Origin: an uncultured Fodinibius sp.
GTDB lineage: Bacteria > Bacteroidota > Rhodothermia > Balneolales > Balneolaceae
Assembly: GCA_913056455.1 (NCBI GenBank)
Contig: CAJXMJ010000001.1
Coordinates: forward strand, 1-64,000
Direction: 5' to 3'
Length of the DNA stretch: 64,000 bases
The notes under the pieces were generated by a model. The model saw only the letters and a program-made list of their open reading frames with translations, was not told where the DNA came from and did not search any database. This document shows positions 1 to 64,000 of the stretch, piece after piece. The position numbers and the translations under genes are program-made. The first letter of the stretch is position 1, and each line of letters opens with the position of its first letter.

Positions 1-84
1 GCGATGGAAGAAGGCCTGCGATTTGCGATCCGCGAGGGCGGCCGCACGGTAGGCGCCGGTGTTGTAACTGAAATTATTGAGTAA
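1..84 (+). CDS. tuf: Elongation factor Tu, C-terminal end (partial)
   Basis: The first 27 codons of the window read in frame to a TAA stop and end in GRTVGAGVVTEIIE, the typical C-terminus of EF-Tu, the GTPase that delivers aminoacyl-tRNA to the ribosome. The start lies outside the window. The gene is followed by tRNA-Trp, secE, nusG and rplK, the usual order downstream of tuf in many bacteria, which supports the call. This tail is visibly richer in G and C than the genes after it. Confidence 0.93.
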   Translation, partial: AMEEGLRFAIREGGRTVGAGVVTEIIE

Positions 85-113
85 TAAGTCACGTTTCTGC
101 ACATAAAATTGCA

Positions 114-148
114 CGAAAGAATAGGCTTCTAAGAGGTCTGTTCTTTCG
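114..148 (+). other. Hairpin between tuf and tRNA-Trp
   Basis: CGAAAGAA at 114-121 pairs perfectly with TTCTTTCG at 141-148, giving an 8-bp stem with a 19-nt loop just ahead of the tRNA. There is no T-tract after it, so an RNA processing or folding element is more likely than a terminator. Its function is inferred from position only. Confidence 0.4.
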
Positions 149-154
149 GCATAT

Positions 155-227
<73 letters not shown>

Positions 228-252
228 CAAGTTTAGAATTGGATAAAAATTC

Positions 253-435
253 ATGGATAGCATAAAAGAGTATTTAAAAGATGTGCGCAAGGAGATGAAG
301 AAAGTCTCCTGGCCGGATCAGGACGAGTTGGTTGACTATACTATTGTAGTAGTAGTATTTACGATACTCTTGTCTGCATTTATTTTTGCGGTAGATCAAG
401 TTTATAGCACGATATTAGAAGCCATTTATCAATGA
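253..435 (+). CDS. secE: Preprotein translocase subunit SecE
   Basis: This 60-residue protein is the small membrane subunit of the SecYEG channel, in the short single-span form found in many bacteria. It begins with a charged amphipathic stretch (KEYLKDVRKEMKKVSWP) carrying the conserved KVSWP motif, followed by one hydrophobic span at about residues 29-50. Its stop overlaps the nusG start by 4 bases (ATGA), so the two are translationally coupled. The secE-nusG order is highly conserved. Confidence 0.95.
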   Translation: MDSIKEYLKDVRKEMKKVSWPDQDELVDYTIVVVVFTILLSAFIFAVDQVYSTILEAIYQ

Positions 436-995
436 CACAAGAAGATCAGCATCAGTGGTATATAGTCCGTGTATTTTCAAATCACGAGAAAAAAGTGAAG
501 CGTTACTTGGATCGTGAGATTGAGATGCAGGGATTGGAAGACAAAATCAGTGAGGTGTTGATTCCTACTGAAACAGTCATTGAGATACGGTCAGGGAAGA
601 AGAAGACGCGCGAAAAGAATTTTCTTCCAGGTTATATTATGTTGAAGACAATTTATGATGAAGAGGTGAATAACCTTATTCAGGGTGCTCCTTCAACGAT
701 AGGATTTTTAAAGAGTAAAAATGAACATAAGCCCAAGCCGCTCCGTAAGTCTGAGGTGAATAGAATTCTTGGACAGGTTCAGGATAATGAAGATGCAATG
801 GAGCAGGGGGGCAAGATTGAAATTCCCTATGATGAAGGGGATATTGTTAAAGTTATTGATGGACCATTTAAAGATTTTGATGGAACCGTACAAGAGGTTA
901 ATACTGATAAACTCAAACTACGTGTTCTTGTAAGTATTTTCGGTCGAAAGACCCCGGTTGAAGTTGGTGTGAACCAGGTAGAACCTGCAACTTGA
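432..995 (+). CDS. nusG: Transcription termination/antitermination factor NusG
   Basis: This 187-residue protein has the NusG N-terminal domain (WYIVRVFSNHEKKVKRYL near the start; FLPGYIMLK around residues 64-72) and a C-terminal KOW domain (GDIVKVIDGPFKDFDGTV at about 136-153). It binds RNA polymerase to modulate pausing and Rho action and to couple transcription with translation. The length is normal. It overlaps secE by 4 bases and precedes rplK. Confidence 0.96.
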   Translation: MTQEDQHQWYIVRVFSNHEKKVKRYLDREIEMQGLEDKISEVLIPTETVIEIRSGKKKTREKNFLPGYIMLKTIYDEEVNNLIQGAPSTIGFLKSKNEHKPKPLRKSEVNRILGQVQDNEDAMEQGGKIEIPYDEGDIVKVIDGPFKDFDGTVQEVNTDKLKLRVLVSIFGRKTPVEVGVNQVEPAT

Positions 996-1068
996 CCACA
1001 TATTAATCACTTGATGCAAAGTGAGCTATTACGCGGCAAATAAAAATTAGTACAAGCAGTAAATTAAA

Positions 1069-1500
1069 ATGGCAAAAAAAGTAGATCAAGTACTTAAGCT
1101 CCAGATTCGTGGCGGGCAGGCAAACCCTGCACCCCCTGTTGGACCTGCGTTAGGTCAGGCTGGAATCAATATTATGGAGTTTTGTAAGGCATTTAATGCT
1201 GCTACACAGGAAGACGCCGGCACGATTATTCCGGTTGAAATTACTGTGTATCAGGATAAATCCTTCACTTTCATAACGAAGACTCCACCTGCTGCAGTAC
1301 TGCTAAAACAAGCTGCTGGGATTAAATCCGGTTCCGGAGAGCCAAACAGAACGAAAGTTGGCCAGGTAACTTGGACCCAGTGCAAAGAGATAGCAGAGCA
1401 GAAGATGCAGGATCTCAATGCTTTTGAGATTGAGAATGCTGCAGAAATGATTGCAGGAACTGCCAGAAGTATGGGGCTGCGAGTACAAAGAGATAAATAG
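1069..1500 (+). CDS. rplK: 50S ribosomal protein L11
   Basis: This 143-residue protein has the L11 signatures: [20 protein letters not shown] near the N-terminus and the RNA-binding C-terminal half ending [11 protein letters not shown]11 forms the GTPase-associated stalk base on 23S rRNA. It lies 16 bases upstream of rplA. The 73-base gap before it holds a small perfect hairpin (TCACTT/AAGTGA, 1007-1024), where L1 autoregulatory sites occur in other bacteria; that role is unproven here. Confidence 0.97.
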
Positions 1501-1516
1501 AAGGTAAAATTAATTT

Positions 1517-2218
1517 ATGTCAACTAAACGAGGAAAGAAATACCAAGAGGCCGCAGAGCTCATTGATTCCGAGTTGGAATATACTCTGGAGGAAGCTTGT
1601 GATCTTGTGAAGAAAACCTCTACGGTTAACTTCGATGCATCCGTCGATCTGGATTTACGTCTGGGAGTCGATCCCCGGCATGCCGATCAGATGGTGCGCG
1701 GTTCTGTTACCTTGCCACACGGCACTGGTAAAGAAATAAGCGTATTAGCTTTAGTTAATGAAGCTAAGCAAGAAGAAGCCGAAGAGGCCGGAGCAGATCA
1801 TGTAGGTCTTGAAGAGTATATCGAAAAAATTGAAGAAGGATGGACAGTCGTTGATGTAATTATTGCCACTCCGGATGTTATGGGGCAGATAGGTAAGCTT
1901 GGACGCATTTTGGGTCCTCGCGGACTTATGCCGAATCCCAAGAGTGGTACTGTTACAAACGATGTAGCCGAGGCAGTTGAAGAAGCTAAATCCGGTAAGA
2001 TTGATTTCCGTGTAGACAAGTATGGTATTTTACACGCTTCAATCGGACGAGTAAGCTTTGATGCCCGCGAAATCCGTGAAAACGCTCTGGAATTTTTGCG
2101 AACGGTCATGAGACTCAGACCCGCTTCTGCTAAAGGATTATATATCCGAAGCGCGTTTATGAGTTCAACAATGGGCCCAAGCATTCCACTGAGTCGTTCA
2201 TCCGTAATTTCTGCATAA
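1517..2218 (+). CDS. rplA: 50S ribosomal protein L1
   Basis: This 233-residue protein carries the L1 fold signatures: [16 protein letters not shown] around residue 47, [18 protein letters not shown] around 128-145, and the C-terminal SSTMGPS motif. L1 binds the mobile stalk of 23S rRNA near the E site and in other bacteria represses its own rplK-rplA mRNA. The last residues ([10 protein letters not shown]) are slightly different from the common ending, but the length is normal. Confidence 0.97.
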
Positions 2219-2239
2219 AGACAAAATAGGAACTGAATA

Positions 2240-2764
2240 ATGCCAACATTAGCAGAAAAGAAACAAACTGTTGAAGCAATTACCGAAGATCTGAAAAGTT
2301 CAGGTGCTGTATATATCACCAACTACTCAGGTATGTCGGTAAAAGAAATCAACAACATGCGTGGCGAATTCTTTGAAGGTGATATCAAGTATAAAGTATA
2401 TAAGAATACCTTGGTAAAACGAGCCATGGACGAAGTTGGCGGATATGAAGATTTGTATCCCCACTTGGTTGAGCAAAATGGCTTTGCCTTTGTAGAAGAA
2501 GAGCTTGCCGCACCCGCAAAAGTGATTAAGAATCTATTTGACGAAACAGAAAAGCCAAAATTTAAAGCTGCAATCATCGACGGAGATTATTACGGTGAGG
2601 ATGAGCTTGAAACCTTGGCTGCTATGAAGTCTAAGAGCGAAGTTATCGGAGACATTGTTGGTCTCTTGCTTGCTCCTGTTTCCAATGTTGTAGGTGCCTT
2701 ACAAGCTCCCGGTCGAAATATTGCCGGAGCCCTTGAAACAATCGCCGAAGAAGGCGACGAATAA
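2240..2764 (+). CDS. rplJ: 50S ribosomal protein L10
   Basis: This 174-residue protein matches L10, the base to which L7/L12 dimers bind in the ribosomal stalk. It begins KKQTVEAITEDLKSSGAVYI, carries the RGEFFEGDIKYKVYKNTLVKRA region, and has a C-terminal helix (VVGALQAPGRNIAGALETIA) for L12 binding. The gap to rplA is only 21 bases, which leaves no room for a long L10 autoregulatory leader like that of enterobacteria. Confidence 0.96.
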   Translation: MPTLAEKKQTVEAITEDLKSSGAVYITNYSGMSVKEINNMRGEFFEGDIKYKVYKNTLVKRAMDEVGGYEDLYPHLVEQNGFAFVEEELAAPAKVIKNLFDETEKPKFKAAIIDGDYYGEDELETLAAMKSKSEVIGDIVGLLLAPVSNVVGALQAPGRNIAGALETIAEEGDE

Positions 2765-2819
2765 CAAATACGAACACTACGAATTTTCAATTCACAAAGA
2801 CCAATCGGAGAAATAAACA

Positions 2820-3191
2820 ATGGCTGACGTTAAAGATTTAGCTGAACAATTAGTCAACTTAACTGTAAAAGAAGCAAACGAACTCGCAAACTTTCTTGAA
2901 GAAGAATACGACATTAAGCCTGCAGCTGCTGGTGTAGCTGTTGCTGCTGGTGGCGGAGAAGGTGACGGCGAAGAAGAACAAACTGAATTTGATGTTGTTC
3001 TTACCGGAGCCGGAGACAAGAAGATTGCTGTTATTAAAGAAGTGCGCAGCATCACGGGTCTCGGTCTAAAAGAAGCCAAGGAATTGGTTGACAATGCACC
3101 GAACCCCGTTAAAGAAGCTGTCTCTAAAGAAGAAGCTGAAGACCTTAAGTCTAAGCTTGAAGAAGCAGGCGCTGAAGTTGAGCTTAAGTAA
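2820..3191 (+). CDS. rplL: 50S ribosomal protein L7/L12
   Basis: This acidic 123-residue protein has an N-terminal dimerisation domain, an Ala/Gly/Glu-rich hinge ([19 protein letters not shown] at about residues 35-53) and the conserved C-terminal factor-binding domain ([20 protein letters not shown]). Several copies sit on L10 and recruit translational GTPases. A hairpin (3222-3250) separates it from rpoB. Confidence 0.97.
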
Positions 3192-3221
3192 TTAGGGCTC
3201 AATAAAATACTTATTTGTCAT

Positions 3222-3250
3222 TAGCCAATATCGTTTTACGGTATTGGCTA
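3222..3250 (+). promoter_or_regulatory. rplL-rpoB intergenic hairpin (attenuator or processing site)
   Basis: TAGCCAATATCG at 3222-3233 pairs with CGGTATTGGCTA at 3239-3250 around a TTTTA loop: a 12-bp stem with one U-G pair. It is not followed by a T-tract. In enterobacteria the rplL-rpoB gap holds a partial terminator and an RNase III site that lower rpoBC expression relative to the stalk proteins. This hairpin is in the same place, and a similar role is inferred. Confidence 0.55.
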
Positions 3251-3352
3251 TTGGCGTCTATTTGCATGCTATCCATTCACTTTGTATAAAGTGCTTAGAA
3301 GCGGCAAATTCAGCTCATCACCATCTAATTAATTTTAAAGGAGAGGTTCCTT

Positions 3353-6300
3353 TTGAATAAACAAAGTAAAATGGAGAAAATACCTTTCACCGACCGCTTA
3401 TCATTTGGCAGTACCGAACATGTGCTCGACTATCCGGATTTCCTGGATATTCAACTCGAATCATTTTCGGACTTTACTCAATTAGATATTGCACCGGAAG
3501 ATCGTAAAAATCAAGGTCTTCAAAAGATATTTAATAACAACTTCCCAATTCAGGATTCTCGTGAGACGCATATTTTGGAATTCATGCATTACAGCGTGGA
3601 TACCCCAAAATACAGCATCAAAGAATGCCAGGAGCGTGGTCTTTCATATGCCGTGCCTCTGAAGGCAAAGCTGCGTCTTTCTGCTGTTGATGATGATGAC
3701 GAGACTACTGAAACGATTGAGCAGGAAGTATTCTTGGGTGATTTGCCCTGGATGACGGAAAAAGGCAGTTTTATTGTCAACGGATCTGAACGAGTGATTG
3801 TAAGTCAACTTCACCGCTCACCAGGTGCTTTTTTCGGTCAAAATGTCCATCCCAACGGTACACAGCTGTATAATGCCAAGGTGATTCCTTTTAAAGGATC
3901 TTGGATTGAGTTCTCAACAGACATCCGAGATGTGCTTTGGGCCTATATTGATCGTAAGAAAAAGGTTCCATTTACAACCTTGCTTCGAGCGTTGGGGTAC
4001 TCCAGTGATGAGGAACTGTTTAACCTTTTTGGCGGAACTGAGCTCGTTGAAATTGAATCAAAGAAGCAATATAAAAAGGAGCTTGTCGGTCGACGCCTTG
4101 CTACGGATATTGTAGAAGAAAAAATTGAAGAAGTTATTGATGATGAGACGGGAGAAGTTACTGAGGCAGAAAGTCGTGAAGTACTTCTTGAAGTTGATCA
4201 TGAATTAACAGAAGATGATTATGGGCTGTTAAAAGAAGCTGATTTAGATAAGGTTCGAGTACAAACACTTGAACCTGAAGAGTCTGAGCGAGACGTATTT
4301 ATGAATACGATGCGCAAAGATCCTTCTCACGATGAAGAATCTGCACTTGCAGAAATTTATCGCCAGATTAGAACCGGTGAAATGCCGGATGCTGAGACGG
4401 CTCGACAGGTGCTTGAACGTCTGTTCTTTAGTGATAAAAAGTATGATCTCGGGGAAGTAGGCCGGTATCGGTTGAACAAACGTCTGAAAATAGATGTGGA
4501 TATGGATATTCGTTATCTGACGAAGGATGATATCCTTGCCATCATTAAAGAGATTATCCGACTGAAGAACATGAAAGCTCAGGTTGATGATATTGATCAC
4601 TTGAGCAATCGTCGTGTCCGTACAATCGGTGAGCAGATTTCGCAGCAGTTTTCTATCGGTCTTGCTCGAATGTCGCGGACGATTAAAGAACGTATGAATT
4701 CCCGTGATGCTGAGCAGTTGACACCACAAGATTTGGTTAATGCACGGACGATCTCGTCTGTTATTAACACGTTCTTTGGTACGAACCAGTTGTCACAGTT
4801 TATGGACCAAACGAACCCGATGGCGACACTGACGCACAAACGTCGTATGTCGGCACTTGGGCCTGGCGGTTTGACGCGTGAACGAGCTGGATTTGAGGTT
4901 CGTGACGTTCACTACACGCACTATGGACGTCTGTGTCCTATTGAAACTCCAGAGGGACCTAATATTGGTCTTATTACTTCTCTGTGCGTCCATTCTAAAG
5001 TAAATGACTTTGGCTTCCTGGAAACTCCTTATCGTAAGATTGAGGATGGAAGAGCAACGAAAGACATTGAGTATCTGTCTGCAGAGCAGGAAGATGAAAC
5101 TATTATTGCTCAGGCGAATGCTCCTATTGATGAAAAGGGAGTCTTTAAGAATGATAATATCTTCTCTCGTTTCCGTGATGGTGAGGTTGGTTTGGCCGAT
5201 CCGGAGGAAATTGAGTTCATGGACGTTTCTACAAACCAAATTGCATCGGTTGCAGCATCACTAATTCCTTTTGTTGAACATAATGATGCGAACCGTGCTC
5301 TTATGGGAGCTAACATGCAGCGACAGGCTGTACCGTTATTGCGTCCCGAATCGCCGGTTGTTGGTACCGGGTTGGAGCATCGTGCTGCAAAAGATTCGCG
5401 AGCTATCATTACTGCTGACGAAGACGGAGAGGTGGTATATGTTAGTGCTAAAGAGATCCATGTTAAGTACGATCGTAGTGATATGGAGCAGCAATGTTAC
5501 TTTGATGAGGGTATTAAAAAATATGGACTCTCAAAATTTGAGCGTACCAATCAGGATACAACTATTAACCAGACACCGATTGTAGAAGTTGGGGATAAGG
5601 TTAAGAAAGGTGAAACCTTGGCCGATGGTTGTGCTACTGACCAAGGCGAACTTGCTCTGGGACGAAATGTCCTTATCGGATTTGTACCGTGGAGAGGATA
5701 TAACTTTGAGGATGCGATTGTAGTAAGTGAGCGCGTTGTCCAAGAAGACATGTATACATCCATTCATATTGAGGAGTTTGAGCAAGAAGTTCGTGATACC
5801 AAGCGTGGTGAAGAAGAATTAACGCGTGAGATTCCGAATGTGAGTGAAGATGCTACTAAAGATCTTGATGAGCAGGGAATCGTCCGAACCGGTGCGAAGA
5901 TCAGCCACGGGGATATTCTTGTAGGAAAAATTACGCCAAAAGGTGAAACTGATCCTACACCGGAAGAAAAACTTCTGCGTGCAATCTTTGGTGATAAAGC
6001 GGGTGATGTTAAAGACGCATCGCTGAAGGTACCACCCGGAGTATCAGGAACAGTTATTGATACAAAACTCTTTAGCCGTAAACGTGATGAGCAGATTTCA
6101 CGTAAAGAGGAGAAAAAGCAGGTTGAGCTTGAAAATGAACGCCACCAGGAAAAGGTTGATGAGCTGAACAGTAAAATGGTGGACAAGCTTTATACCCTGC
6201 TCAGAGATAAAACGTCTCCCGGAGTCTATGACTTCAATGGTGTAGAGCTTATTCCTAAAGGTGAGAAGTATCGAAAATCAGATTTCGAAGAGCTTGATCC

Positions 6301-7186
6301 CGTTAACATTAATGAAAATATACAATGGGCTACTGATGATGAATTGGTAGAACATGTACGATTGCTCTTTAAGAACTATCGTTCGCTTCGAAGAGAAATT
6401 GATACAGAAGCCAAACGAAGAAAATATCAGATTCAGGTTGGAGATGATCTCCCGCCCGGAATCATCCAGAAAGCGAAAGTCTATGTTGCCAAAAAGCGTA
6501 AGCTGCAAGTAGGTGATAAGCTTTCCGGTCGCCACGGTAACAAGGGTGTGATCGCTAAGATCGTACCGGAAGAAGATATGCCGTATATGGCAGACGGAAC
6601 GCCTGTTGATATTTGTCTTAATCCGCTGGGTGTACCTTCGCGTATGAACCTCGGACAGATTTACGAAACCATTCTTGGATGGGCCGGTAAGAAATTGGGT
6701 GTTAAATTTGCATCGCCCATTTTTGACGGTGCCAGCGAAGAGCAGGTGAAAGAGAAAATGCGTGAAGCGGGCTTGCCCGAAGATGGCCGCGTTACATTGT
6801 ATGACGGCCGAACCGGTGAACCGATGGATCAGAAATCAACCGTTGGATATATGTATATCCTCAAGTTGAATCACCTGATTCAAGATAAGATGCATGCCCG
6901 TTCCATTGGACCGTATTCTCTTATTACGCAACAGCCACTGGGTGGTAAAGCACAGTTTGGTGGTCAGCGTCTTGGTGAGATGGAGGTGTGGGCACTGTAT
7001 GCCTATGGCGCTTCCAGTATCCTCAAAGAGATGCTTACTGTAAAAAGTGATGATGTGAAAGGTCGTTCTCGTGTTTACGAAGCTATTGTAAAAGGCGAAA
7101 ACTTACCCGAAGGTGACGTACCAGAATCATTTAAGGTACTGCTACGCGAAATGATGGGTCTTGGCCTTGATATTCACATCGACTAA
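3353..7186 (+). CDS. rpoB: DNA-directed RNA polymerase subunit beta
   Basis: This 1277-residue beta subunit forms the catalytic core together with beta-prime. Visible signatures include the rifampicin-region sequence FFGTNQLSQFMDQTNPMATL with LTHKRRMSALGPGGLTRERA, the GRHGNKGVI motif and the C-terminal QQPLGGKAQFGGQRLGEMEV. The chosen start is a TTG at 3353, preceded by a strong ribosome-binding site (AAAGGAGAGG, 3337-3346). The next in-frame ATG is 18 bases downstream and has no such site. rpoC follows after 52 bases. Confidence 0.97.
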   Translation: MNKQSKMEKIPFTDRLSFGSTEHVLDYPDFLDIQLESFSDFTQLDIAPEDRKNQGLQKIFNNNFPIQDSRETHILEFMHYSVDTPKYSIKECQERGLSYAVPLKAKLRLSAVDDDDETTETIEQEVFLGDLPWMTEKGSFIVNGSERVIVSQLHRSPGAFFGQNVHPNGTQLYNAKVIPFKGSWIEFSTDIRDVLWAYIDRKKKVPFTTLLRALGYSSDEELFNLFGGTELVEIESKKQYKKELVGRRLATDIVEEKIEEVIDDETGEVTEAESREVLLEVDHELTEDDYGLLKEADLDKVRVQTLEPEESERDVFMNTMRKDPSHDEESALAEIYRQIRTGEMPDAETARQVLERLFFSDKKYDLGEVGRYRLNKRLKIDVDMDIRYLTKDDILAIIKEIIRLKNMKAQVDDIDHLSNRRVRTIGEQISQQFSIGLARMSRTIKERMNSRDAEQLTPQDLVNARTISSVINTFFGTNQLSQFMDQTNPMATLTHKRRMSALGPGGLTRERAGFEVRDVHYTHYGRLCPIETPEGPNIGLITSLCVHSKVNDFGFLETPYRKIEDGRATKDIEYLSAEQEDETIIAQANAPIDEKGVFKNDNIFSRFRDGEVGLADPEEIEFMDVSTNQIASVAASLIPFVEHNDANRALMGANMQRQAVPLLRPESPVVGTGLEHRAAKDSRAIITADEDGEVVYVSAKEIHVKYDRSDMEQQCYFDEGIKKYGLSKFERTNQDTTINQTPIVEVGDKVKKGETLADGCATDQGELALGRNVLIGFVPWRGYNFEDAIVVSERVVQEDMYTSIHIEEFEQEVRDTKRGEEELTREIPNVSEDATKDLDEQGIVRTGAKISHGDILVGKITPKGETDPTPEEKLLRAIFGDKAGDVKDASLKVPPGVSGTVIDTKLFSRKRDEQISRKEEKKQVELENERHQEKVDELNSKMVDKLYTLLRDKTSPGVYDFNGVELIPKGEKYRKSDFEELDPVNINENIQWATDDELVEHVRLLFKNYRSLRREIDTEAKRRKYQIQVGDDLPPGIIQKAKVYVAKKRKLQVGDKLSGRHGNKGVIAKIVPEEDMPYMADGTPVDICLNPLGVPSRMNLGQIYETILGWAGKKLGVKFASPIFDGASEEQVKEKMREAGLPEDGRVTLYDGRTGEPMDQKSTVGYMYILKLNHLIQDKMHARSIGPYSLITQQPLGGKAQFGGQRLGEMEVWALYAYGASSILKEMLTVKSDDVKGRSRVYEAIVKGENLPEGDVPESFKVLLREMMGLGLDIHID

Positions 7187-7238
7187 TTAGAACAACAGAA
7201 TTTATACTGTTAAATAAAGTCAATCCGGAGGTACTTCC

Positions 7239-10200
7239 TTGCCGACTACTAACACATTAACAGTTTCGAAAGACTTCGATAAAATTGGTATTTCACTTGC
7301 GTCACCTGAGACTATTTTGTCTCGGTCGCATGGCGAAGTCTTAACTCCCGAAACAATCAACTATCGTACATTTAAACCGGAAATGGATGGTCTTTTCTGT
7401 GAAAAGATCTTTGGTCCGGTCAAAGACTATGAATGCCATTGTGGCAAATACAAACGTATCCGTTACAAAGGGATTATTTGTGACCGCTGTGGTGTAGAGG
7501 TTACCAGAAAAGCCGTTCGGCGTGAACGTATGGGACACATTTCCCTTACCGTGCCCGTCGTGCATATCTGGTACTTCAAGTCACTGCCTAACAAACTTGC
7601 ATATCTGCTCGGTTATTCTTCCAAAAATCTTGAGAAGATTGTTTACTACGAGACCTATGTGATCATGAATCCCGGCGTTGCCCGTGATCTTGGTTACAAG
7701 AAGGGAGACCTGATTTCTGAAGAGGAGTATTACGATATTCAGGAGCAGCTCCCCGAAGATCAGTGGGAGATGGATGACGATAACGAAGAGAAGTTTCGAG
7801 CGAAAGAAGGTGCCGAAGCTATTGAAGAGCTATTGGCAACCCAGGATCTGGATGAACTTGCCTATCGTCTGCGTTACGAAGCTCGTAACGAGACATCGCA
7901 GATGCGTAAGAAGAAGAAATTGAAGCGTCTGCAGGTTATTGAATCGTTCCGTGCAGCAAATCAGCATACCGAAAACCGTCCCGAGTGGATGGTTCAAAGT
8001 GTGATTCCGGTTATTCCACCTGAATTGCGACCTCTTGTACCTCTGGAGGGTGGACGATTTGCTACTTCCGATCTTAACGATCTTTATCGTCGGGTAATCA
8101 TCCGAAATAATCGACTCAAGCGTCTGATTGATATTAAGGCGCCTGATGTTATCCTGCGAAATGAGAAGCGTATGCTGCAGGAGGCGGTTGATTCGCTTTA
8201 TGATAATTCCCGAAAATCCAATGCGGTACGTAATAATAATCGTCCCCTGAAATCTCTCAGTGATATGCTGAAAGGGAAGAGCGGACGATTCCGTCAGAAC
8301 TTGCTCGGAAAGCGTGTTGATTATTCCGGCCGTTCTGTAATTGTTGTTGGCCCTGAGCTTAAGATGCATCAGTGTGGTCTTCCAAAAGAGATGGCGGTTG
8401 AACTCTACAAGCCATTTATAATCCGTCGCTTGATCGAGCGTGGATATGTCAAAACAGTCAAGTCAGCGAAGAAAGTTGTTGATCGCCGTGACTCGGTTGT
8501 TTGGGAAGTCCTCGAAAATGTTATTGACGGCCATCCTGTACTCCTTAACCGTGCACCGACATTGCACAGGCTGGGTATACAGGCGTTTCAGCCGGTACTG
8601 ATTGAGGAGAAAGCAATTCGATTGCATCCCCTCGCATGTACGGCCTATAATGCTGACTTCGACGGTGACCAGATGGCTGTTCACTTGCCGCTGAGTCATG
8701 ATGCGATTTTAGAGGCATCGGTACTTATGCTTGGCTCTCACAACTTGTTGAGTCCTGCTAACGGTGGACCTATTGCGGTACCATCGCAGGATATGGTTCT
8801 TGGTATTTATTACATGACCAAGATGGCCAGTGACAAGAGAGGGGAAGGGAAAACCTTTGCCAACCTCGACGAGGTGTTGATTGCGTATGATCGTGATCGG
8901 ATTGATATGCACGCTAAGATTAACCTCCGGATCACCAAGGAAAACGAAGATGGTGAAGAGGTTCAGGAGATTATTAAGACAACAACAGGACGAGTGTTGT
9001 TCAATAAGATATTGCCTGAACCGATGGAATTTGTCAATAAGACGCTCGGCAAGAAAGAGCTGCGTGTACTGATTGGCGATATTCACTATGAGGTTGGTAC
9101 AGCACGTACTGCCGAATTCCTCGACGATATGAAACGTCTTGGTTTTGAAGAGGCTACAACGGGAGGAATTTCCTTTAGTCTCGAAGATATTGTAACACCT
9201 GACGAAAAAGATGAACTGCTTCAGAAAGCTAAAAATGAAGTAGCTGAAATCGATGAACGTTACGAGATGGGTTTCATTACCGATAACGAACGTTACAATC
9301 AGGTTATTGACAAGTGGACAAGTACCACAAACCGTGTTTCTGAGTCACTGTTCAATGCGTTGACAGAAGACAAAGATGGATTTAACCCGGTATTTATGAT
9401 GGCTGATTCCGGTGCTCGAGGTTCTAAGGAGCAGATCCGTCAGCTTGGTGGTATGCGTGGACTGATGGCGAAGCCGCAGAAGAGTTCCCAACAGGAAGGA
9501 AACGAGGTAATTGAGAATCCTATTCTCTCATCCTTTAAAGAGGGACTTACCGTTCTGGAATACTTTATTTCTACGCACGGTGCCCGTAAGGGTCTTGCCG
9601 ATACGGCTCTTAAAACTGCCGATGCGGGCTATCTGACACGCCGTCTTGTTGATGTTTCTCAGGATATCATTATCAACGAGAAAGACTGTGGAACACTGCG
9701 TGGTATTAAGATGAAGGCTCTGAAAGATAACGAGGATGTTATCGAGAGCTTGGAAGATCGTATTCTCGGTCGTGTTTCACTGCACGATATTTATGATCCT
9801 ATTACTGATGAGCTTCTGTGCGAAGCTAATCAGATGATTGACGAAGGTGTGGCTCAAAGCATTGCCGAAACTTCAATTGAAGAAGTTGAAATTCGATCCG
9901 TACTCACTTGTGAAACAGAGCGCGGAGTGTGCTCTATGTGCTATGGTCGAGACTTGTCTCGAGGTACAATGGTTCAGGTTGGTGAGGCTGTAGGAGTTAT
10001 TGCAGCGCAATCAATTGGTGAGCCCGGTACTCAGCTGACACTGCGTACATTCCACGTTGGTGGTACTGCTTCTCGCGTTGAGTCAGAATCAATGCACAAG
10101 GCTAAGTTTGAAGGTGAGGTTGAGTTCGAAAATATCCGCGTTGTTGAATACGATGACGGAGAAGAGATTCATGATGTCGTACTCAGTCGTGCCGGAGAAA

Positions 10201-11579
10201 TAAAGATTAAGGATGAAGAAGGAAAAGAACTTATTTCCTATAACATTCCTTATGGTTCTGAGCTGTTGGTCGAAGAAGGCGATGAGGTTCCCAAAGGAGT
10301 ACCCCTCTGTACCTGGGATCCGTACAACGCTAACATCTATGCTGAGATCGACGGTACTGTTGAGTATAAAGATATTCTCGAAGATATTACGTTTTCTGAA
10401 GAGACAGATGCTCAAACAGGTCACCGCGAAAAGGTTGTTATCGATTCCAAAGATCGTTCGCTAATCCCAACATTATTGGTGAAAGGTGATGACGATCGAG
10501 TGCGGGAGAAAACGCTGCCCGTTGATACACACATTGTTGTTGAAGACGGAGAGGAAGTTGCTGCCGGACAGGTACTCGCTAAGATTCCACGATCTACTGG
10601 TCAATCCAAGGATATTACAGCGGGTCTGCCGCGTGTAACGGAGCTCTTTGAAGCACGTTCGCCAAGTGATCCGGCTGCTGTATCAGAAATTGACGGTATT
10701 GTTAAGATGGGTGGCCGTAAGCGTGGTAAGCAGGAAGTTATCGTAGAAAGTAAAGACGGCAAGACCGAAAAAACATATCTCATTTCTCTATCCAAGCACA
10801 TTCTTGTGCAGGAGAATGACTATGTTGAAGCTGGTCAGCAACTGTCTGACGGTACCATTCCGGCCGAAGAAATTCTGAATATTCTCGGACCTTATGCAGT
10901 ACAGTCGTACCTCGTAAACGAAATTCAGGAGGTTTACAGACTGCAGGGTGTGAAAATCAATGACAAACACATTGAGACCATTGTTCGCACCATGATGCAA
11001 AAGGTTGAGGTAACAGATCCCGGAGATACCATGTATCTTGAAGGAGATAAAGTTGACCGATTTGAGCTTAACAACAAGAACGATGAGCTTATCGGAAAAT
11101 ACGTTGTTACCAATCCGGGAGGAAGTGATCTTAAGCAGGGAACACTGCTTACACGTCGCGAAGTTCGAGAAACAAATAACGAGCTGATTAAAGAAGGCGT
11201 GGATGAGATCGAGACACGTGAAGCCGAACCGGCTATTTCCAAGCCGATACTGCTTGGCATTACACGTGCTGCACTCTCTACAGAAAGCTGGTTGTCTGCT
11301 GCTTCATTCCAAGAGACTACAAAAGTACTCACTCAAGCATCCATTGAGGCCAAGAAGGATACCCTTCAGGGACTCAAGGAGAATGTGATTGTTGGACACA
11401 AAGTACCTGCCGGTACAGGTCTCCGTAAGTACGATGATCTGATTGTTGGTAAGAAAGAAGAGCTTGACGAAGAAGAGCAAGAAGTTGCAAAAGTATTCGA
11501 TGAGCTTGCCGGATCAGAAGGCAATGGAGAGGAAGCAAAACCAACGGCAGAAGCTGATGTAGAGGATGATGAATCCTAA
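7239..11579 (+). CDS. rpoC: DNA-directed RNA polymerase subunit beta-prime
   Basis: This 1446-residue subunit carries the zinc-binding [20 protein letters not shown] segment near residues 66-85, the catalytic Mg-binding [12 protein letters not shown] motif, and the second [16 protein letters not shown] zinc site. The start is TTG at 7239 with a good ribosome-binding site (CCGGAGGT, about 7225-7232). The C-terminal tail is acidic. A strong terminator directly downstream ends the operon. Confidence 0.97.
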
Positions 11580-11602
11580 TCACTTCATGCAAATAATTGA
11601 AT

Positions 11603-11640
11603 AAAAAAAGTGCCCGTCAGAGATGACGGGCACTTTTTTA
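11603..11640 (+). terminator. Rho-independent terminator of the rpoBC operon
   Basis: AGTGCCCGTCA and TGACGGGCACT form a perfect 11-bp stem with a GAGA tetraloop. It is flanked by an A-run on the left and TTTTTTA on the right, so it can work in both directions. It lies 24 bases after the rpoC stop. Confidence 0.95.
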
Positions 11641-11709
11641 TTTGAAGAAACTTTAAAAGTTACGGCTTTCTAAAAGCTGACTTCTTTTCAAGAAAATGTA
11701 TTTCTCTAC

Positions 11710-12054
11710 TTACGAAGATTTATCAGCTCTTTGTTGTGTAGAATTATTTTCTTTACCACTATCTGAATCTTCAATGGTATCTAACAGATCTTCCGCTTCG
11801 CGGATTAGATCTTCTGCACGATGACGGGCATCTTCAACGACCTGATCACCTTGGCGCTTAGCTTCTGAAATAGCTTCCTTTTCTTCCGAAAGACGATCAA
11901 TAAGATGGGTAAGTTCATCCAGATAAGAACTCAATCGATACGATATTACATCACGGGTATTGCTTCCCTTGTCGGGGGCGTAAAGTAAAGCTACTACCGA
12001 ACCCACTAAAGCTCCTGATATTAAACCAAGTGTAAAGTCTTTTGATTTGCTCAT
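11710..12054 (-). CDS. YtxH domain protein
   Basis: This 114-residue protein has an N-terminal short hydrophobic span (LGLISGALVGSVVALLYAP, about residues 9-27) followed by a long charged helix rich in Glu, Ala and Arg. That is the layout of YtxH / gas-vesicle-like small membrane proteins, often linked to envelope stress. No catalytic motif is present. It is convergent with rpoC and read on its own from the minus strand. The 297 bases upstream hold no feature I can support. Confidence 0.8.
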   Translation of the reverse strand: MSKSKDFTLGLISGALVGSVVALLYAPDKGSNTRDVISYRLSSYLDELTHLIDRLSEEKEAISEAKRQGDQVVEDARHRAEDLIREAEDLLDTIEDSDSGKENNSTQQRADKSS

Positions 12055-12351
12055 AATAAACTCCTGCCTCCTGTAGCCTGTTTTTTCAAATAAATGTGAG
12101 ATTAATTAGGTACTCTATTTTGTTAACGAGAATTTCGTGACTTTAATATGCAATATCCTACAGATTTTTAAAAATGATAATGATTTTAAATTGAAAACTT
12201 GAATAAGCTAATCGGTAATGAAATAGATGGTATGGCTGCGAAGGACTCCTGTTTAACAATTAGATATTAGAGAGCATCAAGATTAAGAAAGAGAACCAAT
12301 TTTTTTTATCTTAAACCCAGCAAAAACAACCAACAAAGGACAGATTTTCTT

Positions 12352-13014
12352 ATGAAGTTTTTTATAGATACTGCTGATCTTGATGAAATCAAGGAGGCGA
12401 ATGATTTAGGGGTATTGGACGGTGTAACAACAAATCCGAGCTTATGTGCTAAAATTGGAGTTGCAGATTTTGAAGGCCATATAGCTAAAATTTGTGATCT
12501 TGTAGACGGTGATGTCTCAGCGGAGGTCGTTTCTACTGAATATGATGAAATTGTTTCTGAGGCCCGACACCTGGCAGAGATTGCTGATAATGTTGTAGTA
12601 AAAGTGCCACTCATTAAAGAAGGTATCAAGGCAATTAAAACGTTGTCTGATGAAGGCATTCGAACCAACTGCACCCTCTGTTTTTCAGCTACGCAGGCGC
12701 TGTTGGCAGCAAAAGCCGGTGCTACCTATATTTCTCCATTCATCGGACGATTGGATGATATCTCGGACGACGGGATGCAACTGATCGAAGATGTGGTGAC
12801 AGTATATGATAATTATGGTTTTGAGACAGAAGTTCTTGCAGCCAGCATCCGCCACCCAATGCATGTTCTTGAGTCCGCCCGACTGGGAGCTGATGTTGCT
12901 ACCATGCCTCTCAATGTGATTGATCAGCTTTTACACCATCCATTGACTGATCGTGGTCTCGAGCGTTTTCTTGATGACTGGAATGCTTTGCAGGAAGAAC
13001 TGCAAAGTAAGTAA
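12352..13014 (+). CDS. Transaldolase / fructose-6-phosphate aldolase family
   Basis: This 220-residue protein is the short transaldolase (TalC/FSA) type, a TIM-barrel Schiff-base aldolase. It starts [16 protein letters not shown], has the GVTTNPSL motif (residues 24-31), the probable Schiff-base lysine at K84 (VVVKVPL) and [18 protein letters not shown] in the middle. Length and motifs fit the family. The sequence alone does not separate transaldolase activity (pentose phosphate pathway) from F6P aldolase activity. It appears to be a single-gene unit with its own terminator. Confidence 0.9.
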
Positions 13015-13037
13015 GCAGTTCATTAGTTAGAGGAATT

Positions 13038-13072
13038 AATGCTCGGTATATATCATGCCGGGCATTTTTTAT
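13038..13072 (+). terminator. Terminator after the transaldolase gene
   Basis: AATGCTCGGTA pairs with TGCCGGGCATT with one G-U pair, followed by a T-run (ATTTTTTATT). It lies about 25 bases downstream of the stop codon. Confidence 0.85.
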
Positions 13073-13138
13073 TCTTTGTGAGAAATTAAAGAAGATTTAA
13101 AGCGTTGTTAAATATTGGAAAATTAGTGAGCAACTATA

Positions 13139-14521
13139 ATGGATCTGTTCAACGAAGAATCTGATTCGGGAAGTGAGGAGGGGAAGACGAACTTTGTGAA
13201 TCCCCATGAACCGCTTGCCACACGTATGCGTCCCCGCTCGCTCGACGAATTTGTGGGACAAAATCATATCGTTGGCGAAGGGAAAATGCTGCGACGTATG
13301 ATTGAATCGGGAGTTATTGGTTCGCTTATTTTTTATGGACCGCCCAGTTCCGGAAAAACTACTTTGGCCCATGTGATTTCACGCGAGATTAATGCCCAAT
13401 ATGTAGAGCTTAACGCAGTACTTGATGGTATTAAGGATCTTAGAAAAGTAGTTGCCAAGGCTGAAAAAGTACAGCAGATGAATAGTCGTAAAACGATCCT
13501 TTTCGTGGATGAAATTCATCGGTGGAACAAGGCTCAGCAAGATGCACTGCTTCCTCATCTGGAGTCAGGGGTGATAACTCTCATAGGGGCAACAACCGAA
13601 AATCCATTTTACTCTTTGGTAAGTCCGCTGTTATCACGTTGCCAACTTTTTGAATTACATGACTTGACCACCGATCATGTATTAACGATGATTGATAGAT
13701 CCTTAAAGGATGAAGAGCGTGGGTTGGGTGAGAAAAAGGTTCAAGTAACAGATGAGGCGAAACAACATCTTGCGGAATTTGCCGGAGGTGATATACGAAA
13801 TGCTATTAATGCCCTTGAAGTAGCGGTGCTTTCCAGCGATCCCGATGATGAGGGCGTAATCCATATCGATCTGGAGATAGCCAAGGAATGTATTCAACGA
13901 AGGGGAGTTCGCTACGATGGAGGCGGTGATGAGCATTATCACTATGCCTCTGCCTTTATAAAATCACTTCGTGGCTCGGATGTAGATGCTGCACTGTATT
14001 GGATGGTAGCGATGTTGGAAGGGGGCGAGGATCCCAACTTTATATTTCGGCGTATGCTTATCCAGGCTTCGGAGGATGTGGGAATGGCTGATCCGCATGC
14101 CCTATCGCTGGTTAATGCTGCCCATGAGGCATTTACAAAATGCGGGATGCCGGAGGGCCTTTATTTTTTAGCTCACGCTTGCATTTATGTTGCCCTTGCG
14201 CCTAAAAGTAACAGTGCGGGTGCAGTTTTTTCAGTCCGCAGGGAAATTCAAAATAGCGGTATTGGAGAAGTACCTCCTCATCTACGCGATAAAACAGCTA
14301 ATTCTAAACAATCGCGATACCTGGGTATTGAGAATGCCTCTGATGACTATCATTATCCGCATTCCTATGATCATCATTGGATTCCACAAGACTATCTGCC
14401 GGATGAGATAAAGAATGAGAAGTGGTATGAACCCGGAAATATTGGTCGTGAGGGCAAGCTATGGGATCGACTTGAGAAAATTAAAGAAGCTTATGAAAAA
14501 GCATCCCAAAAGAAACGATAG
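13139..14521 (+). CDS. rarA: Replication-associated recombination protein A (AAA ATPase)
   Basis: This 460-residue protein belongs to the RarA/MgsA/WHIP family of clamp-loader-like AAA+ ATPases acting at stalled replication forks. It has the family opening LATRMRPRSLDEFVGQNHIV, a Walker A GPPSSGKTT (about residues 66-74), Walker B FVDEIHR, sensor 1 GATTENP and the C-terminal tetramerisation region (SSDPDDE..., LPDEIKNEKWYEPGN). Length and end match the family. Confidence 0.94.
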   Translation: MDLFNEESDSGSEEGKTNFVNPHEPLATRMRPRSLDEFVGQNHIVGEGKMLRRMIESGVIGSLIFYGPPSSGKTTLAHVISREINAQYVELNAVLDGIKDLRKVVAKAEKVQQMNSRKTILFVDEIHRWNKAQQDALLPHLESGVITLIGATTENPFYSLVSPLLSRCQLFELHDLTTDHVLTMIDRSLKDEERGLGEKKVQVTDEAKQHLAEFAGGDIRNAINALEVAVLSSDPDDEGVIHIDLEIAKECIQRRGVRYDGGGDEHYHYASAFIKSLRGSDVDAALYWMVAMLEGGEDPNFIFRRMLIQASEDVGMADPHALSLVNAAHEAFTKCGMPEGLYFLAHACIYVALAPKSNSAGAVFSVRREIQNSGIGEVPPHLRDKTANSKQSRYLGIENASDDYHYPHSYDHHWIPQDYLPDEIKNEKWYEPGNIGREGKLWDRLEKIKEAYEKASQKKR

Positions 14522-14631
14522 CATATATTATTAAGTTGAATAAGCTTGAACAGTTATGGTGTGATCACATACAGCTGTTTTATCTGGAAGAAATGATATC
14601 TTTTGAGATTATTTGTAGTTAATAAAATATT

Positions 14632-15201
14632 ATGATTAACCTTAAAATTATTAGCGGAACCGACCGTCCCAACTCAAATTCCCTTCGCGTATCAGAGTAT
14701 GTGCAAGAAAAATACAGGCAAGAAGGGGTTGCAACCGACATCATCGATTTACAGGATTTCCCAATTGAGCAAGTAGCGGGAGGTAAATATGGAGAAGAAC
14801 TGCCTGAAATTGACGATTTTGTTGAGCAAGCGGTTGTCGCGGATGGGTTAGTAGTCGTTTGTCCCGAATATAACGGGGGATACCCGGGTATTTTAAAACT
14901 CTTTATTGATTATCTTCCCTTTCCGAATAGTTTGGATAAAAAACCAATTGCATTGATAGGAGAAGCCAATGGTGCTTTTGGGGCAATGCGGGCTGTAGAG
15001 CAGCTGCAGCAGGTGTTCGGATATCGGAATGCTCATATCTTTCCTGAACGCGTTTTTATATCCCGTGTTAACGAGAATTTTGATGACGAGGAAGGTATTA
15101 GGGATGAATTTCAACAGCAATTACTTGAAGCCCAAATAAATGGTTTCCCGGGCTTTGTCAGGAGTCTGCAGGAGGATAAGTCCCTGGTATCTGACGGATA
15201 A
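14632..15201 (+). CDS. NAD(P)H-dependent FMN reductase family protein
   Basis: This 189-residue flavodoxin-fold protein has the FMN-phosphate loop near the N-terminus (SGTDRPNSNSLRV) and the flavin-ring loop VVCPEYNGGYPGILKLFIDY, typical of NADPH-dependent FMN / azo / chromate reductases. The substrate cannot be told. It is a single gene between rarA and a convergent two-component system. Confidence 0.88.
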   Translation: MINLKIISGTDRPNSNSLRVSEYVQEKYRQEGVATDIIDLQDFPIEQVAGGKYGEELPEIDDFVEQAVVADGLVVVCPEYNGGYPGILKLFIDYLPFPNSLDKKPIALIGEANGAFGAMRAVEQLQQVFGYRNAHIFPERVFISRVNENFDDEEGIRDEFQQQLLEAQINGFPGFVRSLQEDKSLVSDG

Positions 15202-15246
15202 CGTTTTGTTTTTGCAGCCAGCAGTGCAAAAGAAGATGAAGAACGA

Positions 15247-15960
15247 TCAGTTCATCTTGAGCATATAGCCGACGCCGTGCAGAGTAACCAGGTATTTAGG
15301 ATCGTCCGGGTGTTCTTCAATTTTTGATCTCAGTTTTGAAATATGAACATCAACAGTACGTGTATTTGTACTGAATTCATAGCGCCAAACATTTTCGAGC
15401 AGATCATCACGCGAAACCGGTTCATTAGCATGAGTTACGAGATAGCGTATAAGCTCCACCTCTCGGGTAGTGAGTTCAAGCTCTCCTTTTTCAGGATGTT
15501 CGGCAATCGCATTTGATAAGTCTACGTGTATGGGATCGAGATCAACTTCTTTGATGGGTTTCATTTGAGAATAGGTCTCTGATCGACGCAAGCGTGCTTT
15601 TATACGTGCAAGAAGCTCTTTAACGCCGAAGGGTTTCGTGATATAATCATCTGCGCCAATATTAAGACCGGTTACCTTATCAATTTCCTGATCTCTTGCT
15701 GTAAGGATAATAATGGGGAAGGTGTAATTTTGATCTCGCACCGTGCGACACACATCAAAACCGCTCATCCCCGGCAGCATTAAATCCAAAATCATTAAAT
15801 CAGGCTGCTCTTTTTTTACAGTTTCAACAGCTTCGTCACCGTTTTCAGCAATGTAGACGTCATATCCTTCACTCTCCAAGGTATCCTGCAGCGTAAATAC
15901 CAGGCTGGGTTCATCTTCAACAATAACAATTTTTTTGGGATCAGCTGACATGTTCTTCAA
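15247..15960 (-). CDS. OmpR-family response regulator
   Basis: This 237-residue DNA-binding regulator has an N-terminal receiver (acidic pair ED at 15-16, phosphoacceptor D59 in LMILDLMLPG, K in TKPF) and a C-terminal winged helix with ELTTREVELIRYLVTHANEPVSR and TRTVDVHISKLRSKIEEHP. It overlaps the 3' end of the upstream sensor kinase gene by 20 bases, so the two form a translationally coupled pair. The signal and the targets are not visible. Confidence 0.93.
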   Translation of the reverse strand: MKNMSADPKKIVIVEDEPSLVFTLQDTLESEGYDVYIAENGDEAVETVKKEQPDLMILDLMLPGMSGFDVCRTVRDQNYTFPIIILTARDQEIDKVTGLNIGADDYITKPFGVKELLARIKARLRRSETYSQMKPIKEVDLDPIHVDLSNAIAEHPEKGELELTTREVELIRYLVTHANEPVSRDDLLENVWRYEFSTNTRTVDVHISKLRSKIEEHPDDPKYLVTLHGVGYMLKMN

Positions 15961-17644
15961 GCTCTTTATTTCTTGACTCCGATTCAGGTTGTGTTGATAA
16001 GGAATTCAGCGAAGCTTTTGGAGCTGAATCGCTTAAGATAGGAAATGTTATGATAAAAGTAGATCCGTCGTTCGGGTTACTTTCAACCTCAATAGAACCC
16101 GAATTTAGTTCAACTAAATTCTTAACAATAGATAACCCCAATCCATGTCCCTTAGTTTTGGCCGTCAATGAATCTTCAACTCTAAAAAATTTGGTGAAGA
16201 TATTTGATAGGTTTTTCTTGGCAATGCCTACGCCGTGATCTTCAATGCAGAGTTTTACATGGTCGTTTTGGGTCAACACACGGATGCCAAGATATTTTTC
16301 ATTGGTGCTGTATTTGATAGCATTGTCGACTAAATTACTGATGATTGTTTCCAGGCTGTTTCGATCAATATTTACGGCAGGAAGATTTTTGTCAATACTG
16401 ATATCAAGGATTACATCTTTCTCCTGGAAAAACTTCTGATGTTTATCGAGATATGATTTTACGACTTCTCCAATATCGGTAGGTTGGGGATTCACCAGCG
16501 ATTCTCCCGCATCAGCTTTGGCTACGTCAAGGAGTTTGTCTATCATATTTCTGAGCCTAACGGCTTCGCTGAAAATATGGCTCCCATAATTCTTAAGTCG
16601 CTGCTGATCTTGAACACGTCCGTCAGCAAGGTTTTCTCCCGCTGCTTGCATCACTGATAGCGGTGTTTTGAGTTCGTGGGTGACATTGGCCAGGAAGTTC
16701 GCCTGTCGTTCAGCCAGTGCTCGTTCTTTACGGGCAGACCGGAACATGAAAACAAGAGCCCCGAGCAGCAGCAACATTGCCGCTCCCATTACGACAAGAT
16801 TTTTAATGAGCGAGGCATTACTGGCCGCTATTGTAGATTCATCCGTAAATGCCACTTCGACCTTCCAGTAATCAAAGAAATCAGGAAAGTTCTGCACAAA
16901 TTGTATTTGTTTCCGATCATAGGTTGCATTAGGATTGCTGCTGGCTATAATTTCATTATTTGTCCAGTCTCGCAGCCAAACATTCATGCCGGGATACTCT
17001 TCAGCCCCAAATCTCTGAGTCAGGACCTTCGGAAGGTAGGAATTTCGCAAAAAATCCTGGTTAAATGGCATCGTAAGATAGCCGAACACTTCGTGTTGAG
17101 ACGGATCGATGAGTACAATGGTGATACTGCGATGCGAGTCAAAAAGCACCTTGTTGTTATATTGGTAATCAGCAAGAAGGCTCTTTATTTGAGTTCGTGC
17201 AATCCCCATCCCGTCACAGACCACAGCCGGATAATCAGAGGTCTCTTCAAATATATTCTCTGTACTATATTGCAGAATGGGGCTTTGCGTTTGGCAGGCA
17301 TCAGAGCCGGAGGGAATAAAATAGATATTATCGTAAATGGAATCGCCGGCTGCCTTATTTAATAATTTGGTCACTTTAGGAGTAAACGCTCCCGTGTTTT
17401 CAAACTGTTCTTGCAGTCTATTGATGTCGGCAGAACCGAGCCCAATAAATTTTTTAAAGAAGCGGTATCGAATTTTATCGGTGAATTCTGCGATCTGCAG
17501 CTTCTTGTTTTCTCTTGATGATTCCAGCGTATTTTCATGAAGGGCATACAAGGAATACACATTCATCCCGGTAAGGCCTAAAATGGCAATAATACCGGCA
17601 GCAAGTAATATCCACTGTAGTGATCCAAATCGCTTCATACTCAT
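15941..17644 (-). CDS. Membrane sensor histidine kinase
   Basis: This 567-residue kinase has a first membrane span at about residues 11-33, an extracytoplasmic sensor domain of about 240 residues, a second span near 285-303, then HisKA (phosphoacceptor His in FLANVTHELKTPLSVMQAAG) and the HATPase domain with N-box NLVDNAIKYS, G1 EDHGVGI and G2 GHGLGLSIVKNL. It is the partner of the OmpR-type regulator it overlaps. The sensor domain has no motif that I recognise. Confidence 0.92.
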   Translation of the reverse strand: MSMKRFGSLQWILLAAGIIAILGLTGMNVYSLYALHENTLESSRENKKLQIAEFTDKIRYRFFKKFIGLGSADINRLQEQFENTGAFTPKVTKLLNKAAGDSIYDNIYFIPSGSDACQTQSPILQYSTENIFEETSDYPAVVCDGMGIARTQIKSLLADYQYNNKVLFDSHRSITIVLIDPSQHEVFGYLTMPFNQDFLRNSYLPKVLTQRFGAEEYPGMNVWLRDWTNNEIIASSNPNATYDRKQIQFVQNFPDFFDYWKVEVAFTDESTIAASNASLIKNLVVMGAAMLLLLGALVFMFRSARKERALAERQANFLANVTHELKTPLSVMQAAGENLADGRVQDQQRLKNYGSHIFSEAVRLRNMIDKLLDVAKADAGESLVNPQPTDIGEVVKSYLDKHQKFFQEKDVILDISIDKNLPAVNIDRNSLETIISNLVDNAIKYSTNEKYLGIRVLTQNDHVKLCIEDHGVGIAKKNLSNIFTKFFRVEDSLTAKTKGHGLGLSIVKNLVELNSGSIEVESNPNDGSTFIITFPILSDSAPKASLNSLSTQPESESRNKELEEHVS

Positions 17645-17841
17645 AATTATGATAAAAAATTCATTATATAAGGTAAGAAATTTATCAGGTGATCAAATTC
17701 TAAGGGAGTATCTTTTTACGTCATTTAATACAAGAAGCCTTTGCCAAGCCGACACATCAAACCCAATTTAGTTTAGGGTGATATAGTTGAGATGATTTTA
17801 CAAAGCTATCTGAAAATAAGTCTAAAATTCATGAAATAACA

Positions 17842-17866
17842 AAAGGGCGCTTTATAGCGCCCTTTG
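17842..17866 (-). terminator. Terminator downstream of the M1 peptidase gene
   Basis: AAAGGGCGCT and AGCGCCCTTT form a perfect 10-bp stem with a short loop. On the minus strand it is followed by TTTTGTTATTT, so it suits the leftward M1 peptidase gene that ends at 17893. Confidence 0.85.
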
Positions 17867-17892
17867 TCAAGAAAATAATACTGAGAATTAAA

Positions 17893-19917
17893 CTACTTTT
17901 GCCAGCGGTTGTTTTGTCGGTTAGTGTCAGGATATTTCTTGTTGGGATCGATAACGACATTCGTAACTTCACCCTTCACCGTAATTACTGCTTGTGTGGC
18001 CCCTTCTAACCATGTGTCAACGGGGATAGTGCGGGTCAGGGTAGAGCCGTCACTTTTGGTAATTTTAACGTTGGCCGGCATTGGCGCCTGCCCGTGATCT
18101 TCAATCACGATGCGAGTGGTGCCGTCTTGGAATGAAATATTGCCAACAGCTTGGTCAAGGGTCCAGGTTTCGTAGTACCATGCTCTCCAAAACCAGTCCA
18201 GATCCCGGCCTGCAACATCTTCAAACGTGTTAAACATATCCCAGGGATAAGGGTGCTTGTACTTCCATCGATCAATAAATTCGTGCAGGGCTTTGTTGAA
18301 TGTCTCTTTACCCAAAAGGCTGCGCAGGCTCACAAGCATTGTTGCCGGTTTGGGATATGATGCAATCCCGTAAGCAAAACCATTATAGTGATGGTTAGAC
18401 CATCGCATAATAGGTCCTTCGGCATCGTTGCCGGCAATTTGCAAGTAACTTTTCATGTCGTTGAGATCAAAGTCAGGCCCTTTGGGATAGTATGCTTTTT
18501 TTGCCTGATTTTCGTTAAAGGTAGTAGTACCCTCATCCATCCATGCATAGTGACGCTCATTGGTGCTCACGATCATCGGTACCCACATATGCGCAAGTTC
18601 ATGGGCTATAACCGCATATAATGCCTGCGATGATTGATTGTTATAATCCCCGATGATGGTGATCATAGGAAATTCCATACCGCCGCCGATGATGCCGCCT
18701 CCTTCGACAGAGGTCATATGAGGCCAGGGGTACTCGAGATCTGTCTGTTCTGATAAGAAGGTAATAGCGTGCTGTGTAAACTTGGCGCCATCGGTCCATT
18801 TTGGCGCTGAACTCCGATAGATGGCATTTATATGTGTATACTCTTCTTCACCGTCGCCATCGAGATCGCCCACACTTGCTCGCGTAGCATCCCATTTGGA
18901 TTCTTTGGTTACACTAAACGCAAAGTCACGTACTTTTTCGGCTTTAAAATTCCAGGTTAGTGTACCATTCTCAGGTGATTTTGTTACTGACCCAAAATCT
19001 TTTTCAGCAACAACAGACATTACTGTATCGCTATTATGGGCTTTTTCAAGACGCTGATAAATATCTTCGACAAGGACGTCTTTCCCGTTTGTAAGCTGGC
19101 CTGTGGAACCAACCATCCACTGATCGGGGACCGTAATATCGACGTTATAGTCGGCAAAATCGTGATAGAATTCAGACGTGCCGGTAAACTGATCGGTCAT
19201 CCATCCAACGACATCATCGTATACACTCATCTTCGGATACCAGTATGCGATGTAGAAAAGATTATCTTTGCTATAGCCCATGCGTCCGCTGGCACCACGT
19301 TGAGGGATCTTAAAATCCCAGTCGATCTGTATCTTAGCAGAATCGCCGGGGGCTATCGTATTGTTGGGGCGAATAAAAAGGTGAGTTCCATTCACGCCGT
19401 AGCCTGTCGGATCTCTGTACGATTGCAGTTGGCTTAGTTCATTGCCATTAAGACCGACATTATGCAGATTTATGCCGCCGGTTACTTCCTGTGGGCTGCT
19501 TCGCTGAGCACCCTTGGCATGCAGGTTTTGAGCCAGCTCCATATGTAGGGCATCTAAGGTATCGGGAGAATTATTATAATAAGTGATGGTTGCACTTCCC
19601 TTTACGAGCGTATCGGCAGGGAGCAGCTCAACATCCATATCATAATTGGCCCACTGCGTCCAGTATTTATTACCCGGTTCGCCGGACATCGTACGGGTGC
19701 CGTTATCAACGGCCTCAAAAAAGGCATTGGGTATTTCTTCTGTGATTGGGTTGGGAACCATGCGATCCAGTTCCGAAGGGCCGGGAACAGCTTTTTCTTC
19801 GGTTGTTGATTGAGGATCTTCAGTGGTTTGTTGCGGTCCGGTGCATCCGATAAATAGAAATGCAGCAAAGACCACAGGTAATACCACATTTCTTAGTGAT
19901 AGAAATGGTTTAAACAT
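17893..19917 (-). CDS. M1-family metallopeptidase, lipoprotein
   Basis: This 674-residue zinc aminopeptidase has a lipoprotein signal (FAAFLFIGC, cysteine at about residue 25) and the catalytic VIAHELAHMW (HExxH) motif with the third zinc ligand Glu in the helix around WMDEGTTTF, 19 residues after the second His. The GGGMEF sequence just before it corresponds to the M1 exopeptidase GxMEN-type motif. It probably removes N-terminal residues from peptides outside the cytoplasmic membrane. Confidence 0.9.
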   Translation of the reverse strand: MFKPFLSLRNVVLPVVFAAFLFIGCTGPQQTTEDPQSTTEEKAVPGPSELDRMVPNPITEEIPNAFFEAVDNGTRTMSGEPGNKYWTQWANYDMDVELLPADTLVKGSATITYYNNSPDTLDALHMELAQNLHAKGAQRSSPQEVTGGINLHNVGLNGNELSQLQSYRDPTGYGVNGTHLFIRPNNTIAPGDSAKIQIDWDFKIPQRGASGRMGYSKDNLFYIAYWYPKMSVYDDVVGWMTDQFTGTSEFYHDFADYNVDITVPDQWMVGSTGQLTNGKDVLVEDIYQRLEKAHNSDTVMSVVAEKDFGSVTKSPENGTLTWNFKAEKVRDFAFSVTKESKWDATRASVGDLDGDGEEEYTHINAIYRSSAPKWTDGAKFTQHAITFLSEQTDLEYPWPHMTSVEGGGIIGGGMEFPMITIIGDYNNQSSQALYAVIAHELAHMWVPMIVSTNERHYAWMDEGTTTFNENQAKKAYYPKGPDFDLNDMKSYLQIAGNDAEGPIMRWSNHHYNGFAYGIASYPKPATMLVSLRSLLGKETFNKALHEFIDRWKYKHPYPWDMFNTFEDVAGRDLDWFWRAWYYETWTLDQAVGNISFQDGTTRIVIEDHGQAPMPANVKITKSDGSTLTRTIPVDTWLEGATQAVITVKGEVTNVVIDPNKKYPDTNRQNNRWQK

Positions 19918-19953
19918 AACTTTGGGTAATTTGAAAAATTGTAATTTCGGATA

Positions 19954-20334
19954 TCAGGATTCGAAAGAAAAGTATTTGTCAATAGACTTTTTTAAATCTT
20001 CGAACTCAATGGGTTTGGTAAGGTAATCCAAAGGATCGGTATCTTTGGCCCGTTCAACATGATAGGGATCTGAATTTCCGGTAATATAAATGACGGGAAC
20101 ATCAGAAAACTTACGAATTTCCAGCATGGCATCAATGCCGTCAATATCTCCCTCAAGGGAAATATCCATGACCACCAAATCCGGATCAATCTTTTTGGCC
20201 GTTTCGATAGCCGTTTTACCGTAAACAAGCTCGCCTTCCGTTTCAAAACCGAGCCTCTCTAAATAACTCTCGTACAGTAAATTGAGAATGAGATCGTCTT
20301 CTACAATGATGACCTTCTTCTTTTCTTTACTCAT
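19954..20334 (-). CDS. Single-domain response regulator
   Basis: This 126-residue protein is a receiver domain only, with acidic pocket EDD (12-14), phosphoacceptor D57 (LVVMDISLEGDIDG) and K in LTKPIEF. It has no output domain and no neighbouring kinase. The MDISLEGDIDGI form is common in receivers linked to PAS-type hybrid kinases, so it probably serves a kinase elsewhere in the genome. Confidence 0.88.
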   Translation of the reverse strand: MSKEKKKVIIVEDDLILNLLYESYLERLGFETEGELVYGKTAIETAKKIDPDLVVMDISLEGDIDGIDAMLEIRKFSDVPVIYITGNSDPYHVERAKDTDPLDYLTKPIEFEDLKKSIDKYFSFES

Positions 20335-20745
20335 ATAATAATATAGTGATCATTTTTTGATAACGTGTTTAAAATAGCAAAATCGTTGTATAAGACAATC
20401 TACTAATTTAGTAAGGATTTTCTCATAAAAGGTTTTTACATGAAGAATCAGAAATAAATATCATTATACATACCCTTTGAGATTCTAAACATGCAGATCA
20501 ATATAGTCATATTCAAGGAGTAAAATAGAAGCATTTTGAAATGGTTGCTCATTACCTATATCGCTGAAATACCCCGGGTGCAGTTGCCGAAAAATATTTG
20601 TTTAAACGTTTTGGGTAGCAGTATTGTTTAAAGATCAGTTTCCGGAAATATTTGAGTTGAAACACTTCAAACTTCCTATAGATTTGGATGTTATAATGGA
20701 TAATCGACAAAGCTCTTTTTATAAAGGAGTAGTAAAAAATTCAGG
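20335..20745 (+). other. Intergenic region before the RND efflux operon
   Basis: These 411 bases separate the divergent response regulator and the efflux operon. I see no RNA gene, terminator or clear promoter. A 44-codon open stretch (about 20614-20745) lacks a recognisable protein and ends at a TGA overlapping the start of the efflux operon. An AAAGGAG-like site at about 20722-20728 lies too far from the 20746 ATG to be a normal ribosome-binding site for it. Confidence 0.4.
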
Positions 20746-22137
20746 ATGATCAGAGATCTTCTTATGAACGGCAACTATTTGTTATGGGGGTGTCTTATTT
20801 CGTTGTTACTGGGGTGTACCCCTCACAAAGAAACTGTTGATTCCCCCGTACAGGAATCTCCTCCCTTTTCACGAAGCGGAGCAGTGGAGATGCCTTCCCA
20901 ATGGTGGACTTCCTTTGAAAATAAACAGCTAAATGCCCTTGTTGATACGGCATTAAGCTCCAACTTTGATATTCAAACGGCATGGCAGCGATTGCAGGCG
21001 TCAGAAGCAGTGGTCGATCGCGAAACGGGCGGCCTTTTTCCCACCCTTGATGCCATTGCCGAAGCACAGACGACACGCAACCAGCAAACATCCTTTGACA
21101 GCTCCGATGATTTTAGCGCGGGATTGAGTTCTTCGTATGAGATCGATTTATGGGGACGGATTGGTTCACAGGTAGATGCGGCAGAGTATCGTGCCCAGGT
21201 CACCTTGGCCGACTATCAGACCGCTGCACTTACGGTATCTGCCGAAGTGGTACGAACCTGGGCGCGTCTGGCTGAAGCACAAAAGCAGCTGTCCCTTGTT
21301 GAAAGTCAGATCGAGACGAATCAAAAAGTATTGGATCTGCTGAAAAACAGGTTTGGAACCGGACAGATCAGAGGGGTGGATATTCTACGGCAACGGCAGT
21401 TGTTGGAATCGACGCGCGAACAGAAATCCAACGCCGAAGCAAATCTGAACGTCTTACAGCATGAACTGTCAGTATTGCTTGGGCAATCGCCCCAGGATAC
21501 GCTTCAAATAACACCGGAGCAGATGCCGGAACTACCGCCATTACCTGAGACGGGCGTTCCGATTGATCTCATTCAGCGACGTCCCGATGTAAAGAGTGCT
21601 TTTAACCTGGTTAAGGCTGCCGACCGTGACCTGGCTTCTGCCATCAGTAATCAGTATCCACGGCTGACGTTATCGGCGTCACTAACCTCCTCAAGCAACA
21701 CGGCGGGGAATCTCTTTGAGGAATGGGCCACTTCCTTTGCCGGAAATCTGTTGGCACCTATTTTTCGGGGCGGTGAACTAAGCGCCGAAGTTGATCGGCT
21801 GGAAGCCGTGAAGAAGCAGCGACTTTACGAATATGGACAAACCATACTTACGGCTTTTCAAGAAGTGGAAGATGCGTTGATCCGTGAGCAGAAACAGCGC
21901 GAAAGCATTGATCGACTGGAAGAGCAGGTTACATTGGCTGAACAGGCCTACAATCAGCTGCGCCTGGAATATCTCAATGGAACGTCGAATTACCTGGACG
22001 TCCTTACAGCCCTTGATGAGGTTCAGCAATTGCGAAGGGATTTATTAACAGCAGAGCTGACCCTCATTGAATATCGTATTGGATTATACCGGGCGCTGGC
22101 CGGTTCATTTGAAACTGAACGGGAAAACGAGGATTGA
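20746..22137 (+). CDS. RND efflux outer-membrane lipoprotein (NodT/TolC type)
   Basis: This 463-residue outer-membrane factor has a lipoprotein signal (LLLGC near residue 23) and two TolC-like helical repeats. Family motifs are SSYEIDLWGRI, IDLIQRRPDVKSAF and the helix AFQEVEDAL. It forms the exit duct of a tripartite efflux pump. It is the first gene of a three-gene operon with the adaptor (63 bases downstream) and the pump. A second start at 20764 (MNGNYLLW) would give a more normal signal peptide. Confidence 0.92.
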   Translation: MIRDLLMNGNYLLWGCLISLLLGCTPHKETVDSPVQESPPFSRSGAVEMPSQWWTSFENKQLNALVDTALSSNFDIQTAWQRLQASEAVVDRETGGLFPTLDAIAEAQTTRNQQTSFDSSDDFSAGLSSSYEIDLWGRIGSQVDAAEYRAQVTLADYQTAALTVSAEVVRTWARLAEAQKQLSLVESQIETNQKVLDLLKNRFGTGQIRGVDILRQRQLLESTREQKSNAEANLNVLQHELSVLLGQSPQDTLQITPEQMPELPPLPETGVPIDLIQRRPDVKSAFNLVKAADRDLASAISNQYPRLTLSASLTSSSNTAGNLFEEWATSFAGNLLAPIFRGGELSAEVDRLEAVKKQRLYEYGQTILTAFQEVEDALIREQKQRESIDRLEEQVTLAEQAYNQLRLEYLNGTSNYLDVLTALDEVQQLRRDLLTAELTLIEYRIGLYRALAGSFETERENED

Positions 22138-22200
22138 CGCTTTTATTTAAATAGTTTTCGTAATCATCTAAAGGGGATTAGACACTAAACCATTTTAACA

Positions 22201-23400
22201 ATGAGTTGGAAACAGACACTTTTTATCAGTATCGGTATTTTAGCAATAGCTGTTGGAGTGACAGCACTTATCTTTTCTACTGAACCTACGGCACAGCGGG
22301 CCGGAGCCACCCGTGCCACACCTATGCTCGTAGATGTGATAGATGTGGAAAGAGATGACTACCGCCCGACGATACAGGCGATGGGAACCGTCCGTCCTTC
22401 ACAGGAGGTGAACCTAAGCCCGAGGGTGGGTGGGGAAGTGGAAGCACTGTCGGAATCATTTGTCCCCGGTGGGTATATAGAGAAGGGAGAGCAGCTGTTG
22501 CAAATAGATTCATCCGACTATAGAAATACCTTGGAGCAGCGAAAGAGTGAGTTACGCCAGGCGGGGGCTGACCTCGATATTGAAATGGGCCGGCAGGATG
22601 TGGCCCGACAGGATTACCAGTTGTTTGCTGATACCTTATCAGAAGAAAATAAATCGTTGGTTCTGCGCGAGCCGCAGCTGGAATCTGCCCGGTCGAGCGT
22701 AGAGTCTGCCCAGGCCGCCGTTGATCAGGCCCAGTTGAATCTTGACCGAACGACGATTGAAGCTCCGTTTAATGCCCACATTTTAACTCGTAACGTTAAT
22801 GTGGGATCTCAGGTATCCGCAGGCGAAAATTTGGCTCGTTTGGTGGGGTTCGATACCTATTGGATTGAAGCAACAGTGCCGGTTTCCAAGCTCCGTTGGA
22901 TTACTATTCCCGAAGGAAACGATCAGCGGGGTTCAGAAGTAAGAGTGAGAAATAGAACCGCATGGCCCCCTGATACCTATCGGCAGGGATATTTATTTCG
23001 GCTGGTTGGTACGCTCGAAGATCAGACGCGGATGGCACGGGTGTTAGTCTCGGTCCCTGATCCGCAGGCTTATAAAACAGACGATCCCAATGTACCCCGA
23101 TTAATGCTGGGATCATTTGTTGAGGTACATATTAAGGCAGATGCGCTTGAGAATGTCATACGGTTGAATCGCGATTATGTGAGAGATGATGACACCGTTT
23201 GGGTTATGAATGAGGACGAATTGGATATTAAAGATGTAGAGATTGTTTTTCGAGATGCACAGTATGCATATATCAAAAGTGGCTTGTCGGAGGGGGATCA
23301 GGTGGTTACCACCAATCTGTCTACCGTAAGTGACGGTGCCCCACTCCGGCTTGAAGGCACAAACACTGCTGAGTCCGATACATCCGAGGCATCTCAATAA
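22201..23400 (+). CDS. RND efflux periplasmic adaptor (membrane fusion protein)
   Basis: This 399-residue adaptor has an N-terminal membrane anchor (about residues 6-26), a lipoyl/barrel half (GTVRPSQEVNLSPRVGGEVE), an alpha-hairpin with Gln/Ala-rich helices, and the second half (LDRTTIEAPFNAHI...GSQVSAGENLARLV). It bridges the inner-membrane pump and the outer-membrane channel. It is the middle gene of the operon. Confidence 0.93.
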   Translation: MSWKQTLFISIGILAIAVGVTALIFSTEPTAQRAGATRATPMLVDVIDVERDDYRPTIQAMGTVRPSQEVNLSPRVGGEVEALSESFVPGGYIEKGEQLLQIDSSDYRNTLEQRKSELRQAGADLDIEMGRQDVARQDYQLFADTLSEENKSLVLREPQLESARSSVESAQAAVDQAQLNLDRTTIEAPFNAHILTRNVNVGSQVSAGENLARLVGFDTYWIEATVPVSKLRWITIPEGNDQRGSEVRVRNRTAWPPDTYRQGYLFRLVGTLEDQTRMARVLVSVPDPQAYKTDDPNVPRLMLGSFVEVHIKADALENVIRLNRDYVRDDDTVWVMNEDELDIKDVEIVFRDAQYAYIKSGLSEGDQVVTTNLSTVSDGAPLRLEGTNTAESDTSEASQ

Positions 23401-23429
23401 CAAATTTGACCTCCTAACTTCAGGAATAA

Positions 23430-26400
23430 ATGAGCAACTCAGGACCAAATACAAACGAATCCAATAACAACACCGGTGGCGGATTCATATCCTATATGGC
23501 GAAAAATCCCATTGCTGCCAATTTGTTAATGATTATTCTGATTGCCGGCGGGATATGGACAGGGTATAATATCCAGAAGGAGGTATTTCCCGAGTACCAG
23601 CTCGATATTGTAGAAGTAAGCGTGGTTTACCCGGGCGCCTCACCGGCTGAGGTAGAGCAGGGGATACTGCGTCCCGTGGAAGAAGCTATTCGAGGGGTTC
23701 AGGGTATCAAAGAAGTGACCTCCACGGCGTACGAGGGATCGGGCAGCGTATCCATTGAGTTGGTGACGGGAGCTGAACGGATGAAAACCTTTCAGGATAT
23801 TGATCAGGCCGTGAATCGCATCCGTACATTTCCGGATGATATTGAGGAGCCGGAAGTACAGCTGCAGTCCAATCAGCGCGAGGTAATGACTATCGGATTG
23901 TATGGAGATTCCGATATATGGACGCTGCGCAAGCTGGCCGAAAATATGCGCGATCGCCTGCTGAGTAAAGAAAGCATTACCCAGGTCGAAATTGGCAATG
24001 TGCCCGACTATATAACGCATGTGGAGATACCGCGGAATACCCTCCGCGAGTACAATATAACGCTGGGCGAAGTAGCGAATATTATCCGCCAATCCAGTGA
24101 AGATATTCCCGCAGGTGCTATCGAGACCAATGCCGGTGAAATACTATTGCGGATGCAGGAGCGCAAACAGTGGGCCGATGAATACGGCAATATTGAGATC
24201 ATCACCTCGGATGTGGGAGGGAATGTCAGGCTGGCGGATATCGCAGAAATTACCGACGGCTTTGAAGAGACCGGCTTCCATGGACAGTTTAATCAACAGC
24301 CTACGGTAGACCTGCAGATCTATCGCATTGGAAATCAATCCCCGCTCGAAATTGCCGAGACGGTTAAAAATGAACTGGAGATTGCGGAGTCCGGATTTCC
24401 TCCCGGCGTAAAATATCGTATCGACAGTAACAGTGCCGATGATTTCAGTGAGCGGCTTTCGCTGCTGGTCGAAAATGGAGCCCTGGCCATTCTTATAGTG
24501 CTGGTCATCTTGGCCCTGTTCCTGGAGTATCGGCTTGCTTTCTGGGTGATGATGGGAATGACGATCTCCTTTGTGGGTGGTCTGCTGTTTTTACCACTCT
24601 TGGGATTAAGTATCAACATGATTTCAATGTTCGGCTTCCTGGTAGTGCTCGGTATCGTCGTTGACGATGCCATTGTGGTGGGAGAGAATATCTATGAATA
24701 TCGTCAGCAGGGTATGAACTTTCTGGAGGCGGCCATCAAAGGGGCTAAAGAGATGAGTAAGCCGGTGACCTTTGCCATTTTGACGAATGTGATTGCTTTT
24801 TTTCCCCTGCTATTTATTCCCGGCACCACCGGAAAATATTGGTGGCCGCTGCCCGCAGTGGTTATTGTCGTATTATTAGTATCTCTACTTGAAGCCCTGT
24901 TTATATTGCCGGCTCACCTTGCTCACAGTTCCAAAGAGGAAAGTCGGTTTAAAATTGGGCGGCGCCTGCATCGGTTTCAGCAGAAGTTTGCCAGGCGATT
25001 TAACCACTTTATTGAGACCTATTATCGTGCCTTTTTAGACTACTGTCTTCGTTACCGGTATATCACCCTGAGTGCGGCTATAGCACTACTGATTGTGGTG
25101 GGTGGTTACGGGTACAGCGATCATATGGGGATGGTTATGATGCCCGAGGTTGCGGCTGACGAAATTGAATCCGGAGTATCGCTGCCGGTAGGGACCACAG
25201 CAATACAGGCGGGCAAGGTTGCCGAAGAAATTACGAAGTCTACGCGACGCATGTTTGATGAGCATAATCTGGATCGTGTTGCAGAGGGCATCAAAACAAA
25301 CGTGCGCGGACAAAGTTTTATTGATGTCGAGATTGTAATGAAGCCGCCCAACGAGCGCGATATGTCGGCCCAGGAAGTTATCGAGCTTTGGCGCGACAGT
25401 ATCGGTGATATTGAGGGTGTGGATCAGATTACTTTTGAAGCAGAACGAGGTCCGGCCGGGTACCTTCCTGATATCAGCGTGGACTTGAGCCATTCCGACA
25501 TCGACGTTCTTGAAGAAGCCAGCCAGGCATTCCTGGAGCGGGTGGAACGGTTTGAGGCCACGCGGGATGTCAGCGATAATTACAACAGGGGCAAGGCACA
25601 GTTAGATTTTAAACTACTGCCCGAAGGACGACGACTTGGATTAACTTCAGAAGATGTGGGACAACAGCTGCGAAATGCTTTTTACGGATCGCTGGCCATG
25701 CGTCAGCTTAGAGGGGTAAATGAGATTGAAATCCGCGTAAAACTGCCCCGGGAACAGCGGCAGGATGTATACAATCTGGAAGACTTTGTGGTGCAGACCC
25801 CCGCAGGCATTGAGGTCCCACTTATGGATGTGGCAGAATTCGAAAAGGGAGAGGCATTTACCAGCATCAACCGTCGCAACGGCCGGCGCGTGGTAACAGT
25901 AAGTATGGACGCTGAACCGGCGAATGCCGTCTCGCGGGTACTGGAGTCGATACAAACCGAAACGTTGCCCCAGCTCAGGGAAGATTTCCCCGGCATTACA
26001 TGGACCTTTGAGGGAAGTCAGGCCGAAATGCGGGAGTCAACGCAAGCCCTGTGGGGCACTTTCGGGCTGGCAATGATCGTCATTTATGCTCTGTTGGCCG
26101 TGGCATTCCGAAGTTATCTGCAGCCGCTCATTGTGATGGGCGCTATACCCTTTGGTATTGTAGGAGCAGTGCTCGGACATATTCTACTGGGTTACGACTT
26201 GTCGCTGGTCAGTATGATGGGGGTTATTGCATTATCGGGCGTGGTACTTAATGATTCTCTTATTATGATTGATCTGGCGAATAGGAAACGCAAAGATCCC
26301 GATATATCGATTTATGATGCCATACATGAGGCGGGGCTTCGACGTTTTCGTCCCATCATCTTGACGACCTTAACCACATTTGGCGGATTAACACCAATTA

Positions 26401-26573
26401 TATTAGAGACTTCTCGTCAGGCAGCACATCTGGTTCCCATGGCCATATCCCTTGGGTTCGGGATTATATTTGCGACATCTATTATCCTAGTGATTGTTCC
26501 CTGTCTGTATCTTATCCTCGAGGATGTGATTGCCAGACTTAATTTATCTGCCCAGAAAGAAATTACAGGGTAG
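23430..26573 (+). CDS. RND-family efflux transporter permease
   Basis: This 1047-residue proton-driven pump has 12 predicted spans: one near residues 25-43, a cluster around 340-490, one near 535, and a C-terminal cluster at 870-1030. Pump motifs include [13 protein letters not shown] in the porter domain and [18 protein letters not shown] with the paired acidic residues of proton transfer. It fits the AcrB/hydrophobe-amphiphile group; the substrate is not evident. It ends the operon about 220 bases before the truncated tRNA-Leu copy. Confidence 0.94.
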
Positions 26574-26710
26574 ATTCAGGGGTACTGCAGTATGAGTGTT
26601 GAAGTGTATTCCATTGTTAGATGAAAAACTATTCTGTACTATTTCTTGAATGGAATATATAGATGATTCGCAATGTTGAGTTTCGTAATTACAAAAAACT
26701 TGAAAAACCA

Positions 26711-26742
26711 TTGTAGAAGTAATACTGAATCCCTTATATTTG
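26711..26742 (+). promoter_or_regulatory. Native tRNA-Leu promoter (left copy)
   Basis: TTG at 26711-26713 and TATATTTG at 26735-26742, with 21 bases between, fit the Bacteroidota -33/-7 consensus (TTTG, TAnnTTTG). The -7 box ends 53 bases before the tRNA half-gene. The stretch 26711-26749 matches 63751-63789 at 33 of 39 positions, so a copy exists at the other end of the island. Confidence 0.7.
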
Positions 26743-26787
26743 GTTTCTCGAAAAATTGGTTATCCTTTATAAGGAATTAATCAGTTT

Positions 26788-26836
26788 ATATGTTTGCCCG
26801 AGTGGCGGAATTGGTAGACGCGTCGGACTTAAAATC
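26788..26836 (+). repeat. attL: truncated tRNA-Leu(UAA) 5' half
   Basis: Bases 26796-26836 are the first 41 bases of a tRNA-Leu: acceptor strand GCCCGAG, D-arm, and anticodon arm up to CTTAAAATC. The next bases (AATTCG) cannot complete the anticodon stem TCGGA, and no matching CTCGGG acceptor strand follows, so this copy is broken. The 49 bases 26788-26836 recur exactly at 63952-64000. Confidence 0.88.
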
Positions 26837-26885
26837 AATTCGATTCCCCTCTAACGACGTCTGAAGGTCGATTTTTCTCCTTTCT

Positions 26886-26929
26886 GTTACCTGTTTGTTA
26901 CCAACAATTGGTACTCATATCGTACTTCT
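26886..26929 (+). repeat. Left-end repeats, probable recombinase arm sites
   Basis: GTTACCTGTTTGTTACC at 26886-26902 recurs with one change at 63831-63847 in direct orientation. CATATCGTACTTCT at 26916-26929 recurs as an exact inverted copy at 63882-63895. Both lie between the tRNA half and the integrase gene. Their presence at both ends suggests integrase or excisionase binding sites. Confidence 0.6.
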
Positions 26930-27035
26930 CTTTCAATTTGGGTCAACAAATTGTTGGTCTACCCAAACAAAACCAATCCATAAATAGGTACTTATTCCTT
27001 CAACGTTTAATTACAACTAAACAGAAGGTAAAATT

Positions 27036-28163
27036 ATGGATTACGCAGTTTATCCTTTCAAACGAAAAAATAAGTATCGTCTCTACGTTCGGTTCGAAGA
27101 TGAAAACGGAGAGCGCAAACATCTATCCACCGGAATAACCTATCCGTTGAAGGCCTCAAAGAAAAAACGCAAGAAGGCTCAACAAGAGGCCAAGCAGAAA
27201 GCAGCTGATCTGTTGGTCGACTATTTTAAGGAGCAACGTATTTTGGAAGAGGAGGAAAGCAAAGCGATGGAGCTTTCCGATTATTTGGAAGAGTACTACT
27301 GGCCACATGTTGGGGCCACCTGTGCTGACTCCACCTTGGTTAGCTACCAGGGGGCGTTGGATCATTTCATTCGGACCATCGGAGATAAACCGATCGATGA
27401 GTACGAACGAAAAATGATCAGTAAATATAAGATTCACCGCCTGGATAAAGAGGACATCGCTAAGACGACCATCAACATTGAAATACGCTCTATCAAAGCG
27501 GCCTTTTCTTGGGCTTACAAGAATGACTTTATCCAGAATCATCCGTACAAAGGGCAAGACTTCATGTTTAAGACGAAAAGCAAGAAGCGGGAGTTCAAGC
27601 GATATGAAATAGAAAAACTCATTGAACATACCGAGGGCAAACATATAGGTCTTGTAATTAAGCTTGCTTACTTCACGGGTATGCGTATAGGGGAGATGAC
27701 CCAAATAACCTGGGACATGGTCAGTCTCAAAGAGCGGTACATTCATATCCCGGAAGAGATTACGAAAACAAATGAACGCATGATTCCCTTAGGACAAAAG
27801 GCTTACTACATTGTAAAAATGTTGGGAAATATACTGGATCGAAAAATGGAACAGGCTCCCAAAAAGTATAAAAACGTGACTCGTGAGGAATGTTATTTAC
27901 TTCAAAAGAAACGAGGGCATGGGCAGTATGCAAAGAGAAGTATCCAAGACTTATTCCGAAAAGAAATGAATGATGCCGGACTACCTAAAGAGCTTACTTT
28001 TCATTGCCTCAGACACTCGTTTGCTACGCATGTTCTTGAAAATCCGGATGCCAATTTGTTTGGTGTTAGTAAATTGTTGGGACATACCACTCCAAATGTT
28101 ACTTCCAATTTCTATGTCCACACAGATGCCCTAAACTATCGGCAGATAGCGGATATGATTTAG
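27036..28163 (+). CDS. int: Tyrosine recombinase / phage-type integrase
   Basis: This 375-residue site-specific recombinase has an N-terminal arm-binding region (YAVYPFKRKNKYRLYVRF), a SAM-like core-binding domain (about residues 80-180) and a catalytic domain with Arg in TGMRIGEM (about 217), HCLRHSFATH (about 323) and LLGHTTPNVTSNFYVHT with the nucleophile Tyr (about 359). It lies 199 bases inside attL and reads into the island, the standard layout for a tRNA-directed element. A terminator follows. It probably catalyses integration and excision at the tRNA-Leu site. Confidence 0.94.
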   Translation: MDYAVYPFKRKNKYRLYVRFEDENGERKHLSTGITYPLKASKKKRKKAQQEAKQKAADLLVDYFKEQRILEEEESKAMELSDYLEEYYWPHVGATCADSTLVSYQGALDHFIRTIGDKPIDEYERKMISKYKIHRLDKEDIAKTTINIEIRSIKAAFSWAYKNDFIQNHPYKGQDFMFKTKSKKREFKRYEIEKLIEHTEGKHIGLVIKLAYFTGMRIGEMTQITWDMVSLKERYIHIPEEITKTNERMIPLGQKAYYIVKMLGNILDRKMEQAPKKYKNVTREECYLLQKKRGHGQYAKRSIQDLFRKEMNDAGLPKELTFHCLRHSFATHVLENPDANLFGVSKLLGHTTPNVTSNFYVHTDALNYRQIADMI

Positions 28164-28181
28164 AGAAACTTAAACAAAAAT

Positions 28182-28217
28182 AGTCCCTGTGAGATCATCT
28201 TTCAGGGGCTTTTTTTA
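28182..28217 (+). terminator. Terminator after the integrase gene
   Basis: AGTCCCTG pairs with CAGGGGCT (one G-U) and is followed by seven T bases. It would shield the cargo from readthrough from the integrase or the tRNA promoter. Confidence 0.8.
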
Positions 28218-28236
28218 TGAATAAGATCCTTTAACA

Positions 28237-28374
28237 ATGAAGAAGCTAATATTTCACAGAGAAAAATTGTACGAGGAGGCTTGGTAGGAACCCAAGAAAA
28301 AACTTATTGAACAATATGCAACTACCTAGCATAGGTTTATGAAAGTTTTAATGAGGTACAAACATAAAAAGTAA
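28237..28374 (+). pseudogene. Remnant of a small HTH-type protein gene
   Basis: Reading from ATG 28237 gives a 46-codon frame with two internal stops: MKKLIFHREKLYEEAW, stop, EPKKKLIEQYATT, stop, then HRFMKVLMRYKHKK and a final stop. It resembles the start of a family of small helix-turn-helix proteins (REKLYEEVWSEP...KLAKKYG-like), from memory. It is decayed and cannot give a full product unless the stops are bypassed. Confidence 0.4.
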
Positions 28375-28447
28375 AATATGTAATAATTGCTATTTCCCTT
28401 AAAATATGTGAGTATGACAGGCAAAACTATAATTGAATATTATTTAA

Positions 28448-30043
28448 ATGAACAAGCTCTGTAAAAATCAGCATAAACTTATAGTCTCTTCAATTATTTT
28501 GTTGCTGTTGTTATGTTGTGCTGAGATTGTAAACGCACAAAAGCATTTAGATTTATTGATTAATGATGGGAAAATACTAGATGGCACAGGTAACCCATGG
28601 TACTATGCAGATGTTGGTGTTAAGGGGGATCGGATTGTAGTAGTTGGAGACCTAACTGAGGTCTCTGCAAAGGATACTATTGATGCAAAAGGTTTGTATG
28701 TAAGTCCTGGCTTTATTGATGTTCATTCACATTCGGGACCGGGTCTGGAAGATCCGAAACTTAGCGGTGCAGAGCCACTGCTAAGGCAAGGTGTTACCTC
28801 AGTAGTCATAAATCCTGATGGAGGAGGGGACATAGACCTTGAGAAACAAAAAAGAAAATTGTTAAAACATGGACTTGGGGTTAATGTGGCCCAGCTGGTA
28901 CCTCATGGTTCAATTAGAGAAGAGGTGATAGGTATGGCTGATCGTGCTCCAAACCCTGCTGAGATGGAGCAGATGAAGCAGTTAGTGAATAAAGGAATGC
29001 AAAACGGTGCATTTGGATTATCAAGCGGCCCCTTTTACAGTCCGGGAAGTTTCGCTTCAACCCAGGAACTGATAGAGCTGGCAGATGTTGCAGCAAAATA
29101 TGGGGGGATTTACACGAGTCATATTCGTGATGAGTCAAATTATACTATTGGTCTTGGAGCAGCGGTTGATGAGGTGATTGAGATTGCTAGAAAAGCAGAA
29201 TTACCGGGTATAATAACGCACATAAAAGCGCTCGGTCCCCCTGTTTGGGATTTATCCTCTACGATTGTGGAGAATATCGAAAATGCTCGCGAAGAGGGAG
29301 TTGAAGTATTTGCCGATCAATATCCCTACGAAGCATCAGCAACAGGTCTTATATCTGCTTTAGTGCCCCGTTGGGCTGAGGAGGGAGGACACGATGCCTT
29401 GGTAAAAAGATTGGAAGACCCTGAGACGCGGTCTAAAATAAAAACTGCGATGAACCAGAATCTCAAACGCAGAGGTGGGGCGGATAGAATTCAATTTCGT
29501 TACTATGATCCGGATTCAACCATAGAAGGGAAGACATTAAAGGATTTGTCGGAGGAAAGGGATAAAGCTTCTTTAGAGGTAGCGATAGCGTTGATAAGCA
29601 AGGGTGAGCCCGGAATTGTTTCTTTCAATATGAAAGAAGAGGACGTTCATCGATTTATGCAGCAATCGTGGACAATGACTTGTTCGGATGGGGGATTGGT
29701 ACCCATGGGGCAGGGAGTGCCACATCCGAGAAATTATGGTGCTTTTCCACGAAAAATTAGAAAATATGTGGTAGAACAAAACGCCATTAGCCTGTCTCAG
29801 GCAATACGCAGTATGACAAATTTGCCTGCAGCTGTTTTTAACTTTGAAAACAGAGGGCTTATTCGAGAAGGCATGACCGCAGATATAGCAATATTTGATT
29901 TAGATGCCGTCAAGGACAATGCTGGATTTCAAGCTCCGCATCAACTGTCCGAAGGTATGATACATGTATTGGTGAATGGAAGCTTTGCCATTAAAGACGA
30001 AAGTTTTATAGATACCCGGACAGGCCAAGTTTTGAAGCACTAA
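28448..30043 (+). CDS. D-aminoacylase / N-acyl-D-amino-acid deacylase, secreted
   Basis: This 531-residue amidohydrolase has an N-terminal signal peptide (hydrophobic stretch about residues 13-30, ending VNAQ) and the metal-dependent amidohydrolase fold: GFIDVHSHSG (HxH metal ligands), YTSHIRDES and IITHIKAL (further His ligands), and CSDGG with the catalytic Asp near residue 415. D-aminoacylases free D-amino acids from N-acyl or peptide forms. It is convergent with the NtrC-type gene and upstream of the SusC/D transport genes, so it probably belongs to the same catabolic locus. I saw no GG-N10-GC promoter ahead of it. Confidence 0.88.
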   Translation: MNKLCKNQHKLIVSSIILLLLLCCAEIVNAQKHLDLLINDGKILDGTGNPWYYADVGVKGDRIVVVGDLTEVSAKDTIDAKGLYVSPGFIDVHSHSGPGLEDPKLSGAEPLLRQGVTSVVINPDGGGDIDLEKQKRKLLKHGLGVNVAQLVPHGSIREEVIGMADRAPNPAEMEQMKQLVNKGMQNGAFGLSSGPFYSPGSFASTQELIELADVAAKYGGIYTSHIRDESNYTIGLGAAVDEVIEIARKAELPGIITHIKALGPPVWDLSSTIVENIENAREEGVEVFADQYPYEASATGLISALVPRWAEEGGHDALVKRLEDPETRSKIKTAMNQNLKRRGGADRIQFRYYDPDSTIEGKTLKDLSEERDKASLEVAIALISKGEPGIVSFNMKEEDVHRFMQQSWTMTCSDGGLVPMGQGVPHPRNYGAFPRKIRKYVVEQNAISLSQAIRSMTNLPAAVFNFENRGLIREGMTADIAIFDLDAVKDNAGFQAPHQLSEGMIHVLVNGSFAIKDESFIDTRTGQVLKH

Positions 30044-30068
30044 GACTTTACAAGGTTGAGCTCGTGTT

Positions 30069-31448
30069 TTAGCTGTGCTCTTTTTGGATGTCTAATTGAT
30101 CAATTTTAGAATAAAGTAGCCTTCTATTAATACCAAGAAGTTTAGCCGCTTTGGTTTTGTTCCAATTGGTTCTATGCAGACCTTTTAAAATCAAATCCTT
30201 TTCTACAGATTTTAAAATTTGTTGCATCGGGATGTTGCCCTCTTGCTCATGGTATTCATAAACATTTGAAAAGTCTGATTTTAAAGAGATGGATAAATCT
30301 TTTTTTTCCAGCAGGTCTCCCTTCATAAGTACAGTAGCTCGCTCAATAATATTTTCAAGTTCACGAACATTTCCAGGCCAGTGGTAGGATTTTAAATATC
30401 TTATGGCTTCTTCAGAAATGACGATCTTCTTATTGGGAGAATATTTTTTCAGAAAGAATTTAACCAATGGTTCAACATCGTCTAGCCGTTCACGTAAAGG
30501 GGGGATGGCTAAATTTAAAACATTTAATCGATAATAAAGGTCTTCACGAAAATTCCCACTCTTTACTTCCTGCTTTAGATTTTTGTTGGTAGCTGCAATT
30601 ACGCGAGCATTTGTTTTAATTGTTTCTTCTCCACCAACGCGTTCAAAAGTAAAATTCTGCAGAACTCTGAGTAATTTTATCTGAGTGGCAGGAGAAAGGG
30701 CATTCACCTCATCTAAAAAGATAGTACCGCCATCTGCTAATTCAAATCTTCCCAAGCGTTTTTTTGAAGCGCCCGTAAAAGCTCCGGCCTCGTGGCCGAA
30801 AAGTTCACTTTCCAGAAGATCTCTTGGTAAGGCACCGCAGTTTACCTTTATAAAAGGGCCATTTGATCTATTAGAATGACGATAAATAGCATCTGCGATG
30901 ACTTCTTTACCCGTACCACTTTCCCCTTCTATTAAAACTGTGGTGTCTTTTGGGGCAATTTTGCCAATCATCTTCAGGATTTCTCGCATTTGTTTACTTG
31001 AACCAACAATTTGTTGTTTAATGCTAGGCCAACCAGAGTCATCTTGGTCGCCATTGAATTCCTCGACGTTATGCAATTTTCTGTGTTGGTCAACAGCTGC
31101 ATTGACTACGGAGAGGAACTCATTAATTTCAAATGGTTTCTCAAGGTAATCGAAGGCCCCTGCTTTCATTGCTTTAATGGGCTTGTCGCTGGATCCATAG
31201 GCGGTAAAAATTATTACTGGAATCTGATCAGTTTTCTTTTTGATGGTTTTTAGCGCTTGTATACCGGAAAGGCCCGGCATTTTTATATCCATCAGTATGG
31301 CTATTGGTTGGTATTCAACAGCAAGCCGAATGGCTTCCTCTCCATTTGAGGCTTGTAAAAGAGAATAGCCCTCTTCTTCCAGCAATTCGATGATATTTAG
31401 GCGCATTGAAGGCTCATCATCGGCAATTAAAATATAATTTGAATCCAT
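30069..31448 (-). CDS. Sigma-54-dependent NtrC-family response regulator
   Basis: This 459-residue enhancer-binding protein has three parts: a receiver (DDE at 10-12, phosphoacceptor D54), a AAA+ domain with Walker A GESGTGKE, the sigma-54-contacting GAFTGA loop and Walker [10 protein letters not shown], and a C-terminal Fis-type helix-turn-helix ([22 protein letters not shown]). It starts 3 bases after the kinase gene ends, so they form one operon. The two sigma-54-like promoters and the twin palindromes at 33096-33268 are its likely targets. Confidence 0.95.
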
Positions 31449-31451
31449 AAG

Positions 31452-33053
31452 TTAGTTCAGATCCTGTTTTTCAACAGGGAGTTTAATGATACATACAGTT
31501 CCAACTGATGGCTCAATAGTATCAATAATAGTGGACTGATCCCAAGTTTCTATCAAAGATTCTTTTTCGAGTGGTTTTTCGAAATGAATGGTACCATGGT
31601 GGGATTTAATTATTTCATTGCAAATTGAGAGGCCCAGTCCTGTACCGCTATTCTTAGTGGTGAAAAAAGGTTCAAATATGCGGGGCTTAATTTCTTCCGG
31701 CATTCCGGTGCCAAAATCCCTAATATAGATTTTGGTCATTCCATCCTCTTTTAGAAGCTCAGTCTTAATTGCAATCTGACAATTTTCGGGCGAGGCCTCT
31801 ATTGAATTTTTGAGTATATTTCGGATAACCTGTTCGATAGAGTCCTTGTCGGCATGAACCGGTAGTAGTTCAGAATCAAAATTGGTTTCATAAGAGATGA
31901 TATGGCTTGGGAAAGCCTCCTTAAGCAAACTCATCTGTTCGGTTAATATCTCATGGATATCAATAGGTTGTTTTTCTTTGCCAATGGGTTTAGAGAATAC
32001 CAGAAGCCTTTTGATCAGTTTTGATACACGGTCTATTTCATTGTGAATAATGTTCAGCGACTTGTTAGATATAGGAGAATTATTGTCTAGGTTAGCTTTC
32101 TTTATTTTCCTTTCGCAGATTTGAATCCGTGTTTTAATAATTGAAATTGGAGTATTAATCTCATGCGCCGTACCTGCAATCAGGTTGCCAAGTGTTGCCA
32201 TCTTTTCTTTTTGAAATAATTCTTTTTCCAATTTTTTTCTTTCAGCTTGCTCCTTTTGCCAAGAATCTGCCATATTATTTATGGCCTTGCTAATTATTCC
32301 AAGTACTCCACGGTATTCTTTTAAACGGTAGGATGAATTGTATTTCATCTTTTGTAGCCCTTCTCTCATTTCGCCCATATGTTTTTTAAGGGTCCATACG
32401 AATGCTATGGTAACGAATAACCCAAGCAGGATTCCCCCAATTGTCAGAAAGAAAGTTCCACCCTGAATATTTTGTGAAGCTGATAGTTTTCTTTCAATAT
32501 GTATGCGAGCCCATGCAGCCCCTATAAGTTTGCCATTGGCATATATTGGCTTTGTGGATAAGGGAAATATCGCTGGATCAAACTTGTGAAGCTTAGTTAG
32601 CAGAGTATCTTCCTCGATTGTTGATCGTGCCTGTCTTCTAATAATGTTATAAGATCGTGGTGGTGGCCCAAAAGCTGGCTTGGGAGGTTCAATTGTTGGA
32701 AAACTGTATCCAATAAATTCATCGAGTTCATAAAAATAAAACCCCCCTTCAAACCGGTGGAAATTACCTAAAATATTCTTTACATCAATTGAAAGTAATG
32801 AATCTGCTAATCTCTCATCATGTTTGGTAATTTTGTTTTTCCCTTCTAAATATTTTTCCCAAACCGGACCAATATGTTCATTACTAATGCTTACCAGCTT
32901 CATGACGGCAGTCTGGGTAATATTTTTATTATCCTCAATAATTTCTTTTTCAGATTTGAGTACTACCCGGTAAAGATAAAATGAGATGATTGTGACAAAT
33001 AAGACAGAAAAGGCAGCAATTATGAGGAGTTTTTGTTTGGTAAAGAATGTCAT
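31452..33053 (-). CDS. Membrane sensor histidine kinase (NtrB/AtoS type)
   Basis: This 533-residue kinase has two membrane spans (about residues 7-29 and 200-220) bracketing an extracytoplasmic sensor domain of about 170 residues, then a linker coiled coil, a HisKA domain with AGTAHEINTPISIIKTRIQI (phosphoacceptor His) and a HATPase domain with NILKNSIEA, RDFGTGMP and GTGLGLSICNEI. It is the partner of the NtrC-type regulator downstream. The sensor probably detects a substrate or product of the adjacent peptide genes; the ligand is unknown. Confidence 0.93.
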   Translation of the reverse strand: MTFFTKQKLLIIAAFSVLFVTIISFYLYRVVLKSEKEIIEDNKNITQTAVMKLVSISNEHIGPVWEKYLEGKNKITKHDERLADSLLSIDVKNILGNFHRFEGGFYFYELDEFIGYSFPTIEPPKPAFGPPPRSYNIIRRQARSTIEEDTLLTKLHKFDPAIFPLSTKPIYANGKLIGAAWARIHIERKLSASQNIQGGTFFLTIGGILLGLFVTIAFVWTLKKHMGEMREGLQKMKYNSSYRLKEYRGVLGIISKAINNMADSWQKEQAERKKLEKELFQKEKMATLGNLIAGTAHEINTPISIIKTRIQICERKIKKANLDNNSPISNKSLNIIHNEIDRVSKLIKRLLVFSKPIGKEKQPIDIHEILTEQMSLLKEAFPSHIISYETNFDSELLPVHADKDSIEQVIRNILKNSIEASPENCQIAIKTELLKEDGMTKIYIRDFGTGMPEEIKPRIFEPFFTTKNSGTGLGLSICNEIIKSHHGTIHFEKPLEKESLIETWDQSTIIDTIEPSVGTVCIIKLPVEKQDLN

Positions 33054-33095
33054 ACAGTTGGCCTAAGTCTCAATTAATACTATATATAACCTGTA

Positions 33096-33111
33096 TGCAG
33101 AAATAATGCCA
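33096..33111 (-). promoter_or_regulatory. Sigma-54 promoter facing the kinase-regulator operon
   Basis: On the minus strand the sequence reads TGGCATTATTTCTGCA, with GG and GC separated by exactly 10 bases, as in the -24/-12 sigma-54 consensus (TGGCAC-N5-TTGCA). The GC lies about 44 bases before the start codon at 33053. The -12 box differs from the consensus by C for T. Confidence 0.65.
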
Positions 33112-33163
33112 CTTGTAGAAGATTCGATCCTGACTCTGGTTAACGTATTTTTACAATTATCGC

Positions 33164-33201
33164 TGTGATGCTTCCGCACACTCCTGTGCGATAATCGCAC
33201 A
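33164..33201 (+). promoter_or_regulatory. Twin 17-bp palindromes, probable NtrC-type enhancer
   Basis: Site 2, TGTGCGATAATCGCACA (33185-33201), is a perfect palindrome with 7-bp arms. Site 1, TGTGATGCTTCCGCACA (33164-33180), has the same length and outer bases, 5 of 7 arm positions matching. Their centres are 21 bp apart, about two helical turns. Their midpoint (33182.5) is essentially midway between the GC boxes of the two sigma-54 promoters (about 33097 and 33266). Confidence 0.65.
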
Positions 33202-33252
33202 GATTATTTATCAGATATGCTTAAATGTAAGTAGGAGCGTGCTTTAGGTCTA

Positions 33253-33268
33253 TGGCATAGTTGTTGCA
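33253..33268 (+). promoter_or_regulatory. Sigma-54 promoter of susC-susD
   Basis: TGGCATAGTTGTTGCA has GG and GC 10 bases apart and TTGCA at -12, close to the sigma-54 consensus. A start of transcription is expected near 33279, giving a leader of about 140-180 bases before susC. The NtrC-type activator gene lies nearby on the other strand. Confidence 0.75.
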
Positions 33269-33455
33269 AATTTATTAGCAAATGTTAGTTGAAGCTTGGC
33301 AAGGTCATTAGCTGGCATTGCTTAAAATGCAACTAGCCCAATATATCTTCATTAGATATCGTCTAGGGCTTTTGGTCGCTAGCAAGAATTGAAGTTTTTA
33401 CGTAATTCTTCACAACTACATGAATTCAATTATTAATAAGGGAAAGGTGATGGTT

Positions 33456-36305
33456 ATGAAAAGAATGGGACAAATGATAATTCTTGGATTAGGTGTGGTA
33501 CTCTTTATGGTCGCCACCGCGCTGGGACAGGGAACTGTAAAGGGTACTGTTTCAGCAAGCGGAACAGGCGATCCAATTCCAGGAGCGAATCTACTTGTTA
33601 AAAATACCAGTATCGGTGCTTCAACAAACGCTGATGGTGAGTTTATTATTCGCGATGTTCCTCCCGGAGAACAAGTTATTGAGGCTCGTTTTATAGGTTA
33701 CAAAACGGTCCGTAAAACTGTAACAATAGTTTCCGGTGAAACAAAAAGCCTCAATTTTCAACTTTCAGAAACAGCTTTGGAGATGGATGAGGTGGTTGTG
33801 ACAGGTACCGGTGGTCAGGCTCGCCGAAAGGAGATCGGGAATAGTATTGAGCAAGTAGGTTCAGAAGAAATTGAGGCTGCATCAATATCTGATTTTGGAG
33901 ATGTAATTCAGGGACGAACTGCAGGAGCTACAATTATGGATAATTCTGGGCAGGTTGGCTCGGCAAGTACTATAAGACTTCGTGGTGGTAATTCTTTTTC
34001 TCAAGGTAACCAACCCCTCATTTATATAGATGGCGTTCGGGTCTCTAGTGGTGCTTTCCGTAGTGATCCGGAAGTAAATCAAGCTGCAGCTCCATTTGAT
34101 GATCTGAATCCTGGAGACATTGCACGGGTAGAAGTAATTAAAGGTGCTGCTGCAACGACAGTATATGGAACTGAGGCCTCTGGAGGAGTCATTCAGATTT
34201 TTACCAAACAGGGTTCTGAAGGTGAAGCTAGGTGGAACTTATCAGTTGGTCAAGGTTTTAATAATATGCCAAAACTGGGTCCCGAAAGTGATCCAACCGG
34301 TTTGGGCCTATGGGATTGTGAAGGTATTGATCCCGGGTGCCCGGATAGTGGTACATATCATAAGAATGGCCATATTCAGCGTTACAATCTATCTGTTCGT
34401 GGTGGAGGACAGGAGTTGAGCTATTTCATTTCTAGTAATATTAGTAGTGAAGACGGTGTTTTCGGACCACAAGGAAGTGATAGCTATGGTATGAGAGGAA
34501 ACTTTGGTTTCCGACCCAATAATCAACTGAATTTTAAATTCAATACTTCTTATAACTACTCTAAAACACGGTGGATTCCAGATGGAAATAATGCAGAGGG
34601 TTTTCTGCTAAATACACTTAGAGGGGATGCCGGTTACACGCCGAATAATAATAATGCCCGAACGTTTAATATGGAGTTATTCACCCGGTCTAATCACTTT
34701 ACCTCTGGTTTGACTGCCAATTGGACCCCCATGGAAAATATGTTACATAAGGTTACAATTGGAATTGATTACAGTGAACAGGATTATACAGAAGAACGAC
34801 CTTTTGGCTTTTTCTTTGAGGAAAAAGGGGATCGTGAGGCTGACTATTATAAAATGGTCAACCGTACGATAGATTATACGGGGTCTTACGATTTTGATAT
34901 AAGTGAAAAAATATCTTCAAGTAGTTCCTGGGGTGCTCAATTTTATGATGAAACAGTAATTGGATTGAATGGTTTTGGTGAAGAATTTGGAGGTCCTGGG
35001 GATAAATTAGTTGACTCAGGAGCCAGAACCGAAGCATTTGAAGATCGCCTTAGTACCGTTAGTGGTGGGTTTTTTGCCCAAGAGCGTATAGGCTATAACG
35101 ATCGCCTGTTCATTACAGGGGGATTAAGGGTGGATGGCCACAGTACTTTTGGAGATGATTTTGGTCTCGCGTTGTATCCAAAGATTTCAGGTTCCTTTGT
35201 CCCTTCAGACTATGATTTCTGGCCTGAGTTCTGGAATACTATGAAATTGCGGGCAGCCTATGGTGAGTCAGGTAGAGCACCAGATGCTTTTGCCGCAATC
35301 CGTACTTGGAGTTCTGTTTCTGGGGATGAAGGACAGCCAGCTGTTACCCCTCAGAATTTAGGTAATCCTGATTTGGGCCCCGAGCGAACAGGAGAATTTG
35401 AGGCTGGTTTTGAGAGCTCATTCATGGAAGATCGAATCTTTGCTGAATTTACCTATTATCGTCAGTTGACAAAAGATGCCCTTGTCCCTGTTCAGCCAGC
35501 CCCATCAACAGGCTTTGTCAACTCACAACTTGAAAATGTTGGAAAACTAGAAAATAAAGGTATCGAGGCTAAAGTGGACATTAATGTAATCCAAGATGGT
35601 CCCGTTCAATGGTCAGTAGGTGGTCAGTATTCCACAAATAAAAGTGAAGCTTTAGATTTAGGGGATGTAGATCGCATCTACGTAAGCTGGCGACAAGAGT
35701 TGCGCACCGGTTATTCAGTGCCAAGCTATTTTCACGAGCGCGTTACCAATCCAAATGCTGTTGGAGAAGAACCGGAGTTTGAAGATCAATATATTGGCCC
35801 CTCTTATCCGACTCACACCTATGGCATTAATACAACTATTTCTATTAAGGATCGTCTAAAAATTGATGTCTTGGGAGAAGGTCAAGGAGGTCATGTGTTA
35901 TCGTCAGGGACGGCCTACCAAAATGTTCGTAGGGGGGCTTGGCCAACGTGTACTGATATTCAATCACAAATTGACCAAGGGAACACATCTGGCCTGACAG
36001 CATATGATCTGGCACTTTGCGATCCCAATGAAACTACTTATGGAATGTGGACTCGAGCGGCGGACTTCTTTAAGATTAGATCACTTTCAGTGGCTTATAA
36101 TTTGCCTGAAAGCTGGTTGCCTGGAAATATTAGAAATGCTTCTCTCAAAGTTCAAGGAAAGAATTTGTGGACTTTTACGGATTATCCTGGTCTGGATCCC
36201 GAAGCCTTTGAGGACGGTGCTCGCGATTTCGTGGACTATCGACAGGAGTATTACAATATTCCCCCACTGAGAACCTTCATAATGAAACTTAATGTGGGAT
36301 TTTAA
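33456..36305 (+). CDS. SusC/RagA-type TonB-dependent outer-membrane transporter
   Basis: This TonB-dependent receptor of about 950 residues has a signal peptide (MKRMGQMIILGLGVV...ALGQ), a carboxypeptidase-like regulatory domain (GTVSASGTGDPIPGANLLVK), a plug domain with QGRTAGATIMDNSGQVGSA and GAAATTVYGTEASGGVIQIF, and a beta-barrel ending IMKLNVGF. I chose ATG 33456 because GGGAAAGG lies about 9 bases ahead and it begins the signal peptide cleanly; the frame is open back to ATG 33420. It pairs with SusD to import oligomers. Neighbours are peptidases, not sugar enzymes, so a peptide is the likely cargo. Confidence 0.94.
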   Translation: MKRMGQMIILGLGVVLFMVATALGQGTVKGTVSASGTGDPIPGANLLVKNTSIGASTNADGEFIIRDVPPGEQVIEARFIGYKTVRKTVTIVSGETKSLNFQLSETALEMDEVVVTGTGGQARRKEIGNSIEQVGSEEIEAASISDFGDVIQGRTAGATIMDNSGQVGSASTIRLRGGNSFSQGNQPLIYIDGVRVSSGAFRSDPEVNQAAAPFDDLNPGDIARVEVIKGAAATTVYGTEASGGVIQIFTKQGSEGEARWNLSVGQGFNNMPKLGPESDPTGLGLWDCEGIDPGCPDSGTYHKNGHIQRYNLSVRGGGQELSYFISSNISSEDGVFGPQGSDSYGMRGNFGFRPNNQLNFKFNTSYNYSKTRWIPDGNNAEGFLLNTLRGDAGYTPNNNNARTFNMELFTRSNHFTSGLTANWTPMENMLHKVTIGIDYSEQDYTEERPFGFFFEEKGDREADYYKMVNRTIDYTGSYDFDISEKISSSSSWGAQFYDETVIGLNGFGEEFGGPGDKLVDSGARTEAFEDRLSTVSGGFFAQERIGYNDRLFITGGLRVDGHSTFGDDFGLALYPKISGSFVPSDYDFWPEFWNTMKLRAAYGESGRAPDAFAAIRTWSSVSGDEGQPAVTPQNLGNPDLGPERTGEFEAGFESSFMEDRIFAEFTYYRQLTKDALVPVQPAPSTGFVNSQLENVGKLENKGIEAKVDINVIQDGPVQWSVGGQYSTNKSEALDLGDVDRIYVSWRQELRTGYSVPSYFHERVTNPNAVGEEPEFEDQYIGPSYPTHTYGINTTISIKDRLKIDVLGEGQGGHVLSSGTAYQNVRRGAWPTCTDIQSQIDQGNTSGLTAYDLALCDPNETTYGMWTRAADFFKIRSLSVAYNLPESWLPGNIRNASLKVQGKNLWTFTDYPGLDPEAFEDGARDFVDYRQEYYNIPPLRTFIMKLNVGF

Positions 36306-36357
36306 AAAGCAATTGGTTTTCAGTTTTAAAAAAATTCAAATACAAGATTTCACTGCT

Positions 36358-37653
36358 ATGAAAACATTGATCAATTTTAAAGAAACATCATACTTGAAAA
36401 CGATACTGGTCCTTTTTGTTCTGGCTGGCTTGGTATCAAGTTGTGATTTTGGGGTTACCAATCCCGGTCGCATACAGGAAGAAGATTTGAATACGGTACA
36501 GGGCATGAATGCTCTAGTAACCGGAATGTCTGCTGACTTCTCTTATGTATATGACGATCTAAGTCTCAGAGGAGCTATGTTATCAGATGAGTTGGCTGGA
36601 AGTGGAAGTTACTATTTAACTTCCACTTTGCGGCATGGAAGAGTTGATCCTGAAGATGTTGGTTTTTACTGGGAAGGAGTGCAACAAGCTCGCTTTGTTG
36701 CAGAGAATGGAATCGAGCGCATGAAAGAGGTACTCGGAGACGATTTCCAAGGGAATCCACTGACTGTTAGGGCATATCTGTTTGCAGGTTTCTCAAACAG
36801 AATTATCGCTGAAAATTATAACCGTGATGTAATAGACAAGGGATCAGCTCAGCCGGCAAGTGAAACTTTTCAGCGTGCTGTAGGTTACTTTGAAGAAGCA
36901 GTGCAACAAGCGCAAGCTGCAAATGAAAGTGATTACTTGACAGCTGCCCATGGTGGTCTTGCACAGGTTTACGTTGGCCTAGGAAACTGGTCAATGGCTC
37001 TTCAACATGCTAGCCAGGTTCCTACAGACTTTGTGCATTCAGCTGCATACTCAAACAATTCGGGTAGAGAGTCAAACGAATATAGACTTGAAACCCATGA
37101 CCGCTATGAGGCTTCTGCATTAAATACTTTGGCCGCCTCTCGAAGTCCGCAGGATCCCCGAGTACCAATTACAGACTGCTCTGCGACTCCCGAAGCTTGT
37201 AGTGATGAACTGGCAGCTGACGGTCAAACTATAATGCTTCGCCAAGAAAAGTTTCCTGAGCTTGGTTCTGATATACCAATTGTCAAGGGAACTGAGATGA
37301 GATTAATTGAGGCTGAAGCTGCACTTTTGGATGATGACTTGCAGACGGCAATGAATAAAATTAATGAAGTACGTAACCATCATGGCCTGCAAGATACTAG
37401 TGCATCTGAGATAGGAGAGCTTGGAGGTAGTGACCGTAGCGATGCTTGGGATATACTTGATCAAGAACGTTTCCTTACACTATGGCTAGAAGGGCGTCGC
37501 TTACACGATCTGCGTCGCTGGGATCATTATTTCCTGGATGGGGGTACCATTGTATACGAGGGAGTTACAAGGCGAGCTTCGTACTTCCCTATCGCTGAGA
37601 GCGAGTGTGCCGCCAATGAAAATGTAGAATGTGAAAAGCCCTACACCGATTAA
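36358..37653 (+). CDS. SusD/RagB-type outer-membrane lipoprotein
   Basis: This lipoprotein of about 431 residues has a signal ending VSSC, where Cys is lipidated, and SusD features: a TPR-rich N-terminal half and the C-terminal ERFLTLWLEGRRLHDLRRW motif. It forms the lid that captures substrates for the SusC channel. I prefer ATG 36358 because it directly starts the signal peptide; the open frame extends back to 36292, overlapping susC. No other binding protein is encoded with it, but the VPS10-like gene lies downstream. Confidence 0.9.
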   Translation: MKTLINFKETSYLKTILVLFVLAGLVSSCDFGVTNPGRIQEEDLNTVQGMNALVTGMSADFSYVYDDLSLRGAMLSDELAGSGSYYLTSTLRHGRVDPEDVGFYWEGVQQARFVAENGIERMKEVLGDDFQGNPLTVRAYLFAGFSNRIIAENYNRDVIDKGSAQPASETFQRAVGYFEEAVQQAQAANESDYLTAAHGGLAQVYVGLGNWSMALQHASQVPTDFVHSAAYSNNSGRESNEYRLETHDRYEASALNTLAASRSPQDPRVPITDCSATPEACSDELAADGQTIMLRQEKFPELGSDIPIVKGTEMRLIEAEAALLDDDLQTAMNKINEVRNHHGLQDTSASEIGELGGSDRSDAWDILDQERFLTLWLEGRRLHDLRRWDHYFLDGGTIVYEGVTRRASYFPIAESECAANENVECEKPYTD

Positions 37654-37674
37654 TTTCTAAGCAATATACAATAC

Positions 37675-37707
37675 ATGCAGCTGCGTCTGAGAAAGGCGCA
37701 GCTGCAT
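37675..37707 (+). terminator. Hairpin after susD
   Basis: ATGCAGCTGCG (37675-37685) and CGCAGCTGCAT (37697-37707) form a perfect 11-bp stem with an 11-nt loop. No T-run follows (TATAAT), so it may cut transcript levels or protect the 3' end rather than stop transcription fully. Downstream, AACACATGTGTT (37718-37729) is a perfect 12-bp palindrome before the next gene. Confidence 0.5.
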
Positions 37708-37778
37708 TATAATATTTAACACATGTGTTTACGGGTCTGTAAAATTTATAGATCTCTCAGTCACTATACCCAAATAAT

Positions 37779-40700
37779 ATGATACGAGACTATAGAATTC
37801 CCTCTCCGGTAGTGCTTGTTTATAGTTGTGTAGTCACTTTCTTATTAGCACTGTTAGGAAACGCTCAAGTAGTTTTGGGCCAACAGGATAGTGCGGTCCC
37901 TGAGTTTTATCAAAACCTTGAGTTTCGGAGCATTGGTCCAGCCGTTACAGGAGGTCGAATTCATGACGTTGAAGCTTTGGATGATGATCCTTCTACTGTT
38001 TATGTAGCCACAGCATCAGGCGGTTTGTGGAAAACAGTTAATAGTGGGACTACCTGGGAGCCTATTTTTAATGATAAACCAGTCAGTACTTTTGGAGATC
38101 TGGCTATTGCTCCATCTAATACTGATATCATTTGGGCAGGGACGGGAGAACAGAATAATCGGCAAAGTACTTCCTGGGGAAATGGTATATATAGGTCTAA
38201 AGATGCGGGAAAATCCTGGACTCATCTGGGATTGGAGAAGACAAGACATATTGGAAGAGTTCAAGTACATCCAGAAGATCCTGATGTAGCATATGTGGCG
38301 GCTCTTGGTAATTTGTGGAAAGCAAGTAAAGAAAGAGGTGTTTATAAAACGGTTGATGGTGGTCAAAGCTGGGAAAAGGTCCTTTACATAGACCGTAATA
38401 CGGGTAGCGTTGATTTGGTTATGGACCCTGAAGATCCCAACACACTGTACGCCGCGACTTATCAACGAAGGCGACGTTCATGGGGTTTTAACGGAGGTGG
38501 TCCCGGAAGCGGAATATTTAAATCGACTAACGGGGGGCAGGAATGGAAAGAGCTAATGAAGGGCATTCCGACTGGAGATAAAGGCCGTATAGGCCTTTCT
38601 ATTGCTGAAACCAATTCTAATACCTTATACGCGACTATAGAGCATGCAGATTCCTCGGGGACTTATAGGACAGATAATGCCGGAAAGAGCTGGGAGCGGG
38701 TCAATAAATTAAATCCGCGCCCGATGTATTACAGTCATATTTTTGTAGATCCAACGGATCAACAAAGAGTTTATGTATTGGGAACTGAATTTTATATGAG
38801 TGAAGATGGCGGCAAGACATTCCGCCAGATGCCCACTCGTCCTACCTATGATGTCGGGGTGCATAGTGATCATCATACCCTTTGGATTAATCCGTCTAAC
38901 CCGAGTCATTTTTATTTGGCAGGCGATGCCGGCTTGCACGTAAGTAAGGATAGAGGCGAAACCTATAGGCGTATTAACAATATACCCATCGGACAGTTTT
39001 ATGCTATAGGATTGGATATGCGAGATCCCTACTACATATATGGAGGAATGCAAGATAATCATTCGTGGATGGGCCCCAATGCAAATCGACGGTGGATAGG
39101 TATTATTAATGATGATTGGTCACAGATTGGTTTTGGCGATGGTATGTATCACCGTCCTGATCCCACGAACTATCGAATTGTGTATAGTAACGAGCAGAAT
39201 GGGGGAATTACCCGTCTTGATCCCAAAACAGGTGATTTGCGAAATATACGTCCTTACCCAAAGGATGACGAAGAAGAATACCGTTTTGATTGGGTAACAC
39301 CTATTGAGCTTTCCAATCATGATCCTACTACAGTTTATTTTGGTGGGAATCATTTGTTTATCTCTCATGATCAAGGAAATTCCTGGCAGCGTACTGAAGA
39401 TTTGACTAGAGGTATCCATCGTGATTCATTGTCTTTGATGGATGTGGAGGGGACTAAAGATATGTTGTCAAAGCACGATGGAACTTCTTCATATGCTGAA
39501 ATAACAACTATTTCAGAATCACCTATAACTTCTGCAATTATTTGGATAGGGACTGACGACGGTAATATTCAAGTTTCCAGAGATGGGGGGAAGAGCTGGT
39601 CAGAAGTAGCAAAAAATATTGGAGGAGTCCGATATGGGACATATGTGAGTAGAGTTGAAGCATCTTCAAGTGATAAAGGCACAGCCTATGCCACTCTTGA
39701 TGCCCACCGTGATGGAGATTTTGCTCCTTATGTTTTTAAGACTACAAATTTTGGGAGAACCTGGAAAAAAATAACAACTGGTTTGCCTGGCGAGGGTTCT
39801 GTTAATGTAATTCGAGAGCATCCCAAAAATCCCAATTTACTCTTCCTTGGTACTGAGCATAATCTCTATGTATCTCAAAATGCAGGCAAAAAATGGAACC
39901 GGTTGGGTTCTAATTTACCCACCACGCTCTATGATGATTTGAGAATTCATCCCAGAGAAGATGATCTAGTTGTTGGGACGCATGGAAGAAGTATTTGGAT
40001 ATTAGATGATCTTACTCCGTTGATTAACTGGGAAAAACAGACTGAAAAAAAAGAGGCAAAGTTATTCCCGATAAAATCTGCCCAACTTTTACAGTACTGG
40101 AAGTCAACATCCTATCGTGGACAGGCTTCTTATTCAGGAAAAAATCCGCCCCAGGGAACTATTTTGAATTACTACTTAGGTGAAGCTACGGATTCAGTAG
40201 ATATCGAAATAAGAAACAGTTCCGGAATGTTGGTCCGTACTTTAAAGGGAGCAGGTGATGGAGGTGAGATTCACAGACTTAACTGGGATTTGCGCCACGA
40301 ACCGCCTCCTTCAAGGGAGGAGGACGAAAAGGAGGAAGGTTTGGTCAAATCCGAAATTATTTTACCTGAATTGCCGCACGAAACTAAACCAAAGGGTCCT
40401 TTTGTAGCTCCCGGTGTGTATGAGGTGAAATTACTTACAGGGGATAACGTCTCGGTGCAAACTGTTACAGTAGAAAAAGACCCCGAGCTCCCTCTTAGTG
40501 ATCAGGATTGGCACGAAAGGGAAGAATTTCTCCTGGACGTAGCCGATATGCAGGAAGAAGCTTGGCAGGCTGCCGAAAAAATTGCGGAGCTGCAACAAAG
40601 AATGCATGCTTTGCGTGATACCCTGAAAAGTCTGGATAGACTATCCAGTGAGGTATCTGAAAGAGTGGGTATCGTGGATTCCCTTGCCAATGAAATTGGC

Positions 40701-40931
40701 GCAGAATCACCCAATGATGGGTTAAGGGACGATCTGTATGACTTTGCCAGTGAATTTATCCGTGACGGTTCAGATCAGAGCTCCTTATATCCGCCCACTC
40801 AAACCCAGTGGATGAGGAAAAAAGATTTAGATCGAAGGTTAAATCAAACTCTCAGGGAAATCAAAAACGAAGTGGCCTTGGCTGAAAAAATCATAACTCA
40901 ATACAAGGAATTCTTGCCAGATGGTGAATAA
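37779..40931 (+). CDS. Secreted Asp-box (VPS10/sortilin-like) repeat protein
   Basis: This 1050-residue exoprotein has a signal peptide (hydrophobic stretch about residues 11-35, ending GQQDS) and about ten Asp-box repeats of the S/TxDxGxxW type, for example SKDAGKSW, TVDGGQSW, STNGGQEW, SRDGGKSW and TTNFGRTW. These form a sortilin/VPS10-like beta-propeller. A final helical region is rich in Glu and Leu. Proteins of this type are often called glycosyl hydrolases, but no catalytic site is evident; binding or partial hydrolysis is possible. Its end overlaps the next gene by 11 bases, indicating an operon. Confidence 0.82.
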   Translation: MIRDYRIPSPVVLVYSCVVTFLLALLGNAQVVLGQQDSAVPEFYQNLEFRSIGPAVTGGRIHDVEALDDDPSTVYVATASGGLWKTVNSGTTWEPIFNDKPVSTFGDLAIAPSNTDIIWAGTGEQNNRQSTSWGNGIYRSKDAGKSWTHLGLEKTRHIGRVQVHPEDPDVAYVAALGNLWKASKERGVYKTVDGGQSWEKVLYIDRNTGSVDLVMDPEDPNTLYAATYQRRRRSWGFNGGGPGSGIFKSTNGGQEWKELMKGIPTGDKGRIGLSIAETNSNTLYATIEHADSSGTYRTDNAGKSWERVNKLNPRPMYYSHIFVDPTDQQRVYVLGTEFYMSEDGGKTFRQMPTRPTYDVGVHSDHHTLWINPSNPSHFYLAGDAGLHVSKDRGETYRRINNIPIGQFYAIGLDMRDPYYIYGGMQDNHSWMGPNANRRWIGIINDDWSQIGFGDGMYHRPDPTNYRIVYSNEQNGGITRLDPKTGDLRNIRPYPKDDEEEYRFDWVTPIELSNHDPTTVYFGGNHLFISHDQGNSWQRTEDLTRGIHRDSLSLMDVEGTKDMLSKHDGTSSYAEITTISESPITSAIIWIGTDDGNIQVSRDGGKSWSEVAKNIGGVRYGTYVSRVEASSSDKGTAYATLDAHRDGDFAPYVFKTTNFGRTWKKITTGLPGEGSVNVIREHPKNPNLLFLGTEHNLYVSQNAGKKWNRLGSNLPTTLYDDLRIHPREDDLVVGTHGRSIWILDDLTPLINWEKQTEKKEAKLFPIKSAQLLQYWKSTSYRGQASYSGKNPPQGTILNYYLGEATDSVDIEIRNSSGMLVRTLKGAGDGGEIHRLNWDLRHEPPPSREEDEKEEGLVKSEIILPELPHETKPKGPFVAPGVYEVKLLTGDNVSVQTVTVEKDPELPLSDQDWHEREEFLLDVADMQEEAWQAAEKIAELQQRMHALRDTLKSLDRLSSEVSERVGIVDSLANEIGAESPNDGLRDDLYDFASEFIRDGSDQSSLYPPTQTQWMRKKDLDRRLNQTLREIKNEVALAEKIITQYKEFLPDGE

Positions 40932-42738
40932 TATATTATTCAACAAAAATAATACGGTGGTAAAGGGGCTGTTGATCCTGTTTTTAATTGTTGGGCTTTG
41001 TGGTTGTGGTCCTACTACCTCAACGGTGAAAAAGGCTCCCTCAAGCATAGTTAAAGTTCGGGGACAGCACCAAGTGGCTCCAGAGGTAATGGTGGCTACC
41101 TCACATCAGTTGGCGACGGATGCCGGCATTAAAATGCTTGAAAATGGCGGAAATGCAGTAGATGCCACCGTGGCTTCGGCATTTGTTCTTGGAGTGGTAG
41201 AGCCAATGATGGCGGGTATAGGTGGTGGCGGATCCATGACCGTATGGGAAAAAGCTACAGAAGAAGCAAAGCATTTTGAATTTTATGCAAGCGCAGGAGC
41301 TGATTCTGGGAAAGCCGGACCGGCAACGCCTGATTCTCTATTGACACCCGAACAAGAAGTAGCAGTGCCCGGTACGGTTGCTGGGCTTCTGACTGCACAT
41401 AAGCAATACGGTGAATTGCCACGATCCGAGGTTTTAAAACCTGCCATAGAAACTGCTAAAAATGGTTTTATTGTCCATCCACTGTTGGCTAGAACTATTT
41501 TGGAAGAAAAAGATAAGTTACATATTGATTCAGCTGCTGCTAATCTATTTTATCCGGGAGGTGAACCCCTTAGGGCCGGCGAAAAGTTAGTACAACCGGA
41601 ATTAGCATCTACGTTGGAAAAGATTGCGAATAAAGGACAAGAGGGGTTTTATCAAGGTATCATAGCGGAGCGTCTAGTTGATAGACTTGAAAAAGGAGAT
41701 AGTCCTATGACCTTGAATGATTTAAAAAGTTATAAACCCCGTACAAGAAGTCCTTTGCTGGGTGATTTTAAAGGATATACCATATTAGCGCCCCCTCCAC
41801 CCATGGCGGGAATGGAAGTGATTGAAACATTAAATTTACTGGAAAAATACGATTTGTCTTCCATGGGGCTTCCTGCAGAAAACCCTCGCGCGTTGAGTTT
41901 ACTGACTGATGCCATTCGGACTTCCCGAGCTGATCGATATAAATGGAACGGGGATCCCCGGGGTGTGGGAGTACCTGCTGCGGCTATTGCCAGTGATGAC
42001 TACGCAGAAGAAAGGCGTCGTTGGGTTGGGGGGGCAGTACCTGATTCATTACCAGCTGGTAACCCCTGGCAGATGGTTAGCTCGGGAAAACAGGTTACTA
42101 TCAATAATATTACGGGCTATCCCTTTACGTCATTCGAAGCGCCTGAAACAAATTCTGAGCAAATGGACACCAGCAGGGATGAATCATTAGATAACCAGAC
42201 CACCCATTTATCTATTGTTGATGGGGAAGGTAATGCCGTAACATTAACATTTACCATGGGCCAATATTTTGGTTCGGGAGTGTTTAGTAAAGGGACTTTT
42301 TACAATACCGCAGCCAGAAATTTTGATGATTCACCAGCAAATAAATGGGGCCCTTATCGGACACCTCGTTCTTCAACAGCGCCCACCATGGTGCTAGAAG
42401 ATTCAAGGGTTCGGCTGGTAGTCGGATCGCCGGGTTCGGGCCGAATTCCCCCAGCTATTGACCAGATGATCTTGTATACCTTGGAGTATGGCATTGATCC
42501 TCTGGAAGCTATTTACATGCCACGTATTTATCCTTTTACAAATTCCAATACGGTCAGGGTCGAAGATGGGTTTCCCACAGCTCCTTTAAAACGGTTGTCA
42601 GACAGAGGATATGAATTAGAGGTTCTAGCTCCTTATGATCTCTATTTTGGGGGAGTGCATATGGTCTATGTTACTGAAGATGGGCAGTTAATCGGGGTAG
42701 CCGATCCGCGTCGAAATGGTACTGTATCAGGATATTAG
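40921..42738 (+). CDS. Gamma-glutamyltransferase 1, lipoprotein
   Basis: This 605-residue member of the gamma-glutamyltransferase family has a lipoprotein signal (LIVGLCGC, Cys at about residue 30), the GGNAVDATVASAFVLGVVEP motif, and the autoprocessing site QTTHLSIVDGEGNAV with the nucleophile Thr after Gln. The second-subunit motif GSPGSGRIP is present. It should cleave gamma-glutamyl bonds in peptides such as glutathione, or transfer the group. It is anchored outside the cytoplasm and overlaps the upstream exoprotein gene. Confidence 0.92.
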   Translation: MVNNILFNKNNTVVKGLLILFLIVGLCGCGPTTSTVKKAPSSIVKVRGQHQVAPEVMVATSHQLATDAGIKMLENGGNAVDATVASAFVLGVVEPMMAGIGGGGSMTVWEKATEEAKHFEFYASAGADSGKAGPATPDSLLTPEQEVAVPGTVAGLLTAHKQYGELPRSEVLKPAIETAKNGFIVHPLLARTILEEKDKLHIDSAAANLFYPGGEPLRAGEKLVQPELASTLEKIANKGQEGFYQGIIAERLVDRLEKGDSPMTLNDLKSYKPRTRSPLLGDFKGYTILAPPPPMAGMEVIETLNLLEKYDLSSMGLPAENPRALSLLTDAIRTSRADRYKWNGDPRGVGVPAAAIASDDYAEERRRWVGGAVPDSLPAGNPWQMVSSGKQVTINNITGYPFTSFEAPETNSEQMDTSRDESLDNQTTHLSIVDGEGNAVTLTFTMGQYFGSGVFSKGTFYNTAARNFDDSPANKWGPYRTPRSSTAPTMVLEDSRVRLVVGSPGSGRIPPAIDQMILYTLEYGIDPLEAIYMPRIYPFTNSNTVRVEDGFPTAPLKRLSDRGYELEVLAPYDLYFGGVHMVYVTEDGQLIGVADPRRNGTVSGY

Positions 42739-42825
42739 AAAGAATTATAACAGGAGAACTTATAAGGGTATTCCCTTCAAAGAACATTAAATTATTTTCA
42801 ATAAGATTAAACAACAGTTATACAA

Positions 42826-43821
42826 ATGATTAGAATAGTTCAATTAGGTTTAGGTCCATTGGGACAAAAAGTGGCAAGTTATGCCCTTCAAAGAGAAGGA
42901 GTAAAGATTGTTGGTGCCGTTGATCTTGATACGGAAAAAATTGGAAGGGATGTAGGAGAACTTTGTAGCGGGAAGCCTAACGGAATTAAAATAAGTAAAA
43001 CTCTTACCGAAGCCTTGGAAGACGAAAAGGCTGATGTAGCTGTGGTAACAACCGTATCATCTCTAGAAAAGGTTGAACCACAGGTCAAAGAACTTGTGGA
43101 AGCACACCTACCCATAGTTTCTACTTGCGAAGAGCTTTCTTTCCCGTGGAAAACCCAGCCAAAAATTGCGAAAAGAATTGACGAAGTTTGTAAAAGTAAC
43201 GGGGTGGCCTGCGTTGGAACAGGAGTAAATCCGGGTTTCTTGATGGATTACCTGCCCTCTGTACTGAGTTCTGTTTGCCAAGATGTACAAACAGTGCATG
43301 TTTCACGCGTACAGGATGCATCGGTAAGGCGCATTCCTTTTCAGCAGAAAATTGGGGCCGGTCTTACTGAAGAAGGCTTTAAAGAAAAGGCGAATAATGG
43401 AACATTGCGCCATGTAGGGTTAACCGAATCAATACACCTCATAGCACATGCCCTGAACTGGGAGTTGGATCAGGTGGAAGAGACCTTAGAACCCGTGAGG
43501 GCTTCAAAAAAGATCACTTCTGGATATACTGATATTGACAAAGAGAACCCTCGGGGTGTTGAGCAGATTGGAAAAGGATTTATTGACGGTGATGAAAAGA
43601 TAACCCTGCACTTCAGAGCTGCAGTAGGGGAGGAAGAATCCTACGATGAAATTGAAATTGAGGGTACTCCTTCCTTTTCCTCTAGAATTTCCGGTGGTAT
43701 TAATGGAGATATTGCTACTAGTGCCATCACAGTAAATACGGTGGCTGCAATTTTAAAGGCAGAACCGGGCCTCAGGACAATGTTGGATATACCAGTACCA
43801 GCCTGTTTTTCAACTGCATAG
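42826..43821 (+). CDS. 2,4-diaminopentanoate dehydrogenase-like (DapB-type) oxidoreductase
   Basis: This 331-residue cytoplasmic protein has an N-terminal NAD(P)-binding Rossmann motif (LGLGPLGQKVASYAL) and a C-terminal half like the 2,4-diaminopentanoate dehydrogenase / dihydrodipicolinate reductase-like group (VGTGVNPGFLMDYLP, QKIGAGLT). The substrate is unknown; an amine or diamino acid is likely by family. Lying between two gamma-glutamyltransferases, it probably acts on an amino acid released from the peptide substrate. Confidence 0.8.
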   Translation: MIRIVQLGLGPLGQKVASYALQREGVKIVGAVDLDTEKIGRDVGELCSGKPNGIKISKTLTEALEDEKADVAVVTTVSSLEKVEPQVKELVEAHLPIVSTCEELSFPWKTQPKIAKRIDEVCKSNGVACVGTGVNPGFLMDYLPSVLSSVCQDVQTVHVSRVQDASVRRIPFQQKIGAGLTEEGFKEKANNGTLRHVGLTESIHLIAHALNWELDQVEETLEPVRASKKITSGYTDIDKENPRGVEQIGKGFIDGDEKITLHFRAAVGEEESYDEIEIEGTPSFSSRISGGINGDIATSAITVNTVAAILKAEPGLRTMLDIPVPACFSTA

Positions 43822-43919
43822 GTTAGTTTTCTTTTGAGTGGCTAAAATTTGAAATGAACTATGCGGACGTTCTACACTTGGCAGGATGATCATTAGAGTA
43901 TCAAATAGATTAGAATACA

Positions 43920-45713
43920 ATGCGATATAAAAGTCATAAGGGATTTCATCGAAAAGCAGTTGGAAGCTTTATTTTAATGCTCATCATTTTATTTGTTGGA
44001 TGTACCCAGCAAGATGGTGCCAAAGTAGCTGACAATGCGTCGGATAGAGGCAAGCGACTTGTCGGTAAAGAGGCTATGGTAAGTTCTGCTCATCCCTTAG
44101 CCAGCGAAGCCGGATTAAGAATGTTAGAGCAGGGAGGAAATGCAGTAGATGCTGCAGTTGCAACTGCTTTTGCCCTAAACGTAGTTGAGCCCAATATGTC
44201 AGGTATTGGCGGTGGTGGCAGTATGTTGGTATGGAATCAAAAAAACAAAGAAGCAGACTATGTAGATTTTTATACCGCTAAAAGAGCCGAATCTTATAAG
44301 GACGTAAACTATGAACAGTATGAGGAAGATGATTTTAACTTGTTATCAACTGGTATTCCAGGAACGGTAGATGGATTGCTCCAGGCATTAGAGCGGCATG
44401 GTACCATGAGTCGTGAACAGGTTATGCAACCCGCCATTCAATATGCCACCGAGGGGTTTCCTGTTTATATGACACTGGCACAGTTTATAAGGGATGAAGA
44501 AGAAAAATTAACTCGCTATGAAGGAGCCAAGAAGACCTTCTATCCGGATGGAGAGCCACTGGATGTTGGCGAAATTCTTAAACAACCAGAATTGGCTAGT
44601 ACATTACAAGTCATTTCAGAAAATGGAGCCTCTGCTTTTTATGAAGGTGAAAATGCTCAGGATATTATTAAGGTACTTAATGAAGCAGGAAATCCCGCTA
44701 CAGTAGAAGATCTTGCTAGTTATGAACCGCAATGGGATAAAGCACCTCTTGATGGTGATTATAAAGGCAATCAAATAATTTCCGCTCCTCTTCCACAGAC
44801 CGGAATGTATATCATTCAAGCACTGAGCTTACTGGAGCCTTTTAACTTGAGAGATATTGGATTGCCTACTGAGTCTGCCGAGGCATTTGATGTTGTAACT
44901 TCTACAATGCGATTAAGCAATGCTGACAGAAGAGAATATGTTTCAGATCCCAATTGGGAAGACATTCCTGTTGAGGCATTAATCTCCGATGCTTATATCT
45001 CCGCCCGGCGCGATTCGTTAGGAATAGGAGCTGCGGCAGAAAAAGTTAGTTTTGGAAAACCGTCTCAAAGTGTTTCGCATAACAGTATTGGTTCTATTAC
45101 AGGTGAAATGGCATTGGCATCTGTAACTGATGGAAATAAACTATCTTCATCAGAAAAAGCGGGAGGAGAGACGACGCATATCTCTGTTATAGATCCTGAA
45201 GGGAATGCTGTTTCATTATCGACGACGCTGAGTCATGTATTTGGTTCCGGAGCCTGGGTAAATGGCTTTATTTTGAATAATTCCGGATTTGACTTTTCGT
45301 ATTTGGAAGATGAGGAGGACTGGGAGTCAAGCCATCCTTACAGAATTCGAGCCTCTACTATTTCTCCAACCATTATTCTAGATGAGAATAACGAAGTTCG
45401 TTTAGTCATAGGTGCGCCGGGCGGCGGACGTATACCAACCGCTATTTTGCAAAATACGTTGTATATCCTTGAATATGGCTTAGACCCTTATGATGCTGTA
45501 TTAATGCCCAGGATATTTCCTGATTATGATGGGCCTGAAGTAGAAATAGAAAAAGGATTTGAACCAAGTGTACTTGAAGAGGCTCACAATATGGGATATG
45601 ATGTTCAGGCTCTTTCCAAAGGATATGCCCGCATGTATTTAGTAATGCAGAAAGATGGTAAAATTATTGGGGTTGCCGATCCCAGACATGACGGTGAAGT
45701 GCGCGGATACTAA
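43920..45713 (+). CDS. Gamma-glutamyltransferase 2, lipoprotein
   Basis: This 597-residue paralogue of the 40921 gene has a lipoprotein signal (ILFVGC, Cys at about residue 28), GGNAVDAAVATAFALNVVEP, the processing site ETTHISVIDPEGNAVSL and GAPGGGRIP. Both copies carry the same layout, but the cleavage-site neighbours differ (QTT versus ETT), so they probably have different substrate preferences. Two secreted GGTs in one locus point to a gamma-linked peptide. Confidence 0.92.
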   Translation: MRYKSHKGFHRKAVGSFILMLIILFVGCTQQDGAKVADNASDRGKRLVGKEAMVSSAHPLASEAGLRMLEQGGNAVDAAVATAFALNVVEPNMSGIGGGGSMLVWNQKNKEADYVDFYTAKRAESYKDVNYEQYEEDDFNLLSTGIPGTVDGLLQALERHGTMSREQVMQPAIQYATEGFPVYMTLAQFIRDEEEKLTRYEGAKKTFYPDGEPLDVGEILKQPELASTLQVISENGASAFYEGENAQDIIKVLNEAGNPATVEDLASYEPQWDKAPLDGDYKGNQIISAPLPQTGMYIIQALSLLEPFNLRDIGLPTESAEAFDVVTSTMRLSNADRREYVSDPNWEDIPVEALISDAYISARRDSLGIGAAAEKVSFGKPSQSVSHNSIGSITGEMALASVTDGNKLSSSEKAGGETTHISVIDPEGNAVSLSTTLSHVFGSGAWVNGFILNNSGFDFSYLEDEEDWESSHPYRIRASTISPTIILDENNEVRLVIGAPGGGRIPTAILQNTLYILEYGLDPYDAVLMPRIFPDYDGPEVEIEKGFEPSVLEEAHNMGYDVQALSKGYARMYLVMQKDGKIIGVADPRHDGEVRGY

Positions 45714-45756
45714 TTATTAAGAATCTATTTACAGTTAACTATTTAACAAAATTGCT

Positions 45757-48417
45757 ATGTCAAACAGTTTGAAAAAGAAAGGCTTGAGATGGATGTTGGC
45801 CTTGGTACTTTTTGGATTTTTATCTGCCAGTCTCAAGGCGCAGGAAGTCCCCAAGCCCGCGGATGTTTTTGGTTTTGAACCGGGAGCTAACTATGAGCTC
45901 ATAGATAACAATCAGCTGGAGGAATACTACCGCCTTCTTGCCGATGCCAGTGATCGGGTTATACTAAAAGAAATTGGTGAGACCTATCGCGGTAATGATT
46001 TATTACTCCTCATTATTTCAAGTAAAGAGAATCTGAATAACCTGGATAAGTATAAAGATATCAGTAAGAAACTGGCTAAGGCTAAGGATGTTTCAGATAA
46101 GGAAGCGAAACAACTTTCCCGAGAAGGAAAAGCTATGGTCTGGATCGACAGTGGACTGCACTCGACTGAATTAGCACACAGTCAGCATAATCCGGTCTTT
46201 GTGTATAAGATGGCAACTGGAAAATCCCCTGAGATACAGAAAATGCGGGATGAGGTTATTCTCCTGAATATGCCCATGATGAATCCGGATGGCCATGAAA
46301 TTGTGGTAGATTGGTATCGCCAGCAAAAAGACACCGAGTTCGCCCTGACAAATCCACCGGAGGTATATCATGAATATGTGGGTCATGATAATAACCGTGA
46401 TTGGTATATGATGTTGCAGAAAGAGAGTCAGGCTGTGTCCAAAATGCTTTATGAAGAATGGTTCCCACAAATTGTTGTGAATCACCACCAGATGGGAGAA
46501 ATGCCTCCTCGAATGTTTATCCCTCCTTTTGCCAATCCCATAAATCCTAATATTCCGGCCATGGCGGTTCGTGGCACGAACCTCGTGGGTGAGCACATGG
46601 CGAATCGTTTTGCAGGGGAAGGAAAATCAGGCGTAATACAGGGAATCACCTTTAATATGTGGTGGAACGGGGGAATGAGAACTGTTCCCTACTTTCACAA
46701 CATGGTTGGTATTCTTACAGAATCAACGCATCGGTCACCGGTACCTCAAGAATGGACGGAGGACGATATCCCTGAAAAGCTGGTGCGCGGGGGGGATGAG
46801 ATACCAATGGATGAGTCCAGTATTTTCTATCCCGATCCATGGGAAGGGGGGACTGCTACTATGAAGCAGATGGTGGACTATCATCTTACCGCATCGATGG
46901 GGGTAATGGATATTGCTGTTAAGCGAAAACAGGAATGGTTGTATAATATGTATCAAATGGGTCGTGATGCCATTGAGAAAGGGAATGAGAGTGATCCCTT
47001 CGCCTATTTAATTTCTCCGGATCAATGGGACCCGGCTGAGTCTGTAAACCTATTAAAAGCCCTGAAAAAAGGGGGGATCGAAATCCATCGGGCAACCAGT
47101 GATTTTGAGTATAACGGGGAAAACTATCCTAAAAATAGCTATGTAGTGTATAGCTCCCAGGCTTTTCGACCGTATTTAAAGGATCTTATGGAGCCCCAGT
47201 TTTATCCTGATCGAAGATTATATCCTGATGGACCTCCCGAGCCACCCTACGATATGGCCGGTTGGACGCTGCCTATCCAAATGGGAGTAAATGTCGCAAA
47301 AATTGAAGATCATGTTGACATAGATACAAAAGCAGTAGAGAAGCTTACTCCTTTCAAGGGAAATGTGTATAATAGAAATAGTGCAGGTTATCTTATTCCC
47401 GCCAATTCAAACATGGGTATGGTAGCGGTCAATAATCTGTTGAAAGAAGGACATCAGATAGATCGGTTAACGGAAGATGTTTCTCTTGATGGCCGCATCT
47501 TTGAGCCCGGAGCTTTTTATGTGGGAAACAGTAATTATGTGCAAGAGTTACTGGGTGATGCATCCCGTAAATATGGCATTGATATCTTTGGGGTGGATGG
47601 TAAGCCTGATGTCCAAAGTATGAAGATCAAGCAGCCGAAAATCGGAATTTATCAATCCTGGACCGGTTCGATTGATGAGGGATGGACCCGATGGATCTTT
47701 GATAATTACGGATTTGAATATGATCGGTTGAAAGACAATGAAGTACGGACAGGAGAATTAGAGACTTATGACGTAATAATTCTTCCTTCCATGTCAGCTT
47801 CTCGATTGCTAAACGGACATGAACAGGGTACGATGCCCGAGCAATATGTGGGTGGCCTTGGCGTAGAGGGTGCTTATCATCTTAAGAAATTTGTAGAATC
47901 TGGCGGTACTATCATTGGATGGGAAGGAGCCACGGATTTCTTGATGAACCAATTTGGTTTACCGGTGGAGGATGCCCTTGAAGGCATAAGTGAGGAAGAT
48001 TTCTTTATTCCAGGCTCACTGGTAAAGTTAAGAACGGATAACAGCAACCCTCAGGCATTGGGAATCGAAGAAGATCATGCCGGGTTTTTCTTGCGCCAAA
48101 GTAAAGCGTTTTCGGTCGTAGAGCCGGCAGAGGTTGAAGATAAAAAAGCCGAAGGTCCGCCGGTTGAAGTTTTTTCATGGTATGGTGATGAAGATATTCT
48201 GTTAAGCGGTTGGGCGCTGGGGGAAGAAGAGCACCTTGCCGGCAAGCCAGCTGCGGTACGTATTGCCCTTGGTGAGGGGGAAGTTGTGCTGGTTGGTTTT
48301 CGTCCACAGTTGCGTGCCCAGCCACGAGCAACCTTTAAGTTTCTGTTTAACCCCATACTAAATTCAGCATCCGAAGATCTTTCCGGAGTGTCCGAATGGA
48401 CAAAAGAAGGCCAATAG
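45757..48417 (+). CDS. Secreted M14-family zinc carboxypeptidase
   Basis: This 886-residue enzyme has a signal peptide (about residues 1-30, ending LKAQ), a peptidase M14 domain with zinc ligands in DSGLHSTELAHS (HxxE) and NHHQMG (the later His), and large C-terminal extensions with a glutamine-amidotransferase-like/Rossmann appearance (VILPSMSASRLLNG, GGTIIGWEGA). M14 includes carboxypeptidases and gamma-D-glutamyl-diaminopimelate peptidases; which of these is unclear. It is the last gene of the peptide locus and a terminator follows. Confidence 0.88.
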   Translation: MSNSLKKKGLRWMLALVLFGFLSASLKAQEVPKPADVFGFEPGANYELIDNNQLEEYYRLLADASDRVILKEIGETYRGNDLLLLIISSKENLNNLDKYKDISKKLAKAKDVSDKEAKQLSREGKAMVWIDSGLHSTELAHSQHNPVFVYKMATGKSPEIQKMRDEVILLNMPMMNPDGHEIVVDWYRQQKDTEFALTNPPEVYHEYVGHDNNRDWYMMLQKESQAVSKMLYEEWFPQIVVNHHQMGEMPPRMFIPPFANPINPNIPAMAVRGTNLVGEHMANRFAGEGKSGVIQGITFNMWWNGGMRTVPYFHNMVGILTESTHRSPVPQEWTEDDIPEKLVRGGDEIPMDESSIFYPDPWEGGTATMKQMVDYHLTASMGVMDIAVKRKQEWLYNMYQMGRDAIEKGNESDPFAYLISPDQWDPAESVNLLKALKKGGIEIHRATSDFEYNGENYPKNSYVVYSSQAFRPYLKDLMEPQFYPDRRLYPDGPPEPPYDMAGWTLPIQMGVNVAKIEDHVDIDTKAVEKLTPFKGNVYNRNSAGYLIPANSNMGMVAVNNLLKEGHQIDRLTEDVSLDGRIFEPGAFYVGNSNYVQELLGDASRKYGIDIFGVDGKPDVQSMKIKQPKIGIYQSWTGSIDEGWTRWIFDNYGFEYDRLKDNEVRTGELETYDVIILPSMSASRLLNGHEQGTMPEQYVGGLGVEGAYHLKKFVESGGTIIGWEGATDFLMNQFGLPVEDALEGISEEDFFIPGSLVKLRTDNSNPQALGIEEDHAGFFLRQSKAFSVVEPAEVEDKKAEGPPVEVFSWYGDEDILLSGWALGEEEHLAGKPAAVRIALGEGEVVLVGFRPQLRAQPRATFKFLFNPILNSASEDLSGVSEWTKEGQ

Positions 48418-48439
48418 CCTTGATTGGTATATACTTGGA

Positions 48440-48471
48440 GGGGCCGGGCATTTTGTCTGGTCCCTTTTTTA
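48440..48471 (+). terminator. Terminator after the M14 gene
   Basis: GGGGCCGG pairs with CTGGTCCC (two G-U pairs) and is followed by TTTTTTATTT. It separates the peptide locus from the restriction block. A TATGTTTG -7-like box (48480-48487) follows, with TTTG 24 bases upstream; it may be a weak hsdM promoter. Confidence 0.7.
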
Positions 48472-48599
48472 TTTGAAATTATGTTTGTTCACCAATACAG
48501 AAAGCACCTCATCCCGTTTGCTTTATCGTCTCTCTTTTTCGTATATAACAATTCTTTAATTATCCATTCAGAATTAACCAAGAGACGAACACATACCTC

Positions 48600-50192
48600 A
48601 TGTCTGACAGCCTCAAAAAAATGGAAAAACGGCTTTGGCAAGCAGCCGATAACCTGCGTGCCAACTCTACGCTCAGCTCATTTGAATACTCCACGCCCGT
48701 GCTGGGACTCATCTTTCTGCGCTACGCCTGGCATCGCTTTAAGCCGCTGCACGAAAAGATGGAAAAAGAGACCAGCAGCCGAGTGACCTTCGGCCCCGAG
48801 CACTACAAGGCCGAAGGGGTGCTCTACCTGCCCGAAGAGTCGCGCTACGATTACTTGCTTACGTTGCCCGAAAGCGAAGATATCGGACAGAAAGTAAACG
48901 AGGCGATGGAAGCCATCGAACGGGAAAATCCCGAGCTGGCCGACGTGCTGCCCAAGGAGTACAAGCGATTTGACGATCCCGTGCTGAAAGACCTGCTTAA
49001 GAATTTCTCCAATGTGGGCACCGATGTGGAAGGCGACGTATTTGGACAGATTTATGAGTACTTCCTCGGGCAGTTTGCCATGAACGAGGGACAGAAGGGC
49101 GGCGAATTCTTTACACCTACCTCCATTGTAAAACTGATTGTGGAAGTATTAGAGCCCTATGGAGGCAAAATCTTAGATCCAGCCTGTGGATCAGGCGGTA
49201 TGTTTGTACAGTCAGAGAAATTTCGCCAGCGTCACCGCGATCAAGCCCAGCAGAACCTCTCCATCTACGGACAGGAGAACAAGGAAAATACTGTCCGCCT
49301 GTGTAAGATGAACTTGGCGGTACACGGACTGGAAGGCGATATTAAAGCCGGTAATACCTATTACGAGAATCTGCACGACTGCGTGGGACGCTTTGACTAC
49401 GTGATGGCCAATCCGCCCTTTAACGTGAGCGGGGTGGATAAGGATACGATCGAGGGTGACCCGCGCTACCCATTTGGCATCCCCAGCACTGATAATGCTA
49501 ACTACCTGTGGATGCAGGAATTTTACAGCGCCCTGAATGACCGTGGACGTGCCGGTTTTGTGATGGCCAACTCCGCCGCCGATGCTCGCCATAGCGAGCA
49601 GGAGGTCCGCAAGCAGATGATTGAGGAGGGCGTGGTGGATGTGATTATCTCCATCGGCTCTAACTTCTTTTATACGGTGAGCCTGCCCTGCACGCTCTGG
49701 TTCTTTGACAAGGGCAAGCAAGGCACCGACCGCGAAAACAAAGTGCTGTTTATTGACGCCCGCAACATCTACCGGCAGATCGACCGAGCCCAGCGTGACT
49801 TTACGCCTGACCAGATTGAATTTATTTCCAGTATCGTCCGCCGGTACCGCCAGGAAGAGAAAGTGCTTTTTGAGGTAGCCGCCGAGCCGGATGTGGAATA
49901 TGAGACCAACGGAAGCAGTGTGACCCAGCCGGATAATATGGATGAGCTATTCCCCAATGGAGAATACAAGGACATTCCTGGCCTTTGCAAAGTGGCTACA
50001 GTTGAAGAGATTGAAGAGCAGGGCTGGAGCCTGAATCCGGGCCGGTACGTAGGGGTGGCCGAGCGGGAAGAGGATGATGTAGATTTCCAAGTTCGACTAA
50101 ATCAATTATACGAAGAGTTGGAAATGTTGAATGCTGAGGCTTCAGATCTTGAGAATGAAATAAATAAAAATATTCAATCTATTCTTGATTAG
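48600..50192 (+). CDS. hsdM: Type I restriction-modification methyltransferase subunit HsdM
   Basis: This 530-residue N6-adenine methyltransferase has an N-terminal HsdM helical domain, the SAM-binding motif [12 protein letters not shown] (about residues 195-206) and the catalytic NPPF motif (ANPPFNVSG). It methylates the site chosen by HsdS. Its stop is immediately followed by the hsdS start. The codon choice is much richer in G and C than that of the SIR2/HerA genes downstream. Confidence 0.96.
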
Positions 50193-51404
50193 ATGTCTGA
50201 TAAAGTACTACTACAAGATATTTTGGAATTTACACGTGATGGGGAATGGGGAAAAGAAGATCCATTTGAAAATTCAAGACATACAAGAGTTATAAGGGGT
50301 ACTGATTTTGAAGATATTAGAATAGGTAAAGTAAATGAATTACCTCATAGACATGTCGCAGAACGTTTTGTTGAATACAAGGAATTAAAGCCATTTGATG
50401 TTCTCTTAGAAACTGCTGGAGGTTCAAAAAATACACCGACTGGAAGGACTCTTTTATTAAAGCCTTCCTTGTTTGAGAAAGTAGATGTTCCTATAGTCTG
50501 TGCGAGTTTTGCTCGGTTTTTAAGATTTGATGACTCCAAGGTTGAGCCAGAGTATTTATTCTGGCATTTACAGTATTTATATAGAAATGGTGTTTTAAAG
50601 CAATATCATGTCCAACATACTGGAGTTGCACGTTTTCAGTTTACTACCTTTAAAGAGAATGAATATTTAGAACTTCCAGACCGTGAAACCCAGCGGAATA
50701 TAGCTTCCACTCTCTCCTCCTTTGACGACTTGATCGAAAACAACACCCGCCGCATCGAGATCTTGGAAGAGATGGCACGGCGGATCTACCGCGAGTGGTT
50801 TGTGCACTTCCGCTATCCCGGTCACGAGGATGATGAATTGGTGGATTCGGGTACGGAGTTAGGTGAGATTCCCGAGGGGTGGGAAGTCAAGAAGTTGAAG
50901 AATTTTCTAAAGTTTAAAAATGGTAAGTCTCCAGAAACCAAAGAAGGTGTAGAGTATCCTGTTTATGGTTCCAATGGTATTATTGGAAAATGCAATGAGC
51001 CAGGTTGGGAGGATGGTATCATTATAGGTAGAGTTGGTGCTTATTGTGGTTCGGTTGAATATTGTGAAGGTAAATTCTGGGGTTCTGATAATACTATAGT
51101 AGCTACAACAAGAGAAGAGTATGATTTTTCTCTTTTTGCCTACTATAAACTTGAAGATTTGAATTTAAGAAGATATGCAGGTGGCTCAGCTCAACCGTTG
51201 ATGACCCAAACAGTTATAAAAGATATTAAAATAGCTATTCCCCATAGTGATTTACTTGAGCAATTTAGTGAACAGGCTCGGGAGCTATGGAAGTTTAAGC
51301 GGAATCTTGAAAAGAAGAATAAGAAATTAAAAGGAACAAGAGATTTACTATTGCCGAAGCTTATTTCGGGGAAGATTGATGTGGAAGAATTAAATATAAA
51401 TTAA
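50193..51404 (+). CDS. hsdS: Type I restriction specificity subunit HsdS
   Basis: This 403-residue subunit has two target-recognition domains (about residues 1-165 and 230-370) joined by a central helical repeat (NTRRIEILEEMARRIYREWF) and a C-terminal helix (NKKLKGTRDLLLPKLISGKI). It gives the two half-sites of the methylation target. The two recognition domains are AT-rich while the central section (about 50690-50885) is GC-rich, like hsdM, with sharp edges. This suggests domain swapping. A degraded copy of its tail lies at 51823-51903. Confidence 0.93.
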   Translation: MSDKVLLQDILEFTRDGEWGKEDPFENSRHTRVIRGTDFEDIRIGKVNELPHRHVAERFVEYKELKPFDVLLETAGGSKNTPTGRTLLLKPSLFEKVDVPIVCASFARFLRFDDSKVEPEYLFWHLQYLYRNGVLKQYHVQHTGVARFQFTTFKENEYLELPDRETQRNIASTLSSFDDLIENNTRRIEILEEMARRIYREWFVHFRYPGHEDDELVDSGTELGEIPEGWEVKKLKNFLKFKNGKSPETKEGVEYPVYGSNGIIGKCNEPGWEDGIIIGRVGAYCGSVEYCEGKFWGSDNTIVATTREEYDFSLFAYYKLEDLNLRRYAGGSAQPLMTQTVIKDIKIAIPHSDLLEQFSEQARELWKFKRNLEKKNKKLKGTRDLLLPKLISGKIDVEELNIN

Positions 51405-51502
51405 AGGAAAATTCCTGAATTCTTTTAATAAATATATTATTGGTTCAAACAGAATCACAATTAACGTGACCTCACTAAAAAACAAATAAATAACACATAA
51501 CT

Positions 51503-51694
51503 ATGGATGAAAGCACAGTTAGTCTCTTTAATCAAATGAAAGAAGAGTGGGAAAAGTTAGAAGAAAATCACGCAGACTTCGATCAAAAGGATAATAAAGC
51601 GGCCGGTCGCCGAGCCAGGAAAGCTGCAAATAACTTGAAAAAGTTGTTGACGCCCTACAAGAAAGCTTCTGTAGACGAAGCCAAAGAAATGTAG
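51503..51694 (+). CDS. Histone H1-like (Hc1-type) small basic protein
   Basis: This 63-residue protein has the Hc1-like pattern DNKAAGRRARKAANNLKKLL flanked by Glu-rich and Lys-rich helices, found in small nucleoid proteins of Bacteroidota and relatives. It probably binds DNA. It lies in the hsdS-hsdR interval; whether it belongs to the defence system or is a passenger is unknown. A terminator-like hairpin follows directly. Confidence 0.65.
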   Translation: MDESTVSLFNQMKEEWEKLEENHADFDQKDNKAAGRRARKAANNLKKLLTPYKKASVDEAKEM

Positions 51695-51717
51695 GGATAA
51701 GATCGACAAAGAGTTTG

Positions 51718-51749
51718 AAAAGGGATGCGGATTAATCCGTATCCCCTTT
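51718..51749 (+). terminator. Terminator after the Hc1-like gene
   Basis: AAAGGGATGCGGA pairs with TCCGTATCCCCTTT apart from one G-U pair and a bulge, around a TTAA loop. A modest pyrimidine tract (CTCGTTACTTTT) follows. Confidence 0.6.
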
Positions 51750-51759
51750 CTCGTTACTT

Positions 51760-51903
51760 TTAAAAGTATGGTTGGAGCTTCGGGAAGACGATAGGTACGG
51801 CGAAGAATTTGCTCCAGTAAGCCAGCAAAATAAGAAGTTGAAAGCGACAAGAGATTTGCTATTAGCGAAGTTTATTTCGGGAAAGATTGAAGTCAATCAA
51901 TAA
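51760..51903 (+). pseudogene. Remnant of a second hsdS (3' end)
   Basis: In one frame, ending at TAA 51903, the last 26 residues read QQNKKLKATRDLLLAKFISG followed by KIEVNQ. This is nearly the same as the end of the intact HsdS (NKKLKGTRDLLLPKLISG...). There is no start codon or recognition domain. It lies directly before the SIR2 gene, so an earlier second hsdS or a recombination event is likely. Confidence 0.8.
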
Positions 51904-51915
51904 TGGAGAGTTATT

Positions 51916-53253
51916 ATGAGCACTGAAAATAAATATTATTTGGGATCTGAGTCATTCGCCTTAGATGAAGACAAAATTGAGAATCAAGAGAAGTTACACT
52001 CACGTCTGAGACAGTATTTAAATCTTCGTAATGTATCAGTATTAGTTGGAAATGGTGCTTCTATACCCAACGGATCTCCATCAATTGGGAGTTTGCGAGG
52101 AATTATTGATGATTTAGATCAAGAGAAGTATAAACTAAGTGATGAGGATAATCACAAAAATGCAAAAGATGTTCTAAATAATTTTCTAATAGATGATCAT
52201 GATATTGGTATAGAGCCCCTTTTAGGCATGTTATCTCATTTAGAATATGATCAAGATTTACTACATACTGGTCATGAGATAAAATTAAATGATTTTGAGT
52301 TTACTGCCGATCATTTAGGGTTTGCTATTGAACTATTAAAAAAATGGTTATTCAAAAAATGCAAAGAAATAAATTCGGAGGAGGATTCTCTCACTGATCA
52401 TAAAGAGCTGCTTAGACGCTTCCTTTTGCGTCCGACAAAATTACCGAGACTAAATGTTTTTACAACAAATTATGATCTACTGTTAGAAAGAGCATTGGAC
52501 GATTTAGGGGTATTTTATTTTGACGGATTTGCAGGATCTGTAAAACGCACACTACGTACGGAAACCTACAACTATGATTTATATTTCCCGGGTCAAACGG
52601 CTCAAGGTAGAGTAGAACGAGTAGATAGGGTGCTCCAATTTTACAAGTTGCACGGATCAATTAATTGGCGAAAATATCAATCTGGGAACACATGGGATGT
52701 ATTTATTGAACGGGAAGAGCCAAGCGAGGATGAGTATAAGAATGTAATGATTTATCCTTCTCCTTTAAAAATGAGTGAAATGCATGGATATCCTTATTCC
52801 GAAATGTTCAGAAATTTTGCTTCAAAGATTCGAAGACCTCAAAGTGTCCTTTTCACTGTAGGCTATTCTTTTTCGGATGAGCACATAAATCGAATTATCT
52901 ATCAGGCTTTATCTATTCCATCTTTTATGTTGGTTATAATTTTACCTGAATTTAAAGAGCCAGAGGAAGAAGAGGAGCTAAAACCAGAACATGAAATATG
53001 GAGGTTAATTAATGAAGTTGACAGCAAGAGAATACTGGTAATAACTGGTGGTGAAAAAGATGGTGATGGAAATTTCAAAGGTGCTGGAACTTTGAAAGAT
53101 TTTGCTAATAAGTGGTTACCAGATATTTCCGAACTAGACATTGAAGAACAAAGCAAAGAAGAGGCTTTATTAGCATTATCAAGAAGTGTGAACGACAGTA
53201 AATCCAATTCTGAGGAAGATAGTGGAGGAAATGATGCAGATAAACCGTTCTGA
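51916..53253 (+). CDS. SIR2-like NADase (SIR2-HerA antiphage system)
   Basis: This 445-residue protein has the SIR2 NAD-binding motif VLVGNGASIPNG (G45-S49), a catalytic-type Asn in TTNYDLLLERAL (about 184) and His in YKLHGSINW (about 244). It ends in an acidic tail. Together with the HerA gene that overlaps it, it matches the SIR2-HerA (Nezha-like) pair, in which phage infection triggers NAD loss. The motif identification is firm; the defence role is by family. Confidence 0.88.
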   Translation: MSTENKYYLGSESFALDEDKIENQEKLHSRLRQYLNLRNVSVLVGNGASIPNGSPSIGSLRGIIDDLDQEKYKLSDEDNHKNAKDVLNNFLIDDHDIGIEPLLGMLSHLEYDQDLLHTGHEIKLNDFEFTADHLGFAIELLKKWLFKKCKEINSEEDSLTDHKELLRRFLLRPTKLPRLNVFTTNYDLLLERALDDLGVFYFDGFAGSVKRTLRTETYNYDLYFPGQTAQGRVERVDRVLQFYKLHGSINWRKYQSGNTWDVFIEREEPSEDEYKNVMIYPSPLKMSEMHGYPYSEMFRNFASKIRRPQSVLFTVGYSFSDEHINRIIYQALSIPSFMLVIILPEFKEPEEEEELKPEHEIWRLINEVDSKRILVITGGEKDGDGNFKGAGTLKDFANKWLPDISELDIEEQSKEEALLALSRSVNDSKSNSEEDSGGNDADKPF

Positions 53254-55393
53254 TAGAGAGATTGGAAAAGTAACTAGGGTTAAGACGTATAATGCTCAAG
53301 TAGAGTTGAGTAAAGAAGCTCTAAGTTATACAAAGAGTAGTGATGGAGATTTGTATAAAATTGGTGTGATTAATTCTTATGTCATTTTACCTGTAGGTTC
53401 CGAAAGGGTTGTAGGTATTGTTACTTCTTTGGATATGTTGGAAGAGGCAGAATCTAGCTATGAAAAACTAAAGATGCTGATTCTACCTACCAGTCGTAGG
53501 ACAATGTGGATTTCTATGATTGGTACAATAACCCAAAATCCTATAACCAAAAGCAAAAAATTCGAGTACGGAATAAGACAATATCCTGAGCTGAATAATC
53601 CAGTTTGGCACGCTACAAAAGATGATTTAGACATAATCTTTGAGAAAGAGGTTAAAGATGAAAATCGAAAAAATAAGTTGATTTCGATTGGTAAATCTCC
53701 ACTATTCCCAGATTATAATGTAAAGTTAAACATGGATGAGTTTTTTGGAAAGCATGCTGCAATTTTAGGTAATACTGGTTCGGGAAAATCTTGTACGGTA
53801 ACGGCAATAATTGATTCCGTTATGAATCATCCTAATGGGAATAATATGCCGAATGCTCATTTTATTATTTTTGATACTAATTCGGAGTATGAGAAGGCCT
53901 TTACAGAATATGATGAAAATGGACAAGTAGAAAAAAGAAGATATAATAGACTTGTAATATCAAATGAAGGAGACGAACCAACAGGTTTTTGGATGCCACA
54001 TTGGTTTATGAATGGAAGAGATTATGAAGCCTTTTTTAGACCGGGTGAGGGAGCTCAAGGCCCAATTTTGCATAGAGCTATAGTTAATTCAAAACTACGT
54101 AGTAGCAACTTTAGTGAAAGAGTTCATTTCTTAGAGGTGCTCGAATCTTCAATCAATGGAATCCAGGGATTAGTTGAAGATCCACCGACAGGTAATCAAG
54201 CTAGTTTTGGTAGAAGTAATCTACGAGAACAAGTTGAAGATTTATTAGAAGTTATCGAAAGATATGAACAGTCGAGTGAAGATTTGGGCTTACAAGGTAG
54301 TATGGATTTCTATCGAGAAGTCATAGAAGAAATGTACGAAGCAAGTCAAGGGGGACAGTATGCACAAATTACTCCAAATGTGAGGGATAGAGTCTTAAGT
54401 AAAGTTGATTCTATACGAAGACAGATAACAAATGATAGAAATGAAGAAGTAGAAACTGGAAATGGTCTAATTGGTATAGATACACCTACTTATTATGATT
54501 TTGATGAACTAATTGACACTTTTTTTCCTCAAGAAGTAGCTCGGGAGGCTAGGACAAATCCTACAGTAAGAAATTGGGTTAGCTCATTAGTTATGAGACT
54601 GAATAGATTTCGAAATGATCCTAGATATAAATTCTTATTTCAGGCCGAGCCAATAGAGAAATCACTCGAAACATTCCTTAGCTACATTCTTGGTATTTCT
54701 CCGAATGAATATCAAGAGGGTAAAGATGCACCTTGGGATAATCACTATGAAAATCAATATTCTGAATATCCTGAACAACATAATGTGACAATTCTAGATT
54801 TTAGTGAGCTGTCATCTGATGTTTTAGAGAATATCACGGCATTGATTGCTAGATTGATTCTAGAGTTTGTTCAGAAGATTAAACCAAGAGGTAGTTATCC
54901 AATAGTGTTGGTTCTTGAAGAGGCTCACCATTATATACCAGCCCATGCAAATCTTGAAAGGCAAGTACGAGCGAGAGAAGTGTTTGAGAGAATTGCTAAA
55001 GAGGGAAGAAAGTATGGTTTAAGTTTGGTAGTAGCATCACAACGACCAAGTGAACTATCGCGGACAGTGCTTGCCCAATGTAATTCATTTGTTGTTCATA
55101 GAATTCAGAATCCTGATGATAAGGAATACTTTAAATCTGTTATATCAAGCATTGATAGAGATCTATTAGACCAACTACCAATTCTTCCCCAGCAACAGGC
55201 GCTTGTTCTTGGTGATTGTGTGACTGTACCTCTTCAAGTAAAAATTAATGATGTTGATCCAAAACCAGACAGTGATGACCCAGAATTTTTCAAGGTCTGG
55301 TCAGATCCCGATGCGAATATTCCAAATTTAAGGGAGATTTGTTCAAGTTGGGAAATGTCTGATGACTATGATACTGATGAAGGTGGCAACTGA
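53234..55393 (+). CDS. herA: HerA-type ATPase/DNA translocase (SIR2-HerA system)
   Basis: This HerA/DUF87 ATPase of about 719 residues has a N-terminal HAS-barrel-like part, Walker A GNTGSGKSCTV (about residues 178-188) and Walker B VLVLEEAHHYIP. I chose ATG 53234, which has GGAGG 5 bases ahead; GTG 53222 and ATG 53231 are alternatives. It overlaps the SIR2 gene by about 20 bases, and hsdR follows after 18 bases. In known systems HerA hexamers bind SIR2 and are needed for activity. Confidence 0.9.
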   Translation: MQINRSDREIGKVTRVKTYNAQVELSKEALSYTKSSDGDLYKIGVINSYVILPVGSERVVGIVTSLDMLEEAESSYEKLKMLILPTSRRTMWISMIGTITQNPITKSKKFEYGIRQYPELNNPVWHATKDDLDIIFEKEVKDENRKNKLISIGKSPLFPDYNVKLNMDEFFGKHAAILGNTGSGKSCTVTAIIDSVMNHPNGNNMPNAHFIIFDTNSEYEKAFTEYDENGQVEKRRYNRLVISNEGDEPTGFWMPHWFMNGRDYEAFFRPGEGAQGPILHRAIVNSKLRSSNFSERVHFLEVLESSINGIQGLVEDPPTGNQASFGRSNLREQVEDLLEVIERYEQSSEDLGLQGSMDFYREVIEEMYEASQGGQYAQITPNVRDRVLSKVDSIRRQITNDRNEEVETGNGLIGIDTPTYYDFDELIDTFFPQEVAREARTNPTVRNWVSSLVMRLNRFRNDPRYKFLFQAEPIEKSLETFLSYILGISPNEYQEGKDAPWDNHYENQYSEYPEQHNVTILDFSELSSDVLENITALIARLILEFVQKIKPRGSYPIVLVLEEAHHYIPAHANLERQVRAREVFERIAKEGRKYGLSLVVASQRPSELSRTVLAQCNSFVVHRIQNPDDKEYFKSVISSIDRDLLDQLPILPQQQALVLGDCVTVPLQVKINDVDPKPDSDDPEFFKVWSDPDANIPNLREICSSWEMSDDYDTDEGGN

Positions 55394-55411
55394 TAATTGA
55401 ATCATTGATAC

Positions 55412-58400
55412 ATGAGTAAATACTCAGAAGACAAAGCAGTAGAAAAACCGGCGATTGATCTCTTTGATCAATTGGGATGGGAAACGATCAATGCCTATGA
55501 AGAAGTACTGGCGACCAACGGGGACAAAGGCACACTGGGCCGGAAAACTCGGGATGAAGTGGTGCTACGACCACGGCTTCGGAGTAAGCTAAAAGAATTC
55601 AATCCCGATGTGCCGGATGAGCAGATCGATGAGGCTATTCGGCAGTTATCCCGCGACCGCTCCTCCACTCATTGGGTCCGGGCCAACAAACAGATCTACG
55701 AGCTGATGCGCGACGGCGTGGACGTGGAGTACCGCGATGAGGACGGCTCGATGATCCGCAAAACCCTGAAGGTGATAGACTGGCAGCAACCCGAAAATAA
55801 CGATCACCTGTTGGTCTCCCAGCTCTGGGTGCACGGCGATTATGGCAACAAGCGTCCCGACCTGGTCGCTTTCGTAAACGGGCTGCCGGTAATCCTGTTT
55901 GAGCTCAAGAAAACAGGCCGGAGCGTCAAGGACGCCTACCAGTACAATCTCAGTGATTACAAAGATACTATACCCCAGCTGTTCTGGTACAACCAGGTGA
56001 TTATTCTCTCCAACGGCGCAGACACCAAGGTGGGCACCATTACGTCACCCTGGGAGATGTACGGGGAGTGGAAGAAAATCAGCGATGAAGACGAGCCCGG
56101 GATGGTAACGCTGGAGACGGCCATTCGGGGCATCTGTGAGAAACAGCGGCTCTCGGACCTGATGGAGCATTTTATTCTGTTTGATGATGTCAAAGCCAAT
56201 CCCAAGAAACTGCTGGCTCGCAACCACCAATATCTTGGAGTCAACAATGCTATAGAAGCAGTAAAATCTATTGAAGAAAACAAAGGAAAACTGGGGGTCT
56301 TCTGGCATACCCAGGGCAGCGGCAAAAGCTATTCGATGGTCTTTCTGACCCGGAAAGTCATGCGCGAGCTGGCCGGGGACTGGAAGTTCGTGATCGTTAC
56401 CGACCGACTGGACCTCGACGACCAGATTTACAAGAACTTTGCTTCTGTTGGGGCCGTAACCGAGCCCGAAGATGAAATCCGGGCCGACAGCAAGGAGCAG
56501 CTCCAGCAGTTGATTCAAGAGAACCACCGCTACGTCTTTACCCTTATCCACAAATTCCACAGCCGAGATAATGAAGAATTTCCGGTCCTCAGCACCGACG
56601 ATGACATTATCGTCATCACTGACGAGGCCCACCGTACCCAGTACGACAAGCTGGCCATGAACATGCGCAAGGCCCTGCCCAATGCGGCTTTCTTGGGCTT
56701 TACCGGAACGCCGCTCATCAAAGGTCAGGATGAGAAAACCCGCGAAGTGTTCGGCGACTACGTGAGCGTCTATGACTTTAAGCAGTCCATCGAAGACGGG
56801 GCCACGGTGCCGCTCTATTATGAGAACCGGATCCCAGAACTGCAGCTCACCAACGAGCACCTAAATGAGGAGCTCGAAGAGCTGCTCGACGAAGCCATGC
56901 TCAACGAGCAGCAGGAGGAGAAACTAGAGCGGGAATTTCGACAGGAGTACCACCTGATTACCCGGCAGGACCGCCTCGAAGCCATTGCTGAAGACTTGGT
57001 TCAGCACTTCCTGGATCGCGGCTACATGGGCAAAGGGATGATGATTTGCATCGACCGCTTTACTACGGTGCGGATGTACGATCTGGTGCAGGAGGAGTGG
57101 GAAAAAGAGAAGCGGCGCGTGAAGAAGGAGCTGGAGTCTGTTGACACAGAGATGGAGCGAGATCGCCTGTTGGAACGGTTAAACTATATGCGCGAAACCG
57201 ATATGGCCGTTGTGATCTCCAAGTCCCAAAATGAGATCAAAGAATTTGAAGAAGAGGGTTTGGATATTCGTCCCCACCGCAAGCGACTCGAAAAAGGTGG
57301 GCTGGACGAGAAGTTCAAAGATCCCGATGATGAGCTGCGGCTGGTCTTCGTCTGTGCTATGTGGATTACCGGCTTTGATGCCCCGAGTTTGTCCACGCTC
57401 TATCTCGACAAGCCGATGAAGAACCATACGCTTATGCAGACCATCGCACGAGCCAACCGTGTGCACGGCGATAAAAACAATGGTCTGATTGTCGACTACG
57501 TAGGGGTATTTCGTAATTTGCAAAAAGCTCTGGCTACCTACGCCACCGGACACGAGCCCGACGATCCCGAAGCCACCAATCCCGTTAAAGATAAGTCCGA
57601 GCTGGTCAATCAGCTCCGCGAGGCCGTAGCCGAAGCCAAAGAGTTCTGCGAGCAGCAGGATGTGGATCTCGATAAGATTATTCAGGCCGAAGGCTTTGAA
57701 GCCTCTAAATATCAGAAAGAGTTTGCCCGAGCTATTGTAGAGTACGAAGAGCTCGGCGATTCCGTCGATGATGCCGTGGAAGAAGTGATCATTAACGATG
57801 AGAAGAAGAAAGAGTTTATGAAGAAGGCCAACGTGGTGGACCGTCTCTATAAAGCCATCCTGCCCGATCCGGATGCCGAAGAGTTCCTGCCGGTGCGCTC
57901 GGCCCTGAAAGCCATCAAGGATCGCATCAAGATCATCGGTCCCGAGAAAAACGATGATATATCAGAGGTCAAGCAGGAAATTGAGAAGAAGTTGGATAAG
58001 TCTATCGTTAGCAAATCCTATCAAATTGATGGGGACAATGAGCTCATCGACATAGGGCAAGTTGATTTTGAGAAGCTGAAGAAACGCTTTGCAAAGAAGA
58101 AGCATAAGCGAGTGGCCCTGGCGAAGATGAAAACCAAGATCGAGCAGCAAGTCCAGGAGATGGTCGAGCAGAACCGAACCCGCATGGATTTCAAGGAGCG
58201 CTACGAGGAGATGATCGAGAAGTACAACAATTACAGCGTATCGGTAGAGATGCAGCTGGAAGAGTTGTTTAATTTTGTCCAGGATTTAAATGAGGAGCAG
58301 GAACGCCATGTCCGCGAGAACCTGTCCGAAGAGCAACTGGCGGTATTCGATATAGTTACCCAGCACGAGAAAATCGAGCTGACAAAGAAAGAACGCGACC

Positions 58401-58606
58401 AGATCAAGGAGGGCATTAACGAGCTGATCGAAAAGCTCAAGCAGGAGAAGCTGGTGATGGACTGGACCAAACAGCAGCAGCGCATCGCCGATGTGAAAGT
58501 CACCATCGAAAAAGAGCTGGATGACATACTACCTGACAAATACGACCGCCAGCTATTTGCCCAGACCTGTAATGAGGTCTTTGATCATGTATATCAATCG
58601 TATTGA
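55412..58606 (+). CDS. hsdR: Type I restriction endonuclease subunit HsdR
   Basis: This 1064-residue motor and nuclease subunit has a PD-(D/E)xK site (RPDLVAFVNGLPVILFELKK, about residues 147-166), a superfamily 2 helicase core with Walker A QGSGKSY (about 300) and DEAH (about 403), and a long coiled, charged C-terminal region. It cuts DNA that lacks the HsdM methylation after translocating it. It is separated from hsdM and hsdS by about 4 kb, though its base composition resembles that of hsdM. Confidence 0.95.
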   Translation: MSKYSEDKAVEKPAIDLFDQLGWETINAYEEVLATNGDKGTLGRKTRDEVVLRPRLRSKLKEFNPDVPDEQIDEAIRQLSRDRSSTHWVRANKQIYELMRDGVDVEYRDEDGSMIRKTLKVIDWQQPENNDHLLVSQLWVHGDYGNKRPDLVAFVNGLPVILFELKKTGRSVKDAYQYNLSDYKDTIPQLFWYNQVIILSNGADTKVGTITSPWEMYGEWKKISDEDEPGMVTLETAIRGICEKQRLSDLMEHFILFDDVKANPKKLLARNHQYLGVNNAIEAVKSIEENKGKLGVFWHTQGSGKSYSMVFLTRKVMRELAGDWKFVIVTDRLDLDDQIYKNFASVGAVTEPEDEIRADSKEQLQQLIQENHRYVFTLIHKFHSRDNEEFPVLSTDDDIIVITDEAHRTQYDKLAMNMRKALPNAAFLGFTGTPLIKGQDEKTREVFGDYVSVYDFKQSIEDGATVPLYYENRIPELQLTNEHLNEELEELLDEAMLNEQQEEKLEREFRQEYHLITRQDRLEAIAEDLVQHFLDRGYMGKGMMICIDRFTTVRMYDLVQEEWEKEKRRVKKELESVDTEMERDRLLERLNYMRETDMAVVISKSQNEIKEFEEEGLDIRPHRKRLEKGGLDEKFKDPDDELRLVFVCAMWITGFDAPSLSTLYLDKPMKNHTLMQTIARANRVHGDKNNGLIVDYVGVFRNLQKALATYATGHEPDDPEATNPVKDKSELVNQLREAVAEAKEFCEQQDVDLDKIIQAEGFEASKYQKEFARAIVEYEELGDSVDDAVEEVIINDEKKKEFMKKANVVDRLYKAILPDPDAEEFLPVRSALKAIKDRIKIIGPEKNDDISEVKQEIEKKLDKSIVSKSYQIDGDNELIDIGQVDFEKLKKRFAKKKHKRVALAKMKTKIEQQVQEMVEQNRTRMDFKERYEEMIEKYNNYSVSVEMQLEELFNFVQDLNEEQERHVRENLSEEQLAVFDIVTQHEKIELTKKERDQIKEGINELIEKLKQEKLVMDWTKQQQRIADVKVTIEKELDDILPDKYDRQLFAQTCNEVFDHVYQSY

Positions 58607-58706
58607 GAAATATTCAGTTAAACTACATCTCTAGCCTGGAACAATTATCCCAATCCTTTTGGTCAGTGCCAGGTGAAGTTTTCATCTAACATGTCATAAA
58701 CATTTT

Positions 58707-58738
58707 AACGTCAAAACGTCAAACCATCAAAACATCAA
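58707..58738 (+). repeat. Four tandem 8-bp repeats
   Basis: AACGTCAA, AACGTCAA, ACCATCAA and AACATCAA stand end to end. They lie 100 bases after hsdR and just before the GTTATACG-type repeats. With these they may mark an origin or a protein-binding array. Confidence 0.55.
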
Positions 58739-58778
58739 AGAGATTGGAGCAAATGTTTAACATTTAAGGGCAGAATTT

Positions 58779-58930
58779 CGTTATACGTTTTGAATAGAAT
58801 GGGCCCATTCATACGATTTTGTATAACAAAAACGTATAACATTTCGAATATAATGCCTTTTAGAAGCTATATAGGGCGTTATACGTTTAGAGTTGTCAGT
58901 TTAAAGTAAACGTTTAACATTGTTATACGA
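58779..58930 (+). repeat. Iteron-like repeats, possible replication origin
   Basis: CGTTATACGTTTT (58779-58791), its inverted form AACGTATAAC (58831-58840), CGTTATACGTTTA (58877-58889) and GTTATACGA (58922-58930) are clustered, with partial copies GTATAAC (58821) and GTTTAACATT (58755, 58912) among them. This AT-rich cluster lies just downstream of the leftward zinc-ribbon gene and the replication-initiator-like gene, and could be an origin or an operator array. Confidence 0.5.
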
Positions 58931-58958
58931 TTGGTTCCTGTTTTTATTAAATGACTGT

Positions 58959-59306
58959 TTAGATAACTCTTCCAGTAGTCTGATAAGTCACTTCTTCTAT
59001 CATTTTTTGCTTCCTAATCTTTTTTAAACGCTTTTGAGAGAAGGTCGCCAGCTCATTTACGGTAAAATAGTTAACATTTCCTGTTTTATAGTCCTTAACT
59101 CTTAGTTTTGTCATACCTTTTGGAGTTTGTTCGGTATTGTGCGGGATACGAGTGCATATGTCGATGATATCTTGTATAACATTTCTTTTTTCTTTGTATC
59201 TGTTATACCTCATCCGGCATCGATTGTCACAATATTTGGCATCAATACGTTTGTGTGAGATATCTTTGCCACACATCTGGCACTTTTGTTCGGGGTAGTT
59301 AAGCAT
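58959..59306 (-). CDS. Small zinc-ribbon protein
   Basis: This 115-residue protein has a Cys4 zinc site (C9, C12, C26, C30: KCQMCGKDI and YCDNRCRMRY) followed by a basic helical region. Its function is unknown. It is the last gene of the leftward group and lies directly next to the iteron-like repeats, so a DNA-binding or replication role is plausible. Confidence 0.6.
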   Translation of the reverse strand: MLNYPEQKCQMCGKDISHKRIDAKYCDNRCRMRYNRYKEKRNVIQDIIDICTRIPHNTEQTPKGMTKLRVKDYKTGNVNYFTVNELATFSQKRLKKIRKQKMIEEVTYQTTGRVI

Positions 59307-59321
59307 AGGAATAGGATTTTA

Positions 59322-60191
59322 TTATACATTTTGATTTATAGAATGTTTGGCAATGAGTTCACGTTTGGGATTTCCCTCTTTATCGAATAGATCCCACCGG
59401 ATATTAAAATCGTTTTCTTCATATCCTTCTTCTGTAATTAGTTTAACCATCTCTCCATGGGTCACAATTTTTGAAGGGGATCTATAAAGGAGATCATTTT
59501 CAATAGTTTCTAACCATCCGAAGAAAGATTGAGGATTGTGAAGAAGGGGGTAGTATTTTTCTTGGTAGAAGTCTGAGTTTATCCGATTAACCATTGCTTC
59601 AAATAATTCATCAGTTGTAAAGTAGCACAACACTTGTTTGATCAAACTTTTAAGCTCTTGATCATTATCAGTTATTGTTTTGTTAAACGTTTTATTCCAA
59701 TTTTTGATAGTTGCAGTTACTTCTTCATCGGGTACTTTTGATCGAAATTTTGGTCTATACACGTTAGTAGTATTTAATTTTTTCTTTTGTTCTTTCTTTT
59801 GTGTTGAAAGATTCTTGCAAGGTTCGTTGAAAGATTCTTTCCCCTTATCCTGTAAGTTTCTTTCACTGTTACTAAAATTGGGCTTTTCATTTGTATAATT
59901 TATTGATGGTTTGATAATGCTATATTGATAGCTTTTACCTGCTGGAATTCGTTTAACAAATTCCTTTTCTAACAGTCCTTTTATAGCCTCTCGAATAGTT
60001 GGAGTAGTACTTCCGACAAATTTTTCGAATTGACTCAGCGATATGATGTCAGATCTTTTATGAAATCCAACCGTCTTTCGTATGATAAACAGATAGACTT
60101 GAAGCTCATTTGGAGCCAGTTTTTTCATATATTTATCAAAACAGACATTCGGTACCCTGGTAAATGGATGGTCAAGATACTTTTTTACCAT
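59322..60191 (-). CDS. Replication initiator-like protein (winged helix)
   Basis: This 289-residue protein opens with FTRVPNVCFDKYMKKLAPNE and a winged-helix stretch (SLSQFEKFVGSTTPTIREAI), like the N-terminus of phage replication protein O / DnaD-type initiators. The C-terminal half is charged. With the nearby repeats it may start island replication after excision. No helicase-loader partner is visible. The assignment is by resemblance only. Confidence 0.6.
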   Translation of the reverse strand: MVKKYLDHPFTRVPNVCFDKYMKKLAPNELQVYLFIIRKTVGFHKRSDIISLSQFEKFVGSTTPTIREAIKGLLEKEFVKRIPAGKSYQYSIIKPSINYTNEKPNFSNSERNLQDKGKESFNEPCKNLSTQKKEQKKKLNTTNVYRPKFRSKVPDEEVTATIKNWNKTFNKTITDNDQELKSLIKQVLCYFTTDELFEAMVNRINSDFYQEKYYPLLHNPQSFFGWLETIENDLLYRSPSKIVTHGEMVKLITEEGYEENDFNIRWDLFDKEGNPKRELIAKHSINQNV

Positions 60192-60193
60192 AA

Positions 60194-60430
60194 TTAAGTA
60201 TCTATTAATGAGGTTTGTATGACATTATTGGAGCGATTAATCCTGGTTTGTTTAACAAATAGTTTTCCACTTGTTATTACCCGTACTCTACCTGATATCG
60301 GATTAACCCAGTACACATCATGTGTACTGTGATTCCGTTTGTCTAACACTTTGACTACCTCTTTTCGACAATCTGATTTGTAAATCAAATCCCCTGAAAA
60401 GACCGACCGTATTTGATATTCGATATCCAT
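60194..60430 (-). CDS. Hypothetical small protein
   Basis: This 78-residue basic protein has no motif that I recognise. It lies 2 bases upstream of the initiator-like gene in the same orientation and probably shares its transcript. The frame is long enough and well placed for a real gene. Confidence 0.5.
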   Translation of the reverse strand: MDIEYQIRSVFSGDLIYKSDCRKEVVKVLDKRNHSTHDVYWVNPISGRVRVITSGKLFVKQTRINRSNNVIQTSLIDT

Positions 60431-60462
60431 AGCTCACCTATTAAATGTTTCTGGCTTAGATT

Positions 60463-60486
60463 AGGCTGACCTTTACAGGTCAGCCT
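60463..60486 (-). terminator. Perfect hairpin between small island genes
   Basis: AGGCTGACCT and AGGTCAGCCT form a perfect 10-bp stem with a TTAC loop. The T-run is weak on both strands, so it may act as an attenuator or regulatory structure. It lies between the leftward genes at 60516 and 60430. Confidence 0.5.
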
Positions 60487-60515
60487 GTGATTAGTTGTTT
60501 GGATAATCCAACCGG

Positions 60516-60953
60516 TTAGAGGTGCTCTATTCCCGGCTTATCCCCAAGGTGATCAATGAGTCCCTCCCATAAAAAGGCTTGTTCTCCACCTATCTCTTCC
60601 GTAGGTACTGTCTCACCAATGGAAAGGTTTAGTACAGAGGCTATCGGAAGGTCCCAGATCCTAATAATGTCATACTTACTTACGTAAGCCTTGAGATCAT
60701 TATTAGTACTCTGTCTGACAAAATGGATTAATCTGGATGGAGGCTCCTCACCCATAAAATGGGTTAGGATCTCCTCAAAAACCTTGGCTACTACTTCAAC
60801 AGATTCCCTGCAGGTAAGTAGTTTTTGGGGATTGGAAAATAAGACCGTATTTATTTTAACGACCTCCGACTGACTATTTAGATGATCCATCATGAACATG
60901 GTTGTATCGAATAGAAAGTCAGCGTTTTCGTCCCAGTTTATTGCATTACTCAT
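60516..60953 (-). CDS. Hypothetical acidic protein
   Basis: This 145-residue protein is acidic and has no motif I recognise; it ends WEGLIDHLGDKPGIEHL. Its start overlaps the end of the HTH gene by 8 bases, so the two are translationally coupled. Confidence 0.55.
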   Translation of the reverse strand: MSNAINWDENADFLFDTTMFMMDHLNSQSEVVKINTVLFSNPQKLLTCRESVEVVAKVFEEILTHFMGEEPPSRLIHFVRQSTNNDLKAYVSKYDIIRIWDLPIASVLNLSIGETVPTEEIGGEQAFLWEGLIDHLGDKPGIEHL

Positions 60954-61221
60954 TGGTATTTTCCTCTTTATTTAAAAGTGAACGTTCGTTGGTTAGATTA
61001 GGTCGTTTGGCTCTACGGATTCTTAAAGCCCTTGCAGTTGCTCGCAGTGTCTCCGGAGACCACATTCTGCGACCTCCGATCATATCTGGAGGGGGTTGAA
61101 CTGCATCAGCGCGTACTAAATTATCGAGATCGTAGTAATGAACCTCTTGCTCGATTTGCTGCTGTAGATAATCCACAGCTTCGCCAGAGGTCAAGTAATG
61201 TTTGATTTCTAACTTTGACAT
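60946..61221 (-). CDS. MerR/excisionase-like HTH protein
   Basis: This 91-residue protein has a helix-turn-helix region like MerR or Xis proteins (KHYLTSGEAVDYLQQQIEQE, and MWSPETLRATARALRIRRAK) with a basic C-terminus. It may direct integrase toward excision, or act as the regulator of the leftward operon. The assignment is by resemblance and by position in an element with an integrase. Confidence 0.55.
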   Translation of the reverse strand: MSKLEIKHYLTSGEAVDYLQQQIEQEVHYYDLDNLVRADAVQPPPDMIGGRRMWSPETLRATARALRIRRAKRPNLTNERSLLNKEENTNE

Positions 61222-61303
61222 GATTGTGATTTTTCTAGTTGTGATTAATGCCGAGGGCTTTCCTCAACAGTGCAATAGAAAAATCACATAAAGAGAAGGG
61301 AGA

Positions 61304-61338
61304 ACTTTGGGCAGACGAGATGTTTGTCTGCCCAAAGT
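61304..61338 (-). terminator. Strong hairpin after the 445-residue gene
   Basis: ACTTTGGGCAGAC (61304-61316) and GTCTGCCCAAAGT (61326-61338) form a perfect 13-bp stem with a 9-nt loop. It lies 10 bases beyond the stop of the leftward gene at 61348. The following T-tract is weak. Confidence 0.7.
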
Positions 61339-61347
61339 AATTGTTAG

Positions 61348-62685
61348 TTAATTAGGACGATAGAGAGGGGTATAGAATTCAGCCACATGGTCTCTGTTGA
61401 TCTGACAACTGTCACACATTCTATAAAGAAGGTATTCCCAAATGAGTTTCTGTATTCGGGAATAAAACAGATTATCCGGAGAGGTTAGCTTATCAAAATG
61501 TTCAAGTCTTTTCGGTAGCCTTTGCAACGGCTTCTGTAAGAGATTACCATCCGACCGAAGGGCATCGACAAAAGAATTGGACTGGTATTCATATTGTGAT
61601 AATACTGTAGATAATTGCTGAGGTGAGAGGACTTCTTCAATAGTGAAGAGCTCTTGGCCATCTTTTGAATAAGTAATATAAAAGCCCACCTCGTCAAATA
61701 GTTGATCCCGAAGCATTACAATTTGCGAGCAAACAGTATTCAGTTCGAAATAAGCCAACAGAATGTGTTCGAGGTAGAAAGGAGGCCAATCGGAAATGGA
61801 AAGATCACTTAACTCATTTTTCCAATGCATAATTTTCTTAAAGCGTAAATCATCAAACCATTCTGACTTCTTACTAAACGCATTTTCAAAGCCAATTTCC
61901 TCGATACGTTGCAATTCTTCGGGTTTTATTTCAATACTCTTGGGATTGGATAACTCTTTAAACCGAAGTCGATTTTCTACAACGCCAATTCCATCAGGTT
62001 GTTCATGGCCTACCCCTTGATTTTCAAGTAGCTCCAAATGTTGAGTGAATGAATGCATGACCTCGGAGAAGTTACCTCGGACCTCCTGGAGAGTTGAAGA
62101 GTTTGTGTCCTTGAAGTACTGGAATATATCCTTTTCCAGTTGCTTATATCGATGGCAGCGATGTGAGGTATGGTTTCTAAGACGTTGGTAAGGGAAACCG
62201 GCATTCTCGCTATTAAGTAAACTTATAAACTGTTTAACCTCCGTGATTATATTCTGCCGGAAACTGGGAAAAGCGGCCAGCAGATTTGTTTGTTGCGGGC
62301 GGGCCCCAGAAAAGAACAAGTTCTCTTTGTATTGCTGCTGATCTATGTGGGCATTCTCTTTGAAGGTACATTGAATATCTTTGATAAATCGTTCATAGGA
62401 AGGATGATGTTTAGCCTTGACGGTCGTTTTCCGATGGACTTCGAAATCTGTTTTCAGGTATTCATAATAGGCACTGTCGGTTGCTTCCGGCCAGATATTG
62501 AGAATAAGTTCTTTTAGTGAGTTATCAGTCTCTTTACTGGAGCTATATTTTGTGGTTTTAGGGTCACCATAAGGGTCGTAGTCGATGGTAACGAGCGCTT
62601 CCTTTTCTTTTAGAAATTGGATTAGTTTTCGAAGTCTTCCTTCGTGAATACTTATTGATTTGGGTCTATTGTTTTTGGGTGACAT
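61348..62685 (-). CDS. Unknown 445-residue island protein
   Basis: This protein is mostly helical and charged, with no membrane span and no catalytic motif that I can see. It is followed by a strong hairpin and read from the same strand as the PLD-like gene 20 bases upstream, so the two probably share a transcript. I considered the RteC family of Bacteroides elements but cannot support it. Confidence 0.6.
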   Translation of the reverse strand: MSPKNNRPKSISIHEGRLRKLIQFLKEKEALVTIDYDPYGDPKTTKYSSSKETDNSLKELILNIWPEATDSAYYEYLKTDFEVHRKTTVKAKHHPSYERFIKDIQCTFKENAHIDQQQYKENLFFSGARPQQTNLLAAFPSFRQNIITEVKQFISLLNSENAGFPYQRLRNHTSHRCHRYKQLEKDIFQYFKDTNSSTLQEVRGNFSEVMHSFTQHLELLENQGVGHEQPDGIGVVENRLRFKELSNPKSIEIKPEELQRIEEIGFENAFSKKSEWFDDLRFKKIMHWKNELSDLSISDWPPFYLEHILLAYFELNTVCSQIVMLRDQLFDEVGFYITYSKDGQELFTIEEVLSPQQLSTVLSQYEYQSNSFVDALRSDGNLLQKPLQRLPKRLEHFDKLTSPDNLFYSRIQKLIWEYLLYRMCDSCQINRDHVAEFYTPLYRPN

Positions 62686-62705
62686 GGGGTAAAAAATTGA
62701 GGTAA

Positions 62706-63596
62706 TTAACTTAGAATTTCAGTTGCCTTGCTAATAATATTCAGGTAAGCATCTGCTTTAATTGGGAGATTTTGCTCGCTAACAGCAGTACTTGTTCTTT
62801 GACGCCAGTATATTTTAATGTCATTGCTGTTAACATAAATTTTTGCTTCTTGAATGTGTTCGGATAACAGAGGTTTCTTTTTATACCAAATTGTTTCTTG
62901 ATGTTGATCATCAAAATGGAAAAAGATTCTATCCTCAACTTCCATATCGATTCCTTGTAAAGGAAAGTTTTTCGCTGCAATTAAATCTGTATCAGCAGCA
63001 TTTTCTTTCATCTCAAACTCAGTATTTGTGTATTTCTTTTTAAGTAACTCAAAAAGAAGGGGGAGATGAAAGTTATCAGTATCGTTAAATTTTGGATCCA
63101 CTTGGACTTGAGCATTTGACCCATTACCTGCTGCATGATTTGGGATTTCGCTCATTTTCCCCGAAGATTTATCAAGTATTGAAGAATTGATGATGGACTG
63201 AATTTCCTCACTTGCGTCTTCATATACTTCATTATCGTTTTCCTTATCGATAAGAATGCTCATCTCACGATTGTTCTGCTGGGAGAACTGATATAGATTC
63301 ATTGAGGAAATGATAAGCGAATCATCATTCTGGTAGCACTTAGCGTGAAGATTTTCACAAAAGAATATGTCAATATTCCGCAACTCATTAAGTATACGCC
63401 ACTCTTTTTGATTTAGGCGGTCCTTCCCATAAATAAGTATGATGTGAATACCTTTGTCGTCGGCATCTCTAAGTCGTTCAATAAAGTTTTGACTTAGTTG
63501 TAGAAAGGGCGTCACTAAAACTAATTGACTGGTGGCATTTAGGATTAGCTTTTCTAGGTAATGGGAGGTCCCTGAGGTAGTAAGAAATTGGGCCAT
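62706..63596 (-). CDS. PLD-like (HKD-motif) protein
   Basis: This 296-residue protein has an N-terminal phospholipase-D-like half with LVLVTPFLQLSQNFIERLRD and a single HxKxxxxD site (H84, K86, D91 in LHAKCYQNDD) followed by SSMNL. A single site often means that the enzyme works as a dimer. The C-terminal part is unlike PLD and unrecognised. It is the gene nearest the right end and may be a nuclease of the island's mobility or defence. Confidence 0.75.
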   Translation of the reverse strand: MAQFLTTSGTSHYLEKLILNATSQLVLVTPFLQLSQNFIERLRDADDKGIHIILIYGKDRLNQKEWRILNELRNIDIFFCENLHAKCYQNDDSLIISSMNLYQFSQQNNREMSILIDKENDNEVYEDASEEIQSIINSSILDKSSGKMSEIPNHAAGNGSNAQVQVDPKFNDTDNFHLPLLFELLKKKYTNTEFEMKENAADTDLIAAKNFPLQGIDMEVEDRIFFHFDDQHQETIWYKKKPLLSEHIQEAKIYVNSNDIKIYWRQRTSTAVSEQNLPIKADAYLNIISKATEILS

Positions 63597-63749
63597 TGAT
63601 GGAAGGGGGTCTATGATGATTTTAAAATTTGTGGGAAGGTAAGAATTGACCTAATTCATAGAAAGTAAAAGTTGAAATTTTCACAATCACAATATAGATC
63701 TCCATCAAAAGTAACAGGAATAAGATGTTGGCATTATTCCTAAAAATAC

Positions 63750-63782
63750 TTTGTAGAAGTAATTTGTAATCCCTTATATTTG
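63750..63782 (+). promoter_or_regulatory. Element-borne copy of the tRNA-Leu promoter
   Basis: TTTG at 63750-63753 and TATATTTG at 63775-63782, with 21 bases between, fit the -33/-7 consensus. The copy matches the native promoter at 33 of 39 positions over 63751-63789. Its -33 TTTG is a better match than the native ATTG. It lies 177 bases upstream of the right tRNA half, against 53 for the native one. Confidence 0.7.
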
Positions 63783-63830
63783 GGGTCTCACAAAAGTGAG
63801 TGTTCATTTAAATATTGTTGACAGGACTTT

Positions 63831-63895
63831 GTTACCTATTTGTTACCTGATTGGCGCTATTTTGGGGTCATTTTGGCCCTAAGAAGTACGATATG
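63831..63895 (+). repeat. Right-end repeats, probable recombinase arm sites
   Basis: GTTACCTATTTGTTACC (63831-63847) is a direct near-copy of the left-end repeat, and AGAAGTACGATATG (63882-63895) is an exact inverted copy of 26916-26929. They lie in the leader between the promoter copy and the right tRNA half. Confidence 0.6.
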
Positions 63896-63951
63896 TCAGG
63901 AAATAGGAAGGCGGCTAAAATCGCCCTAAGTTGTTGTCAGGCAATCATTTA

Positions 63952-64000
63952 ATATGTTTGCCCGAGTGGCGGAATTGGTAGACGCGTCGGACTTAAAATC
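63952..64000 (+). repeat. attR: right copy of the tRNA-Leu(UAA) 5' half
   Basis: Bases 63960-64000 are the first 41 bases of tRNA-Leu, up to the anticodon arm, identical to 26796-26836. The window ends here, so I cannot see whether the tRNA is completed, but an intact 3' half should follow. The sequence upstream differs from the left copy. Confidence 0.85.

Follow-up and report, generated by a model that had tools for sequence, protein, structure and literature searches.

Klebsiella nifH-nifJ provides a precedent for the shared layout considered here. The dctBD genes, which lie divergent from dctA, are not known to depend on sigma-54 and are read from an ordinary housekeeping promoter; the DctA carrier sits in the inner membrane, and the sensor domain of DctB is double. 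ZraR, of an NtrC-type two-component system in Salmonella and Escherichia coli, is reported to drive the divergent sigma-54 promoters of zraSR and zraP (PMC4987338). For Rhizobium, the DctD site is given as TGTGCGgaaatCCGCACA, and two enhancer sites are described before dctA (PMC11077940). In Desulfovibrio vulgaris, two divergent sigma-54 operons for type III secretion, one of which holds the DVUA0100 activator gene, have a DVUA0100 motif predicted in their common upstream region (PMC4641369), and the divergent sigma-54 operons orp1 and orp2 are placed under DVU2106, with binding sites and promoters tested (PMC3897727).

We compared these systems with a kinase-regulator operon and a divergent operon for an outer-membrane SusC-SusD transporter in the window, the whole 64,000-nucleotide stretch of DNA that was analysed. 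As described for zraP/zraSR, a two-component system would control its own operon and a neighbouring target by divergent sigma-54 promoters, and both promoters face away from an activator region that adjoins the activator operon, which is the anatomy of an autoregulated divergent pair of that kind. The target in the zraP account is a periplasmic zinc-dependent chaperone, whereas here it is a SusC-SusD operon, and the kinase and regulator score below the ZraS (149.5 vs. 479 bits) and ZraR (372.3 vs. 760 bits) cut-offs, the regulator also falling below the NCBIfam cut-offs for NtrC (TIGR01818, 438.5 vs. 558.6 bits) and AtoC (454.6 vs. 714 bits). The dctA/dctBD system shares with the window a kinase-regulator pair for a transporter gene, and TGTGCGgaaatCCGCACA has the same half sites as the right dyad; the site as quoted there is 18 bp, whereas the right dyad is 17 bp with a spacer one base shorter, and neither window dyad has the published 18-bp DctD form as quoted, TGTGCGgnnntCCGCACA. 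The D. vulgaris systems likewise join two divergent sigma-54 operons to one enhancer-binding protein, but the cited passages describe neither DVUA0100 nor DVU2106 as part of a kinase-regulator pair, and for orp they give a separate activator site per promoter, a need for IHF and an activator gene under sigma-70. The proposed control logic equals that of zraP/zraSR; what is new here is its service to SusC-SusD. The layout is well conserved and lends itself to tests, and the system is not of a novel kind.

Table 1. Features of the divergent control region and flanking genes in the window.
Feature	Position	Strand	Remarks
Sigma-54 promoter box TGGCATTATTTCTGCA	33096..33111	minus	GG-N10-GC; faces kinase-regulator operon; predicted start ~33085
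Sigma-54 promoter box TGGCATAGTTGTTGCA	33253..33268	plus	GG-N10-GC; faces susC; predicted start ~33279
Left enhancer dyad TGTGATGCTTCCGCACA	33164..33180	none	17 bp, imperfect, 5/8 pairs
Right enhancer dyad TGTGCGATAATCGCACA	33185..33201	none	17 bp, perfect palindrome, 8/8 pairs
NtrC-type response regulator	30069..31448	minus	Pfam Response_reg, Sigma54_activat, HTH_8; GAFTGA in alignment
Sensor histidine kinase	31452..33053	minus	Pfam HisKA, HATPase_c; extracytoplasmic PAS-like sensor domain (from model)
SusC-type TonB-dependent receptor	33420..36305	plus	TIGR04056 449 bits vs. cut-off 368.25; predicted target gene
SusD-type lipoprotein	36292..37653	plus	Pfam SusD_RagB 45.9 bits vs. cut-off 23.1; overlaps susC
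Sortilin/BNR-repeat protein and gamma-glutamyltransferase	37779..42738	plus	Pfam

Direct reading of the sequence bore out the two outward GG-N10-GC boxes of the preliminary description at the positions in Table 1, and the predicted starts lie 12 bases beyond the GC of each box. That description had also placed two 17-bp palindromes 21 bp apart between the boxes; size and spacing (21 bp from start to start) held, but only the right dyad, which extends to CTGTGCGATAATCGCACAG, is a palindrome, the left one being imperfect. The joint centre of the dyads (33182.5) and the point midway between the two GC dinucleotides (33182) differ by 0.5 bp, within the single base that had been claimed, and the enhancer centre is ~70 bp from each of the two promoters. 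The assignment of the regulator to the NtrC type also stood: it is a response regulator with a receiver domain, an AAA+ domain with an intact GAFTGA and a Fis-type HTH, as in NtrC-type (group I) enhancer-binding proteins, and the genome encodes RpoN (a 511-codon open frame gives its single match to PF04552, the sigma-54 DNA-binding domain, at 2.2e-58). Translation of susC may begin instead at an in-frame ATG at 33456. The predicted susC leader (33279-33440) is long and has several possible hairpins; its folding was not clearly better than that of shuffles (z −1.57, equalled by 13 of 200), and it was set aside as a riboregulator candidate.

We assessed how often such elements arise by chance. 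Box matches with at most one mismatch numbered 33 in the window against 25.8 ± 5.3 expected (8 of 100 shuffles had as many), and exact matches numbered two against 0.87 expected (22 of 100 shuffles), one of them within the kinase gene, so that the boxes by themselves are near chance in the window. The dyad pattern TGTGC-N7-GCACA, taken twice at the window spacing with up to three mismatches, had one occurrence in the 3.28-Mb assembly (95.9% complete), and its reversed-pattern control had none; the strict form of the pair was found in one of the 124 genomes of the order, the window's own, the dyads of relatives departing from it in letters or, in L039, in spacing. The combination of boxes and dyad pair is far beyond chance. 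We found no IHF consensus in the gap and no Rfam element up to E 1 in 32900-33600. The right dyad also matches a terminator-like pattern on the plus strand, which we take as a by-product of its palindrome. TAnnTTTG is a Bacteroidota-type promoter motif; its one match in the gap (minus strand, 33267-33274) lies ~210 bases before the kinase gene, and a promoter reading of it was set aside because the window count (57 vs. 53) is that of chance.

A family search with the regulator gave matches in all 92 genomes at E 1e-60, mostly paralogues of ~40% identity, and close relatives were few: at E 1e-125 the 244 genomes of the class yielded 6, counting that of the window, and a further close relative (G074, 77% over 212 residues) is cut by a contig end. 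The system is patchy, because only 2 of the 12 genomes of the genus carry it. A phage-integrase-family gene at 27036-28163, upstream of an amidohydrolase and the regulator cluster, may bear on this distribution. The divergent susC-susD genes and the following gamma-glutamyltransferase gene are kept in three related loci, each of which carries two labels in our searches: L045 (L038; Fodinibius (Aliifodinibius) salipaludis, Balneolota), L046 (L040) and L047 (L041).

When the gap sequences of the window, L045 and L046 were aligned, the kinase-side box matched that of the window at 16/16 and 15/16 positions and the susC-side box at 16/16 and 14/16, while identity over the remaining gap was 94/300 and 114/300 (31–38%). 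The dyads were less conserved per base (12 and 12 of 17 positions; 8 and 11 of 17), and a second dyad at 21 bp was also present in L046 and L047. Counterparts of the kinase-side box occur in L047 and L048 and of the susC-side box in L047, L048 and L049. Both boxes are conserved in relatives though the surrounding gap DNA has diverged. Comparing the F. salipaludis locus with the window, the kinase is 66%, the regulator 78% and the gamma-glutamyltransferase and M14 genes 87–88% identical. The stretch corresponding to window positions 33420-37653 (L038 10360-14524) encodes a SusC 43% and a SusD 38% identical to those of the window. By this comparison the susC-susD pair may have been exchanged beneath unchanged promoter boxes.

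The distribution of the layout in the wider kinase family was assessed with a sensor-motif scan of one genome per species, in which 95 pattern matches gave 36 loci labelled Balneolota, Bacteroidota, Ignavibacteriota, Calditrichota, Zixibacteria or Neomarinimicrobiota, or unassigned. From the gene maps, 18 of these were judged divergent, with the gene upstream of the kinase pointing the other way, and 18 non-divergent, the latter including L071 and L074, in which the upstream DNA is too short to tell. With the window included, 13 of 19 divergent loci had two outward boxes, 168–217 bp end to end, with a dyad pair between them: the window and L045-L048 (Balneolota), L052, L053, L062 and L080 (Ignavibacteriota), L054 (Zixibacteria), L057 (Calditrichota), L059 (unassigned) and L051 (labelled Bacteroidales), that is, four phyla plus one Bacteroidota record. 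The L051 kinase groups with the L049 kinase inside the Balneolota branch (100/99), so L051 may have been transferred or mislabelled. In each of the 13 loci none of 200 dinucleotide shuffles scored as well, and 0 to 8 of 200 showed any layout of this kind. Scoring used sigma-54 weights and, for dyads of distant loci, a looser form (TGnGC-N7-GCnCA) that was chosen after the first results and applied equally to shuffles and controls. The layout appeared in 2 of 229 control upstream regions (the other upstream regions of at least 300 bases in the 36 loci, with the kinase gap of the 18 divergent loci excluded) and in 14 of 1,863 control windows, and the best control score (39.5) was below that of the lowest kinase locus (43.8). 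The recurrence of divergent promoters and a central dyad pair with this kinase-regulator family extends to several phyla.

Six divergent loci had no full layout at the threshold. Two of them (L056, L058) have a weak divergent-side box and a well-placed dyad pair, three (L049, L050, L066) have the divergent-side box and dyads without a kinase-side box, and in L063 the boxes are far apart and the dyad pair is unsupported. A one-sided scan for a box with an upstream dyad pair, covering these six and the 18 non-divergent loci (308,092 bases), returned five places, all between the kinase and the divergent gene in five of the six; it found no box with upstream dyads in the 18 non-divergent loci. In a kinase tree of 35 rows, with labels assigned after the scans, a 100/99 branch separated 18 co-directional rows from 16 divergent rows with box and dyads. 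Bacteroidota members (L060-L079, other than L062, L063 and L066) showed co-directional clusters where these were visible, several with SusC-like genes.

We also assessed the geometry of the control region across loci. With the boxes fixed in 15 loci, the distance of the best dyad pair from the box midpoint had a median of 5 bp and averaged 6.0 bp; among 20,000 shuffle sets none had a mean as small and one had a median as small. The dyad pairs of L045 (17 of 300 shuffles as good) and L080 (130 of 300) were indistinct from shuffles and that of L057 was modest (3 of 300), while the other 12 loci had no shuffle as good. Offsets exceeded 10 bp in L047 (16), L059 (21.5) and L080 (11), and equality to the single base was seen in the window and L046 and nearly so in L058 and L053. 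Because the offsets are small yet varied, near-symmetry is a real tendency and single-base equality is not general, so that the symmetry of the preliminary description holds for the window but exact equality of distances is no rule among its relatives. Distances from the enhancer centre to the boxes clustered near 70 and 80 bp, and when phase was tested across 13 loci, R was 0.51 for 10.5 bp, a value reached by 16 of 20,000 jittered sets (66 when L046 was dropped). For 10 bp the corresponding count was 181, and R peaked near 11.5 bp. The sign of helical phasing is suggestive only: the test was chosen after the fact, and its loci are related and contribute two values each.

Since the same layout is kept in several phyla, the transporter and its regulator are probably turned on together by a single switch, and we consider it quite probable that the regulator activates its own operon and the SusC-SusD transporter from one shared enhancer. 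From the observed elements, their conservation, the rpoN gene and the domains of the regulator, we infer a sequence of steps in which the kinase would sense a periplasmic ligand and phosphorylate the NtrC-type regulator. Regulator dimers would then occupy both dyads in the gap and come together as an AAA+ oligomer, and that one oligomer could loop the DNA and open sigma-54 polymerase at both promoters. One promoter would switch on susC-susD and probably also the genes after them, the sortilin/BNR and gamma-glutamyltransferase genes being perhaps co-transcribed with susC-susD; the other would switch on the kinase-regulator operon and so give positive feedback. Counting against this reading are the larger offsets of L047, L059 and L080, the weak dyad pair of L045, which is the closest named relative, and the unsupported pairs of L080 and L063. 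To these are added the missing kinase-side box of L049, L050 and L066, the negative scan of the 18 non-divergent loci, the lack of an IHF consensus in the gap and the near-chance frequency of the boxes by themselves.

The alternative that fares best is that only the susC side is driven by sigma-54 and the enhancer, the kinase operon being read, like dctBD beside dctA, from an ordinary housekeeping promoter with its GG-N10-GC box unused. The three loci that lack a kinase-side box while keeping the dyads and the divergent-side box are consistent with this, as is the kinase-side box scoring below the other box in the window, L045, L047, L048, L054, L057 and L059. The order of scores is reversed, however, in L056, L058, L062, L063 and L080, the kinase-side box is nearly invariant in a gap that has otherwise diverged, and sigma-70-like hits in and around the gap, two against a shuffle mean of 2.4, are at shuffle level, so that housekeeping promoters were rejected as candidates there and we regard this alternative as unlikely.

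Two sigma-54 promoters could also be served by dyads that bind another enhancer-binding protein or a CRP/FNR-type protein. Counting the regulator's own gene, the genome has at least eight places that match it at E 1e-60 or better, with 18 of 48 candidates scored, and the TGTG...CACA half sites of the dyads resemble those of CRP sites. The spacing in CRP sites is 8 bases, against a gap of 9 bases between TGTG and CACA here, and a CRP-type reading of the dyads was rejected. Similar dyad pairs adjoin the kinase-regulator family in several phyla, and the pair is unique in the genome at up to three mismatches, both of which argue for the cognate regulator and make a foreign one very unlikely. Chance resemblance in AT-rich intergenic DNA, for which the near-chance frequency of the box pattern alone would speak, has next to no probability given the conservation, the shuffle and control scans and the fact that the genome has the dyad pair only once.

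Beyond activation of both operons from one enhancer, we tentatively propose, as a possibility that we rate below even, that several FCB phyla share a kinase-regulator family whose strongly conserved sensor is uncharacterised and which brings with it a sigma-54 enhancer of its own, near-symmetric and bidirectional. One activator oligomer, at similar and perhaps helically phased distances, might loop either way and so set the ratio of transporter to regulator, with a target that could be swapped (SusC-SusD, a TRAP-type transporter or secreted proteins).

The sensor domain carries an almost invariant stretch, GPPPRSYNII...FDPA.FPL. Pfam gave no match at E 0.001 over the sensor part of the kinase (window 32430-32957), and a sensor profile found none up to E 0.1 among the sequences of solved structures. 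The sensor model (mean pLDDT 88.4) resembles extracytoplasmic sensor domains; Foldseek ranked the amino-acid chemoreceptors Mlp24 and PctC highest, with low TM-scores near 0.4, while a second structure aligner ranked CitA (Z 12.9), WalK (12.7) and DcuS (12.2) highest and aligned the DctB chain over 140/253 residues (Z 10.7). CitA binds citrate and the sensor fold is widespread; the likeness of the modelled fold identifies no ligand.

In the window, the genes near the kinase encode SusC-SusD, the sortilin/BNR protein, two gamma-glutamyltransferases, an M14 carboxypeptidase and a relative of diaminopentanoate dehydrogenase that scores below the NCBIfam cut-off. The genes divergent from the kinase elsewhere include two kinds that pass the Pfam cut-off, for a DctM-type TRAP component (L054, L056, L063) and for an AstE/AspA-type enzyme (L054, L056). 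There are also gamma-glutamyltransferase relatives (L054, L056, L057, L063 by similarity) and, below the cut-off, Asp/Glu racemase-like genes (L058, L062) and an FGase-like gene (L080); other divergent genes encode proteins with secretion sorting tails. The co-directional locus L060 has racemase-like and FGase-like genes, both over the cut-off. The ligand is perhaps an acidic amino acid, a gamma-glutamyl compound or another carboxylate, and we hold acidic amino acids or gamma-glutamyl compounds as the signal to be a reasonable guess and no more.

The control of SusC-SusD pairs is generally ascribed to ECF sigma/anti-sigma pairs, hybrid two-component systems or SusR-type regulators, and a conserved sigma-54 switch over SusC-SusD would give a large bacterial group a further means of control. 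Among the papers listed by our literature searches, none was seen to report sigma-54 control of SusC-SusD or this sensor-kinase family, which is weak evidence of absence, and a term search of the main text of a 2025 survey of sigma-54 regulons gave no match to 'SusC' or 'Balneol' (PMC12316311). The near-symmetric layout would be a natural test object for one looping activator shared between two promoters, and the conserved sensor domain would offer a handle for identifying the nutrient signal. Elsewhere in the window, positions 48600-58606 hold the type I restriction genes HsdM, HsdS and HsdR. Between HsdS and HsdR lie genes for a SIR2-like protein and a HerA-type helicase, an arrangement that resembles a defence insertion.
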